NCBI GenBank assembly: GCA_017533485.1 | Contig: JAFXIC010000001.1 | Span: 1 to 47,664, forward strand | Source: Oscillospiraceae bacterium | GTDB taxonomy: Bacteria; Bacillota; Clostridia; Oscillospirales; Ruminococcaceae | Length of the DNA stretch: 47,664 nucleotides | Reading direction: 5' to 3' | Part shown: positions 1-47,664 of the stretch, in pieces | Numbering within the stretch: position 1 is the stretch's first letter | How the letters are laid out: each line of letters begins with the position of its first letter | Notes under the pieces: generated by a model | What the model was told of the DNA's origin: nothing | Database searches by the model: none | What the model saw: only the letters and a program-made list of their open reading frames with translations | Position numbers and translations under genes: made by a program

Positions 1-240
1 GGCAAGTGCGCTCTGGTAAGGTGTAGGATAAGAGAGGAGGGGATGAGTTGGAAGGGGGTACAAGGGGGAAAACCAGAAGGGGAGGAGAGAATGCGCGGGA
101 GCGCTCTTTCCTCCCCTATGGGTGTCCCCCTTGGTTATTTTCACGAATATAAAAAGAAAAGGGGAGTGTTCGAACTTCGTTCTCACGTCTCCCCCTTCCC
201 TATGGTTTTCTCCTTTCCCTTACCCATCCCCCACTACCCA
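1..240. repeat. GC-rich palindromic intergenic repeat, copy A (starts before window)
   Basis: Purine-rich blocks on one strand are matched by pyrimidine-rich blocks further on, so the element folds on itself. An outer arm at 61-69 pairs with 125-133, and an inner arm at 79-86 pairs with 109-116, both perfectly. A second module at 161-214 (GGGAGTGTTCG core, closing with CTCCCCC) is nearly identical to 13309-13355. The left module (29-136) matches 13161-13266. The two outer ends of copy A are themselves imperfect inverted repeats of each other. No transposase is present, so it resembles a REP/MITE-type element. The open frame across it (43-405) is not a credible gene. Confidence 0.75.
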
Positions 241-292
241 GCGTGCAAGGAAAATAAAGTCTGCTATGCTATCATTTCCCTAAAATGGGATT

Positions 293-315
293 CCAAAGGG
301 ATAGTATCCCTTTGG
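293..315. repeat. Perfect 10-bp stem-loop downstream of pfkA
   Basis: CCAAAGGGAT at 293-302 and ATCCCTTTGG at 306-315 form a perfect 10-bp stem around a 3-nt loop. It lies 52 nt past the pfkA stop on the pfkA transcript. No uridine run follows, so intrinsic termination is uncertain; mRNA 3'-end protection or a repeat-family component is equally possible. Confidence 0.5.
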
Positions 316-317
316 CG

Positions 318-342
318 GGGTTTGGGGCAGCGCCCCATATCG
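318..342 (-). repeat. GGGGCGCTGCCCC 3'-end element (pfkA copy)
   Basis: On the minus strand this reads ATGGGGCGCTGCCCCAAACCC, beginning about 26 nt after the pfkA stop. The core GGGGC-GCT-GCCCC is a short GC hairpin. The same sequence with one base changed lies in the sense orientation directly at the pyrB stop codon (12853-12876). Both copies therefore sit at a gene's 3' end and read the same way relative to transcription. Confidence 0.6.
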
Positions 343-367
343 TTTCCATCAGAGACAGATAACTTTA

Positions 368-1453
368 TCAATCTCCGAACGATACGCCGATGCGCTTTGC
401 GGTAAGGACAAGCTGATCCTTGGGGTCTACGAATTTTGTCAGTCCCGCGACATCATCCAGTTTATTGGATGTGACCTTTCCGCCGACCATGGCAACCGTT
501 CTTCCGTATTTTTCCTGTGAGATCAGCTTTGCGGCATGGACGCCGAACTTCGTGGCAAGAATTCTGTCGTAGGCACTCGGAGAACCGCCGCGCAGCATAT
601 GTCCGGGGACGCAGACGCGTGTATCGACACCCGTACCTGCCTGAATCTGTGCAGCAATCCGGGATGTTGCGGTAAGGATACCGGCTTCTTCACGCTTTCT
701 CGCACGATCCTTCTTTTTCAGGAGTGCTTCTTCCTGATCGAAGACGCCTTCTGCGACAGCAATAATCGAGAATAATTTTCCGCTTGCGGTACGCTTCATC
801 ACCGCTTCACAGACCTTCTCGATATCATAGGGAATTTCGGGGATGAGGATAATATCCGCGCCGCCTGCGATACCGGCGTTCAGCGTCAGCCAGCCGGTTT
901 TGTTGCCCATAATCTCACAAACCAGAATACGGCTGTGTGATGCGGCAGTTGTATGGAGCCGGTCGATGGCGTCCGTTGCGATGTCCACAGCGGTATGGAA
1001 GCCGAACGTGACATCCGTTCCGTAGATATCATTGTCGATTGTTTTCGGGAGTCCGATGACATGAAGTCCCTCATCCGCCAGCAGCTTCGAGGTTTTATGG
1101 GTGCCGTTTCCGCCGAGCGTCAGCAGACAGTCAAGCTTTTGCTTATGGTACGTTTCCTTCATGTTCTTGACCTTATCGACATTATCGTTTCCGATTACGG
1201 TCATCATCTTAAACGGCTGACGTTTCGTACCGAGGATCGTGCCGCCCTGGGTGAGGATACCGGAGAAATCCGCCGGCTGCATATCCTTACAGAGGTTATG
1301 GATGAGTCCGTAGTATCCGTTGGAGATGCCGACAATTTCGACGTTTTCATCTCCCATCATTTCAAAACAAGCCTTTGCTACGCCGCGGATTGTGGCGTTT
1401 AATCCCGGACAGTCACCGCCGGATGTGAGAATACCGATACGCTTCTTTTTCAT
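368..1453 (-). CDS. pfkA: 6-phosphofructokinase
   Basis: Phosphorylates fructose 6-phosphate to fructose 1,6-bisphosphate, the committed step of glycolysis, in the cytoplasm. The 361-residue product has the family N-terminal loop GGDCPGLNA (12-20) and the catalytic motif TIDND (138-142, with D140 as catalytic base). Donor-specificity positions are mixed. The loop GGNGT (114-118) keeps the Gly equivalent to E. coli G104, which favours ATP. K137 stands where ATP-type bacterial enzymes have Gly124 and PPi-type enzymes have Lys. N116 replaces the usual Asp103 of E. coli. ATP is the likelier donor, but pyrophosphate use cannot be excluded from sequence. The ATG follows AAAGGAA at good spacing. It has its own promoter although it lies directly behind the aromatic operon. 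Confidence 0.95.
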   Translation of the reverse strand: MKKKRIGILTSGGDCPGLNATIRGVAKACFEMMGDENVEIVGISNGYYGLIHNLCKDMQPADFSGILTQGGTILGTKRQPFKMMTVIGNDNVDKVKNMKETYHKQKLDCLLTLGGNGTHKTSKLLADEGLHVIGLPKTIDNDIYGTDVTFGFHTAVDIATDAIDRLHTTAASHSRILVCEIMGNKTGWLTLNAGIAGGADIILIPEIPYDIEKVCEAVMKRTASGKLFSIIAVAEGVFDQEEALLKKKDRARKREEAGILTATSRIAAQIQAGTGVDTRVCVPGHMLRGGSPSAYDRILATKFGVHAAKLISQEKYGRTVAMVGGKVTSNKLDDVAGLTKFVDPKDQLVLTAKRIGVSFGD

Positions 1454-1499
1454 AGTGCAATGTTCCTTTCGTTTGGAGTGAATTTGCTAGGTCGAATAT

Positions 1500-1528
1500 A
1501 TTATATCACAGTTTTCGTAAAATTTCAA
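1500..1528 (-). promoter_or_regulatory. Promoter of pfkA
   Basis: On the minus strand, -35 TTGAAA (1523-1528) and -10 TATAAT (1500-1505) are separated by exactly 17 bp. Transcription would start near 1493, about 40 nt before the pfkA ATG. The promoter lies between aroQ and pfkA, so pfkA can be expressed independently of the aromatic operon. Confidence 0.8.
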
Positions 1529-1542
1529 TAGTTTTGCACAAT

Positions 1543-1977
1543 TTATTTTCGAAGCATTCTGACCAGTTCTTCCATCGCCATTGCATATCCGGCAAGTCCC
1601 ATGCCCTTGATTGTCTTGACACAGGCGGCTCTGACATAGGAAATACGGCGGAATTCTTCACGTGTATCGGGGTCGGTGATATGCACCTCGATGGTCGGAA
1701 TCTGCACTGCCTTTACCGCGTCGAGAATGGCAACGCTGGTGTGGGTATAGGCGGCAGGATTCATGACAATGGCATCGGCAGTCCCGAGCGCGGACTGGAT
1801 TTTATCGACGAGCGCACCCTCATGGTTGCTCTGGTAGCATTCGGCAGTAATACCGAGTTTTTCGGCGGTATCGGAAATGAGCTGTACCAAATCGGCATAG
1901 GTGCTGGTCCCGTAGTGTTCCGGCTCACGCGTCCCCAGCAGGTTCAGATTCGGTCCATTGATGACGAGTATATGCAC
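1543..1977 (-). CDS. aroQ: 3-dehydroquinate dehydratase, type II
   Basis: Dehydrates 3-dehydroquinate to 3-dehydroshikimate, step 3 of the shikimate pathway. The 144-residue length is typical of the small dodecameric type II enzyme, unrelated to the Schiff-base type I (AroD). The N-terminus carries GPNLNLLG (8-15) and the catalytic Tyr22 in EPEHYG. NPAAYTHTS and EVHITD supply further active-site positions including the catalytic His. The start is placed at a GTG: GGAGGG lies 5-6 nt upstream and the protein then begins at the conserved strand HILVINGPN. It overlaps the 3' end of the aroE-aroK fusion by 53 nt, suggesting translational coupling. It is the last gene of the aromatic operon. Confidence 0.93.
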   Translation of the reverse strand: MHILVINGPNLNLLGTREPEHYGTSTYADLVQLISDTAEKLGITAECYQSNHEGALVDKIQSALGTADAIVMNPAAYTHTSVAILDAVKAVQIPTIEVHITDPDTREEFRRISYVRAACVKTIKGMGLAGYAMAMEELVRMLRK

Positions 1978-3217
1978 AAAAATCCCTCCAGACTGCTTCT
2001 GCCGCCATATCGACAGAAGCCGTGTTTTCAATTTTCAGATCCCGAAATTTTTCGTAGAGCGGTGCTCTCCGCGCCGCAAGCTCTGACAGATCGTTTTGCA
2101 TTGAGAGCGGTCTTCCGTCGCGCGCAAGGCGTCCGAGCGGTCGGGCGATTTCATAAATCCGTCCGTTTTCGCGCAGAGGCGATTCATTGGCAGCGGTTGT
2201 GACGGCACCGCCGCCTGTGACGAGGATGATGCCGCGTGTTTGGGCAGCTTTTGCAAGGACTGCGTGTTCCATCTCCCGAAAGACAGCTTCACCATGCTGC
2301 GAAAAAATCTGCGGAATCTCCATCTTATAGGTACGGACGATTTCGGCATCGGTATCCATCAGCGTTCTTCCGGTCATTTCCGCAAGCCGCTGACCGATTG
2401 TTGTTTTTCCGCTGCCCGGCATCCCGATGAGCACGATATTTTCACAGTCCCTTTGTAAGCGTGCGCCGACCTCCGCCATTTTTTCTGCGGAAATTTCTCT
2501 GTCGAAGAAGAGTTCCTCCGCCTGTTTTGCCTGTGCGACGAGCATCGGGAATCCGACTGCATAAGAAAGACCGAGCTGCTGTGCCTGCTGGAGGAGGGCG
2601 GTGCGGCAGGGATTATAGATTACCTCCGCAACACCCGAAAGCTTTGGAAATTCGCGTAAATCAACAAGAGATTCTCCCGATTTCGGATACATTCCGACCG
2701 GTGTGGCATTGACGATCAATGTCGTATCGGGCACAGACTGCACGAGATTGTCATAGTTTAAGGCACCGCTTCTGGACGCAACGGAAACCGATGCCGCACC
2801 ATCCAGCTTTGCGACCGCCTGAATGGTCTTAGAAACGCCGCCGTTTCCGAGTACGAGAACATCCTGACCCGCGAAGGAGAGACCGCCGCGCTGCATCATA
2901 TACCGCAGTCCGTAGGCATCGGTGTTATAGCCCGTCCAGCTCCCGTCCTTTTCACGGATCATTGTATTGACGCTTCCGATCGCTTCCGCAAGAGGACTGA
3001 ATGTTCTGCAATATGCCATAACGGTCTGCTTATAGGGGATCGTGACGTTTAATCCGCGCAGATACGGCATATTCAGGAAATCCTCGATGGCATCTGGCGC
3101 GACCTCGAACAGCGCATAGTCCGGATTGCCGAATGCTGCATGGATTTCGGGGGATGCGCTGTGACCGAGATGCTCGCCGAGGAGTCCGAATGGCGTGGCA
3201 GAATTGCGATAATCCAA
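1925..3217 (-). CDS. aroE/aroK: Shikimate dehydrogenase / shikimate kinase fusion
   Basis: A 430-residue two-domain enzyme for two consecutive shikimate steps. Residues 1 to about 260 are shikimate dehydrogenase: the shikimate-binding SAS motif near 20-22, NVTIPYK with catalytic Lys63, YNTDAYG with catalytic Asp100, and the nucleotide loop LGNGGVSKT (123-131). Residues about 260-425 are shikimate kinase: Walker A GMPGSGKT (265-272), the shikimate-contacting MDTD segment, a GGGA motif and an RDGRPL lid. NADPH reduces dehydroshikimate, then ATP phosphorylates the product. The likely start is TTG at 3217, behind AAAGGGG at 9 nt. The C-terminal tail extends into the aroQ start. Both domains keep their key residues, so both activities are expected. 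Confidence 0.92.
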   Translation of the reverse strand: MDYRNSATPFGLLGEHLGHSASPEIHAAFGNPDYALFEVAPDAIEDFLNMPYLRGLNVTIPYKQTVMAYCRTFSPLAEAIGSVNTMIREKDGSWTGYNTDAYGLRYMMQRGGLSFAGQDVLVLGNGGVSKTIQAVAKLDGAASVSVASRSGALNYDNLVQSVPDTTLIVNATPVGMYPKSGESLVDLREFPKLSGVAEVIYNPCRTALLQQAQQLGLSYAVGFPMLVAQAKQAEELFFDREISAEKMAEVGARLQRDCENIVLIGMPGSGKTTIGQRLAEMTGRTLMDTDAEIVRTYKMEIPQIFSQHGEAVFREMEHAVLAKAAQTRGIILVTGGGAVTTAANESPLRENGRIYEIARPLGRLARDGRPLSMQNDLSELAARRAPLYEKFRDLKIENTASVDMAAEAVWRDFCAYTRHQWTESEPAGDA

Positions 3218-3236
3218 GTAAAAACGCCCCTTTCTC

Positions 3237-4382
3237 TTATCCGATCAGCTCGGAATAATTGCCGAGAAGCTGGAACGATTCACAGCTATGTTCGAGAATC
3301 GAAAGCAGTCCGACAATCCCCTCCTGATGGATGGAAGCGTCGAGATCGACATAGAACCGGTAGGAGAAATTGGTGCCGGGGATCGAAACGCTCTCGAGCT
3401 TGCACATATTGATGCCGTGGGCAGAGATTTTCGAGATTGTATGGAATAACGCACCTGCTTCGTTTTCACAGCTCAGTACAAGGCTCATACGGTCAGCCCC
3501 CGCATAACATACCGCACCTTTTGTGATACAGAGAAAGCGCGTGTCATTGTTGGGGTTGTTCTGGATTTCGTCCGCAGCAACGCGGAGTCCGTAGAGCTTT
3601 GCACAGGCTTCGGATGCGATTGCGGCAACAGACGGATCATGTGCTTCGGCAGCTCTTCGTGCGGCGTGTGCGGTGCTGCTGCACGGTACGACATCAACGC
3701 CGCCGAGCGAGCTTAAAAATTTATTGCACTGACCGGCAGCCTGTTCATGCGTGTAAATCGTGCGGATCTGCGAGATATCCGCGTCCTTTTGTGCCAGCAG
3801 TACATGACGGATTTTCAGGCGGATACCGCGGACAATCGAGAGATCAGGCGTCCGAAGCAGCTCATAGACTGCACGTACCGAACCATTGGAGCTGTTCTCG
3901 ATCGGGAGGACACCGAACTGACAAAGTCCTGCCTTTACCGCCCCGACGACAGCCGAGAAGCTGTCGAAGAAAACGAGATCCCCGCGCGGAAAGAGCTTGT
4001 CTGCTGCCATCTGGGCATTGCTGCCCTCGATTCCGAAACAGGCAACGCGTCCGGTCTGCGGGAAAACCGCCTGTTCGCGTGCACACATTTCTGCGACACG
4101 GCTAGCGGCAACAGAACCGATAAAGAGCTGTGCTGCCTGACGCGCACGCGATAATTCGAGAAGTGTGCGGAAGAACTGGTCGGCGGACGAAGCATAGGAA
4201 GCGCCGGACGATTCGTGGATTTTCGCGAGAATCTCACGTTCGCGCTTCGGGTCATAAAGCGGCTGGTGGGTTTCTTTTTTGATGTCGGCGACCTGATCGA
4301 CAAGCGCCATGCGTTCGAGAAAGAGTCGGAGGAGTTCGCTGTCAACATGATCGAGCTGATTCCGGATTTCACTTAATTCCAT
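3237..4382 (-). CDS. pheA: Bifunctional chorismate mutase / prephenate dehydratase
   Basis: Converts chorismate to prephenate and on to phenylpyruvate, the phenylalanine branch. The 381 residues divide into an AroQ-class chorismate mutase helix bundle (about 1-90; MELSEIRNQLDHVDSELL followed by conserved Arg/Lys positions), a prephenate dehydratase domain (about 110-290) with the diagnostic TRF motif at 281-283, and a C-terminal ACT domain (about 300-378) with ENEAGAL (306-312) and an LES segment. ACT domains of this family bind Phe for feedback inhibition, so product control is expected in addition to the operon attenuator. ATG follows ATAAGGAG at good spacing. It lies 39 nt after aroC and 19 nt before aroE-aroK. 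Confidence 0.95.
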   Translation of the reverse strand: MELSEIRNQLDHVDSELLRLFLERMALVDQVADIKKETHQPLYDPKREREILAKIHESSGASYASSADQFFRTLLELSRARQAAQLFIGSVAASRVAEMCAREQAVFPQTGRVACFGIEGSNAQMAADKLFPRGDLVFFDSFSAVVGAVKAGLCQFGVLPIENSSNGSVRAVYELLRTPDLSIVRGIRLKIRHVLLAQKDADISQIRTIYTHEQAAGQCNKFLSSLGGVDVVPCSSTAHAARRAAEAHDPSVAAIASEACAKLYGLRVAADEIQNNPNNDTRFLCITKGAVCYAGADRMSLVLSCENEAGALFHTISKISAHGINMCKLESVSIPGTNFSYRFYVDLDASIHQEGIVGLLSILEHSCESFQLLGNYSELIG

Positions 4383-4421
4383 AATATTCTCCTTATGCGG
4401 AAATAAATTTACGAAGATACG

Positions 4422-5507
4422 TTATTTGCCGTTGGAAAGCAGTGTGTCGAGCAGGACGCAGGCGACTGCCGCCTCAACAACAGGTACCGCACGCTGCGCG
4501 ATACAGGGGTCATGTCTGCCGCCGATCTCGATTGTCGTATTTTCGTGCTTTTCGATCGACACCGTCTGCTGGGGTCTGCCGATCGAGGGCGTGGGCTTGA
4601 TGCCGACACGAAGCCGGATCGGCATTCCGTTTGTGATACCGCCCTGAATACCGCCGCTGTTGTTTGTTTTCGTTACAATTTCGCCGTTTTCGTTATATGT
4701 GAATGGATCGTTTGCCTGTGAGCCGCGCATCTCGGAGAGGGCAAAGCCGCCGCCGAATTCGAGTGCCTTGACCGCAGGAATGCCGAAAATGACCTGTGCA
4801 AGACGGTTTTCGATGCCGTCAAACATCGGCTCGCCCAGTCCGACCGGAAGTCCGATTGCCGCACATTCAATCGTGCCGCCGACGGAATCACGTTCTTCGC
4901 GTGCGGCAAGAATTTGTGCCTGCATCTCGGAAGCAGCAGAATCGGAAATTGTCGGAAAAGGCTTTGCGGCGATGCTCGAAAAGAGCGCAGCATCAGGAAA
5001 AATCGGGAACGGTTCATCCAACGCCGTGCCGACAGAAGCGAGGTGTGCGCCGACAAAAATCCCGTGGTGTTCAAGAATCTGAAGCGCGATGCCGCCTGCG
5101 ACACAGAGCGGTGCGGTCAGCCGTCCGGAGAAATGGCCGCCGCCGCGAAGATCCGAACTGCCTTGCCATTTCCGGATCGCGGTGAAATCGGCATGAGACG
5201 GACGAGGGGTGTCGGCGAACGGCGCATAGTCCCCCGACCGCGTGTTCTGATTGTGGATAATCGCGCAAAGCGGCGCACCTGTGGTTTTTTCGTTCTGGAT
5301 TCCGGAGAGGAATTCGGGAAGATCGGCCTCAGCGCGCGGTGTCGAAAAGGCATTCTGACCGCCCCTGCGCCGCCCCATAAAGGCGTGAAGACGGTCTGTG
5401 GAGATGGAAAATCCTGCCGGCAAGCCGTCGATGGTAACGCCGATTGCCGTGCCGTGGGATTCCCCAAAAATCGAAATTTTTAACTGTTCACCGAAGATCG
5501 AGCCCAT
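4422..5507 (-). CDS. aroC: Chorismate synthase
   Basis: Last step of the common aromatic pathway: a trans-1,4 elimination of phosphate from EPSP that needs reduced FMN. The 361-residue protein opens with IFGESHG (substrate-binding His). It contains GRRRGGQNAFSTPRAE, a region requiring conserved Arg residues, and SVGGTIECAAIGLPVGLGEP near the middle; the C-terminal RHDPCIAQRAVPVVEA segment is also typical. The start is the internal ATG at 5507, because GGGAGGA lies directly upstream and the conserved N-terminus begins there. That start overlaps the aroA 3' end by 20 nt, consistent with translational coupling. Confidence 0.95.
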   Translation of the reverse strand: MGSIFGEQLKISIFGESHGTAIGVTIDGLPAGFSISTDRLHAFMGRRRGGQNAFSTPRAEADLPEFLSGIQNEKTTGAPLCAIIHNQNTRSGDYAPFADTPRPSHADFTAIRKWQGSSDLRGGGHFSGRLTAPLCVAGGIALQILEHHGIFVGAHLASVGTALDEPFPIFPDAALFSSIAAKPFPTISDSAASEMQAQILAAREERDSVGGTIECAAIGLPVGLGEPMFDGIENRLAQVIFGIPAVKALEFGGGFALSEMRGSQANDPFTYNENGEIVTKTNNSGGIQGGITNGMPIRLRVGIKPTPSIGRPQQTVSIEKHENTTIEIGGRHDPCIAQRAVPVVEAAVACVLLDTLLSNGK

Positions 5508-6741
5508 CACAGATTCCTCCCAATTGTTGATAGCATTCAAAAAAACGTGGATACGACTTTTTCACGGCTTCTGCACCGATAATCCGAACGGACTCACGAC
5601 AGCCTGTTGCCGCGATTGCCGCCGCCATTGCAAGTCGATGGTCATTGTGTGCGTGGACGGTTCCGCCGACCAGTCCACCGCCGTGAATGGTCAGCCCGTC
5701 GGGGTGTTCGGTCACGCGGCCGCCCAACCCCCGAATCAATTCTGCTGTCGTTTCAAGACGATCGGATTCTTTGAGACGGAGCCGCTCGGCGTGCACAAAT
5801 TGCGTTTCGTGGTTTACGAATGCCGCACGAACCGCAAGAATCGGTAAGAGATCGGGAATTTGGCGCATATCAATTTCCATAACAGACGGTGCATTCTCGA
5901 AATCTCGTAAAATCGAAGAAATCTGCTTGTCGCCCTGTGGGGAATCCGGCTGGAGATTGGTGAGGTTGATTTCGCTGCCGAGCGCATTCGCTGTCAGCCA
6001 GAATGCAGCATTTGACCAATCTCCGTCGATTGAAATACTCGCAGGTGCGGAGAAAATCTGGTTTCCGCGGATGCGGTAGCGCGGAAGTCCGTCTTTTCTA
6101 TCGCTTATGATTTCGATCCCGAACTGTTTGAGAACATGAATTGTCAGGTCGAGGTACGGTTCGGATTGTAATGGCGTAGTTACGCGGATTTCGCTGTCCT
6201 CGGCGACAAGCGGCAGGGCAAGCATCAGACCGGTCAGAAATTGCGAGCTGACATTGCCGGGAAGCTCGAACATTCCGCCGCGCAGTCTGCCGGATGTCGA
6301 AAAAGGAAGCTTCTGCGAAGAAAACGTAACGCCGTGCGCCGCCATCTGGTCGGCTAATACAGAAATCGGACGTTCCGGAAGCCGCCCTGCGCCGGTAAAA
6401 TCCGTCCGCTCACAGAGCGCTGCGGCAATCGGAAGCATAAAACGAAATGTGGAACCGCTTTCGCCGCAGTCGAATTTCGCGTATTCATGTGATTTTTTGC
6501 GGCAGATCGGCGAGATTTCCGTGCGGTTTCCGTTCGGAGAAAATGCTGCGCCGAGGGCTTCGAGACATCGTACCGTCGCGAGGATGTCTTCACAGCATTC
6601 TGCGTCTGCTCCAAGATAAAATTCAGCAGATGTGTGGTTTTCGGATAGCGCAGCACAGATGAACTTTCGGTGCGCATCCGATTTTGACGGAAGGATTCCG
6701 AGCGTTCCATGAAGCTTCGAAGGCGTACAGGTAACGGTCAT
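5488..6741 (-). CDS. aroA: 3-phosphoshikimate 1-carboxyvinyltransferase (EPSP synthase)
   Basis: Transfers the enolpyruvyl group of PEP to shikimate 3-phosphate. The 417-residue length is normal. Visible motifs are PSKSDAHRK at the N-terminus (the Lys and Ser contact substrates), GESGSTFRFMLP (PEP and shikimate-phosphate binding), GDWSNAAFWL in the middle, RLKESDRLETT, and HNDHRLAMA near the C-terminus. The classic class I LFLGNAGTA-type sequence is replaced by CGESGSTFRF, a divergent variant of the PEP site. ATG follows GGAGG at 7 nt. It is separated from aroB by only 2 nt and overlaps aroC, so it is firmly inside the operon. Confidence 0.95.
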   Translation of the reverse strand: MTVTCTPSKLHGTLGILPSKSDAHRKFICAALSENHTSAEFYLGADAECCEDILATVRCLEALGAAFSPNGNRTEISPICRKKSHEYAKFDCGESGSTFRFMLPIAAALCERTDFTGAGRLPERPISVLADQMAAHGVTFSSQKLPFSTSGRLRGGMFELPGNVSSQFLTGLMLALPLVAEDSEIRVTTPLQSEPYLDLTIHVLKQFGIEIISDRKDGLPRYRIRGNQIFSAPASISIDGDWSNAAFWLTANALGSEINLTNLQPDSPQGDKQISSILRDFENAPSVMEIDMRQIPDLLPILAVRAAFVNHETQFVHAERLRLKESDRLETTAELIRGLGGRVTEHPDGLTIHGGGLVGGTVHAHNDHRLAMAAAIAATGCRESVRIIGAEAVKKSYPRFFECYQQLGGICDGLDLR

Positions 6742-6743
6742 TT

Positions 6744-7817
6744 TCAGCCCTCCAATCCGTCTTGGAAGAGCTGTTCAAGCTCGGTGCGCGGGATTTTTTC
6801 CATTCGACACTTCCCGATTTCTTCCGGGAGAATCACTGTAATCGACGTATTCGCGGCTTTTTTATCGCTCTGCGCGATCTCCGCCATCTCTTTCGCAGAA
6901 AATGGGCAGTCGATCGGCAGATTGTTGCGGCGGAGGGTATCGAGAATCCGCTCAGCATCGCAATTTTTGATGATTCCTACTTTTTTCGCTGCACGGGTCA
7001 TCATCGCAATTCCGATTCCAACTGCATGACCATGAGAAATCTCGAAGCTGCTGAGAATTTCTATTGCGTGCGCAGGCGTATGACCGAGATTCAGGAGCTT
7101 TCGGACACCCTTTTCTGTCGGATCCTCCGAAACAATCTTTGCCTTGTATGCCACAGATTTCGCGATAATTTCAGTATAATCGGTATCTGCCGCGGTTCGG
7201 TCTTCGGATTCGAACAACTCGAAAAGTGACGTATCACCGAGGATTCCTGTTTTGATTGCTTCCGCCGCGCCATCTGCTCTGCAAAGCGGCGTCAGCGTTC
7301 CCATCGTATCGGGATCGCAAAGGACTGCGCTTGGTTGATGGAAAAGACCAGCCAGATTTTTGCCCTGCGGAAGATTGATTGCGGTTTTTCCGCCGACGGA
7401 CGCATCGACAGCTGCGAGAAGGGTTGTCGGGATCTGGACGAAGCGGATGCCGCGGAGATAGCAGCCGGCGGCGAATCCGGTCAGGTCACCAATGATGCCG
7501 CCGCCGAGAGATACCGCGAGATCTGTCCGTGTGAGACGGGCATCCGCCATCGCCTCCAGCAGTTCCCCCAGCACAGGCAGTGATTTGGTCGGCTCTCCTG
7601 CCGGAAAGATCTTTTTGTGCACGGTAAATCCGGCTGATTTTAATGATTCTGCGGCGGTTTCAAGGTAGAGTGGTGCGACATTTTCATCCGATACCAGCAT
7701 GACATGACAGGGCGGTACGAGGGATGAAATCGCGGTGCCGCAGTTTTTTAATAAGCCGCGTTCGATTTGAATCGGGTAGGACTGTCCATCCTCCAGCGAC
7801 AGATTTAAGCTTGGCAT
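6744..7817 (-). CDS. aroB: 3-dehydroquinate synthase
   Basis: Cyclises DAHP to 3-dehydroquinate, step 2 of the shikimate pathway, using NAD+ and a divalent metal. The 357-residue protein has the N-terminal nucleotide-binding half with SLGGGIIGDLTGFAAGCYLRG (the GGG loop binds NAD) and a C-terminal metal-binding half with GHTPAHAIE and SHGHAVGIGIA, supplying the conserved His ligands. The segment FVQIPTTLLAAVDASVGGK is also strongly conserved. ATG is preceded by AGGAG at 8 nt. It sits 20 nt behind tyrA and 2 nt before aroA. Confidence 0.96.
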   Translation of the reverse strand: MPSLNLSLEDGQSYPIQIERGLLKNCGTAISSLVPPCHVMLVSDENVAPLYLETAAESLKSAGFTVHKKIFPAGEPTKSLPVLGELLEAMADARLTRTDLAVSLGGGIIGDLTGFAAGCYLRGIRFVQIPTTLLAAVDASVGGKTAINLPQGKNLAGLFHQPSAVLCDPDTMGTLTPLCRADGAAEAIKTGILGDTSLFELFESEDRTAADTDYTEIIAKSVAYKAKIVSEDPTEKGVRKLLNLGHTPAHAIEILSSFEISHGHAVGIGIAMMTRAAKKVGIIKNCDAERILDTLRRNNLPIDCPFSAKEMAEIAQSDKKAANTSITVILPEEIGKCRMEKIPRTELEQLFQDGLEG

Positions 7818-7837
7818 ACGCTCTGCTCCTTTCCGAA

Positions 7838-8677
7838 TCAGTTTCCGCCGGCGCCGGCTTTTGCGATTTTACCGGCACGCAGACATTCTCTGAGCGCATC
7901 GGCATCTTTGGCTTCGATGGCGTCAAGATATTCCTGTAAATTGCGGATGAGCGTCCGGAGTTCATCCGTTAAATAGTCCGTATTTTCGAGCATAAGCTCT
8001 GTCCACATATTCTCATCCAGACGCGCGACACGGGTCATATCGCGGAAGCTTCCGGCGGAAAAACCACGCCGTTCCTGTGCAGTCTGTGACTTAACGTATG
8101 CGCCGGAAACGATATGTGCAAGCTGTGAGGTGTAGGCGATGATCCGGTCATGGTCGGCGGGTGTCGAAAAGGTCAGCCCCGAAAAACCGATGTCCAGCAT
8201 ATAATTTTTCAGCATCTCCAGCGTTTTCATGTCCACTGTCTCATCGGGTGTGAGAATCATGGATGCGCCGTCAAAGAGATTTTCCGAAGAATTGACGAAG
8301 CCGCCGACCTCTTTGCCTGCCATGGGGTGGCCGCCGATATAACGGAAGCCATTGTCCTTTGCGAGCCGGCCCATCCGTTCGCAGATTCCGCGCTTCACGC
8401 CGCAGATATCGACGACGAGACAGTTTCCGCTGCCGAGCTGGGTACGGTGTGCGATTGCCCATTCCTCTGCGGCACCGGGGCGGAGTGCGATCAGTACGAG
8501 GTCACACTCCGGAATCAGTTCGTCTGTCAGCGGTGCGTCCATTGCGCCGGAGAGTCTTGCGAGGAGCTGAACCTCGTGGTCAAGGTCAAATCCATATATC
8601 TCATGAGAAGTGCGCTGTTTCGTGGCTTTTGCGAATGAGCCGCCGATCAGCCCAAGACCGATTACTGCAATTTTCAT
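7838..8677 (-). CDS. tyrA: Prephenate dehydrogenase
   Basis: Oxidatively decarboxylates prephenate to 4-hydroxyphenylpyruvate, the tyrosine branch. The protein (279 residues from the ATG) has an N-terminal Rossmann loop GLGLIGGS, the segment GGHPMAGKEVGG with the active-site His, and a helical dimerisation C-terminus (FRDMTRVARLDENMW). No ACT domain follows, unlike many Firmicute TyrA proteins, so Tyr feedback may act elsewhere, for example on the DAHP synthase. Two starts compete: GTG at 8683 (4 nt from GGAG) and ATG at 8677 (10 nt). The ATG gives the standard N-terminus. Gaps are 29 nt to aroF and 20 nt to aroB. Confidence 0.93.
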   Translation of the reverse strand: MKIAVIGLGLIGGSFAKATKQRTSHEIYGFDLDHEVQLLARLSGAMDAPLTDELIPECDLVLIALRPGAAEEWAIAHRTQLGSGNCLVVDICGVKRGICERMGRLAKDNGFRYIGGHPMAGKEVGGFVNSSENLFDGASMILTPDETVDMKTLEMLKNYMLDIGFSGLTFSTPADHDRIIAYTSQLAHIVSGAYVKSQTAQERRGFSAGSFRDMTRVARLDENMWTELMLENTDYLTDELRTLIRNLQEYLDAIEAKDADALRECLRAGKIAKAGAGGN

Positions 8678-8706
8678 AATCACGATGCTCCAATCTGTAT
8701 GGATGG

Positions 8707-9732
8707 TTATACGAGTGTGGGTGCAGGGTGGGAAGCGAGGAAGTCATGAAGCGCATAGAGGTGTTTCGCGAGCGCATCAAAGCTTTCGGGGCGAATTGAC
8801 TGCGGCCCGTCACATACCGCGTGTGCAGGATCGTTGTGGACTTCGATGATGAGACCGTCCGCGCCTGCTGTGACGGCGGCAGGCGCCGTCTGCGGTACGA
8901 GCCATGCTTTTCCTGCGGCGTGGCTGGGGTCAATGATAATCGGGATATGGGTCAGACGGCGGAGCACCGGTACTGCACCGATATCGAGTGTATTTCTTGT
9001 ATAGGTTTCGAAGGTGCGGATGCCGCGCTCACAGAGAATGACATTGTGGTTGCCGCCGGCCATGATATATTCCGCGCTCATCAGCCATTCCTCATAGGTT
9101 GCACAGAGTCCGCGCTTGAGGAGTACAGGCTTTTCCTGTCTTCCGAGGCGTTTCAGGAGATCGAAGTTCTGCATATTTCTTGCACCGACCTGAATCAGAT
9201 CGACATCGGCGAATTCCGGAAGCTGGGAAGCGTCCATAATTTCCGTTACAATCGGAAGACCGGTTTCTTCGCGTGCAACCTTTAAAAGCTCAAGTCCGCG
9301 GGTTCCCATACCCTGGAAGGAGTAGGGGGAGGTACGGGGCTTGTATGCGCCGCCGCGGAGGATGGTTGCACCGCTTGCCTTGACCTGTTTTGCGATGGCA
9401 ACGATCTGTTCTTCGCTTTCGACCGAGCAGGGGCCTGCCATCAGCGTCAGACTTCCGCCGCCGATTGTGGTATTGCCGACCGGAATGATTGTCGGATCGG
9501 GATGGAATTTCCGGTTTGCGTGCTTATAGGGTTCTTGTACACGCTTGACATCCTCTACGATATCGAGTGCAGAAATGAGGTCTGTGTCGATCGCGGCAGT
9601 ATCGCCTACCAGTCCTAAGATGGTATGAGAGGTACCGACGCTCTTGTGGACATCAATCTGTTTTTCCGCAAGCCAGTCCATCAGGCTTGCGAGCTGGGCT
9701 TCATTGGGGTTTTGTTTGAGAACAACGATCAT
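8707..9732 (-). CDS. aroF: 3-deoxy-7-phosphoheptulonate (DAHP) synthase, type I-beta
   Basis: Condenses PEP and erythrose 4-phosphate, the entry step of aromatic amino acid synthesis. The 341-residue product starts MIVVLKQNPNEAQ and carries an N-terminal ferredoxin-like regulatory domain (about 1-70), as in the Thermotoga type of DAHP synthase where it mediates feedback inhibition by Tyr. The TIM-barrel catalytic domain follows with AGPCSVES, RGGAYKPRTSPYSFQG, GARNMQNFDLL and DPSHAAGK. The start is the internal ATG preceded by AAGGAAGG. It is first in the operon, directly behind the terminator of the Phe/Tyr leader, as expected for the committed enzyme under end-product control. Confidence 0.95.
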   Translation of the reverse strand: MIVVLKQNPNEAQLASLMDWLAEKQIDVHKSVGTSHTILGLVGDTAAIDTDLISALDIVEDVKRVQEPYKHANRKFHPDPTIIPVGNTTIGGGSLTLMAGPCSVESEEQIVAIAKQVKASGATILRGGAYKPRTSPYSFQGMGTRGLELLKVAREETGLPIVTEIMDASQLPEFADVDLIQVGARNMQNFDLLKRLGRQEKPVLLKRGLCATYEEWLMSAEYIMAGGNHNVILCERGIRTFETYTRNTLDIGAVPVLRRLTHIPIIIDPSHAAGKAWLVPQTAPAAVTAGADGLIIEVHNDPAHAVCDGPQSIRPESFDALAKHLYALHDFLASHPAPTLV

Positions 9733-9774
9733 GCGTAATTCCTTCCTTTCGGTATGCATCAGTTTTGTGATACG

Positions 9775-9807
9775 AAAAAACGCTCACAGCCGGTTTGACT
9801 GTGAGCG
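9775..9807 (-). terminator. Attenuator terminator ahead of aroF
   Basis: On the minus strand CGCTCACAG (9799-9807) and CTGTGAGCG (9781-9789) form a perfect 9-bp stem with a 9-nt loop, followed at once by six U residues (9775-9780). It lies between the aromatic leader peptide and aroF, about 43 nt before the aroF start. Its position inside the 5' leader makes it an attenuator rather than an end-of-operon terminator. An upstream GGCUCACGC stretch (about 9835-9844) resembles the 5' arm and might compete for the 3' arm; this is speculative. Confidence 0.85.
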
Positions 9808-9856
9808 CGTTGGTATCGAAATGAAATTTCCGGATGCGTGAGCCGCAAAACAGATT

Positions 9857-9970
9857 TCACTGAACTTCGTGCGTTGTTCCAGACAAACCGAAAGAGACCT
9901 CATCTTTAAAAAAGAAAAAGCCATAATAAAAGTATTCGGTTGCAAAAAACTTCGCATTCATATGAAACAT
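9857..9970 (-). CDS. Phe/Tyr-rich leader peptide of the aromatic operon
   Basis: A 37-codon reading frame on the minus strand that fits a transcription-attenuation leader. ATG at 9970 is preceded by AAAGGAG at 10 nt. Residues 8-21 read FFATEYFYYGFFFF: 10 of 14 are Phe or Tyr, including four consecutive Phe codons. The frame ends at TGA about 50 nt before the terminator stem. The promoter at 10006-10034 places the transcription start about 30 nt upstream. The operon it precedes makes exactly Phe and Tyr. By analogy with the pheA and trp leaders of enterobacteria, ribosome stalling at scarce Tyr-tRNA or Phe-tRNA would prevent the terminator from forming. Function is inferred; the reading frame, ribosome site and codon bias are directly visible. 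Confidence 0.85.
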   Translation of the reverse strand: MFHMNAKFFATEYFYYGFFFFKDEVSFGLSGTTHEVQ

Positions 9971-10005
9971 TTTGTACGGACTCCTTTCTTCCGAATTCTG
10001 TTATT

Positions 10006-10034
10006 ATGATACCACAGCCGCGGCGAAAAATCAA
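10006..10034 (-). promoter_or_regulatory. Promoter of the aromatic amino acid operon
   Basis: On the minus strand -35 TTGATT (10029-10034) and -10 TATCAT (10006-10011) are 17 bp apart, with a TG element one base upstream of the -10 (extended -10). The predicted transcript begins near 9999 and reads into the aromatic leader peptide. A TTGACA lies slightly further upstream but at 24 bp spacing, so it is less suitable. Confidence 0.7.
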
Positions 10035-10148
10035 GTGTCAAATATCCCAATCTTGCATAAAACCGATGCCGGCGATTTTGGACAATTTAACGAATTAAAG
10101 TGTTCAAGCTTTCAAGTGTGATAAGTTGAAAAAATTTTTCGTTACCTA

Positions 10149-10177
10149 GTGACAAATTGAAAAATATGTGATATAAT
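10149..10177 (+). promoter_or_regulatory. Promoter of the DD-carboxypeptidase gene
   Basis: -35 GTGACA (10149-10154) and consensus -10 TATAAT (10172-10177), 17 bp apart. The predicted start near 10184 leaves about 60 nt of leader before the ATG at 10245. It diverges from the aromatic operon promoter about 115 bp away. Confidence 0.75.
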
Positions 10178-10244
10178 AGAATACGGAATATCCTGAGCCG
10201 CCCGATTGCCGGCGCTTCAGGAAAAATAGAAAGGATGAAATCTC

Positions 10245-11561
10245 ATGAGCAAAGCAAAGGAACAGAAATCTTCTTCCGGTATCTCGTTCATCATGGTTTT
10301 AGTGCTGCTGCTTTCCATCGCAGGCCTTGCGTTTGGTGCATATAAGCTGATTATGGACGGAAAGGATACCGTTCCCCCGACCGGCTCGATTACCATGAAA
10401 GTCGGTGAGGTACGGACACTGGAAACGGTGATCGGTACGGATTTTACCTGCCAGATTTATGACGAATCCATCGCGGTGATTGATGAAACCCATCTTCTGA
10501 CTGCAACAGCCGCAGGCTCGACGACAATTGTCGCACAGTCCCCCGACGGCAAGAGTCAGGTCTTTTCGCTGACCGTAACCGGCGAGGGTGTGGTCTTTGT
10601 CACCGAAACGACTACGACCACCACCACCACCGAAACGACCACGATGGAAACGACAACACAGCCGCTTCCCGAAGGTTCTGTCACCGGCATCGAGCTTACC
10701 TTCTATTCCGTCACCCTGAAAGTAGGCGAAAAGAAAATGCCGATCGTAACAATGTTCCCTGCGGATGCGAATGATAAGTCCGAAAAATGGACATCCACCG
10801 ACGATAAGGTTGCAAAGGTAGACTGGCTCGGCAATATCACCGCAGTCGCACCCGGAACCTGCACCATCCGCGTCACTTCCGTCAATAACCCGAATGTATA
10901 TGCAGAAGTCTCTGTAACCGTTCCCGGTGCTTCTACCACCACAACAACAACCACTACGACTGCTGCAACCACGACCACTACGACCACCTCTGCACTGTCC
11001 TCGTCCACGACCACTACAACTACGACCAATGCTGCAAATGCAGACGGTCTGACTTATGTACAGGGCATCCTGATTGCCAATAAAACCTATGGCTTGCCCG
11101 CGGACTATAATCCCGGCGTGGACAGCGCCGCACAAGCTGCTTTCAATACGATGCAGGCAGCTGCAAAAAAAGACGGAAAAAGCCTGAGCATCTGCTCAGG
11201 CTTTCGTTCTTACGCACTACAGAAAACCCTCTACGATAAATATGTCAAGCGCGACGGAAAGGCAAAAGCCGACACCTATTCTGCGCGGCCGGGCCATTCC
11301 GAGCATCAGACCGGACTGGCGTTTGATATCAATAAGGCAAGCGACAGCTTTGCGAATACGCCCGAAGCGAAATGGCTGGCAGATAACTGCTGGAAATACG
11401 GCTTTATCATCCGCTATCCGAAGGGCAAGGAACATATCACAGGCTATAAGTATGAGCCGTGGCATATCCGCTATCTCGGTACAGAGCTTGCCGAAAAGGT
11501 ATACCGCAGCGGCAAGACGCTGGAGGAATATCTCGGTATCACATCTGTCTATCAGGACTGA
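10245..11561 (+). CDS. Membrane-anchored D,D-carboxypeptidase (VanY/M15B) with two Ig-like domains
   Basis: A surface peptidoglycan enzyme of 438 residues, predicted to trim the terminal D-Ala of stem peptides. Residues about 14-36 form one N-terminal membrane anchor. Two bacterial Ig-like (Big_2-type) domains follow (about 48-115 and 145-224), each flanked by Thr-rich linkers (about 120-141 and 226-263). The C-terminal domain (about 265-430) is M15B peptidase: SGFRSYALQ, then HSEHQTGLAFD with zinc ligands H354 and D361, and EPWH with catalytic E404 and ligand H407. All metal residues are intact, so it should be active. The Thr linkers look like those of the scaffoldins and the CapA lipoprotein in this window. 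A vancomycin-resistance role is not implied; no van regulators or ligases are nearby. Confidence 0.9.
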   Translation: MSKAKEQKSSSGISFIMVLVLLLSIAGLAFGAYKLIMDGKDTVPPTGSITMKVGEVRTLETVIGTDFTCQIYDESIAVIDETHLLTATAAGSTTIVAQSPDGKSQVFSLTVTGEGVVFVTETTTTTTTTETTTMETTTQPLPEGSVTGIELTFYSVTLKVGEKKMPIVTMFPADANDKSEKWTSTDDKVAKVDWLGNITAVAPGTCTIRVTSVNNPNVYAEVSVTVPGASTTTTTTTTTAATTTTTTTSALSSSTTTTTTTNAANADGLTYVQGILIANKTYGLPADYNPGVDSAAQAAFNTMQAAAKKDGKSLSICSGFRSYALQKTLYDKYVKRDGKAKADTYSARPGHSEHQTGLAFDINKASDSFANTPEAKWLADNCWKYGFIIRYPKGKEHITGYKYEPWHIRYLGTELAEKVYRSGKTLEEYLGITSVYQD

Positions 11562-11571
11562 ATCTTACCAA

Positions 11572-11621
11572 AATCCCTCTCCGGAACCAGCGCCCCGAAC
11601 GGGTGGTTCCTGAGAGGGATT
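11572..11621. terminator. Strong stem-loop between the carboxypeptidase gene and pyrB
   Basis: AATCCCTCTC (11572-11581) pairs with GAGAGGGATT (11612-11621), and inside it GGAACCA pairs with TGGTTCC: about 17 bp in total with one interruption. No uridine run follows on the plus strand, so it may stabilise or punctuate mRNA rather than terminate efficiently. It starts 11 nt after the carboxypeptidase stop. Confidence 0.5.
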
Positions 11622-11649
11622 CTGCATGAAAATTTCCCCGAAAGCCCTC

Positions 11650-11678
11650 TTGCCAAACAAGCGGAAACGTAGTATAAT
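11650..11678 (+). promoter_or_regulatory. Promoter of pyrB
   Basis: -35 TTGCCA (11650-11655) and perfect -10 TATAAT (11673-11678) with a 17-bp spacer. The predicted start is near 11685, giving a leader of about 72 nt before the pyrB ATG. No PyrR-type anti-antiterminator or terminator is evident in that short leader. Confidence 0.85.
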
Positions 11679-11756
11679 AGAACGGAAAGAATTTTATGTC
11701 CCCAGCAGATAAGGAATGCTGCATCTATGATCCGTGTATTTGAAAGGACGTTTTGT

Positions 11757-12854
11757 ATGGAAAAGAAGTATCCGCATTTTATTGACCTGAATGATTATCC
11801 GGTAGAGTGGTGGAATAAGCTGATGAAGCTCGGCGCGGAAATCTATGCCCACCCCCAGCGTTATGTGCAGGCGTGTGCCGGAAAGATTATGGCAACGCTG
11901 TTTTATGAACCGTCCACCCGTACACAGATGAGCTTCCAGTCCGCGATGATCCGTCTCGGCGGAAGTATCATCGGTTTTGATAATCCGATGAGTTCCTCGG
12001 TTTCGAAGGGCGAGAATCTGAAGGATACGACAAAGGTTGTCAGCTCGTATTCCGATATCCTGATTATCCGTCATCCGATGGCAGGTGCCGCGAAAGCCTC
12101 CGCACTCTCCGCGGATTGTCCGGTCATCAATGCGGGTGACGGCGGCCATCTCCATCCGACACAAACACTGACCGACCTGATGACGCTCCGTATGGAGAAG
12201 GGACGGCTCGATCATCTCACCATCGGTCTTTGCGGAGATTTGCTGTACGGAAGAACTGTGCATTCGCTCTGTAAAGCACTTTCCTGCTATCCGAATAACC
12301 GCTTTGTGCTGATCTCAACGCCGGAGCTTCGGATTCCGGAGTATATTATCAAGATTCTGGAGCAGCACGGCTGTTCGTATACAGAAGAAACCTCGCTCGA
12401 TCATGCAATCGGTGAACTGGATGTGCTCTATATGACACGGATTCAGCGGGAACGCTTTCCCTCTGAGGCGGAATATCTTGCACAAAAGGATATCTATCGG
12501 CTGACGCCCGAAAAGATGGCGCACGCAAAAGCGGATCTTGCTGTACTGCATCCGCTTCCGAGAGTGGATGAAATCGAGGCGGCGGTCGATGACGACGACA
12601 GAGCACTCTATTTTAAACAGGCGAAATATGGTATGTATATCCGAATGGCATTGATTCTGACCATGCTGGAGATGAAGGATGTTCCGGAGCTGCTGCACGG
12701 CGAACAGTGTACCGGACTGCGGTGCGTGAACCCGAAATGCGTTGCGACCCACGAGCACTATCTTCCGCATCCATTCCTGATGGAGAGCGGTCATATGGTA
12801 TGTGAATACTGTGAGGAGCGTGCGCTGGAGGAAGAAATTCCCGCAGAACGATAA
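11757..12854 (+). CDS. pyrB: Aspartate carbamoyltransferase with PyrI-like zinc-binding C-terminal tail
   Basis: Catalyses carbamoylation of aspartate in pyrimidine synthesis. Residues 1 to about 310 form the catalytic chain, with carbamoyl-phosphate motif FYEPSTRTQMSF, SSYSDILIIRHP, GDGGHLHPTQTL and HPLPRVDEI. The remaining 50 residues are unusual: a Cys cluster C323-x4-C328-x20-C349-x2-C352, including CVNPKC and CEYC, matches the four-Cys zinc site of the separate PyrI regulatory chain (C-x4-C-x23-C-x2-C in E. coli). The allosteric nucleotide-binding domain of PyrI is absent. The start is the ATG at 11757 (AAAGGA at 8 nt), giving 365 residues. No pyrI or other pyr gene is adjacent. The zinc tail may stabilise trimer contacts, by analogy with PyrB-PyrI contacts. 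Confidence 0.93.
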   Translation: MEKKYPHFIDLNDYPVEWWNKLMKLGAEIYAHPQRYVQACAGKIMATLFYEPSTRTQMSFQSAMIRLGGSIIGFDNPMSSSVSKGENLKDTTKVVSSYSDILIIRHPMAGAAKASALSADCPVINAGDGGHLHPTQTLTDLMTLRMEKGRLDHLTIGLCGDLLYGRTVHSLCKALSCYPNNRFVLISTPELRIPEYIIKILEQHGCSYTEETSLDHAIGELDVLYMTRIQRERFPSEAEYLAQKDIYRLTPEKMAHAKADLAVLHPLPRVDEIEAAVDDDDRALYFKQAKYGMYIRMALILTMLEMKDVPELLHGEQCTGLRCVNPKCVATHEHYLPHPFLMESGHMVCEYCEERALEEEIPAER

Positions 12855-12876
12855 TGGGGCGCTGCCCCAGACCCCG
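12853..12876 (+). repeat. GGGGCGCTGCCCC 3'-end element (pyrB copy)
   Basis: ATGGGGCGCTGCCCCAGACCC overlaps the last bases of the pyrB stop codon. It matches the pfkA-linked copy (318-342, minus strand) except at one position. The GGGGC/GCCCC core can fold into a short hairpin. In both places the element reads in the sense direction at the very end of a transcription unit. Confidence 0.6.
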
Positions 12877-13469
12877 ACAATATTTTTTCTGTATTCTTAT
12901 GTTTATCTTCCTAGCATTGTTTTCGTGCTGGGATAAAACGAAAGGGGCAAACCAAGGGCAAGGGGGGAGTGTTCGAGCACCGCTCTCACGTCTCCCCCTT
13001 ACCCTATGGTTTTCCCCTTTCAAACCCCTTTCCGTTACCCATCCCCCCTCTAGAGGCGTGCTCTTACGATAAAAATGGTTGAAATAATTTGCGTGCAGAT
13101 GATTGATGTTCTGTATGGGGCGCGGTGCTTGTAAGTAAGTGCGTTCTGATAAGGTGCAGCATAAGAGAGGAGGGGATGAGTTGGAAGGGGGTACAAGGGG
13201 GAAACCCTGAAGGGGAGGAGAGAATGCGCGGGAGCGCTCTTTCCTCCCCTATGGGTGTCCCCCTTGATCTTTATTCGGATATAAGAAGAAAGGGGACAAC
13301 CAAAGATAAGGGGGAGTGTTCGAACTTCGTTCTCACGTCTCCCCCTTCCCTATGGGTGTCCCCCTTGTTTCGTTTACGGATATAAAAAGAATGAGGAGAA
13401 TGAAAGTAAGGGAGTGTTCAAGCAACGTGCGCAACTCGCCCCCTTGGTTATTTTCGCTTTATGATTCCG
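12877..13469. repeat. Repeat-filled noncoding region: copies B, C and D of the palindromic element
   Basis: No gene is supported here. 12962-13009 repeats the GGGGGAGTGTTCGAGC...CTCCCCC module (copy C), and the bases after it resemble the tail of copy A. 13161-13266 is nearly identical to 29-136 (copy B, left module). 13309-13355 is nearly identical to 161-207 (right module). 13408-13448 holds a degenerate fourth version. Each module has GGGGG-type blocks pairing with CCCCC-type blocks, giving long hairpins. The frame 13125-13385 crosses only repeat sequence and is rejected as a gene. The cluster sits between the 3' ends of pyrB and acpP, which converge. Confidence 0.75.
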
Positions 13470-13513
13470 AAAAATAAAAACAGACTCCCCACAATACCCT
13501 GTGAGAAGTCCGT
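13470..13513 (-). terminator. Intrinsic terminator of acpP
   Basis: On the minus strand a 14-bp stem including G-U pairs (arms 13500-13513 and 13480-13493) with a 6-nt loop is followed by TTTTTATTTTT. It begins 8 nt after the acpP stop. Confidence 0.85.
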
Positions 13514-13520
13514 TTGCGGA

Positions 13521-13748
13521 TTACTGATAATTCTCGATGTAGTCTACCACATCACCGACAGTCTTGATGCTGTCAACCGCATCATCCGGCACAGCCATTT
13601 CAAATTCCTCGGAAATTGTCTTCATCAGTAAAACAACATCCAGAGAATCTGCGTTCAGGTCTTCGAGGATATCGGCATCCATTGTGATTTCGTCCTCATC
13701 GACATCCAGCTGATCGAGAATGATCTCCTTGATCTTATCAAAAATCAT
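13521..13748 (-). CDS. acpP: Acyl carrier protein
   Basis: A 75-residue acidic carrier for growing acyl chains in fatty acid synthesis. DSLDVV contains the serine that receives 4'-phosphopantetheine, within the conserved ILEDLNADSLD helix start. Four-helix topology and net negative charge are as expected. The start is the internal ATG at 13748: TGAAAGGAG lies upstream and the conserved protein begins there; the longer frame would add 39 residues of non-homologous sequence. It is monocistronic, with its own promoter and terminator, and away from other fatty acid genes in this window. Whether it serves primary lipid synthesis or a specialised pathway cannot be told from sequence alone. Confidence 0.92.
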   Translation of the reverse strand: MIFDKIKEIILDQLDVDEDEITMDADILEDLNADSLDVVLLMKTISEEFEMAVPDDAVDSIKTVGDVVDYIENYQ

Positions 13749-13811
13749 AGTTGGCACTCCTTTCAAAAAGGCTATTGTGCGCAGAAGATGAATGTGCCGC
13801 GCATCGTTTAT

Positions 13812-13840
13812 AGTATAACTTGTTACGCCCAAAAGGTCAA
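13812..13840 (-). promoter_or_regulatory. Promoter of acpP
   Basis: Minus strand -35 TTGACC (13835-13840) and -10 TATACT (13812-13817), spacer 17 bp. The predicted start near 13805 gives a leader of about 57 nt before the acpP ATG. Confidence 0.8.
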
Positions 13841-13988
13841 TAACTTTTTCGAGAATTTCACGCAAACAGATAGAAAACTATCTGCCGGATTTTGTTTGAA
13901 ATTTATGTATTATGCACAACAAATTCCGAAAACAGTTTCCCTGCCTGAAAAAACAACTCCCGGAAATGGATTTTGAAACGAAATATTC

Positions 13989-14017
13989 TTGACAAACAGT
14001 GCGGCTTGTGATATAAT
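13989..14017 (+). promoter_or_regulatory. Promoter of tRNA-Leu
   Basis: Perfect consensus sigma-A promoter: TTGACA (13989-13994), 17-bp spacer, TATAAT (14012-14017). It lies 10 bp before the mature tRNA 5' end. It diverges from the acpP promoter; the 148 bp between them show no other feature. Confidence 0.9.
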
Positions 14018-14026
14018 AATTTATAC

Positions 14027-14110
14027 GCCGGTGTGATGGAATTGGCAGACGTGCTGGACTCAAAATCCAGTGGTAGCGATACCGTGCGGGTTCGACCCCC
14101 GCCACCGGCA
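14027..14110 (+). tRNA. tRNA-Leu (anticodon CAA)
   Basis: 84-nt class II tRNA with a long variable arm. Acceptor stem GCCGGTG (14027-14033) pairs with CACCGGC (14103-14109), followed by discriminator A. The anticodon arm is CTGGA-CTCAAAA-TCCAG, giving anticodon CAA for UUG codons. The T arm contains GGTTCGACC. The 3' CCA is not encoded. The D loop and the long variable arm confirm the Leu identity. Confidence 0.97.
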
Positions 14111-14166
14111 TTCCCATTTTTTTGACGAATGATGCATCGGCACGGGAATTCCGATGCAGCCACCCC

Positions 14167-14200
14167 CCCACTCCGAGCGAATCAGTTCGAGTGGGCTTTT
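14167..14200 (+). terminator. Terminator after tRNA-Leu
   Basis: CCCACTC (14167-14173) pairs with GAGTGGG (14189-14195), followed by CTTTT. A second perfect 8-bp hairpin, TGCATCGG/CCGATGCA (14133-14140 and 14151-14158), lies just upstream. The small membrane protein gene may be read through from the tRNA promoter, since no separate promoter is evident. Confidence 0.6.
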
Positions 14201-14235
14201 CGTTATTCAGCCGGATGAAGGAGGCGCTTACCCCT

Positions 14236-14424
14236 ATGAAATCTACGCCCAGCGGAAAAAAGGTTGCGGTCGGAAATGTCGGCGCAAACCGTGCACAGCA
14301 GCGTGCGAGTGCAAAACAAAGAAAAAAGTCTGATTCCAAGAAACCGATGTTCATGCGCGTGCTTGTGCTGGCGATGGTCGCGGTCATGTTCCTGGGTTAT
14401 TTTCTGATGATATTTCTTCGGTAA
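14236..14424 (+). CDS. Small basic single-TM membrane protein, unknown function
   Basis: A 62-residue protein with a Lys/Arg/Gln-rich N-terminal half (residues 1-38, including QQRASAKQRKKSDSKK) and one C-terminal hydrophobic helix (about 39-60; MRVLVLAMVAVMFLGYFLMIF). This suggests a tail-anchored protein with its charged part in the cytoplasm. GGAGG lies 11 nt before the ATG, a little far. It is followed by a clear terminator, which supports a real transcription unit between tRNA-Leu and radA. I do not recognise the family. Similar small basic single-TM proteins are common in Clostridia, but assignment would need homology evidence. Confidence 0.55.
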   Translation: MKSTPSGKKVAVGNVGANRAQQRASAKQRKKSDSKKPMFMRVLVLAMVAVMFLGYFLMIFLR

Positions 14425-14461
14425 TATCAAGTTGAAATTCCCTTCTATTATATGCTGATAG

Positions 14462-14502
14462 AAAGCCGGTATTGATGCCGTTTGGCAGATACCGGCTTTT
14501 TT
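14462..14502 (+). terminator. Terminator before radA
   Basis: AAAGCCGGTAT (14462-14472) pairs perfectly over 11 bp with ATACCGGCTTT (14489-14499) and runs into a U tract. It closes the tRNA-Leu/small protein unit 34 nt before the radA ATG, so radA expression needs readthrough or an unseen promoter. Confidence 0.8.
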
Positions 14503-14535
14503 AGCAGATTCGCAGCAGGAAAGGCAGAGATTTGG

Positions 14536-15924
14536 ATGGCAAAAGCGAAGATTCATTATGAATGTATGGCGTGCGGTGCACAGTATCCGAAATGGAACGG
14601 ACGCTGTGTGAACTGCGGCGCATGGAATACGATTGAGGAGGCGATGCCTGCGCCCACGGCAGCGGTCTCTGCCGCTGGCGGAATCAGCCGTCAGGGTGCA
14701 GATCTTTCCGAACGGATCCGGGAGCTTTCTGAAATCGGAACCGATGATGATATCCGTTATGATACGGGAATGAGCGAGCTGAATCGGGTATTGGGCGGCG
14801 GACTGGTGAAAGGTTCCGTGGTGCTGCTCGGCGGCGAACCGGGAATCGGAAAAAGTACGCTGCTGCTCCAGATCTGTCAGCATCTCGGTCAGGAGCATTC
14901 GGTGCTCTATGTATCGGGAGAGGAATCGGCGCGTCAGATTAAACTGCGTGCGGAGCGTCTTCATGTCGATACGGAAAATCTGTATCTGCTGACGGTGACG
15001 GACGCAGACGCGATTTGTGAAACAATCCTCTCCACCGAACCGGATGTTGTCATTATCGACTCGATCCAGACGATGCATCTTTCGGGCTTATCTTCCGGCG
15101 CAGGCTCTGTGCCGCAGGTCAGGGAGTGTACAAGTCTTTTTCTCCAGACCGCAAAAGCAAAGGAAATTCCGATGCTGCTGGTCGGCCATGTCACAAAGGA
15201 AGGTTCGATTGCCGGCCCGAAGGTGATGGAGCATATCGTAGACGCGGTGTTGATCTTCGAGGGTGACCGCTACCAGAGCTGCCGCATTCTCCGCGCGGTC
15301 AAGAACAGATTCGGTTCTACCAATGAAATCGGCGTGTTTGAGATGAACGACAGCGGACTCTCGGAGGTTGAGAACCCCTCGGCAATGCTGCTGGAGGGCA
15401 GACCGCTCGGCGTATCAGGTACCTGCGTCTGCTGCATGATGGAGGGAAGCAGACCGATTCTTGCGGAGATTCAGGCGCTTGTTTCAAAAAGTACGCTCTC
15501 CTCACCGCGCAGAACTGCCACAGGCTTTGATTATAATCGTGTCTATATTCTGCTGGCGGTACTGGAAAAGCGCATGGGGTTGTTTTTCGGTGCGCTGGAT
15601 GTCTATCTGAATATTGTCGGCGGATTCCGACTGGATGAACCGGCAGGCGACCTGGCGGTTGCATTGACGCTCTATTCCTCGCTGATGGATAAGCCGATCG
15701 GTGAAACCGTGGTGGCATTCGGCGAAGTGGGCTTAGGCGGTGAAGTACGGAGTGTTGCGAATGCCGCACAGCGGATTCAGGAAGCGGAACGCCTCGGCTT
15801 TACACGCTGCATCCTCCCGAAACAGACTCTCAAAACCCTTCAGACACAGCGGTATCAGATGAAGCTGGAGGGGGTATCGAACCTGAAAGAGGCATTCGCC
15901 GTGTTGGAGCGGGACGCAAAATAA
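14536..15924 (+). CDS. radA: DNA repair protein RadA (Sms)
   Basis: A RecA-like helicase that drives branch migration and processes recombination intermediates. The 462-residue protein has an N-terminal zinc finger C10-x2-C13-x10-C24-x2-C27, a RecA-type ATPase with Walker A GGEPGIGKST (about 97-106) and a Walker B-like VVIIDSIQT, the RadA-specific KNRFG motif (256-260), and a C-terminal Lon-protease-like domain (about 280-460) lacking a working protease role in known family members. The start is the internal ATG at 14536, because the zinc finger follows directly and the extra upstream codons cross the terminator. All diagnostic motifs are intact. Confidence 0.96.
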   Translation: MAKAKIHYECMACGAQYPKWNGRCVNCGAWNTIEEAMPAPTAAVSAAGGISRQGADLSERIRELSEIGTDDDIRYDTGMSELNRVLGGGLVKGSVVLLGGEPGIGKSTLLLQICQHLGQEHSVLYVSGEESARQIKLRAERLHVDTENLYLLTVTDADAICETILSTEPDVVIIDSIQTMHLSGLSSGAGSVPQVRECTSLFLQTAKAKEIPMLLVGHVTKEGSIAGPKVMEHIVDAVLIFEGDRYQSCRILRAVKNRFGSTNEIGVFEMNDSGLSEVENPSAMLLEGRPLGVSGTCVCCMMEGSRPILAEIQALVSKSTLSSPRRTATGFDYNRVYILLAVLEKRMGLFFGALDVYLNIVGGFRLDEPAGDLAVALTLYSSLMDKPIGETVVAFGEVGLGGEVRSVANAAQRIQEAERLGFTRCILPKQTLKTLQTQRYQMKLEGVSNLKEAFAVLERDAK

Positions 15925-16026
15925 CCGCCGGCATCCTATACAATCGAATCGGCTTGTTTTTGTAGGATATTACAAAATTGAGATTGCGGTGTCACATTCT
16001 TCCCCCCACCGTACACCATATATACA

Positions 16027-16069
16027 GAAACCGGTTTCCATGCCAAGGATGCATGAATCGAATATTCGA
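16027..16069. promoter_or_regulatory. Cluster of three palindromes upstream of the ECF sigma gene
   Basis: GAAACCGGTTTC (16027-16038) and TCGAATATTCGA (16058-16069) are both perfect 12-bp palindromes. Between them CATGC...GCATG (16039-16055) forms an interrupted one. They lie 15-57 bp before the sigma ATG. They could be operators or RNA structure near the ribosome site. The rest of 15925-16026 shows only a weak stem after radA; no clear sigma-A promoter was found. Confidence 0.45.
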
Positions 16070-16083
16070 ACAGAGGTGATTTT

Positions 16084-16632
16084 ATGGCAAAGATAGCTTC
16101 GGAACAGTTTACAGCCGATGTGAAGGCAGCCCGAAAAGGGGACGCTGACGCATTCGGCAGACTGTATGCGACAATATATCGGGAGCTGTTTCAGATCGCA
16201 CGCGCATCCCTGCGTTCTCCGGAGGACGCAGCGGACGCTGTCAGCGACGCAGTCCTTGACGCCTTCCGTACCATCGGGAAGCTTCGGGATGAAGCAGCCT
16301 TCCGCGCATGGATGTTCCGGATTCTCGCCGCGAAAATTAAGCGGAAACAGCGGGAATATGCAAAACCGACTGCCGCGCTGGATGAATCCAACAGCCCGTC
16401 TTATGAATTCGGATTTGCCAAGCCCGAAGTCCATGCGGCAATGCAGACGCTCACGGATGAGGATCGGCTGCTGATTTCGATGCAGGTGCTCGGCGGCTAT
16501 CAGAGCCGTGAACTTGCGGAAATGATCGGAAGTACAGATGGTGCGGTGCGGACGCGCCTCACCCGAATTCGTGCAAAGCTTCGGGAAGCGCTGAGCGACC
16601 CACAAACAGGGAGGGAAGAATATGCGTTATGA
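16084..16632 (+). CDS. ECF-type RNA polymerase sigma factor
   Basis: A 182-residue sigma-70 family member with only regions 2 and 4. Region 2 (about 15-85) includes LYATIYRELFQIARASL and EDAADAVSDAVLDAFRTIGKL. Region 4 (about 120-172) has the helix-turn-helix LGGYQSRELAEMIGSTDGAVRTRLTRIRAKLREAL. It should direct RNA polymerase to a small regulon. It overlaps the following membrane protein gene by 11 nt, and such pairing usually means the downstream protein restrains the sigma factor. Upstream palindromes might be regulatory sites. The target regulon is not visible; cell-envelope stress or polysaccharide sensing are the options known for ECF factors of cellulolytic Clostridia, but neither is shown here. 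Confidence 0.9.
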   Translation: MAKIASEQFTADVKAARKGDADAFGRLYATIYRELFQIARASLRSPEDAADAVSDAVLDAFRTIGKLRDEAAFRAWMFRILAAKIKRKQREYAKPTAALDESNSPSYEFGFAKPEVHAAMQTLTDEDRLLISMQVLGGYQSRELAEMIGSTDGAVRTRLTRIRAKLREALSDPQTGREEYAL

Positions 16633-18721
16633 TGATATCTTAGATACCGATGAAAAGCTGGATGCAGTGCTCAAAGAACAGATGACATCCGATGACATTC
16701 CGGAGTCGCTGCTGCCCGAACAGATGACAGCGCGGCTGCATCAGGAAAAACGAAGCGGAATCCGGATTTCGAAGAAAACAGAAATCCGTGCGATCGCAGC
16801 ACTCTGTGCGTGCATGATGCTGGTGGTCGGCGTATCTGCCGCTATGCAGCGTGACGGCGAAGATCCGATGGTTGCAGAAAAATGCTTTATGGAAGATGCC
16901 GGAAGCTATCACGATCTCTATCAGCAGGTCATGCATCTTGCCAAGGAAAGCGAATATATCCGTACCCATAATCGTTATGATTATACCGGCGGTTTTCGCG
17001 GATTGTTCGGCGCAAAGCTTGAAAACAGTACCGATGCTGCGATGCCCCTCGAAACCAGTCCGGCAGGCGATTTTGAGAATTTTAACGGCGCGATGAACGG
17101 CGATATGATGACGGATGGCGCGGTGGCGGAGGATACGGTCACCTCTGCGGAATCCACATCGAATGGTATGGTGCACAAGTATTCCGATACGCTTTCTCAG
17201 GTCGAGGGGATTGCCGAAGCGGACTGTGTCAAGACGGACGGCGAAGCGATCTATTATCTTGTGAACGAGAAGCTTCTGTATATCGCGGTCGATCAGGGTG
17301 ATTTCAGCGAGCCTGTCACCGTTCAGCCGCCGGCACTCGACGAAGCATTTCCAAACGGCGGATATTCTGCAAGAGAATTGTATCTGGTCGATGGGAATGC
17401 CATTGTGATCTATAACTGCGCGTCATATACGGCAGAGGCGAAAACTGCTGTTGTGACATATGCGCCGGATGCGGGAACCGGTATCCCGACCCAGAAAAAT
17501 GTTCTCTATCAGGACGGCAGTGTAACAGCGACGAGAGTGCTGGACGGAACGATGTATCTTGTCACCAGTACCGCAAAAAACCTCCGGACGAATATAAAGG
17601 AAGATGATCTTTCCGCCTATGTCCCCTGCTGCGGCGCAGATTCCGAAAGCTATGTCGCGGCGGATGATATCATGATTCCGGACGACTGGGGCGAGCACCC
17701 CCATCAGCTCGCTTATACGGTGCTGGGTGCGATTGATCTTTCCAAGGGCGAGGTAAAGGCCAGCACGGCGTTTGCCGGCACGACCGCACATATCTATATG
17801 AGCAGACGTTCCCTCTATCTCGCATCGTATATGAACGATACCACGAGAATTACACGCATATCCTATCTGAATGATGAGATTGTGCCGATCGGCGTCGGAG
17901 AAGTGACGGGAAATCTGCTGAATCAGTACGCGATGTATGAAAAGGGAGAAGCATTCTTTGTCGCGTCCAATGGCTGGGGCAAGTCAAACGGCCGCCAGAC
18001 CAATTATCTGACGAGCTTTGACCTGAGTATGACACAGCTCGATACGGTGGATTTCGCGGAGGGCGAACAGCTCAAGGCAGTCAATTATACGGATGACCGC
18101 GCCTATGTCGTGACATTCTACCAGACCGACCCGCTCTTCAGCATCGACATTTCTACCCCCTCGGATCTGCGGATTGACGATGGCTATAAGGTATCGGGTT
18201 ACAGCACCTTCCTCTACCCCTGGAACGGCCATCTGCTGAGCTTTGGTGTGGAAAGCGGAGACTTTGGAAACGGACTGAAGCTGATGATGTATGATACGAC
18301 AGCAGACGGTAAAATGGTCATGCTGGACAACTATATCTGGGTAGACCCGACAGGAATGTCCGCGATCTATTCTCCGGCAGTCGCCGATTATAAGGCACTC
18401 TATCTGGACGCGGAAAACAACCTGATCGGCGTACCGGTGTGGAGAAATGATTATGCCCAGCAGGATACTGCATGGGGGTATGAATTCTTCCGATTCAGCG
18501 AGGAACTGGGATGCTTCGAGCGGCTGGCTGTCACACGCTTTACGAACAAGGACTGGCAGCCCGCAACCCGCTGTATCTCGATTGACAGCTGTCTGTATCT
18601 GCTGACGCCGAGCAATCTGATGAGTGTGGATATGACGAACTTCACTGTCATGGAGCGGCTGGCACTGTCGGATTCCGAGAACATTCCGCAGGATTACGGA
18701 TATATGACGACAACCAACTGA
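16622..18721 (+). CDS. Membrane-anchored beta-propeller protein, probable anti-sigma partner
   Basis: A 699-residue protein encoded 11 nt inside the end of the sigma gene, with GGGAGGGAAG as ribosome site. Residues 1 to about 55 are soluble and charged, about 57-78 form one membrane helix (AIAALCACMMLVVGVSAAM), and the rest is predicted extracellular. The segment VEGIAEADCVKTDGEAIYYLVNEKLLYI (about 198-225) is the signature of the secreted Beta_propel family (distant from WD40), which fills the C-terminal 500 residues. A cytoplasmic N-terminus, one helix and an external sensor domain behind an ECF sigma gene is the layout of a transmembrane anti-sigma factor. The anti-sigma role is inferred; the short N-terminal region has no zinc anti-sigma HxxxCxxC motif. 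Confidence 0.82.
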   Translation: MRYDDILDTDEKLDAVLKEQMTSDDIPESLLPEQMTARLHQEKRSGIRISKKTEIRAIAALCACMMLVVGVSAAMQRDGEDPMVAEKCFMEDAGSYHDLYQQVMHLAKESEYIRTHNRYDYTGGFRGLFGAKLENSTDAAMPLETSPAGDFENFNGAMNGDMMTDGAVAEDTVTSAESTSNGMVHKYSDTLSQVEGIAEADCVKTDGEAIYYLVNEKLLYIAVDQGDFSEPVTVQPPALDEAFPNGGYSARELYLVDGNAIVIYNCASYTAEAKTAVVTYAPDAGTGIPTQKNVLYQDGSVTATRVLDGTMYLVTSTAKNLRTNIKEDDLSAYVPCCGADSESYVAADDIMIPDDWGEHPHQLAYTVLGAIDLSKGEVKASTAFAGTTAHIYMSRRSLYLASYMNDTTRITRISYLNDEIVPIGVGEVTGNLLNQYAMYEKGEAFFVASNGWGKSNGRQTNYLTSFDLSMTQLDTVDFAEGEQLKAVNYTDDRAYVVTFYQTDPLFSIDISTPSDLRIDDGYKVSGYSTFLYPWNGHLLSFGVESGDFGNGLKLMMYDTTADGKMVMLDNYIWVDPTGMSAIYSPAVADYKALYLDAENNLIGVPVWRNDYAQQDTAWGYEFFRFSEELGCFERLAVTRFTNKDWQPATRCISIDSCLYLLTPSNLMSVDMTNFTVMERLALSDSENIPQDYGYMTTTN

Positions 18722-18830
18722 CAAAGGAGAATCATGGCAGGATGAAACGATTTTCCGGATGGCTCGTCAGTGCGGCGGCGATTCCGAGCAGGTGCTCCAA
18801 TATGCTGAATTTACCATCCAATCCTGATAC

Positions 18831-18867
18831 AAAAAGCCCGTATGCAGAATCTGCATACGGGCTTTTT
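18831..18867. terminator. Bidirectional terminator between the beta-propeller gene and glcK
   Basis: AAAAAGCCCGTATGCAGA (18831-18848) and its exact complement (18850-18867) form an 18-bp stem with A and T tracts at both outer edges, so it terminates in both directions. The gene before it reads plus and the gene after it reads minus. The 110 bp from 18722 to 18830 contain AAGGAG with short frames only; no gene is supported. Confidence 0.9.
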
Positions 18868-18897
18868 CATGCTTTATGTAACATCCATCGGGAGAAA

Positions 18898-19857
18898 TTA
18901 TGCTTCCATCGCCTTACCGAGGAATGCCGCACCGATGATACCGGCGTCATTGCCGAGCTTTGCGATGACGATATCCGTATTCTTCTCGGAATTACGGGTA
19001 TAGACTTCTTTTGCGACAAGTGCCTTCACAGGAAGGAGGAGTGCGTCGCCTTCGTTGCAGACGCCGCCGCCGATACAGAGAATATCGGGCTGGAAGATAT
19101 TGATGGTATTGGTGATACCTGCCGCGAGACAGCGGATATAGAAATCAACGACTTCCTTTGCCGCAGCATCACCCTGACGCATACAGTCAAATGCAGTACG
19201 GGCAGAAACCTTGCCCTGTTCCTCCGCCATCTTGTGCATCAGGCTTTCGGGATGCTGTTCCATCGCCTCTCTGGTCATGCGGACGAGACCGGTTGCCGAG
19301 GAATATACCTCGAAACAGCCCTTTCTGCCGCAGGTACACTGGGGGCCGTCGATGTTCATGACAGTATGGCCGAGTTCTGCGCCGGCGAAATTCGAGCCGT
19401 CATAGATTCTGCCGTTGATGATAATACCGCCGCCGACGCCGGTTCCGAGTGTGATACAGACAGCGTTCTTCGCACCCATTGCGGCACCTGCGACATATTC
19501 GCCGTAAGCCGCAGCATTTGCGTCATTTTCGATAAAAGCAGGAATACCGGTCTGTTCGGAAATCCACTTGACCATCGGGACATTGACAAAACCGAGGTTA
19601 TTGGAATACTCGATGATACCGGTTTCGGAATTGGCAATACCGGGCGTACCGATGCCGATCCATTCGCAGTCTTCGGGCTTGAGATTTGCCTGTGCGATGG
19701 CGTCGAGTGCAGCGCCTGCCATATCGGCTGCGATTTGATCTGCCGGACGCGGACAGTTGGTTTTGCGGGAAGCTTTGGTAAGGATGTTGTAGTTTTCATC
19801 CACGACGCCGGCAACAATATTGGTGCCGCCGAGGTCAATACCGACATAATACTTCAT
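18898..19857 (-). CDS. glcK: ROK-family glucokinase
   Basis: Phosphorylates glucose to glucose 6-phosphate with ATP. The 319-residue protein begins MKYYVGIDLGGTN (phosphate-binding DLGGTN at 8-13), contains the substrate-binding ENDANAAAYGEY segment, and has the ROK zinc motif CTCGRKGCFE (C-x-C-x4-C with a His upstream). The start is the internal ATG at 19857 with AAAGGAG upstream. No N-terminal DNA-binding domain is present, so it is a kinase rather than a ROK repressor. It lies 31 nt after manA and probably shares its transcript, linking hexose phosphorylation and isomerisation. In a cellulose degrader it would handle glucose left after cellodextrin phosphorolysis or hydrolysis. Confidence 0.93.
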   Translation of the reverse strand: MKYYVGIDLGGTNIVAGVVDENYNILTKASRKTNCPRPADQIAADMAGAALDAIAQANLKPEDCEWIGIGTPGIANSETGIIEYSNNLGFVNVPMVKWISEQTGIPAFIENDANAAAYGEYVAGAAMGAKNAVCITLGTGVGGGIIINGRIYDGSNFAGAELGHTVMNIDGPQCTCGRKGCFEVYSSATGLVRMTREAMEQHPESLMHKMAEEQGKVSARTAFDCMRQGDAAAKEVVDFYIRCLAAGITNTINIFQPDILCIGGGVCNEGDALLLPVKALVAKEVYTRNSEKNTDIVIAKLGNDAGIIGAAFLGKAMEA

Positions 19858-19888
19858 ATACAGTTCTCCTTTTTGTGGTTCAAAGAAT

Positions 19889-20869
19889 TTAATTTCGCGG
19901 CATTGTACGTGTCGAGAGAATGGTACAGCCATTACTTCTCAGCGCATAGCTGCCGAAATTTGCAGGTAAGAATACAGAATCGCCCTTTGTGAGCGGCATC
20001 ATCACGCCATCCTCATAAATCAGCACGCCTTCGCCGTCTGTCACAAGCAGATGGGTATAGGAAACGCCCTGGCTTGCCTGGAACGCAGCCTCGCCCTGAA
20101 TACAGAGTTCCCATGTTGTAAAGTACGGACAGTCGGCAATTACCGTTGAGGAATAGCCGTCATATCGGAGCGGCGGACGCTTCATTCTCGGAGGCGGCGC
20201 CCAGGTTTTCGTGACATCCACAGCCTTGTCGATATGCAGTTCTCTGGGCTTTCCGTCCGCGCCGGTCCGGTTATAGTCATAGACGCGGTATGTGAGGTCA
20301 GAGTTTTGCTGGATTTCGGCAATCAGAATGCCTGCACCGATGGCATGGAGGGTTCCGGCTTCGATACAGAAGACATCTCCCTTATGCACCGGCATCAGCC
20401 GGACATAATCGAGGAGCGTGCCGTCCTTGATGCGTGCACGGAATTCTTCTTTTGTGAGTTCACGGTTAAAGCCGTAGACGAGTGCGGCACCTTCTTCGCA
20501 GTCGAGTACATACCAGCATTCAGTTTTTCCGAGCTCGCCGTTTTCATGCTCTCTTGCATAGCGGTCGTCGGGATGCACCTGAATACTGAGATCCTGACAG
20601 GCATCAATGAGCTTAATGAGGACAGGGAAGGTTGAATACCCGGCGGCACCTGCACCGACGAGCTGATTCCAGTCCTGTTCGAGGTATTGCTTGAGTGTCA
20701 TTCCCTTATTGACGCCATTCATAATTGTGGTCAGGCCATTTTTGTGGCAGGAAAGCTCCCAGCTTTCCGCGATGCGGTCGAAATCACAGGGCTTTCCGAA
20801 TTCGTCACGCAGACGGGTTCCGCCCCAGATATAGTCCTGAAAAGCCGCTTTCAGTTTCAACGGTTCCAT
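19889..20869 (-). CDS. manA: Mannose-6-phosphate isomerase, class I
   Basis: Interconverts mannose 6-phosphate and fructose 6-phosphate. The 326-residue protein is of the short Bacillus-like type. Zinc ligands appear in QVHPDD (Gln and His) and in a later Glu, with the second His in EAGTLHAIGAG. The N-terminal DYIWGGTRL is typical. The start is the second ATG (20869), 7 nt from GGGGG; the first ATG would be too close to it. It is positioned 26 nt after uvrC and 31 nt before glcK. It could feed mannose from hemicellulose into glycolysis or supply mannose 6-phosphate for surface glycans. Confidence 0.93.
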   Translation of the reverse strand: MEPLKLKAAFQDYIWGGTRLRDEFGKPCDFDRIAESWELSCHKNGLTTIMNGVNKGMTLKQYLEQDWNQLVGAGAAGYSTFPVLIKLIDACQDLSIQVHPDDRYAREHENGELGKTECWYVLDCEEGAALVYGFNRELTKEEFRARIKDGTLLDYVRLMPVHKGDVFCIEAGTLHAIGAGILIAEIQQNSDLTYRVYDYNRTGADGKPRELHIDKAVDVTKTWAPPPRMKRPPLRYDGYSSTVIADCPYFTTWELCIQGEAAFQASQGVSYTHLLVTDGEGVLIYEDGVMMPLTKGDSVFLPANFGSYALRSNGCTILSTRTMPRN

Positions 20870-20895
20870 GTTCATGCCCCCTTACGAAAGATTGA

Positions 20896-22773
20896 TTATG
20901 AAGGTGATCCGTCATCGGGCAGCTCCGCAATCAGGCGATGGAGTTCTGCCGCAGTTTCGGGTGATACAGCCGCAGTTTTCGCGAGTTCTTCGACTGAGGC
21001 TGCTTTGAGCTGTGCCCGTGTTTTATAGGCAAGGAGAAGCTTCCTTGCTTTTTTCTCGCCAATCCCCTTGACTTTTGTGAGCGTAAGGGAATAGGCGTTT
21101 TTGGAGTGTTTGGTTTTCATATAGGTGATGGCGAAGCGGTGGACCTCATCCTGAATACGGGTAAGGAGCGCAAACGCTGCCTGTTTATCGCGGAGTGCGA
21201 TTTCGCCGCCGTTGGTCGCGACCGCACGGGTACGGTGTTTCTGGTCTTTGACCATGCCATAGAGGGGAATCGGGAGTCCGAATTCCTCTAAAATCGGCTG
21301 GATTGCTGCGACATGACCTTTACCGCCGTCGAGGAGGATGAGGTCGGGCAGCACAGCAAAGGCGTTGACCGCACGTACAGTTTCGGATGGTTCGTCCATT
21401 GCTTGTTGATATTCCTGAAGCCGCCGCCGGATGACCTCCTGCATAGAGGCGTAGTCATTCTGGAGACTCAGTTCTTTGATGGAGAAGCGGCGGTATGCTG
21501 ATTTCAGCGGCTTTCCCGATTCAAAAACAACCATTCCGGCGACCATGGCAGCCGAGGAGAGGTTTGAGATGTCGTAGGCTTCGATCCGCATCGGCGGTTT
21601 CGGAAGACCGAGGACGCGTCCGAGTTCTTCGACAGCAAGAAGATCTTTTCCGGTTGTTTTTCCCGAGCGCATCGACAGCTTTTCGAGTGCATTTTGTTTT
21701 GCCATCTGAACGAGTCTGCGGCGCAGACCCTTCTGGGGCTGTTCGAGGGAAACGGGGTGGTCGGCGCGCTTTACCAAAAGATCGGTCAGCAGTTCAGGTT
21801 CTGAGGGTGCGGTTTCCGTCAGGATTGTTTTCGGGATATCCCGTCCGGATTTGGAGCTGTAATACTGGGGGAGAAAATCATCCAGCGGAGAATCGGAGAG
21901 TGCGTCCGCGGAGATACAGAATCCTGACTGGTCATACAGTCTTCCGTCGCGGTAGATGAGTACCGTAATACAGGTCAGTACACCGGAAGACGCGATGCCG
22001 ATGACATCGGTATCGACGCGGACAGCATCCAGAATATCCTGATGCTCGCCGGCCTTCCGTATGGCACGAATCCGGTCGCGCAGTCTTGCAGCTTCTTCGA
22101 AATTGAGCTGTTCAGCAGCCTCCTCCATCCGCTGTTCGAGGAGCGGAATTGTTTTATCCCCGCCGTTTCTGATGAAGCGGACAGCGTCCGCAACTGCCTC
22201 GGAATAGACGCCGGCAGATATTTTTCCGCGGCAGACGCCCATGCATTGTCCGATATGGTAATTGAGACAGGGGCGATGTTTCCCGAAGCTTTCGGGGAAT
22301 GGCTTGCCGCAGGTCGGAAGCTGGAACATCCGGTTGACGGTATTCACCGTTTGTTTTGTGGCAAACCCGCTCATATACGGGCCGAGATATTCGCCCGGTG
22401 CATCGGTATTGACCTCCGCAGTAATTCGTGGGAATGCACCTTTGGAGATCCGGATATAGTGGTACCCCTTATCATCCTTGAGGAGGATATTATAGGGTGG
22501 CTGATGCTGTTTGATGAGGGAGCATTCGAGGACGAGTGCTTCATATTCGGAGGCGGTGACGATAAAATCGTAGTCATAGACCTGTGAGACCATTTTTGCG
22601 GTTTTGACGGTATGGTCGGGGTGGTCACGAAAATAGCTTGTCACACGATTCCGAAGATTCTTGGCTTTTCCGATATAGAGGATTTTCCCCTGTCGGTCTT
22701 TCATGATATAGACGCCGGGCGAAGTTGTCAGCGCGGCAGTTTTTTCCTGTAAAAAGGGGAGTCTGGGGTTCAT
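20896..22773 (-). CDS. uvrC: Excinuclease ABC subunit C
   Basis: Makes both incisions in nucleotide excision repair. The 625-residue protein has an N-terminal GIY-YIG nuclease domain (SPGVYIMKDRQGKILYIGKAKNLRNRV), a Cys-containing central region (CLNYHIGQCMGVCRGKI), a UVR motif that contacts UvrB (MEEAAEQLNFEEAARLRDRI), a C-terminal RNase H-like endonuclease domain (IEAYDISNLSSAAMVAGMVV, DGGKGH) and terminal helix-hairpin-helix repeats (VKGIGEKKARKLL). The start overlaps the stop of the upstream membrane protein gene by 4 nt (ATGA), suggesting coupling. uvrA and uvrB are not in this window. Confidence 0.97.
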   Translation of the reverse strand: MNPRLPFLQEKTAALTTSPGVYIMKDRQGKILYIGKAKNLRNRVTSYFRDHPDHTVKTAKMVSQVYDYDFIVTASEYEALVLECSLIKQHQPPYNILLKDDKGYHYIRISKGAFPRITAEVNTDAPGEYLGPYMSGFATKQTVNTVNRMFQLPTCGKPFPESFGKHRPCLNYHIGQCMGVCRGKISAGVYSEAVADAVRFIRNGGDKTIPLLEQRMEEAAEQLNFEEAARLRDRIRAIRKAGEHQDILDAVRVDTDVIGIASSGVLTCITVLIYRDGRLYDQSGFCISADALSDSPLDDFLPQYYSSKSGRDIPKTILTETAPSEPELLTDLLVKRADHPVSLEQPQKGLRRRLVQMAKQNALEKLSMRSGKTTGKDLLAVEELGRVLGLPKPPMRIEAYDISNLSSAAMVAGMVVFESGKPLKSAYRRFSIKELSLQNDYASMQEVIRRRLQEYQQAMDEPSETVRAVNAFAVLPDLILLDGGKGHVAAIQPILEEFGLPIPLYGMVKDQKHRTRAVATNGGEIALRDKQAAFALLTRIQDEVHRFAITYMKTKHSKNAYSLTLTKVKGIGEKKARKLLLAYKTRAQLKAASVEELAKTAAVSPETAAELHRLIAELPDDGSPS

Positions 22774-23657
22774 GCCTCATCGCCGTCCTCATATTCGGCA
22801 TCGTCGTTATCATCAACGCCGAATTCATATTCAAATTTCTCATCGCGGTCGGTCAGGATGATACGTTCATCCGATGTCATATGGTCGCGCAGACGGGAAA
22901 ATTTCTTTTTGAGGGATTCCTTTTCTTTTTTCGGCTTTTCCACCATCAGCGGAGAATCGGCGAACATGGTGGAATCGAAGGTAGAGACTCTGGCCTTATC
23001 GCCGTAGCAGTCGATATCGAGTTCATCCAGCCGGAGCTGATGGAGCATTGCGCTGAAAAAGAAGATATAGGCGAATGCGTTCACGAGAATACTCGCGTAT
23101 ACGCGGTAGCCGGCGAGTCCGAACAGCATTCCCGCGAGCATGAGAGAACAGGTGATGATCACAAAGATCTCCATTTTCTTATTGGACGGGTCAAGCGACA
23201 GCAGAGAAAATGCCACACCGGCAGAGAAAATGGAATGGATAATCGTAAGCGGGAGTGAAAGTCCGTTATAGGATTCGGGGAAGATGAACTGGAATTCGAG
23301 GAGCATGAGGATGACCTCGACGGTGATATAGACCAGCAGCAGCACCTTCATAACAGCCCTTGCGCGTACCAGCTTATCCAGCCAGATCACGCCGATCGAA
23401 AAGAATGCGAATCCCATCAGCTCGACGCCGTATGCAACGACTTCGAACGGAATCAGAAATTTTCCCTTTTGTGCAAACGAATAGTAATAAATCAGGCAGA
23501 TGACAATAAATACCACAAACAGGATATTCCCCGTCCGTCCCATTTTCATACAGTCGGAAAGTGTATAAGGATGCTTGATCTCCTCACGCGATTTCGGATG
23601 TCCGGAACGCTTGTCGTCCGCAGTTTTCTTCGTCTGTTGTCCGGATTTGGAAGCCAT
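22770..23657 (-). CDS. Six-TM membrane protein with acidic C-terminal tail, unknown function
   Basis: A 295-residue protein with a Lys-rich cytoplasmic N-terminus, six hydrophobic helices (starting with GNILFVVFIVICLIYYYSF, about residues 44-62, and ending near 230), and a C-terminal cytoplasmic region of about 90 residues. The tail first is basic (KKEKESLKKKFSRLRDH) and then ends in an acidic stretch with VDDNDDAEYEDGDEA. I do not recognise the family. The start is the ATG at 23657 with GGAGG 9 nt upstream. It lies between purD and uvrC and overlaps uvrC by 4 nt, so it is translated from the same message. The acidic tail resembles that of the glycosyltransferase at 33557-34690. Confidence 0.75.
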   Translation of the reverse strand: MASKSGQQTKKTADDKRSGHPKSREEIKHPYTLSDCMKMGRTGNILFVVFIVICLIYYYSFAQKGKFLIPFEVVAYGVELMGFAFFSIGVIWLDKLVRARAVMKVLLLVYITVEVILMLLEFQFIFPESYNGLSLPLTIIHSIFSAGVAFSLLSLDPSNKKMEIFVIITCSLMLAGMLFGLAGYRVYASILVNAFAYIFFFSAMLHQLRLDELDIDCYGDKARVSTFDSTMFADSPLMVEKPKKEKESLKKKFSRLRDHMTSDERIILTDRDEKFEYEFGVDDNDDAEYEDGDEA

Positions 23658-23707
23658 AACGGCAACACCTCCAATCAAAAGATAGGGGGGAGAGAGATAG
23701 ATGGCGC

Positions 23708-24988
23708 TTATTTCGCCGCCAGTGCACGCTGACCGATATCGGTGCGGTAATGTGCACCTTCAAAGGAAACGGTTCTGACTGCGGCATATGCCTTGTCGAG
23801 TGCGGACTGTAAGTCATTGCCGGAAGCGGTGATACCGAGTACACGACCGCCGGATGTGAGGAGCTTTCCATCCTCCGAAAGTTTTGTACCGGCGTGATAA
23901 ACCGAAGCGTCTGCACACTGACCCATCGCGTCCAGACCGGAGATTTCCTTTCCGGTTTCATACTTTTCGGGATAGCCGCCGCTTGCGAGGATCACGCACG
24001 CACAAGCCCCTGATTTCCATGTCATCGGGAGGGTATCGAGGGACTGGTTTTCGGTGGCTTCCATGATATCCATCAGGTCGGTTTCGAGCATCGGCAGTAC
24101 GACCTGTGTTTCGGGATCGCCGAAGCGACAGTTATATTCGATGACCTTCGGGCCGTTCGGCGTCAGCATCAGTCCGAAGTAAAGACAGCCGCGGAAGCTG
24201 CGGTTTTCGGCGTTCATCGCTTGCATTGTCGGGATAAAGATCTCGTCCATGCACTGTTTTGCGATGGTGTCGGTGTAGTAGGGGTTGGGGGAAACGGTGC
24301 CCATACCGCCGGTGTTTTTGCCGTTGTCGCCGTCGAGCGCACGCTTATGATCCATCGAAGAAATCATCGGGCAGACTGTTTTTCCGTCCGTAAACGCGAG
24401 TACAGAGACTTCCGGACCGGTTAAGAACTCCTCGACTACAAGCTGGGAGCCGCTTTCACCGAAAATCTTGTCCTCCATGATGGAATGTACGGCGTCGATT
24501 GCTTCCTGCTCATTCTGTGCGATAATCACGCCTTTTCCAAGGGCGAGGCCGTCTGCCTTTACAACAGTCGGATAGGAATTCTGCGACTTGATATATTCGA
24601 TCGCCGCATCCGCCTTTGTAAAGACCTCGTATGCGGCAGTCGGAATGTGATACTGTTTCATCAGGTTCTTGGAAAAGACCTTGCTGCCCTCGATGATTGC
24701 AGCAGCCTTGGAGGGGCCAAAGACCTTGAAGCCGTTTTCGCGGAGGAGGTCTGCCATTCCGAGGACAAGCGGATCATCCGGTGCGACAAATACCCAGTCT
24801 GCCGCGAGTTCTTTTGCGAGCTTCAGCATTCCTTCGAGATCGGTTGCCTTTACGGGGAAGCATTTCGCATATTTTGCGATACCGCCGTTTCCGGGTGCAC
24901 AGAAAAGCTCTGTAACGTGGCTGCTTTCCGCAAGCTTCATAATAATTGCGTGTTCTCTTCCGCCGCCGCCGACTACTAATACTTTCAT
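23708..24988 (-). CDS. purD: Phosphoribosylamine-glycine ligase
   Basis: Step 2 of purine synthesis: joins phosphoribosylamine and glycine with ATP. The 426-residue ATP-grasp enzyme starts MKVLVVGGGGREHAI and shows FGPSKAAAIIEGSK, VVKADGLALGKGV (ATP-grasp Lys and Gly-rich loop), VVEEFLTGPEVSV, DHKRALDGDNGKNTGGMG and YNCRFGDPETQ (metal ligands). The start is the internal ATG (24988) with AAAGGAA upstream; the longer frame adds non-homologous codons from the intergenic region. It follows the AICAR transformylase gene after 169 nt, the largest gap in the purine run. The gap holds a stem (GCGTCCCCGA / TCGGGGATGC) without a U tract. Confidence 0.96.
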   Translation of the reverse strand: MKVLVVGGGGREHAIIMKLAESSHVTELFCAPGNGGIAKYAKCFPVKATDLEGMLKLAKELAADWVFVAPDDPLVLGMADLLRENGFKVFGPSKAAAIIEGSKVFSKNLMKQYHIPTAAYEVFTKADAAIEYIKSQNSYPTVVKADGLALGKGVIIAQNEQEAIDAVHSIMEDKIFGESGSQLVVEEFLTGPEVSVLAFTDGKTVCPMISSMDHKRALDGDNGKNTGGMGTVSPNPYYTDTIAKQCMDEIFIPTMQAMNAENRSFRGCLYFGLMLTPNGPKVIEYNCRFGDPETQVVLPMLETDLMDIMEATENQSLDTLPMTWKSGACACVILASGGYPEKYETGKEISGLDAMGQCADASVYHAGTKLSEDGKLLTSGGRVLGITASGNDLQSALDKAYAAVRTVSFEGAHYRTDIGQRALAAK

Positions 24989-25157
24989 GATATGGTAATT
25001 CCTTTCAATCATATGATATTGGATTTTCATTTGGAATCCCGCCATATCAAAATGATGGAATTCCAGACAAAAACCGTTGGACAGCACGCCCCTTGCATCC
25101 CCGAAGCGGCGCAGAATCCATATCGGGGACGCAAAGAGATGTGCAGAAAAATCCGGA
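24989..25157 (-). other. 169-nt gap between the AICAR transformylase gene and purD
   Basis: On the transcript side, GCGTCCCCGA and TCGGGGATGC (about 25096-25133) can form a stem-loop of 8-10 bp, with no uridine run after it. A weak promoter-like pair (TTGTCT and GATATG, about 16 bp apart) is too poor to call. No gene or known riboswitch is recognised. Confidence 0.3.
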
Positions 25158-26342
25158 TTAGTGGTGGAACAGTCTCAGTCCGCAGAATGCCATTGCAATG
25201 CCGTACTTATTGCACTGTTCGATGACGAGGTCATCACGGATTGAGCCGCCCGGTTCTACGATATACTTGACGCCGCTCTTGTAGGCGCGGTCAATATTAT
25301 CGGGGAACGGGAAGAATGCGTCGGAGCCGAGACAGACATCCGTATTCTGTGCAATCCATGCCTGACGTTCTTCTCTTGTGAAGACAGGGGGCTTTTCGGT
25401 GAATACACGCTCCCATTCGCCGTCTGCGAGGATATCCATATAGTCTTCCCCGATATAGAGGTCGATGGCATTGTCGCGGTCGGGACGCTTGATATCATCA
25501 CGGAAGGGGAGATTGAGAACCTGGGGTGCCTGACGGAGCCACCAGTTATCTGCCTTTGTGCCGGCGAGGCGGGTGCAGTGGATTCTGGACTGTTGACCGG
25601 CACCGATACCGATTGCCTGACCGTCCTTGACATAGCAGACGGAGTTGGACTGGGTATATTTGAGGGTAATGAGGGAGATGATGAGGTCAAATTTCTTGTC
25701 CTCCGGAATCTCTTTATTTTCGGTGACGAGATTGGAGAGCATGGTTTCCTCATTGATTGCGAGGTCATTTCTGCCCTGTTCAAAGGTGATGCCGAAAACT
25801 TCCTTATGTTCGATCGCAGCCGGCTGATAGGCGGGGTCGATCTGAACGATATTATAATTACCCTTGCGCTTTGTTTTAAGGATTTCGAGCGCTTCCTCGG
25901 AGTAGCCAGGTGCGATGACGCCGTCGGATACTTCGCGTGCAATAATCTTCGCGGTGATTGCGTCACATTCATCGGAGAGGGAAATCCAGTCGCCGAACGA
26001 GGACATTCTGTCCGCGCCTCTGGCTCTTGCGTATGCGCAGGCAAGCGGAGAAAGCTCGCCGAAATCATCCACAAAATAGATTTTCTTGAGGGTATCGGAA
26101 AGCGGTCTGCCGATTGCGGCACCGGCAGGAGAAACGTGCTTAAAGGAGGTTGCCGCCGGCATTCCGGTTGCAGCCTTCAGTTCCGATACGAGCTGCCAGC
26201 CGTTGAAGGCATCGAGAAGATTGATATAGCCGGGGTTGCCCGAAAGAACAGTAATCGGGAGTGCGCTGCCATCGTTCATATAGATACGGGCAGGCTTCTG
26301 GTTGGGGTTACATCCATATTTTAAAAGACGTTCTGTTTCCAT
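25158..26342 (-). CDS. purH: Stand-alone AICAR transformylase (PurH C-domain homologue only)
   Basis: Formylates AICAR to FAICAR with 10-formyl-THF, the penultimate step to IMP. The 394-residue protein corresponds to the transformylase part of PurH. KHVSPAGAA carries the catalytic Lys-His pair, and SNSVCYVKDGQAIGIGAGQQSR is the conserved substrate segment. The N-terminal IMP cyclohydrolase (MGS-like) domain of about 190 residues is missing entirely. The gene directly upstream encodes an unrelated PurO-type cyclohydrolase, which would supply the lost activity. ATG at 26342 follows AAAGGA at about 9 nt; a TTG six bases upstream is less well spaced. The domain starts with its own conserved N-terminus, so this is a natural single-domain form rather than a truncation. 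Confidence 0.93.
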   Translation of the reverse strand: METERLLKYGCNPNQKPARIYMNDGSALPITVLSGNPGYINLLDAFNGWQLVSELKAATGMPAATSFKHVSPAGAAIGRPLSDTLKKIYFVDDFGELSPLACAYARARGADRMSSFGDWISLSDECDAITAKIIAREVSDGVIAPGYSEEALEILKTKRKGNYNIVQIDPAYQPAAIEHKEVFGITFEQGRNDLAINEETMLSNLVTENKEIPEDKKFDLIISLITLKYTQSNSVCYVKDGQAIGIGAGQQSRIHCTRLAGTKADNWWLRQAPQVLNLPFRDDIKRPDRDNAIDLYIGEDYMDILADGEWERVFTEKPPVFTREERQAWIAQNTDVCLGSDAFFPFPDNIDRAYKSGVKYIVEPGGSIRDDLVIEQCNKYGIAMAFCGLRLFHH

Positions 26343-26383
26343 ATTCAACAGTCCTTTCTGTTTTTAGCGGATAAAAGAAGCGA

Positions 26384-27115
26384 TTAGTCCTGCTTGGGTG
26401 CAGCACCATAGCGGTTCACGATCTTGCTGACTGCGCTGCCATCCTCCGGATTGATATAACGGACAAAGAGGGAGATTTTGTTATCGGGGTTGAGGCTGTT
26501 CCAGAGGAGTTTTGTAAAGCCGTCGATATCATCGGGGATTGCGACAAGCTTCGGCTCGCCCTCAAAGCTCGGAAGCGGATTGCCGTCGCCGACATAGGTA
26601 TGGATGAAGTGACCCTGACCGGCAATCGGATTCTGGTAGGAGAAGGTGAAGCGCTGACAGGAGGACGGATCGCCGTTTGCACTCTTTAAAATGGAGAGCG
26701 CATAGTTAAAGCTTCCGTTTTCACAGCGGATGATACCGGAGATACGGGGGGTATAGTTGGGAGCATCCGGTTCGAACTGACGCGCACGCAGACCCTGTTC
26801 GAAGGTAAACTGGTGGTCGAGTGCGTCATAAATCGTATCGGTCTGGTCACCGTTTGTCACGATGGTCTTATTTCCGAGGACACGAACCGGCGAATAGATG
26901 ATGAGGGAAGGGTCGGTGCACTTGCTCTCATCATATGCCTGGGTTTTGAGACCGTTTCCATCGGGAACGAAGATGCGGTTGCGGGAATTCTCGCTTCTGC
27001 CCATGATAAAGTATGCGCAGACAGCAGATTTTCCGTTTGCCGATTTGCCGAGGATGATGCCTCTTCCGGGGTAGCTGTTGTTTTCAAGCTCTTGTGCAAG
27101 AGAAATCATTGCCAT
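26384..27115 (-). CDS. purO: IMP cyclohydrolase, archaeal PurO type
   Basis: Closes the ring of FAICAR to give IMP, the last step of the pathway. The 243-residue protein matches the PurO-type IMP cyclohydrolase family first described in archaea: the N-terminal YPGRGIILGKSANGK, then AVCAYFIMGRSENSRNR and a C-terminal FVRYINPEDGS. It is unrelated to the cyclohydrolase domain of PurH. It sits between purN and the stand-alone transformylase gene, so the two together replace bifunctional PurH. ATG is preceded by GGAGG at 8 nt. The assignment rests on recognised motifs and a very consistent operon context. Confidence 0.88.
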   Translation of the reverse strand: MAMISLAQELENNSYPGRGIILGKSANGKSAVCAYFIMGRSENSRNRIFVPDGNGLKTQAYDESKCTDPSLIIYSPVRVLGNKTIVTNGDQTDTIYDALDHQFTFEQGLRARQFEPDAPNYTPRISGIIRCENGSFNYALSILKSANGDPSSCQRFTFSYQNPIAGQGHFIHTYVGDGNPLPSFEGEPKLVAIPDDIDGFTKLLWNSLNPDNKISLFVRYINPEDGSAVSKIVNRYGAAPKQD

Positions 27116-27187
27116 AAGAATAGACCTCCGTAGAATAATGATTGATTGTTTGGGGGATCGGGGGGAGGGAGAGCAGTGAACTGTCGC

Positions 27188-27904
27188 TCAGTCCTCCGAG
27201 ATATAAACTTTTCCGTCACAAACCGAAAGCTTGTCCTCACAGAACAGCCGGACTGCTTCGGGGAGAATCTTCCATTCTGCTTCTTCCATGACACGGCGCT
27301 GGAGGGTTTCGGGGGTATCGCTCTGGAGGATGGGAACAGCCTTCTGGAGGATAATGGGACCGCCGTCACAGATTTCATTGACGAAGTGGACGGTTGCACC
27401 GGTGACCTTTACACCCTTTTTGAGTGCAGCCTCATGGACATGGAGTCCGTAGTAGCCTTTTCCGCAGAAGCTTGGGATAAGGGCAGGGTGGACGTTCATC
27501 ATTTTATTCGGATATGCGCGGCAGATCGACTGATCGAGGATTGTCATGAATCCTGCCTGCACGATGAGGTCAGCGAATTCCTCGTAGAAAGCTTCGAGCA
27601 TGGCATTGCTGTAATCCTCGACGGAATCGAAAGCTTTTCTTGGGATAATGCGGGTGGGGATGCCATTTTCCTTTGCGCGGACAAGTGCATACGCATCGGC
27701 ACGGGAACTGATGACGCAGGTAATGCGTCCGCCGCCGAGCTCGCCGCGGTTCTGGGCATCAATCAGCGCCTGTAAATTCGTACCGCCGCCGGAAACCAGC
27801 ACAATAATCTTCTTTCGCGGAATATCCACACCCTCACGCGGGTCATGCCAATTTTCTTCTGCGATGCCGAGTGCATCGCCGGTCATCAGCGGATGGTCTT
27901 CCAT
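27188..27904 (-). CDS. purN: Phosphoribosylglycinamide formyltransferase
   Basis: Formylates GAR using 10-formyl-THF, step 3 of purine synthesis. The 238-residue product has VLVSGGGTNLQALID (phosphate loop), NVHPALIPSF (catalytic Asn and His) and VTGATVHFVNEICDGGPII (catalytic Asp). About 30 residues precede the usual N-terminal strand and look non-homologous. GAGG lies 7 nt before the ATG at 27904, so the extension seems to be translated. No alternative start with a ribosome site nearer to the conserved domain was seen. It sits 33 nt after purM. Confidence 0.93.
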   Translation of the reverse strand: MEDHPLMTGDALGIAEENWHDPREGVDIPRKKIIVLVSGGGTNLQALIDAQNRGELGGGRITCVISSRADAYALVRAKENGIPTRIIPRKAFDSVEDYSNAMLEAFYEEFADLIVQAGFMTILDQSICRAYPNKMMNVHPALIPSFCGKGYYGLHVHEAALKKGVKVTGATVHFVNEICDGGPIILQKAVPILQSDTPETLQRRVMEEAEWKILPEAVRLFCEDKLSVCDGKVYISED

Positions 27905-27937
27905 ATGCACACCTCTTTTCTAGGATTGAAAAGGAAA

Positions 27938-28981
27938 TTATTCGATGATAACGCCTTCGTCGCCGTTGACCAGCTCGCCCAGTACATATGCGTCCTCGCC
28001 ATTTGCCTTGAGGCTTGCGATGGCGGCGTCCACATCCTGCGGAGCGACCGAAACGATCATGCCAACGCCCATGTTAAAGGTATTGAACATATCGCGCTCT
28101 GGGATATTTCCGGTACGTGCGATGAGGTCGAAGATCGGGAGAACCCGGACATTGCTGCGCGGAATTCTTGCTGTAATGCCGGTCGGGAGCGAACGCGGGA
28201 TATTTTCATAGAATCCGCCGCCTGTGATATGAGAAATCGCCTTGACATTGACGGTTTCGAGGAGTGAAAGAATCGACTTGACATAGATTCTTGTCGGGGT
28301 AAGGAGACAGTCTCCGAGCGTCGTTCCGAGGTCAGCAAACTGTCTTGCAAGATTTTCCTCGCTGATGGTAAAGACATTGCGGACGAGGGAGAAGCCATTG
28401 GAGTGGACGCCGGTGGAGGGAAGTGCGATGAGGACATCACCGGCCTTCTGGGTATCGGCGCGGAGGATTTTCTTTTTATCGACAATACCGACAGTAAAGC
28501 CTGCGAGGTCATATTCCTCATCGGGCATCATACCGGGATGTTCTGCGGTTTCGCCGCCGATGAGTGCACAGCCGGACTGGACACAGCCTTCGGAAACGCC
28601 CTTCACGATTTCTGCGATTTTTTCGGGATAATTCTTTCCGCAGGCGATGTAGTCGAGGAAAAAGAGCGGCTTTGCACCGCAGCAGATGACATCATTGACG
28701 CACATTGCCACGCAGTCGATACCGATGGTATCGTGTTTATCCATCAGGAATGCGATTTTGAGTTTTGTGCCGACGCCGTCGGTGCCCGAAACGAGAACAG
28801 GCTCTTCCATGCCTTTCATATCGGGAGCAAACAGACCGCCGAAGCCGCCGATTCCGTCGAGTACGCCGCTGGTTGCAGTCCGTGCAACGTGCTGTTTCAT
28901 CAGTTCGACGGAGCGGTAGCCTGCGGTAACGTCAACGCCGGCTTTCTTATAGCTTTCAGAGAAGCTGTTCTTGTGTTCCAT
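27938..28981 (-). CDS. purM: Phosphoribosylformylglycinamidine cyclo-ligase (AIR synthetase)
   Basis: ATP-dependent cyclisation of FGAM to AIR. The 347-residue protein carries [20 protein letters not shown] at its N-terminus, [26 protein letters not shown] (metal and ATP binding), [51 protein letters not shown] and [14 protein letters not shown]-like [15 protein letters not shown]. All are standard for the PurM superfamily. It lies between the purF-like gene and purN. FGAM synthetase (purL/purQ/purS), which would supply its substrate, is not in this window. Confidence 0.97.
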
Positions 28982-29025
28982 GTTCCATAAATCCTTTCAT
29001 GATCTGTCAGTGTGGTGGGGGATTT

Positions 29026-30429
29026 TTATTCTTTGCCTGTCCAGCAGTAGGTACAGAGCATATCGGGATCAATCCCGACCGCTTCCTTGACATCCGCGAG
29101 GAGATGGTACTTGAGGGAAGTGAAGTTGAGGCGTTTGCGGATTTCCTCGACCATTGCCTGATACCGTTCGGAATTGTCGATACAGTATTCTGCGAGATAT
29201 CTGTCATCGCCGTCGAATTCACGGATTACCTGTCTTGCGATAAGATCCATTTCGGACTTTGAGCGCGAGAAATTGAGGTATTTACAGCCGAACATACTGG
29301 GTGGGGAAGCGGAGCGGATATGCACCTCTTTTGCACCGTTTTCATAAAGGAACTGTACGGTTTCGCGCATCTGGGTGCCTCTGACGATTGAATCATCGAG
29401 GAAGAGGAGCTTTTTATCACGAATCAGCCCTTCGACAGGAATGAGCTTCATCCGTGCGATCAGGTTTCTGGTAGCTTGGAGTCTTGGGGTAAAGCTGCGG
29501 GGCCATGTCGGGGTATACTTGATAAAGGGTCTTGCGAAACAGATTCCGCTTTCATTGGCATAGCCGATGGCGTGGCCGTTTCCGGAATCGGGGATTCCCG
29601 CGACATAGTCTGCGTCGATATCGCGGTCACGCTTTGCGAGCAGTGCGCCGCAGCGGTTCCGCATCACTTCGACATTCACACCCTCATAGCAGGATGTTGT
29701 ATATCCGTAGTAGATCCAAAGGAATGCACAGATTTTCATCTGTTTGTTCGGCTGCATGACGGTTTCGCAGTGTTCCGCATCGAAGTAGACGATTTCGCCC
29801 GGACCGAGATCACGGACATAGCGGTACTGGAGGTTCATGTAGGAGAACGATTCGAAACAGGCGACATAGCCGCCGTCCTTATGGCCGAGGATCATGGGTG
29901 TTCTGCCCATGAGATCTCTTGCGGCATAGATACCGTCCTTTGTCATCAGCAGCAGCGTCAGGGATCCGTCGATTCTGGATTGTGCATAGCGGATACCTTC
30001 GGGGATTGTGTCGCACTGGTTGATGAGTGCGGCGACAAGCTCCGTATTATTGATGACGCTTCCGGAAGCTTCCGTAAAATGGCTTGCGCCGGAGCGGAAG
30101 ATTTCCTCGACAAGTGCCTCGGTATTATTGATTCTGCCGACGGTGGTGAGGGCATAGCTGCCTAAATGGGAACGGATCATGATGGGCTGGGGGTCGGTAT
30201 CGCTGATACAGCCGATTCCCATATGGCCGTGCATTTCGTTCAGATCCGATTCAAATTTTGTGCGGAACGGGGTATTTTCGATATTATGGATGGCACGCTG
30301 GAAGCCTTCTTCCTTGCTGTAAACGGACATACCGCCTCTGCGTGCACCGAGGTGGGTATGGTAGTCCGTGCCGAAAAAGATATCTGCAACACAGTCCTCG
30401 CGAGAGGCTGCGCCGAATAAACCGCCCAT
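29026..30429 (-). CDS. Amidophosphoribosyltransferase-like protein lacking glutaminase catalytic residues
   Basis: Resembles PurF, which makes phosphoribosylamine from PRPP and glutamine. The 467-residue protein keeps the type I phosphoribosyltransferase half, with the PRPP loop FLDDSIVRGT (343-352) and matching C-terminal segments. Its N-terminal half differs. The protein begins MGGLFG, so the invariant N-terminal nucleophile Cys of Ntn glutaminases is Gly2. The oxyanion Asn-Gly pair also appears lost (TTVGRINN in place of an HNGN-type sequence). Glutamine hydrolysis therefore looks impossible by the known mechanism, while PRPP chemistry with free ammonia, or a different role, remains possible. 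AGGAGG precedes the ATG, and no start giving MCG exists. It lies between purC and purM. Confidence 0.88.
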   Translation of the reverse strand: MGGLFGAASREDCVADIFFGTDYHTHLGARRGGMSVYSKEEGFQRAIHNIENTPFRTKFESDLNEMHGHMGIGCISDTDPQPIMIRSHLGSYALTTVGRINNTEALVEEIFRSGASHFTEASGSVINNTELVAALINQCDTIPEGIRYAQSRIDGSLTLLLMTKDGIYAARDLMGRTPMILGHKDGGYVACFESFSYMNLQYRYVRDLGPGEIVYFDAEHCETVMQPNKQMKICAFLWIYYGYTTSCYEGVNVEVMRNRCGALLAKRDRDIDADYVAGIPDSGNGHAIGYANESGICFARPFIKYTPTWPRSFTPRLQATRNLIARMKLIPVEGLIRDKKLLFLDDSIVRGTQMRETVQFLYENGAKEVHIRSASPPSMFGCKYLNFSRSKSEMDLIARQVIREFDGDDRYLAEYCIDNSERYQAMVEEIRKRLNFTSLKYHLLADVKEAVGIDPDMLCTYCWTGKE

Positions 30430-30495
30430 AAATTTCCTCCTGACGATTGAAAAAGAGTGTTTGGGAGTATGAGAAAAAGAGGGGTGGGCTGTCGT

Positions 30496-31215
30496 TTACT
30501 GACCCATCAGTCGCTTCATGATTTCCTGATATGCTTCTTCGACGCCGCCCATGTCTCTGCGGAAGCGGTCTTTATCGAGTTTTTCATGGGTTGTGCTGTC
30601 CCAGAAGCGGCAGGTATCGGGGGAGATTTCATCTGCGAGGATAATGGTGCCGTCGGAGGTCTTACCGAACTCAATCTTGAAGTCGATGAGGTCGATATTG
30701 AGCTTCTTGAAGAAGTCTACCATGAATGCATTGACCTTGAAGGCATAGTTTGCGATGGTATCAATTTCCTCTTTGGTTGCAAGGCCGAGTGCGAGTGCAT
30801 AGTAGTCGTTGATGAACGGATCGCCCAGGTCATCGTTCTTGTAGCTGAATTCAAGAATCGGGCAAAGGAGCTTTGTACCTTCCTCGACGCCCATTCTCTT
30901 GGAGAAGCTTCCGGCAGCAACATTTCTGACAATGACCTCAAGCGGAACGATCGAAACCTTTTTGACGATGGTTTCACGGTCGCTGATTTCCTTTACGAGG
31001 TGGGTCGGAACGCCTTCCTTCTCCAGCATCGCGAACATATAGTTGGTCATTTTGTTGTTAATGATGCCCTTACCGGCGATTGCACCTTTTTTCTCGCCGT
31101 TGAATGCGGTTGCATCGTCCTTATAGTCAACGATGACGCAGTCGGGATCATTGGTCGCATAGACCTTTTTTGCCTTGCCCTCATAGAGCTGTTCCAGTTT
31201 TACAATGTTTTCCAT
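30496..31215 (-). CDS. purC: SAICAR synthetase
   Basis: Joins aspartate to CAIR with ATP. The 239-residue protein starts [19 protein letters not shown] (the KLYEGKAK-type ATP-binding strand), then [33 protein letters not shown] (substrate-binding segment near the middle), [10 protein letters not shown] and [15 protein letters not shown] (metal-binding Asp). The start is the second ATG at 31215, with GGAGG 8 nt upstream. It follows purE after 71 nt. Confidence 0.97.
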
Positions 31216-31286
31216 GGGTACATCCTCCATAAATTAAAATTAGACGAAAAGAATCAAGTGGCACAAAAGCCGCATATCGCATACTT

Positions 31287-31784
31287 TCAGAGTGCTGCGA
31301 TCTGTTCCTGCATTGCGGCGTCCTTGGCTCTGACGCCGTCAGCCATATTCTGCTTCATGGCATCGAGCTTCTGTGCGAGTGCGTCATCGGAGACGGCGAG
31401 CATCTGGATGGCGAGGATTGCGGCGTTTTTCGCACCGTTGATGCCAACGGTGGCAACGGGTACGCCGGGGGGCATCATCACCGTAGCGAGGAGTGCGTCC
31501 ATGCCCTCCAGTGCTGCGGATTTCATCGGGATTCCGATGACAGGGAGTGTAGTATGTGCGGCGACAACGCCTGCGAGATGTGCTGCCATACCTGCGGCAC
31601 AGATGATTGCACCGAAGCCGTTCGCTTTTGCATTCGCTGCAAATTCGGAAGCTTCCGCCGGTGTACGGTGTGCACTCATGACGTGTACTTCGCAGGGGAC
31701 ACCAAAGCTTTTCAGCTCGGTGACTGCACTTTTTACGACAGGAAAATCGCTGTCGCTGCCCATGATAACTGCAACTTTTTTCAT
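31287..31784 (-). CDS. purE: N5-carboxyaminoimidazole ribonucleotide mutase
   Basis: Moves the carboxyl group of N5-CAIR to give CAIR. The 165-residue protein has the class I signature: MGSDSDFPV (phosphate loop), SAHRTPAEASEFA (catalytic His), IICAAGMAAHLAGVVAAHTTLPVIG and VPVATVGINGAKNAAILA. A PurK partner is not in the window. It is the first purine gene of the run, behind a WG-repeat protein gene. The 96-nt gap upstream has a short CCGGAC/GTCCGG hairpin (31811-31826) but no clear promoter, purine riboswitch or PurR box. Confidence 0.97.
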   Translation of the reverse strand: MKKVAVIMGSDSDFPVVKSAVTELKSFGVPCEVHVMSAHRTPAEASEFAANAKANGFGAIICAAGMAAHLAGVVAAHTTLPVIGIPMKSAALEGMDALLATVMMPPGVPVATVGINGAKNAAILAIQMLAVSDDALAQKLDAMKQNMADGVRAKDAAMQEQIAAL

Positions 31785-31880
31785 ATGTAAAAATCCTTTC
31801 TATGGATCATCCGGACAAACGTCCGGTGTTATTTCGATATCGCAGGGGGGGAAAACAGCAGGAGGCTGTCCGGATTGGGG

Positions 31881-32873
31881 TTACGGACGATTCTGCTGGG
31901 GGATGAGCGCGGCGGTCTGCGGGTCATAGAATGTCGCATAGCCATAGACGCCGGCAGCATTCGGAGAAATCGTGAGATACATCACCGTTGTGACGCGATC
32001 TGTGATATGACCGTTGTCCATGCGGTGATAGGACACGCGCATTTCCACTTCATACTGTGGGAAGCCGTCCTGTTCGATGACACGGATATTCCGGACGCTG
32101 GCTGTTTTGAGGAAACAGCCCGAATAGAGATAGGATACGGTAAGTGCTGAGGTATCCTCTGTATTCAGCAGGGACGCATCGGGCTGAACCTTAGGTGTTA
32201 CAAAAAGATAGGTAAGATATTTTGCCGCAGCATCGCCGAGCTGTTCGAGTACAATACGGTCGGGGAGTCGGGAGAGCTGCTGTGCGTTCAGCTCCATCGT
32301 CAGCTTATGGAGTCCGACCGGATGTTCGGTATGCAGACTTCTGAGCGCAAAGGAGCCGTCGGAAACGGACATTTCACAGGTGTTTTTTCCGACGCGGAGA
32401 CTCAGCATCCCCTCCTCATAGGAACAATCTTCCCATGCGGTATCCGACCAGAGTGTTCCATCGCCGCGATAGAGGTGGTAATAGGGGGTATCCCCCTCAA
32501 AAAGCTTTGCGATCCAGAGATTTCTGCCCTGGATACGTGTAATATCCGAATAGATAAAGGGGGTAATGATCTCGCCGTTGTGACGGATCATCCCGTAGGT
32601 ACCGACCGCCGTCCGCTTTGCGGAGAGGACGTCCTTTCCCATCATTTCGAGATGGAACCAATTGGGTGCAAGGATCTGGCGGCCGCTCGCGGTTCGTACA
32701 CCCCAAAGCCCGTTTTCCGAATAGATATAGGAGGCTGTCGGCTGTGCAACAAATTCCGCTTCTTCTCCGGATTTTTCACCTGCGGACGAAAGAAAGAGCC
32801 AGTTCACTTCTACGGTGAGACAGAGCAATGCCGTTAAAAGCAGGAGTATCAGCGGCTTCATACGGCGGTCCAT
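31881..32873 (-). CDS. Secreted or membrane-anchored WG-repeat protein, unknown function
   Basis: A 330-residue protein with an N-terminal hydrophobic segment after MDRRMK (PLILLLLTALLCLTVEVNWLFL, about 6-27), acting as signal peptide or anchor. Residues about 48-140 hold two or three WG-like repeats (YIYSENGLWGVRTASGRQIL, then GTYGMIRHNGEIITPFIYSDI). The C-terminal half (about 190-320) is a separate beta-rich region with no motif I recognise. No lipobox or LPxTG is seen. The ATG at 32873 follows AAAGGA at about 10 nt; a later ATG (32861) is possible. It sits between queT and purE on the same strand, with no functional link obvious. Confidence 0.7.
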   Translation of the reverse strand: MDRRMKPLILLLLTALLCLTVEVNWLFLSSAGEKSGEEAEFVAQPTASYIYSENGLWGVRTASGRQILAPNWFHLEMMGKDVLSAKRTAVGTYGMIRHNGEIITPFIYSDITRIQGRNLWIAKLFEGDTPYYHLYRGDGTLWSDTAWEDCSYEEGMLSLRVGKNTCEMSVSDGSFALRSLHTEHPVGLHKLTMELNAQQLSRLPDRIVLEQLGDAAAKYLTYLFVTPKVQPDASLLNTEDTSALTVSYLYSGCFLKTASVRNIRVIEQDGFPQYEVEMRVSYHRMDNGHITDRVTTVMYLTISPNAAGVYGYATFYDPQTAALIPQQNRP

Positions 32874-32963
32874 AGGCAAACGATCCTTTCGTGAAAATGA
32901 ATGGGAGCAAAGGCGCAGCGGCGGCAGCTTCCGGAACAGCGGATGATGTGCCGCATCATATGA

Positions 32964-33482
32964 TTATGATACGGAATCGGCGGAATTCTGTCTGGGACGG
33001 CGCGGCATTCCGATCAGCCGGCAGAGGATATCCGATTTTTGTGCCGCGCGCAGCATCGGAAGTCCGATGACAGAAACGGCGATGATCTCGCCGGCGGCAA
33101 CGCCCAGCATTCCGAGGAAAAACGGAACATCCGCGAAGAGCCGGAGCTCTGCGCCGATCAGCAGACCGTTTATGACAGCAGGAATCAGGGATGCAGGCAG
33201 CGGTTTTCTGATGGCGAGCATCAGAAACGCGGCAATACAGGTTGCGGCTGTGCCGAACAGGAAATCCACTGCGATACCGCTAAACAGATTCGCGATCATA
33301 CAGCCGATTATGAGCGAAACACACCATCGTTTCCGATAGATGCATAACAGCATCAGCACTTCGGACAGGCGGACCTGAACTGCACCATAGGAAAGCGGTG
33401 CAAGACAGATTGTCATCACGGCATAGATTGCGGCAACGACAGCGATCTGTGCGATTTCGGAAACGGAAATAGTACGGGACAT
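32964..33482 (-). CDS. queT: QueT-family queuosine precursor transporter (ECF S component)
   Basis: A 172-residue integral membrane protein with about five hydrophobic helices. The N-terminal segment SEIAQIAVVAAIYAVMTICLAPLSYGAVQVRLSEVL is characteristic of the QueT family, whose members act as substrate-binding subunits of energy-coupling-factor transporters for preQ0/preQ1. The family is often controlled by preQ1 riboswitches, and a pseudoknot-capable leader overlapping the ribosome site lies immediately upstream here (33491-33526). ATG follows CAAGGAGG at 8 nt. The ATPase and T components of the ECF transporter are not nearby, so a shared ECF module is expected. The C-terminus (about 150-172) is short and polar. 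Confidence 0.85.
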   Translation of the reverse strand: MSRTISVSEIAQIAVVAAIYAVMTICLAPLSYGAVQVRLSEVLMLLCIYRKRWCVSLIIGCMIANLFSGIAVDFLFGTAATCIAAFLMLAIRKPLPASLIPAVINGLLIGAELRLFADVPFFLGMLGVAAGEIIAVSVIGLPMLRAAQKSDILCRLIGMPRRPRQNSADSVS

Positions 33483-33490
33483 CGGAAAAT

Positions 33491-33526
33491 CCTCCTTGTT
33501 TTATGCTGGTTATCAAGGAAACAGCA
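33491..33526 (-). promoter_or_regulatory. Candidate preQ1-I-like H-type pseudoknot riboswitch at queT
   Basis: On the queT transcript UGCUG (33522-33526) pairs with CAGCA (33504-33508). The loop between them contains CCUUG (33514-33518), which pairs with CAAGG (33494-33498), part of the ribosome site CAAGGAGG. The order stem 1, short U-rich loop, stem 2, an AUAAC loop, stem 1, A-rich loop, stem 2 is the arrangement of the class I preQ1 riboswitch, and AUAACC plus an AAAACAAGG tail resemble known members. Ligand-stabilised pairing would hide the ribosome site and shut off translation of a preQ1 precursor transporter. Pairing is seen directly; ligand identity is inferred from the gene. Confidence 0.6.
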
Positions 33527-33556
33527 AATATTTTTTTTAAAATTCAGCGTGCGATC

Positions 33557-34690
33557 TCAGTCATCCTGATAATCGTCGTAAATATCATATTCTTCGTCGT
33601 CTTCGGAATCGGCATCTTCCTCATCATAAGCGTCCGTTTCCGTATCGTAGTCATCTGCATCCGCATCATCATTGTCGTCGATTTCGATGTCGATGCTGTC
33701 GAACGGTTCTTCCGCTTCCTCATCTTCTGTATCGTCGATAAAATCCGGCGCATTCGCTTCGGTTTCCCGTGCAATATAGATGGGACGGTGCTTGACCTCC
33801 ATATAGGTTTTGGAGAGATATAATCCCACGAGTCCGATACAGATAGACTGGAGGCCGCTGAACAGGAGCACGAGGGTAATGAGCGCGATCATACCGCCGC
33901 TCAGTTTTCCGACAATCAGTGCAACAATCAGGAACAGGAATGCGACAAGGCAGGCGCCTGCACCAAGGAACAGCGGAACGGAAAGCGGGAAGGTAGAGAA
34001 GCCGATGATTCCCTCGATCGAGTAGCGGAACAGCCCCCAGAAGCTCCATGCGGTTGTACCGGCGGCGCGTTCGACATTCTCATATTCGAGATATTTGACG
34101 CGGAATCCGACCCATGAGAAGATGCCCTTCGAGAAGCGGTTATATTCGGACATCGAAAGAATGGCGTCAACCATCTGGCGGGTCATAAAGCGGAAGTCCT
34201 GTGCACCGTCCACGATTTCGGTCTGGGAGATTTTGTTCATGATCGCATAGAACAGGCGGGCGAACCAGGAACGGACTTTGGATTCGCCGTCACGGCTGAC
34301 GCGGCGTGTTGTCGCACAGTCATATTTTCCGCTTGCGACCGCCTCATACATGATGGGGAGGAATTTCGGCGGATGCTGTAAATCGGCGTCCATCACAACG
34401 CAGTAATCACCTTTTGCGTTGGAGAGTCCGGCATAAATACCGGCTTCCTTTCCGAAGTTGCGGGAGAAGGAGATGTATCGTACACGGCTGTCCTGATTGG
34501 CGAGTGCACGAAGACCTTTCAGGGTTTTATCTCTGGAGCCGTCGTCGATAAAGAGATATTCGAACGAAAGCTCGGGATGTAAGTCCGTCATTTGTGCGGA
34601 AATTTTCGTAATTTCAGCATAAAACAACGGAAGGACCTCCTGCTCGTTATAGCAGGGGACGATGACGGAAATCAGCTTTTTATCAGTCAA
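33557..34690 (-). CDS. Family 2 glycosyltransferase with two TM helices and polyacidic tail
   Basis: A membrane-bound glycosyltransferase of about 377 residues, of the GtrB/ArnC/DPM1-like type that transfers sugars to a polyprenyl phosphate carrier. The GT-A domain shows ISVIVPCYNEQEVLP, FIDDGSRDKT, and CVVMDADLQHPP (metal-binding DxD). R-x-F-S-K-G-type FSKGIFSWVG follows. Two C-terminal membrane helices (LSVPLFLGAGACLVAFLFLIV; ITLVLLFSGLQSICIGLVGL) precede a tail of about 70 residues made mostly of Asp and Glu, with repeated DDADADDYD-like stretches. That tail is unusual for the family. The best start is TTG at 34690, 7 nt after CAGGAGG. It heads the long minus-strand run and has a consensus promoter upstream. 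Confidence 0.88.
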   Translation of the reverse strand: MTDKKLISVIVPCYNEQEVLPLFYAEITKISAQMTDLHPELSFEYLFIDDGSRDKTLKGLRALANQDSRVRYISFSRNFGKEAGIYAGLSNAKGDYCVVMDADLQHPPKFLPIMYEAVASGKYDCATTRRVSRDGESKVRSWFARLFYAIMNKISQTEIVDGAQDFRFMTRQMVDAILSMSEYNRFSKGIFSWVGFRVKYLEYENVERAAGTTAWSFWGLFRYSIEGIIGFSTFPLSVPLFLGAGACLVAFLFLIVALIVGKLSGGMIALITLVLLFSGLQSICIGLVGLYLSKTYMEVKHRPIYIARETEANAPDFIDDTEDEEAEEPFDSIDIEIDDNDDADADDYDTETDAYDEEDADSEDDEEYDIYDDYQDD

Positions 34691-34763
34691 GATTATTCCT
34701 CCTGTGAATAAAATCAGCATAAAATCATGGGCAGTACATAGTTCGCCCAATCATACACTATAT

Positions 34764-34792
34764 ATTATATCGCAACCGGAGGAAAAAAGCAA
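34764..34792 (-). promoter_or_regulatory. Promoter of the glycosyltransferase gene
   Basis: Minus strand -35 TTGCTT (34787-34792), 17-bp spacer and -10 TATAAT (34764-34769). The predicted start near 34757 leaves about 67 nt of leader. It may also drive queT and the following purine run, because no strong promoter was found within them. Confidence 0.75.
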
Positions 34793-34938
34793 GAGCCATG
34801 TGGAATTTTATATGACAGATTTTATTTGTGAAAACGGTTTGTTTTTGGTAGTACAGACAGAAAGCGCCTGAAACCATGATTTTGCGGATATGTGCGGATA
34901 GGGAGCGGCCGGCTCGGAATCTCCGCATACTCTCTTTG

Positions 34939-34967
34939 ATTATACCACAAACAGCATAAAAATACAA
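34939..34967 (-). promoter_or_regulatory. Second minus-strand promoter with no clear gene
   Basis: -35 TTGTAT (34962-34967), 17-bp spacer, -10 TATAAT (34939-34944). The transcript would start near 34932 and run about 165 nt before the glycosyltransferase promoter. Only a poor, near-leaderless frame (ATG at 34928) begins there. It may be a second promoter for the glycosyltransferase or express a small RNA. The rest of 34691-34988 shows no gene. Confidence 0.5.
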
Positions 34968-34988
34968 TAGATAAAACCGTGATTTTGG

Positions 34989-35912
34989 CTATTCTATCAG
35001 AATTTCGAATGCGGCATTCCGAAGCATTTCACGCCATTGCTGTGCGCTTGGAACTGTGATACCGCAGCGGCGTGCGGCTTCTTCGAGATAACATACATCT
35101 GCGCCGAAATCCGTTGCTGTTTCCCGGAAAAAAGCCTGAAGCATCCGTGTTGCACCCTGTGCGGCAAGCGCCGGATCTCCGGTTCGGAGAGAAAGTCTGA
35201 CGATGGTCCGGATGATGAGTCTGTTTTCTGAATCCTGCTGTATCCGAAAGCGTATGCGGCAGCTGTCGAGAAGAATGGTTTCCGTCAAACCACCGCTGAT
35301 TTCGGAGAATCCGAAATCTCCCCAGCGGTCTGTCAGGAGTGCGGCACCGCGGCAGGCATCATTGGAAAGGACGGCGAGCAGTGTTGTGCCGTTGTGGAGC
35401 GCAAGCGAAAAATGATTGTTCGAGTGGTAGTGGAGAAGTGCCATTCCGGTACGGCTTTCGAGATTTCCGACGAGCTCTCCGACACCGATTTCCGGAAGTA
35501 GTCCGTTTTCTACGGCAGCCTTTTGCTGATCGGAGAGCTTTTCGTCCCCGACCGACCGGATATCCTCTGACGGATCGCAGAGAAGCAGCGGACAGTTTGG
35601 TGCTACCCACCCGTCACGCAGAAGCTGCTGTACGGGAGAAAGGGAATCGCCCTGTAAAATCAGCAGCGAGAGATGACCTGTGCTGAACTGAATTCCGCCG
35701 GCTGTTTCGAGTGCGGGCTGAAAGAGAAGGGCGGTGTCGGGGCTGGCGGAAATCCAGTCTTTGTCGTTGTCACAGCGCAGCATCGCGGACACCGTATCGG
35801 AATCGGCTGTGCGGATTGCGAGGACATCGGCATATTTTCGGTGGCGGATATCCGTACAGCCCGATAGGAAGATGGTGCAGAGAATAGCGGAAACAGCGAG
35901 AAATCGTTTCAT
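34989..35912 (-). CDS. gerAC: Spore germination lipoprotein, GerAC type
   Basis: A 307-residue lipoprotein of the Ger(x)C family, the third component of nutrient germinant receptors in the spore inner membrane. The signal peptide ends in the lipobox LSGC (Cys19, predicted lipidation). The rest is a soluble outer domain with a C-terminal segment rich in conserved hydrophobics (RTIVRLSLRTGDPALA). The start is the ATG at 35912: GGAGG lies 8 nt upstream and the lipobox position fits. The much longer frame (to 36368) is overlap with gerAB in another phase. It overlaps the gerAB stop by 4 nt. Sequence divergence is high, so the call leans on the lipobox plus gerAA/gerAB context. Confidence 0.82.
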   Translation of the reverse strand: MKRFLAVSAILCTIFLSGCTDIRHRKYADVLAIRTADSDTVSAMLRCDNDKDWISASPDTALLFQPALETAGGIQFSTGHLSLLILQGDSLSPVQQLLRDGWVAPNCPLLLCDPSEDIRSVGDEKLSDQQKAAVENGLLPEIGVGELVGNLESRTGMALLHYHSNNHFSLALHNGTTLLAVLSNDACRGAALLTDRWGDFGFSEISGGLTETILLDSCRIRFRIQQDSENRLIIRTIVRLSLRTGDPALAAQGATRMLQAFFRETATDFGADVCYLEEAARRCGITVPSAQQWREMLRNAAFEILIE

Positions 35913-36859
35913 GCGGAAGCCTCCTTCGGACGATACCATTGCAGGATTGTGAGGGCGATTGCGGCACAGGCGAGAATGCCGCCGTTGACATTGTATATTA
36001 TAAATAGTATAGTGAGGGCAAAAAGGAGAGAAACACCGATGGTTCTCCGCCGAATCGGGGCGCGCAGCCGACAGCCGCAGAAGCTCTGGAGAAAGAATCC
36101 GCAGGCGAGGAGTGCGCAAGCGACTGCGAGCATCAGCCAGAGACCGTCTGTGCGCAGGGCGTCGGAAAGCGGAACGCGTGCCAGAAGCAGCAGGAACGGA
36201 TTGCCGTGGAAGGTACGGAGTCTGCCGCACTGCATCGTGCCGAACAATACAATTGCCGGAAGTGCGATACAGCGTGCACCAATCCATGACGCGGCGGCTT
36301 TTTTGGAAGCAGCGGGCTGTGCGGCGGCAAACATCGGAATCAGCGCAAGCTCTGCACTCTCTGTCCATTCTGAAAGTAAGCCCTGCGGCGCAGGGGGAGA
36401 TGTCCAGAGTGAGAGGATGCGTGCAGAAGAAAGACCGCCGAGGGGAAGGAGGGCGAATGCGAGGATGGCGGCGGCAAGCAGAAAGACCGATGCGCGGAAT
36501 ATCGCAGGGCGCGGAAGGCTGACGGCATAGAAAACCGCGGCAAACAGAAGCAGCATCGTCAGAACCGGACTCGGTGCATCCGCCGCCGTCAGCAGACGAT
36601 AACAGTCCGCCGCGGTATCTGCCGCGAGTACCAGCGAAAAGCCCTCCAGAATCCGCATCGTCAGCTTTGGAACGGCATAGGGCGTTTTTCGGAGAAAGAC
36701 CGGAATCAGGAGGATTGCCTGCAGGATACCGGTGAGGAGCATATGGGCGGCATACTGGGTGCTGTACGGGGTTTCACAGCAGAAAAAGCGTGCCAGACGG
36801 CAGAGAATCAGGACTGCCGAAAGCTCGGAGGCGGAGAATTCAGGTGTGGTTCGTGTCAT
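35909..36859 (-). CDS. gerAB: Spore germination permease-like protein, GerAB type
   Basis: A multi-pass membrane protein of about 316 residues with roughly ten hydrophobic helices, matching the APC-like GerAB subunit, which binds or senses the germinant in the Bacillus GerA complex. Individual residues are strongly diverged: many small and aromatic residues, few recognisable motifs, and slightly shorter than the usual 360 or so. The start chosen is the ATG at 36859 (residue 7 of the longest frame), which overlaps the gerAA 3' end by 20 nt. Its position between an unmistakable GerAA and a GerAC-type lipoprotein makes the assignment likely. The substrate cannot be predicted. Confidence 0.75.
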   Translation of the reverse strand: MTRTTPEFSASELSAVLILCRLARFFCCETPYSTQYAAHMLLTGILQAILLIPVFLRKTPYAVPKLTMRILEGFSLVLAADTAADCYRLLTAADAPSPVLTMLLLFAAVFYAVSLPRPAIFRASVFLLAAAILAFALLPLGGLSSARILSLWTSPPAPQGLLSEWTESAELALIPMFAAAQPAASKKAAASWIGARCIALPAIVLFGTMQCGRLRTFHGNPFLLLLARVPLSDALRTDGLWLMLAVACALLACGFFLQSFCGCRLRAPIRRRTIGVSLLFALTILFIIYNVNGGILACAAIALTILQWYRPKEASA

Positions 36860-38333
36860 GTGTCTGTCGTACCTCACTCACATGAAAATTGCCCTGTGCG
36901 AGGGAGCGGAATCCGATTCGGACGAATACATCCCGCAGTCTGCTGAATTTCAGGGGCGCAAAGGGGGCGGTCACGGGAAAACGGTAGATTTCTGCTGCAC
37001 AGAGATTGAGCAGTACCATCACGGACAGTACGGCAATCCCCGAAAGTCCGCAGGCGGATGCGGCAAGAATCAGAATCGGCCGGAGCAGCGACATCACGCT
37101 ATGGAGGTCGGGGAGTACAAAGCCGGCGGTCACGGAGAGTGCGGCAACCGTGAGGACAGGTGTGCTGACCAGCCCCGAATTGACCGCGGCATCTCCGATA
37201 ATCAGACCGCCGACGATGCTGACCGCGCCGCCGACAGCCTTCGGAAGGCGGATGCCGGCTTCCCGAACCACCTCGAACATGAACAAAACGCCGAGCAGCT
37301 CCGCGGCAAGGGAAAACGGTGCGTTCTGTTCCGCATCGGACAGAATCCGGAGAAGCGTCTGGTTGAGGAGTTCGGGGTGCCAGACGGCAATCGCAAGATA
37401 GACCGCCGGCAGCAGCAATGCAGCAAGAAACGCGGCGTATTTCAGCAGCCGGATCAGTGTCGCGTAGGCGGTCGGAACATTATAATCATCCAGCGTCTGG
37501 AACATCTCCCAGAATAGCTGCGGCAGCACCAGTGCAAAGGGTGTTCCGTCGATCAGTACCGCAATGCGTCCCTCCAGAAGCTTCGAGCATAGGACATCAG
37601 GCCGTTCGGTTGTGCCGACGCTGTGAAAGAGGTGGCAGTCGTCTTCTTCGAGGAACTGACGGACATAATCGCTTGAGAGAATGGTTTCGAGGGGGAGATG
37701 TTCGAGGCGGCGGCGGATGGCAGCCACCAGCTCTTTGGATGCACGGTCCTGAAGATAACAGATGCAGAGCGAAGTGCGGGATACGCTGCCTGCCGTACAC
37801 ATCTGCATTGTCAGAAGCGGCGATTTCATTCTGCGGCGCAGGAGCGAGAGGTTGGTCGGGAGATTTTCGGTAAAGCCTTCCTTTGCGCCGTAGATATTCT
37901 GTTCTCCATCCGGCTGGGTGATGGTACGGGAGAGAAAGCCCTGTACCGCGGCGGCGAGCGCTTCGGAAGCACCGTCCGCAAGAAAAATGACAAAGCCTGC
38001 GCTGACGGACTGGGAAATCTCCGCGAAATTCCGGAGCAGCTTTCGATCGGCAGAGAGAATCAGATGGGTGCTGAGGTGGGAAAGGAGTGCGTCTCCATCC
38101 GGAAAGCTTTGCCGGATGGAATGGATGGGCTGGAGTACCATCTGGGAGAGCATCGCGGAGGATACCATTCCCTCGCACGAGAGCATGGCACAGGAAATTC
38201 CGCCCAGACAGAATTTTGTGACAATCAGATCCGCCGAGCCGTTCCAGATGGTATCGAGAAGCCTGAGATTATGGCTGAGGGAGTCGGAAAGCATCGTCGT
38301 TTCAAGCTTTCTCAGGTATTCAGATGGATTCAA
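36840..38333 (-). CDS. gerAA: Spore germination protein GerAA
   Basis: Receptor subunit of the GerA family, about 497 residues. The N-terminal soluble half (about 1-280) includes LEGRIAVLIDGTPFALVLPQLFWEMFQ, the signature of the family just before the membrane part. The C-terminal half has about five helices (LLKYAAFLAALLLPAVYLAI onward) with FEVVREAGIRLPKAVGGAVSIVGGLIIGDAAV, the strongly conserved segment of GerA proteins. The start is TTG at 38333, 7 nt after AAGGAGG; the upstream ATG lacks a ribosome site. First gene of a gerAA-gerAB-gerAC operon preceded by a sigma-G-like promoter. It implies that this organism forms spores or retains the germination machinery. Confidence 0.93.
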   Translation of the reverse strand: MNPSEYLRKLETTMLSDSLSHNLRLLDTIWNGSADLIVTKFCLGGISCAMLSCEGMVSSAMLSQMVLQPIHSIRQSFPDGDALLSHLSTHLILSADRKLLRNFAEISQSVSAGFVIFLADGASEALAAAVQGFLSRTITQPDGEQNIYGAKEGFTENLPTNLSLLRRRMKSPLLTMQMCTAGSVSRTSLCICYLQDRASKELVAAIRRRLEHLPLETILSSDYVRQFLEEDDCHLFHSVGTTERPDVLCSKLLEGRIAVLIDGTPFALVLPQLFWEMFQTLDDYNVPTAYATLIRLLKYAAFLAALLLPAVYLAIAVWHPELLNQTLLRILSDAEQNAPFSLAAELLGVLFMFEVVREAGIRLPKAVGGAVSIVGGLIIGDAAVNSGLVSTPVLTVAALSVTAGFVLPDLHSVMSLLRPILILAASACGLSGIAVLSVMVLLNLCAAEIYRFPVTAPFAPLKFSRLRDVFVRIGFRSLAQGNFHVSEVRQTHDTNHT

Positions 38334-38369
38334 AGCCGTACCTCCTTGCGCTGCTGCATATTCTGAGGA

Positions 38370-38398
38370 TAGTATCACACAGCATCACCAAAAAATAC
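38370..38398 (-). promoter_or_regulatory. Candidate sigma-G promoter of the gerA operon
   Basis: Minus strand GATACTA (38370-38376) matches the sigma-G -10 consensus CATnnTA at all but the first base. GTATT (38394-38398) is close to the -35 GnATR, with a 17-bp spacer. The predicted start near 38362 leaves about 29 nt before the TTG. No sigma-A promoter was seen in the same place. B. subtilis gerA is known to be transcribed by sigma-G, which makes this plausible. Confidence 0.45.
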
Positions 38399-38454
38399 GG
38401 AAAAAAGAGAGGGAAATTTTAACGAAAAGAATGACGGGAAGCGTCAAAAAAAGA

Positions 38455-38483
38455 TTGCAATTCCGAGGAGAACATGATATAAT
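38455..38483 (+). promoter_or_regulatory. Promoter of the CapA-family gene
   Basis: -35 TTGCAA (38455-38460), 17-bp spacer, perfect -10 TATAAT (38478-38483). The predicted start is near 38490, about 60 nt before the ATG. It diverges from the gerA operon. Confidence 0.8.
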
Positions 38484-38549
38484 GAAAGGGTATGCAGAAG
38501 TCTGTCGAAGCGAGGACTTCCACTAAGGACAAGGCGAAAGGGAACGAAG

Positions 38550-39815
38550 ATGAAAAAACAGAAAAAATGCTTATTCTTGCTGCTTGCGGCAATGATGCTG
38601 CCGACAGCCGCAGGCTGTGGGCTGATCGAGGATATTGATACCAGCAAGCCGATCGGTGACAATACCCTCCAACCGGGCATGACCACTGTCCCGACTGCGC
38701 TCACAACCACCACAACTACGGAAACAACTGAGGAAGTGCTGGTGAATCCGACAGTGCATATGCTCGCGGTCGGTGATAATCTCGTCCAGACCTATGTGTA
38801 CCGTGCCGCACAGAAATGGTCGGCGGACGGCACATCCTATGATTTTACAAAAACCTATGAGAATGTCGCCCCGCTTATCCAGGCGGCAGATGTTGCGATT
38901 ATCAATCAGGAAACCCTGATCTGCGGCGGAGACTATGAAATCAGCGGCTCGAACTTCAATTTCAATTCTCCCGTAGAGCTGGGTGATGAGCTGGTCGAGA
39001 TTGGATTCGATGTCTTTACGCTCGCGAATAACCATTGCCGTGATAAGGGCGTGGACGGTATGACCGCAACGATGGATTACTGGGACGGGATGATGGCACA
39101 GCACCCGATTCTTGCATACGGCATTTACCGTGATGCCGCAGACCAGAACGAAATCCGTGTGCAGGAAGTCAACGGCATGAAGATTGCGTATCTCGCCTAT
39201 ACCGAGCATCTCAACGGCTATACCATTCCGGAAAGCTCCCCGATTAAGGTCGGACTGACCGATGATGTCGCGCTGATCGAACGTCAGATCAAGGAAGCCA
39301 ATGAGATTGCCGACGCGGTCATCGTTTCCGCACACTGGGGCAATGAGGATACCCATACCGTTGCGGAGCGCGTTTATACCCTCGCGAACCAGATGGTACA
39401 GTGGGGCGCGGACGTGATCCTCGGAAGCCATTCCCATACCGCACAGACGATGGAGTATATCGACCGTCCGGATGGATCGAGAGGCTTTGTATTCTACTCG
39501 ATGGGTAATTTCGTTTCCGCACAAACCGATAATTTCAATCTGATCGGAGAGATGGGCAATTTCGACCTGACGCTCGACCTGACAACCGGAGAGCTGCTGG
39601 TAGAGAACGTGAAGGTTACCCCGGTGATTACCCATTACGATGACGGAAAACTTTCGAACCTCCGCCTCTATCCGTACCAGATGTATACCGCGGAGCTGGC
39701 GGACAGCCATGGCGTTCCGTATTCCCCGATGGGCACCGCCAAAAGCTTCGGCATGGAGGTTATCCACAATATTATCAATGCGAATATTCCCGCGGAGTTC
39801 CAGAAGCTGGATTGA
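38550..39815 (+). CDS. CapA-family surface lipoprotein (PGA_cap metallophosphoesterase-like)
   Basis: A 421-residue lipoprotein: signal peptide with lipobox TAAGC (Cys23), then a Thr-rich spacer (TALTTTTTTETTEEV), then a PGA_cap domain (about 66-400). Visible motifs are HMLAVGDNLVQ (the usual GDI/GDN metal-binding start), IINQETLICGG, FDVFTLANNHCRDKGVDG, VIVSAHWGNEDTHT and ILGSHSHTAQTME, which supply the His/Asp/Asn positions of the calcineurin-like fold. Family members take part in poly-gamma-glutamate capsule anchoring or cleave related polymers. No capB or capC is nearby, so capsule synthesis itself is not implied. It ends 215 nt before the sca promoter. Confidence 0.88.
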   Translation: MKKQKKCLFLLLAAMMLPTAAGCGLIEDIDTSKPIGDNTLQPGMTTVPTALTTTTTTETTEEVLVNPTVHMLAVGDNLVQTYVYRAAQKWSADGTSYDFTKTYENVAPLIQAADVAIINQETLICGGDYEISGSNFNFNSPVELGDELVEIGFDVFTLANNHCRDKGVDGMTATMDYWDGMMAQHPILAYGIYRDAADQNEIRVQEVNGMKIAYLAYTEHLNGYTIPESSPIKVGLTDDVALIERQIKEANEIADAVIVSAHWGNEDTHTVAERVYTLANQMVQWGADVILGSHSHTAQTMEYIDRPDGSRGFVFYSMGNFVSAQTDNFNLIGEMGNFDLTLDLTTGELLVENVKVTPVITHYDDGKLSNLRLYPYQMYTAELADSHGVPYSPMGTAKSFGMEVIHNIINANIPAEFQKLD

Positions 39816-39853
39816 CGAAGACACGCGGAAATAATTGTAAATTTTTTATGAAG

Positions 39854-39890
39854 CGACCGTGTCGGCTTGACAGCTGCACGGTCGTTTCGT
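39854..39890 (+). terminator. Terminator of the CapA-family gene
   Basis: CGACCGTG (39854-39861) pairs perfectly with CACGGTCG (39877-39884), followed by TTTCGTT. The short U-rich tail makes it a moderate terminator. It separates this gene from the sca cluster. Confidence 0.65.
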
Positions 39891-40029
39891 TATAATAAGG
39901 ATTGTACTTTTCTCTTGAAAATGTGTAGTATTTTCGGCTGCGCGTAAAGTTTCAACAGATGGTCTTTGCTATATTGAACAATTATCACCATATCAATTTA
40001 TCAATGTTTACAAAAAGGCTACCAAAGTC

Positions 40030-40058
40030 TTGACTTTGAGCGGTGAGTTCATTATAAT
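40030..40058 (+). promoter_or_regulatory. Promoter of the scaffoldin cluster
   Basis: -35 TTGACT (40030-40035), 17-bp spacer, perfect -10 TATAAT (40053-40058). The start would lie near 40065, giving a leader of about 257 nt before scaC. No similarly good promoter was seen before scaA or scaB, so the three genes may share this one. Confidence 0.8.
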
Positions 40059-40064
40059 GGTAGT

Positions 40065-40321
40065 AAGCCGTAGTATGCGGATTGGTGTACCCTTTTGACC
40101 CTTTTGGGGGAGAAAATGATTCGGCGGACAGCCGTTTCAGAGGGTGCGGAATCTGTATTCACGCGATGATTGTAACACGTTTTAAGTTTATTTTGGGATA
40201 GGGGTGTTACAATGAACTCGGCCGGAGCAGGGGTGCTCCGCGTGACCCGGTATATATGAAGGACTGTGTATCAGCGCATGGTTCGGAATATATAAATAAT
40301 CATGAAAGAAGGAGGAAACGA
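40065..40321 (+). promoter_or_regulatory. Long structured 5' leader of scaC
   Basis: An untranslated stretch of about 257 nt with several predicted stems: CGGC-GGACA-GCCG (40122-40134); TTGTAACAC (40170-40178) pairing with GTGTTACAA (40204-40212); and GGAGCA-GGGG-TGCTCC (40224-40239). The first hairpin, as the 14-mer CGGCGGACAGCCGT, recurs at 41301-41314 before scaA. A CCCTTTTGACCCTTTTGGGG segment (40090-40110) can also fold. I do not recognise any known riboswitch class. Control of cellulosome expression at the RNA level is a possibility, not a demonstration. Confidence 0.5.
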
Positions 40322-41158
40322 ATGAAGGCGCAGAAGGCGATCGCCTGTGTACTGTCAGGGTTGCTTGCAGCAGTATCACTCCGAGGAATCGCCCGGCTTC
40401 CGGTTGGCGCAGAAGAAGCTGACCTTGCCGCAGTTTCAATCAGTACGGTGACTGTGGAAGAGGATGGCTCGTTTGTAACGACCGTGAATCTGGATGTCGT
40501 TCCGAAGACTGGTCTGTGTGCAGTGGACTTTGCGGTTGCATACGATCCGGCTGTTCTGAACATCAACGGGATAAAATTGCTGTACGATACCGGCGCAGAA
40601 GATGCGGAAACTGCCGTCAGCCCCGATTTCAAGGATACTGTGTTTACATATGAAGACACAGGCAGCGAAATCCGGCTCCGCTGGGCAACCGCACTGAAGA
40701 ATGCCGAATACTGGCTCAGGGAAACACGTCCGTTTGTAGAGCTTCGCGGAACGATGTACACGGATACATCCGGAAACAAAGCGGAATTGGAACTGATTCC
40801 TGCGACACGGGAAACCTTTGAGGGATCCGGTGTCCAAAATACGACTATCGTTATGGGCTATGTAGATTCGGAAGGCAAGACATATAATTGTGAGACAGAA
40901 TTGACAAACGGCTTGATCTGGCGGCCGGACGAAAACGGCGTAACAATGTACGGCGATATGAATCTGGACGGCATGATCGAGATATCGGATGCGATTTTGC
41001 TCCACCGCTTGGTGAATGAAGAAACGATAACCTTAGGCGCCGCAGCATACGCAAACGCAGACTGTGAGCAGGACGGACGTCTTACGGTTGCTGATGTAAC
41101 GCTGATACTTCGGAAGCTCGAAGAGGAATCCGAAGGCGCAGCATCCGGAACCGACTGA
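40322..41158 (+). CDS. scaC: ScaC-type adaptor scaffoldin (cohesin plus dockerin)
   Basis: A secreted 278-residue adaptor. After a signal peptide (about 1-30), residues about 33-205 form a cohesin: alternating beta-strands such as VTTVNLDVVPKTGLCAVDFAVAYDP and LNINGIKLLYD. Residues about 215-272 form a dockerin with two calcium loops: GDMNLDGMIEISDAILLHR, and a second loop with NADCEQDGRLTVADVTLIL. In R. flavefaciens, ScaC docks on ScaA and its own cohesin selects other dockerin proteins, changing cellulosome composition. The start is the ATG directly after GAAGGAGG rather than the longer frame. Gene order scaC-scaA-scaB matches the known cluster. Dockerin loop residues are intact (Asp/Asn at the ligating positions). 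Confidence 0.88.
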   Translation: MKAQKAIACVLSGLLAAVSLRGIARLPVGAEEADLAAVSISTVTVEEDGSFVTTVNLDVVPKTGLCAVDFAVAYDPAVLNINGIKLLYDTGAEDAETAVSPDFKDTVFTYEDTGSEIRLRWATALKNAEYWLRETRPFVELRGTMYTDTSGNKAELELIPATRETFEGSGVQNTTIVMGYVDSEGKTYNCETELTNGLIWRPDENGVTMYGDMNLDGMIEISDAILLHRLVNEETITLGAAAYANADCEQDGRLTVADVTLILRKLEEESEGAASGTD

Positions 41159-41382
41159 ACGCTCACCCACGGTGAATCCGTACACAGCACGGGATTGTGT
41201 ACAAGTTCCGTGATATGCGGCTTGATGATGATGGAGCGCGTATCTACTGCAACCATTCAGGAACCGGCAGCCGGCGGCGAGCACCGCTTATGGTAGATGC
41301 CGGCGGACAGCCGTAACCCAACCCCCCACACACAAAAAATCTGTGTTTCAGAAAGAACTGAAACAGAAAGGAACAAGTTGTC
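41159..41382 (+). promoter_or_regulatory. scaC-scaA intergenic region with stem-loops
   Basis: The 224-nt gap holds GTACACA (41180-41186) pairing with TGTGTAC (41196-41202), a second copy of the CGGCGGACAGCCGT hairpin (41301-41314), a C-rich AACCCCCC stretch, and a perfect 8-bp stem TGTTTCAG/CTGAAACA (41344-41351 and 41358-41365) just before the scaA ribosome site AAAGGAA. No promoter or uridine tract is evident, so mRNA processing or translational control is likelier than termination. Confidence 0.5.
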
Positions 41383-43428
41383 ATGAAGAAATTCATCTCT
41401 GCACTCACTTCTGTCGCAATCGCTGCGACCGCTATGGGCAGTGTGCTTTCTATGAGCGCAAGTGCAGCAGTCGACTCTACGATTTTTGATATTCGTACCG
41501 GAGACTCCAATGCAATTACTGTATCTGCTGCTGATATCGCTGCAGGCGATGTTACAGTCCCTGTTTCCATTTATATTCCGCAGTGCGAAGGTGTAAACAC
41601 CGTCGCAATCAAGCTCGCTGTAAACGGCGACGAAACAATCGGCAAGGCTCCTGCTACCCATAAGTACCTCTTCGGTAACTATGGCATTACCATTCAGGCT
41701 GCTGCTGAGGGCGGAAACACCAGAGCTGAAGGCTATGCAAAAACTGCTTGTCTGGACGCTGAAAAGAAGGGTAACGTCGCTTACCAGTCTCCGATCTTCA
41801 CTCCGGACTACTTCAGCTTCAGCTACATGAACCAGAGCAACATCATGGAAGAGAAGAACTGCACCAACTACAGCGCAAAGCTTGCGACTGAAGCATCGGA
41901 TGTAACTTCCTGGTCTGAGAGCGAGTCCTGGGCATACGATCACCCGCTGTTCGTATTCGACATGGTTCTCCCGAAGGGCCTTGCAGACGGCACATATACC
42001 CTTGATATCTACACCAAGGACTATGTCAATGCAACATCCCTGAACGATCCGGAGCCGACCTACACCGCTAGCTATATTGCAGGTGTTGACGGAACTGTAA
42101 ACCTCGTTTCCAGACCTCTGGTCGTAACTGTCGGCGAGGGCGGTTCCAATACCACTCCGTCCAGCTCTTCTTCTACCACTACCACTACTACCACATCTAC
42201 TTCCACCACTCCGCCGTCTTCTGATGCAATGCAGATCATCGGCGACAAGAAGACTGCAAAGCCGGGCGACACCGTAAGAGCAGGCTTCATCGTGAAGAAT
42301 GACCCGGGTACTGCTGGTATGCAGCTCTTCTTCGATACCGCTCCGTTTGACAGCGTTGAGATGGTTGACCTCGAAGACGAGGATCCCGCTTACTTCATCA
42401 GCCCGACCTGGAACCCTGCAGTCGGCAGCTTCGTCTGGGGCGGCGCAAACAACGAAGAAGTTGAAGAAGGCGGCTACCTCGCAGTCTTCGAACTCAAGGT
42501 TCCGGCAGATGCTTCCGGCACGCTGAAGCTCGATCTCAACAAGAACGAGAAGAACGCAGTCCGTAACCGCGATATGCAGGATAACAAGTTCAGCCTCTCC
42601 CCGATCGAGATTACCGTCGAAGGCGGCTCCACTTCTTCTACCACCATCTCTTCTACCACTCCGGAGCCGGGCGATACCGACGCTATGCAGATCATCGGCG
42701 ACAAGAAGACCGCGAAGCCGGGCGATGTCGTAAGAGCTGGCTTCATCGTGAAGAATGACCCGGGTACTGCTGGTATGCAGCTCTTCTTCGATACCGCTGC
42801 ATTCGCAAAGGTAGAGATGGTTGACCTCGAAGACGAGGATCCCGCTTACTTCATCAGCCCGACCTGGAACGGCAAAGTTGGCAGCTTCGTATGGGGCGGC
42901 GCAAACAACGAAGAAGTTGAAGAGGGCGGCTACCTCGTAGTCTTCGAACTGACTGTTCCGGATGATGCAACCGGCACCCTCAAGCTCGACCTCAATAAGG
43001 CAGAAAAGAACGCAATCCGTAACCGCGATATGGAGGATAACAAGTTCAGCCTCTCCCCGATCGAGATCACAATCGCTTCCGAAGATACCACCACTTCTTC
43101 TTCCACTACAACTTCCACCACCACTTCTTCTACCACTTCTTCCACTACAACTTCCACCACCACTTCCTCTACTCCGGAGTCTAAGGTTGTATGGGGCGAC
43201 GTAAACTGCGACGCTAAGGTTTCTATCGCTGACGTTGTTCTCCTCAACAAGCACAATGCTCAGAACGCAAATGTTACTGCACAGGGCCTCCTGAACGCAG
43301 ACTGCGTAAACGATGAGAAGCTTGACTCTGCTGACGCTACCGCAATTAAGGGTCACCTGGCTAAGTTCTATGGCACAGATGCATTCCCGTTTGCAAGCCT
43401 CGCAGACTGCACCGCAAAAATGAAATAA
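41383..43428 (+). CDS. scaA: Primary scaffoldin ScaA: N-terminal unknown domain, two cohesins, dockerin
   Basis: A secreted 681-residue scaffoldin that collects dockerin-bearing enzymes. Signal peptide about 1-29. Residues about 30-255 are a domain I cannot assign; its first and last strands look cohesin-like but the middle is unrelated. Thr/Ser linkers separate the following modules (about 257-281, 413-434, 567-600). Cohesins lie at about 283-412 and 435-566, nearly identical, each with DPGTAGMQLFFDT and SFVWGGANNEEVEEGGYL. The dockerin (about 603-665) has loops GDVNCDAKVSIADVVLLNK and NADCVNDEKLDSADATAIK, with Cys and Glu at some unusual positions. In R. flavefaciens the ScaA dockerin binds ScaB cohesins. 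A long opposite-strand frame here is a codon-bias artefact. Confidence 0.92.
   Translation: MKKFISALTSVAIAATAMGSVLSMSASAAVDSTIFDIRTGDSNAITVSAADIAAGDVTVPVSIYIPQCEGVNTVAIKLAVNGDETIGKAPATHKYLFGNYGITIQAAAEGGNTRAEGYAKTACLDAEKKGNVAYQSPIFTPDYFSFSYMNQSNIMEEKNCTNYSAKLATEASDVTSWSESESWAYDHPLFVFDMVLPKGLADGTYTLDIYTKDYVNATSLNDPEPTYTASYIAGVDGTVNLVSRPLVVTVGEGGSNTTPSSSSSTTTTTTTSTSTTPPSSDAMQIIGDKKTAKPGDTVRAGFIVKNDPGTAGMQLFFDTAPFDSVEMVDLEDEDPAYFISPTWNPAVGSFVWGGANNEEVEEGGYLAVFELKVPADASGTLKLDLNKNEKNAVRNRDMQDNKFSLSPIEITVEGGSTSSTTISSTTPEPGDTDAMQIIGDKKTAKPGDVVRAGFIVKNDPGTAGMQLFFDTAAFAKVEMVDLEDEDPAYFISPTWNGKVGSFVWGGANNEEVEEGGYLVVFELTVPDDATGTLKLDLNKAEKNAIRNRDMEDNKFSLSPIEITIASEDTTTSSSTTTSTTTSSTTSSTTTSTTTSSTPESKVVWGDVNCDAKVSIADVVLLNKHNAQNANVTAQGLLNADCVNDEKLDSADATAIKGHLAKFYGTDAFPFASLADCTAKMK
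42226..43085 (+). repeat. Tandem cohesin-coding repeats in scaA
   Basis: The cohesin segments beginning at 42229 and 42685 are highly similar in DNA, with long runs of identity, for example in the region coding GFIVKNDPGTAGMQLFF. This suggests recent duplication or gene conversion. Both are more like each other than like any ScaB cohesin. Confidence 0.85.
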
Positions 43429-43561
43429 TTGATTGTACGATTATTTCACTCGTTCAATTTCATTCCTGAATGACTGCGCTTCGCAGCGTCAGGGCATAAG
43501 CTAACCGTTAATACGTGCGCGGGCTTCCTGTCCGCGCACGTATAAACAGAAAGGGAACAAA
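43429..43561 (+). promoter_or_regulatory. scaA-scaB intergenic stem-loops
   Basis: Two successive hairpins fill the 133-nt gap. CCTGA...TCAGG with an inner CTGCG-CTT-CGCAG spans 43465-43493. A perfect 12-bp stem follows, ATACGTGCGCGG (43511-43522) with CCGCGCACGTAT (43532-43543), and lies about 7 nt before the ribosome site AAAGGG. Neither has a uridine tract on the plus strand. No promoter is visible, so scaB is probably co-transcribed with scaA and the stems may act in mRNA processing or differential stability. Confidence 0.6.
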
Positions 43562-46500
43562 ATGAAGAGATTCATTTCTGCTTTGTCTTCCTTCTGTCTG
43601 GCTGCGACCTCTGTCCTCTCCAGCTTTACAGCGCTGACCGCTAGTGCGGCAGCCGGCGCGATCACCATCACCGGTGATAAGGTATCTGCTTCCGCAGGTC
43701 AGAAAGTTGAGTTCGGATTTAAGGTTTCGGATGCTTCCGAAGCCGCTGGTATGCAGCTTTTCTTCGATTTCGATGGTCTCCAGAATGTTGAGATGGTCGA
43801 AGAATTGGACAATCCCGCATACTTTGTTTCCCCTGTATTCAATGAGTCAGTCGGAAGCTTCGTATGGGGCGGCGCAACCGATATGGCTGCAGAAGATGGC
43901 GGCGATCTGGTAATCTTTACCGCAACCGTTCCTTCCAATGCCAAGTCCACTTATGAAGTTAAGCTCAACTCCAGCGAAAAGAACGCAGTTCGTAACAGAA
44001 ACATGGAAGACCTGACTATTAACTTCACATCCGCTGTGATTTCTGTTGCCGGCGGCTCCGATGTCGGCGGCGATGATCCGAGCGGTGCGATGAACATCAC
44101 AGGTAATAAGGTTTCTGCAAAGGCAGGCGAAACCGTTCAGGTCGCTTTCAAGGTGACTGATGACCCCGGTACTGCCGGTATGCAGCTCTTCTTTGACTTC
44201 GATGGTCTGACCAATGTGAAGATGATCGAAGATCTCGATAATCCCGCATACTTCGCATCCCCTGTATTCAATGCTTCTGTCGGAAGCTTTGTATGGGGCG
44301 GCGCAACTGATATGGTTGCCGAAGACGGCGGCGATCTCGTAATCTTTGAGGTCACCATTCCTGCGAATGCAAAGTCTTCCTACTCGATCGGTCTCAATTC
44401 TTCCGAGAAGAATGCTGTCCGTAACCGCGAAATGGAGGACATCACCTATAAGTTCACCAATGCTGTGATTACTGTTACCGGTTCCGCTCCGATCGAAGGC
44501 GCGATGAACATCACCGGTCAGAATGTAACTGCAAAGCCGGGCGATACTGTTCAGGTTGCTTTCCAGGTCTCGGATGACCCCGGTACTGCCGGTATGCAGC
44601 TCTTCTTCGACTTCGATGGTCTGACCAATGTGGCGATGATCGAAGATCTCGATAACCCCGCATACTTTGTTTCCCCTGTATTCAATGAGTCGGTCGGAAG
44701 CTTCGTATGGGGCGGCGCAACTGATATGGTTGCCGAAGACGGCGGCGATCTCGTCATCTTCGAGGTGAAGATCCCCACCAATGCAAAGTCTTCTTACACA
44801 ATTGATCTCAACCGCAGCGAAAAGAATGCTGTTCGTAACCGCGAAATGCAGGACGTTGTGTATAACTTCACCGCTGCTGTGATCACTGTAACCGGCGGCT
44901 CCGATATCGTGGATCCTCCTGCTGATGGTATGCGTCTCGTTGGTGACAACGTAACCGCTCCCGCAGGTTCTACCGTTCAGGTCGGCTGCAAGGTCTATGA
45001 TGACCCCGGTACTGCCGGAATGCAGCTCTTCTTCGATTTCGATGGTCTGACCAATGTTACAATGATCGAAGATCTCGATGAGCCCGCATACTTTGTTTCC
45101 CCCGTATTCAATGATTCGATCGGAAGCTTCGTATGGGGCGGCGCAACTGATATGGTTGCTGAAGACGGCGGCTATCTCGTTGTCTTCGAAGTGGAAATCC
45201 CCGCAAATGCAAAGGATATCTACGAAATTACGCTCAATCAGAGCGAAAAGAACGCAATCCGCAACCGCAACATGGAAGACATTACGTACAGCTATTCTCC
45301 GATGGTCATCACCGTTGGCGAACCGCTTCCGCCTGTTGAAGGCGAGATCACTCTCACCGGCGATAAGGTGACAGCAAAGGCTGGCGAAACTGTCGAAGTT
45401 GCAGTTAAGATTTACGGCGACCCCGGTTCTGCCGGTATGCAGATGTTCCTTGACTTCGGTAAGCTCGAAGATGTCTCTCTCGTCGATAGAAAGAATCCGG
45501 CATACTTCGTTGACATGACCGCAAACCTCAAGGAAGGCTTCATCGGCTGGGGCGGCGCAAAAGAGTATGTTGCAGAAGACGGATCTGACCTCATTCGCCT
45601 GCGTGTTACCGTTCCGGAAAGTGCAAAGGCTGGCGATGTCTTTAAGATTCAGCTCCGCTCCGATTCCGAAACCAAGATCCAGAACCTCAATATGCAGGAT
45701 ATTCCGTATACATTCAGCCCGATCGAAATCACGGTTGGTGATACGGAAACCACCACTTCCGCTACGACCACTACCACTACGGAAACCGATCCGATCGTTC
45801 CGGCCGGTAAGTCCGAGTGGACCATCGACACCGTTACCGCAGCGCCCAATGACATCGTTTCCGTTCCTGTAAAGGTTACCAACGATGAGGGTACTTCCGG
45901 TTTCGTTGTTACCTTCGATTATAAGGAAGGCCTGATCTTCGACAGCATCACATGGGGCTCCGGCTATACCGGCGAGGCTACCATCAACGGCAATGCTCTG
46001 ACTGTTGTCTGGGCTGATGCTTCCGGTAAGGATGCAGTCGCAGGCTCCGGCGAAATCCTTTCTCTCAACTTCAAGACTCCGGATGCAGCAGGCGTTTACC
46101 CTGTCACATTCGAAGCACTCGAAGTTGTCAACACTTCCGGTAATGCGCTTAGCGTCACGAAGACCAATGGTGCAGTTATCATCGATCCGACCGCTCAGCC
46201 GACTGCAAAGTCTGACTGGACAATCGGCACTGTCACCGTTCAGGCTGGCGCAGAAGTTGCAGTTCCTGTAACTGTTGAAAACGATGAAGGTACTTCCGGC
46301 TTTGTTGTAACATTCGATTATGACGAGGCTCTGACCTTCAAGAACATTGAATGGGGCGAGGGCTACACCGGCGAAGCTACCATCAATGGCAATGCACTGA
46401 CTGTTGTCTGGGCTGATAACAGCGGCAACAATGTTCAGGCTGGTTCCGGCAATGTCATGACCATCAACTTCACCGCTCCGGATGCAGCAGGTACATATCC

Positions 46501-47664
46501 TGTCACATTCGCTGATCTCGAGGTTGTTGATACCGATGGCAATCCGCTGAACGTCACCCAGGAAAACGGTGCGGTTATCGTAACTACTGAGGCAGTTGTT
46601 CCCGCAGGCAAGTCCAACTGGACAATCGGTACCGAAACTGTTGAAGGCGGCGCAAAGGCTGCAATTCCTGTCACCGTTACCGAGGACGAGGGTACTTCCG
46701 GCTTTGTTGTAACATTCGACTATGATGAGGCTCTGACATTCGATGGCTTCACATGGGGCGAGGGCTACACCGGCGAGGCTACTCTCAATGGTAAAGAGCT
46801 GACTGTCGTTTGGGCAGAGGCTGAAGGTAAGGACGCTGTCGCAGGCGCTGATCCTGTACTCTACCTCAACTTCACTGCTCCCGCGGAAGCAGGTAATTAT
46901 CCTGTTACATTCGCAGCACTCGAAGTTGTCAATACTTCCGGTAATGCTCTGGAAGTTACAAAAACCAATGGCGCAGTGATCGTCTCCGCAGAGTCCGTCG
47001 TTCCGGCTGGTAAGTCCAACTGGACAATCGGCACTGAGACTGTTGCAAAGGGCGCAGATGTATCCGTTCCTGTCACCGTTACCGATGACGAAGGTACTTC
47101 CGGCTTTGTTGTAACATTCGATTATGACGATGCACTCACATTCGAAGGCTTCACATGGGGCGAAGGCTACACCGGCGAGGCTACCCTCAATGGTAAGGAG
47201 CTGACCGTTGTCTGGGCAGAAGCAGACGGTAAGGATGCAGTCGCAGAAGATGCACCTGTACTCTACCTGAACTTTACTGCTCCGGATGAAGTTGGCGAAT
47301 ATCCTGTTACATTCGCAGCACTCGAAGTTGTCAACACTTCCGGTAATGCTCTGGATGTGACAAAGACCGATGGTGCAGTGATCGTTGTTGACGAAGTGAC
47401 CACTACGAGCACATCCGATACAACAATCACCACCGAGACTACCACCACCGAGACCACGACCAGCGAGTCTACGACCACCGAGTCTAGCACGACAACTGAG
47501 ACTACCGGTCCGGTTGACACAACCACCAGCACAACGAAGTCTGATGAGACCGGTACAACCACCAGCACTACGAAGTCCGATGAAACCGGTACAACCACCA
47601 GCACAACGAAGTCTGATGAGACCGGTACAACCACCAGCACAACGAAGTCTGATGAAACCGGTAC
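43562..47664 (+). CDS. scaB: Large scaffoldin ScaB, at least nine cohesins (3' end beyond window)
   Basis: An open frame of 1367 codons continuing past the window edge. ATG follows AAAGGGAAC. Signal peptide about 1-30. Cohesins 1-5 (starting near residues 32, 175, 315, 457 and 595) are of the ScaA-like class with GTAGMQLFFDFDGL and VSPVFNESVGSFVWGGA-type sequence; the fifth is the most diverged. A Thr-rich linker (about 728-748) leads to cohesins 6-9 (near 750, 883, 1017, 1151), a second class with DEGTSGFVVTFDY and WGEGYTGEAT. A Thr-rich linker from about 1279 to the edge ends in four 12-residue repeats. In R. flavefaciens, ScaB carries a C-terminal X-dockerin that attaches to cell-surface ScaE; that part is not in view. 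Two cohesin classes imply two partner classes. Confidence 0.93.
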   Translation, partial: MKRFISALSSFCLAATSVLSSFTALTASAAAGAITITGDKVSASAGQKVEFGFKVSDASEAAGMQLFFDFDGLQNVEMVEELDNPAYFVSPVFNESVGSFVWGGATDMAAEDGGDLVIFTATVPSNAKSTYEVKLNSSEKNAVRNRNMEDLTINFTSAVISVAGGSDVGGDDPSGAMNITGNKVSAKAGETVQVAFKVTDDPGTAGMQLFFDFDGLTNVKMIEDLDNPAYFASPVFNASVGSFVWGGATDMVAEDGGDLVIFEVTIPANAKSSYSIGLNSSEKNAVRNREMEDITYKFTNAVITVTGSAPIEGAMNITGQNVTAKPGDTVQVAFQVSDDPGTAGMQLFFDFDGLTNVAMIEDLDNPAYFVSPVFNESVGSFVWGGATDMVAEDGGDLVIFEVKIPTNAKSSYTIDLNRSEKNAVRNREMQDVVYNFTAAVITVTGGSDIVDPPADGMRLVGDNVTAPAGSTVQVGCKVYDDPGTAGMQLFFDFDGLTNVTMIEDLDEPAYFVSPVFNDSIGSFVWGGATDMVAEDGGYLVVFEVEIPANAKDIYEITLNQSEKNAIRNRNMEDITYSYSPMVITVGEPLPPVEGEITLTGDKVTAKAGETVEVAVKIYGDPGSAGMQMFLDFGKLEDVSLVDRKNPAYFVDMTANLKEGFIGWGGAKEYVAEDGSDLIRLRVTVPESAKAGDVFKIQLRSDSETKIQNLNMQDIPYTFSPIEITVGDTETTTSATTTTTTETDPIVPAGKSEWTIDTVTAAPNDIVSVPVKVTNDEGTSGFVVTFDYKEGLIFDSITWGSGYTGEATINGNALTVVWADASGKDAVAGSGEILSLNFKTPDAAGVYPVTFEALEVVNTSGNALSVTKTNGAVIIDPTAQPTAKSDWTIGTVTVQAGAEVAVPVTVENDEGTSGFVVTFDYDEALTFKNIEWGEGYTGEATINGNALTVVWADNSGNNVQAGSGNVMTINFTAPDAAGTYPVTFADLEVVDTDGNPLNVTQENGAVIVTTEAVVPAGKSNWTIGTETVEGGAKAAIPVTVTEDEGTSGFVVTFDYDEALTFDGFTWGEGYTGEATLNGKELTVVWAEAEGKDAVAGADPVLYLNFTAPAEAGNYPVTFAALEVVNTSGNALEVTKTNGAVIVSAESVVPAGKSNWTIGTETVAKGADVSVPVTVTDDEGTSGFVVTFDYDDALTFEGFTWGEGYTGEATLNGKELTVVWAEADGKDAVAEDAPVLYLNFTAPDEVGEYPVTFAALEVVNTSGNALDVTKTDGAVIVVDEVTTTSTSDTTITTETTTTETTTSESTTTESSTTTETTGPVDTTTSTTKSDETGTTTSTTKSDETGTTTSTTKSDETGTTTSTTKSDETG
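43655..45740 (+). repeat. Cohesin-coding repeats 1-5 of scaB
   Basis: Five consecutive segments of about 390-430 nt with strong mutual similarity, the middle ones closest. Each codes the WGGA(T/K) signature and a KNA(V/I)RNRxM segment, the latter shared with the ScaA cohesins. They form the first class of ScaB cohesins. Confidence 0.85.
45806..47390 (+). repeat. Cohesin-coding repeats 6-9 of scaB
   Basis: Four consecutive segments of about 400 nt, each opening with a (K)S(N/D/E)WTI(G/D) sequence and containing EGTSGFVVTFDY and TGEAT(I/L)NG. They are much more like each other than like repeats 1-5. Repeats 8 and 9 are the closest pair, which points to recent duplication. Confidence 0.85.
47519..47662 (+). 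repeat. Four tandem 36-nt repeats coding a Thr/Ser linker
   Basis: Four direct copies of a 36-nt unit (47519, 47555, 47591, 47627) code TTTSTTKSDETG each, with only a few synonymous changes. They follow an irregular Thr-rich part (47395-47518). The array may continue past the window. Such repeats readily change in copy number. Confidence 0.9.

Follow-up and report, generated by a model that had tools for sequence, protein, structure and literature searches.

Ribosome-mediated attenuation is the mechanism of the enterobacterial pheA and trp leaders, and T-boxes controlling amino-acid genes are typical of the Bacillota. According to the excerpts used of PMC2494555, a T-box controls the tyrosine operon in the Bacillus cereus group. 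Leader peptides have been described in Firmicutes as well: the excerpts used of Naville and Gautheret 2010 (PMC2965389) report histidine leader peptides in bacilli, which are regular leader peptides replacing T-boxes like the leader presented here, but concern histidine and the hisS/hisZ genes.

Two reports come closer to the aromatic pathway. Stav et al. 2019 analysed five genomes, one of them Clostridium novyi, and list two candidate Phe/Tyr-encoding uORFs at shikimate genes (PMC6429828, excerpts); they share with our leader the coding of Phe plus Tyr at shikimate genes, as far as can be judged from the figure legend. The uORFC-13-1 of Brewer et al. 2021 lies ahead of an apparent terminator and upstream of aroF exclusively (PMC8632094, excerpts). 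Compared by description, it resembles the present locus in having a uORF and an apparent terminator ahead of aroF, but it comprises 24 sequences, from Acholeplasma and environmental sources, and its U run codes for at least one Phe. In the excerpts used of PMC11109978, PMC1262725 and PMC2494555, no Phe/Tyr leader peptide of the present kind was found.

Here we describe a leader in an Oscillospiraceae bacterium, in a stretch of 47,664 nt that was analysed as a whole and is called the window. Like the enterobacterial pheA and trp attenuators, it has a leader ORF with regulatory codons and an antiterminator competing with an intrinsic terminator ahead of biosynthetic genes. It differs from them in that Phe and Tyr would be read together, that the whole shikimate pathway and both branches lie downstream, that the host belongs to the Bacillota, and that no Rfam leader matches. 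The attenuation mechanism is already known and the idea of an aroF leader is partly known; our additions are the leader family around the window's genus, its covarying antiterminator, its tyrA copies and the variant with an antisense transporter gene.

A Phe- and Tyr-rich leader ORF ahead of the aromatic operon

The first-pass annotation had claimed a promoter, a ribosome site and a 37-codon frame with a run of Phe and Tyr codons ahead of aroF, and all of them were located on the minus strand (Table 1). It had also claimed a 9-bp stem followed by six U residues. The hairpin and the six U are there, between the leader ORF and aroF, but the terminator scan counts 12 pairs, 7 of them G-C, with the 9 bp as the core inside.

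Table 1. Coordinates of the leader and of the aromatic operon in the window.
Feature	Position	Strand	Details	Basis
Promoter, sigma-70-like	10006..10034	-	TTGATT-17-TATCAT, TG ahead of -10	consensus match only
-35 and -10 boxes	10034-10029; 10011-10006	-	TTGATT; TATCAT	9/12 consensus matches
Shine-Dalgarno of leader ORF	9981..9987	-	AAAGGAG	
Leader peptide ORF	9857..9970	-	37 codons, ATG 9970, stop 9859-9857, peptide MFHMNAKFFATEYFYYGFFFFKDEVSFGLSGTTHEVQ	
Aromatic codon run	9908..9949	-	codons 8-21, FFATEYFYYGFFFF, Phe/Tyr 10/14, proposed stall site	
Segment 1	9932..9943	-	codons A-T-E-Y, proposed partner of segment 2 (anti-antiterminator)	fold
P1 hairpin, within leader ORF	9896..9922	-	5' arm 9922-9914, 3' arm 9904-9896	alignment pairing
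Segment 2	9880..9890	-	antiterminator 5' arm, CGGUUUGUCUG	
Segment 3	9791..9801	-	antiterminator 3' arm, common to terminator 5' arm and loop, CAGUCAAACCG	
Intrinsic terminator	9775..9807	-	stem-loop 9807-9781, U-tract 9780-9775 (six T)	terminator scan
aroF	8707..9732	-	DAHP synthase with FXD domain; start 9732 favoured over 9759	
tyrA	7838..8683	-	prephenate dehydrogenase	Pfam
aroB	6744..7817	-	3-dehydroquinate synthase	Pfam
aroA	5488..6741	-	EPSP synthase	Pfam
aroC	4422..5540	-	chorismate synthase; listed ORF, real start possibly internal	Pfam
pheA	3237..4382	-	chorismate mutase-prephenate dehydratase	Pfam
aroE-aroK fusion	1925..3217	-	shikimate dehydrogenase and shikimate kinase	Pfam
aroQ	1543..2031	-	type II dehydroquinase; listed ORF, real start possibly internal	Pfam

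The density of aromatic residues sets the leader apart. The six frames of the window contain 728 ORFs of 12-70 aa, and no other ORF among them reaches 10 Phe/Tyr within 14 residues; the runner-up has 6. When 859 kb from 80 related loci were searched, 19 ORFs with at least 9 Phe/Tyr in 14 residues were found, and 18 of them begin at most 450 nt upstream of aroF on the same strand; the one at L068 among these 18 is not the leader itself. The match to a promoter is not beyond chance, with 9 promoter-like sites in the 10.3 kb scanned versus 8.1 expected, and neither are terminator-like sites as such (10 in the 10.3 kb scanned versus 11.9 expected); the leader hairpin ranks first among these 10.

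Downstream of the leader the gene order is aroF tyrA aroB aroA aroC pheA aroEK aroQ, as assigned with Pfam (gene names follow from the families). This bears out the gene content claimed for the operon, since the shikimate pathway and both the Phe and the Tyr branch were identified; trp genes are absent from it. The eight genes would form one transcript, and pfkA, the gene after aroQ, has its own promoter-like site at 1528-1500. The ATG at 9732, preceded by AAAGGAAGGA at 9749-9740, is judged from sequence the more likely start of aroF than the upstream ATG at 9759, because relatives begin aroF at MIVVLK, and this start leaves 42 nt between the end of the U-tract and aroF.

Several other features of the window were recorded. 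A dispersed repeat is present at 4-217, 12933-13021 and 13137-13445, with 76-90% identity between copies, which carry look-alike ORFs (MSWKGVQG..) at 43 and near 13170. The divergent gene at 10245-11558 on the plus strand has VanY and Big_2 domains, and its best NCBIfam model, LdcB, scores under its cut-off. Near the other end, a protein with five cohesin stretches (43562-47662, plus strand, open at the window end) adjoins a dockerin-domain protein (41383-43425, plus strand), and this pair looks like a cellulosome scaffold region.

A covarying antiterminator competes with the terminator

Folding of the RNA to look for a competing antiterminator, as proposed with the first-pass annotation, was successful: the complement of the terminator 5' arm and loop was found 3' of the aromatic run and was named segment 2. 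Since segment 3 is common to the 2:3 pairing and to the terminator, the two structures are mutually exclusive. The antiterminator sequence varies widely by group, for example GGUUUGGCUG with CAGUCAAAUC or CAGCCGAACC, GGUUAAUUUG with CAGAUUAAC, and UUAAUGAGU with ACUCAUUA.

The segment 2 of each locus was paired with its own terminator 5' half and with those of other loci in a fair re-pairing test, in which every locus pairing was free to find its best duplex. For 76 loci the summed duplex energy was -1151.7 with the own terminator versus -883.7 (sd 23.1) after re-pairing, and for 30 dissimilar loci -460.6 versus -345.8 (sd 13.9); in both cases 0 of 5000 re-pairings were as low. A second 2:3 re-pairing test is biased, because there segment 2 had been picked by its fit to the own terminator.

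In an alignment of 29 leader sequences, from which the covariance model R1 was built, 90.1% of the antiterminator cells are paired with 9 double-change cells, compared to 98.8% and 57 for the terminator and 95.6% and 13 for P1. The covariation score was reached in 0 of 500 shuffles for each of the three elements. By the count of pairs with double changes, the terminator is exceptional (4/500 shuffles), and the antiterminator (72/500) and P1 (263/500) are not beyond the shuffles. Set against dinucleotide shuffles of single loci, the antiterminator gives a modest signal: the mean z is -1.6, and 28 of 76 loci reach the 5% level or better, as is to be expected of some 10 bp within a long region. 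In L028 and L047 the ORF ends ahead of segment 2, yet GGTTTGGCTGAAA is retained, so segment 2 is conserved as RNA. P1 is possibly a pause hairpin.

The pairing of segment 1 with segment 2 was analysed in the same ways. On the alignment columns, 44 of 500 shuffles were as good in pairing and 115 of 500 in covariation. Re-pairing gave 0/5000 for 76 loci, 3/5000 for 23 dissimilar loci and 32/5000 for 33 window-type loci, which favours the 1:2 pairing in the wider set. For the window itself, the alignment columns and the stall model described below speak weakly for this pairing or against it.

Stall geometry and proposed mechanism

When the whole leader is folded to equilibrium, the terminator forms. 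For this reason, our stall model considers the transcript at the stage when segment 3 is complete and segment 4 is still to be synthesised, and folds only the RNA downstream of the ribosome. For the window, the modelled antiterminator probability is 0.82-0.89 with the A site at codons 2-24, 0.51 at codon 25, 0.21 at codon 26 and 0.00 from codon 27 on, and the ten aromatic codons of the run thus fall on the permissive side of the modelled switch. A similar pattern was obtained for 12 relatives picked by hand from 76, with an antiterminator probability of at least 0.80 at the aromatic codons of the run and a drop beyond it; in the short leaders L069 and L082 the model still gives values of 0.10 and 0.34, respectively, once the stop codon is reached. 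Segment 2 follows the last aromatic codon of the run at a median distance of 21 nt (quartiles 18 and 23), and the distance is at least 12 nt in 70 of 76 leaders. This spacing and the modelled stall pattern are the layout of classical attenuation.

Without a ribosome, the modelled antiterminator probability is 0.22 or less in 8 of the 12 relatives and 0.67-0.96 in the other 4. In the window it is 0.88, and since the antiterminator is likely there even without a ribosome, the model leaves the basal off state of the window unexplained. Thus, stall-dependent antitermination is well supported, whereas protection of the off state in the window strain is not supported.

We propose that the aro leader acts by ribosome-mediated transcription attenuation and gauges how much charged tRNA-Phe and tRNA-Tyr is available, and we assign this reading a probability of about 0.9. 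That the aromatic run, the terminator and the antiterminator recur is shown by comparison of sequences, whereas the stall geometry comes from the model. The leader is presumably translated and would respond to Phe and Tyr as follows. When both amino acids are plentiful, the ribosome would pass the aromatic codons and cover segment 2 (codons 27-31) while segment 3 emerges; segment 3 would then pair with segment 4, forming the terminator, and transcription would end ahead of aroF. When Phe or Tyr is short, the ribosome would stall within codons 8-21, so that segment 2, left free, could pair with segment 3 ahead of the synthesis of segment 4. Terminator formation would then be prevented, and the common pathway would be transcribed together with both branches. 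If the ribosome is absent, segment 1 would pair with segment 2.

Conservation of the leader in relatives

Conservation of the codon run and of the terminator in relatives had been set beforehand as the test that could refute the leader; both were found to be conserved, and the antiterminator covaries in addition. Our genus sample comprised 30 genomes, 28 of them with an aroF match, and 27 loci were readable since the one in G029 ends at a contig edge. The leader and the terminator lie directly ahead of aroF in 15 of these 27 genomes, the window included.

Close relatives were taken as the best 80 of 593 by aroF, and 78 of these loci have at least 150 nt upstream. An aromatic-rich leader with a terminator is present at 64 of the 78, among them records from Oscillibacter and from Clostridium as well as single bins that carry the labels Lentisphaerae and Kiritimatiellae; two of these loci, L030 and L046, are genus genomes that are counted in the genus sample too. 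Six loci have a leader and no terminator accepted by the finder (L053, L076, L085, L099, L100 and L109; three are Pelosinus records), one (L039) is of the interrupted type described below, and seven are without a leader (L057, L058, L060, L077, L080, L094 and L104). By hand, the terminators of L029 and L044 were set, L028 was admitted and L060 was discarded as a false leader.

The 76 distinct leader peptides have a median length of 31 aa, with a range from 16 to 44, and their stop codon is located between 54 nt after and 18 nt before segment 2. At 76 of 79 loci the run contains both Phe and Tyr, and Trp occurs in 10 of the 76. Phe, Tyr or Trp account for 561 of the 793 run codons in frame versus 105 and 165 in the other frames, an excess that arises partly by construction, because the runs were picked for density in that frame. 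Similarly, the picking of leaders favoured ATG starts and Shine-Dalgarno sites, so that their frequencies (76/76 and 67/76) are not independent evidence. A test on synonymous codons revealed no in-frame excess in the genus (0.150 vs 0.148 and 0.157), and in the Oscillibacter-type set it gave 0.209 in frame vs 0.091 and 0.189.

In a phylum-wide sample, 109 of 119 genomes have an aroF match. The most similar of these added 29 new loci, one of them unreadable, and 10 of the 28 readable aroF loci have such a leader (terminators were outside this count), while 18 do not. The scope of the leader had been called unusual at first; this rarity is unsupported, as aroF is commonly preceded by such leaders in the order and in other Clostridia, and shikimate uORFs with aromatic codons are already in print.

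Five Clostridium-type leaders (L072, L087, L096, L102 and L223) share another pattern, F-rich, then W, then FSAGY. The sequences suggest a second leader family, which may sense Trp too.

Family spread and copies at tyrA

With an E-value limit of 0.001, the model R1 matched 77 places in 73 of the 394 genomes of the order sample. We examined 49 of these places: 41 are ahead of aroF, 4 ahead of tyrA and 4 ahead of neither. In the class sample, 26 of 291 genomes were matched at E up to 0.01, and among the 28 places beyond the window 11 were examined: 7 lie ahead of aroF with an aromatic leader, which include all six with E below 1e-5 and one weaker match, and 4 lie ahead of neither gene. The model reaches nearer relatives only, because the RNA sequence changes fast. 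Seven weak matches (L191, L193, L198, L242, L243, L244 and L246) without an aromatic leader or an adjacent aro gene were taken as chance, and L192, also weak, has no aro gene and matches part of the model only.

The tyrA copies (L180, L183, L185 and L187) are second leaders of the same kind. They precede a tyrA gene that stands by itself, in four genomes of the order that also have a copy at aroF. In one of them, L187, the antiterminator pairing is weak (-7.7 kcal/mol).

Alternative explanations

TnaC is the model for an arrest peptide, and the leader could be imagined as a nascent peptide of this kind, in which the conserved RFYGF or RYFSF motifs sense free Phe/Tyr and stall the ribosome independently of codon hunger. 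Such motifs indeed recur in the leaders of the genus and of the Oscillibacter type. However, part of the motif overlaps the P1 pairing, and outside this group the runs vary freely (YFYFYYYF, FYYFYFYF, YYYYYF), so that aromatic content and not one motif is kept. We therefore regard an arrest peptide as improbable.

Still less probable, in our view, is a ligand-binding riboswitch or a protein-bound leader with an incidental ORF. The strong conservation of P1, segment 2 and the terminator would fit such an RNA, as would the position of segment 2 outside the ORF in the two leaders mentioned above. Against it, aromatic runs recur here in leaders of unrelated RNA sequence, and the same DNA has few dense aromatic ORFs at other places. 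Moreover, no Rfam family reached its threshold on the leaders scanned, the two T-box matches being elsewhere and on the other strand. If the ORF encoded a small hydrophobic peptide with a function in the membrane, and the terminator behind it were an ordinary one, the aromatic, hydrophobic character and the conserved position of the ORF would be accounted for. This reading is hardly credible given the variable peptide length and stop position relative to segment 2, and it leaves the antiterminator without a role.

The first pass had contrasted the leader with the T-boxes or TRAP that are usual in Firmicutes for such operons, and the contrast with T-boxes is seen within the same genome. The source genome has seven matches to RF00230 (T-box), two of them over the cut-off, all on contigs other than that of the aro leader. 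The genes behind them, read by eye from the protein, are presumably trpB, a second trpB, valS, ilvA, leuA and others. In the Rfam scan the aro leader itself had no RF00230 match, and its 7 matches with E of 10 or less included no leader-peptide family; RsaD with 25.6 bits (cut-off 50) and the trpB motif with 25.5 bits (cut-off 59) scored highest.

A variant interrupted by a transporter gene

That aroF is leaderless in the other 12 of the 27 readable genus genomes was rejected, since R1 found the leader upstream on the same contig in 10 of them and on another contig in two (G014 and G025). In the ten (G002, G003, G015, G016, G018, G019, G021, G023, G026 and G027), leader and aroF are on the same strand, about 1.5-1.8 kb apart, and an NSS transporter gene is located between them on the opposite strand. 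We infer the same arrangement across contig ends for G014 and G025. The leader terminator abuts the 3' end of the transporter gene, which spans 360-2132 in L169 (G016). The transporter belongs to the Pfam family SNF, and its nearest solved structure is 4us3_A (E 8.4e-79), which we take to be MhsT, a hydrophobic amino-acid transporter.

The interrupted-type leader is not decaying, because it scores 91-121 bits with R1 (the contig-edge match of G025, 70 bits, left out) with no member in the model, compared to 88-129 bits in the direct group, of which 14 of 15 members are in the model. Twelve interrupted-type leaders were read, from the ten genomes, from G014 and from one additional contig of G013. 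Segment 2 pairs with the terminator in 11 of them, as a raw count with no shuffle control; the terminator of L157 had been misplaced by the script. Mapping the interrupted state onto the aroF tree takes 4 changes, and well-supported branches force at least 2 of these, so that gain or loss of the arrangement has occurred repeatedly. The extra interrupted-type leader copies of G013 (contigs C244 and C205, L174 and L175) possibly lie on foreign contigs; this genome is listed with 5% contamination.

The promoter scan of L169 revealed sites for the leader (TTGCAA-17-TATAAT) and for the transporter and no site facing aroF in the gap between transporter and aroF; one weak promoter-like site (9/12) facing aroF lies inside the transporter gene, at 1444-1471. 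It is conceivable, and we suggest it tentatively, that some members of the genus use this attenuator to control a noncontiguous operon, with the starvation transcript running antisense through the NSS gene and on into the aro genes. Both noncontiguous operons and antisense RNAs gated by metabolites have been described (excerpts of PMC7154746). The ten genus genomes resemble noncontiguous operons and excludons in the opposite-strand gene between leader and aroF, but entry here would be via a leader-peptide attenuator, whereas the metabolite-gated antisense RNAs in these excerpts use riboswitches (rli39, S-box; PMC7154746). In the same excerpts of the noncontiguous-operon and excludon literature (PMC7154746), no leader-peptide-gated noncontiguous operon was met.

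Implications

If our reading of the sequences is correct, the Phe/Tyr pathway in a T-box-bearing Bacillota genome has a leader peptide of the enterobacterial style. The family is wide, the scanned leaders gave no Rfam match, and the antiterminators form a natural series in which unrelated sequences share one geometry. Should the interrupted variant work as suggested, stalling on the leader peptide would turn on synthesis and at once interfere with transport, and one hairpin would be able to act as terminator for both strands. The antisense-transporter variant thus represents a clear test of whether attenuation coordinates synthesis and transport via overlapping transcription.
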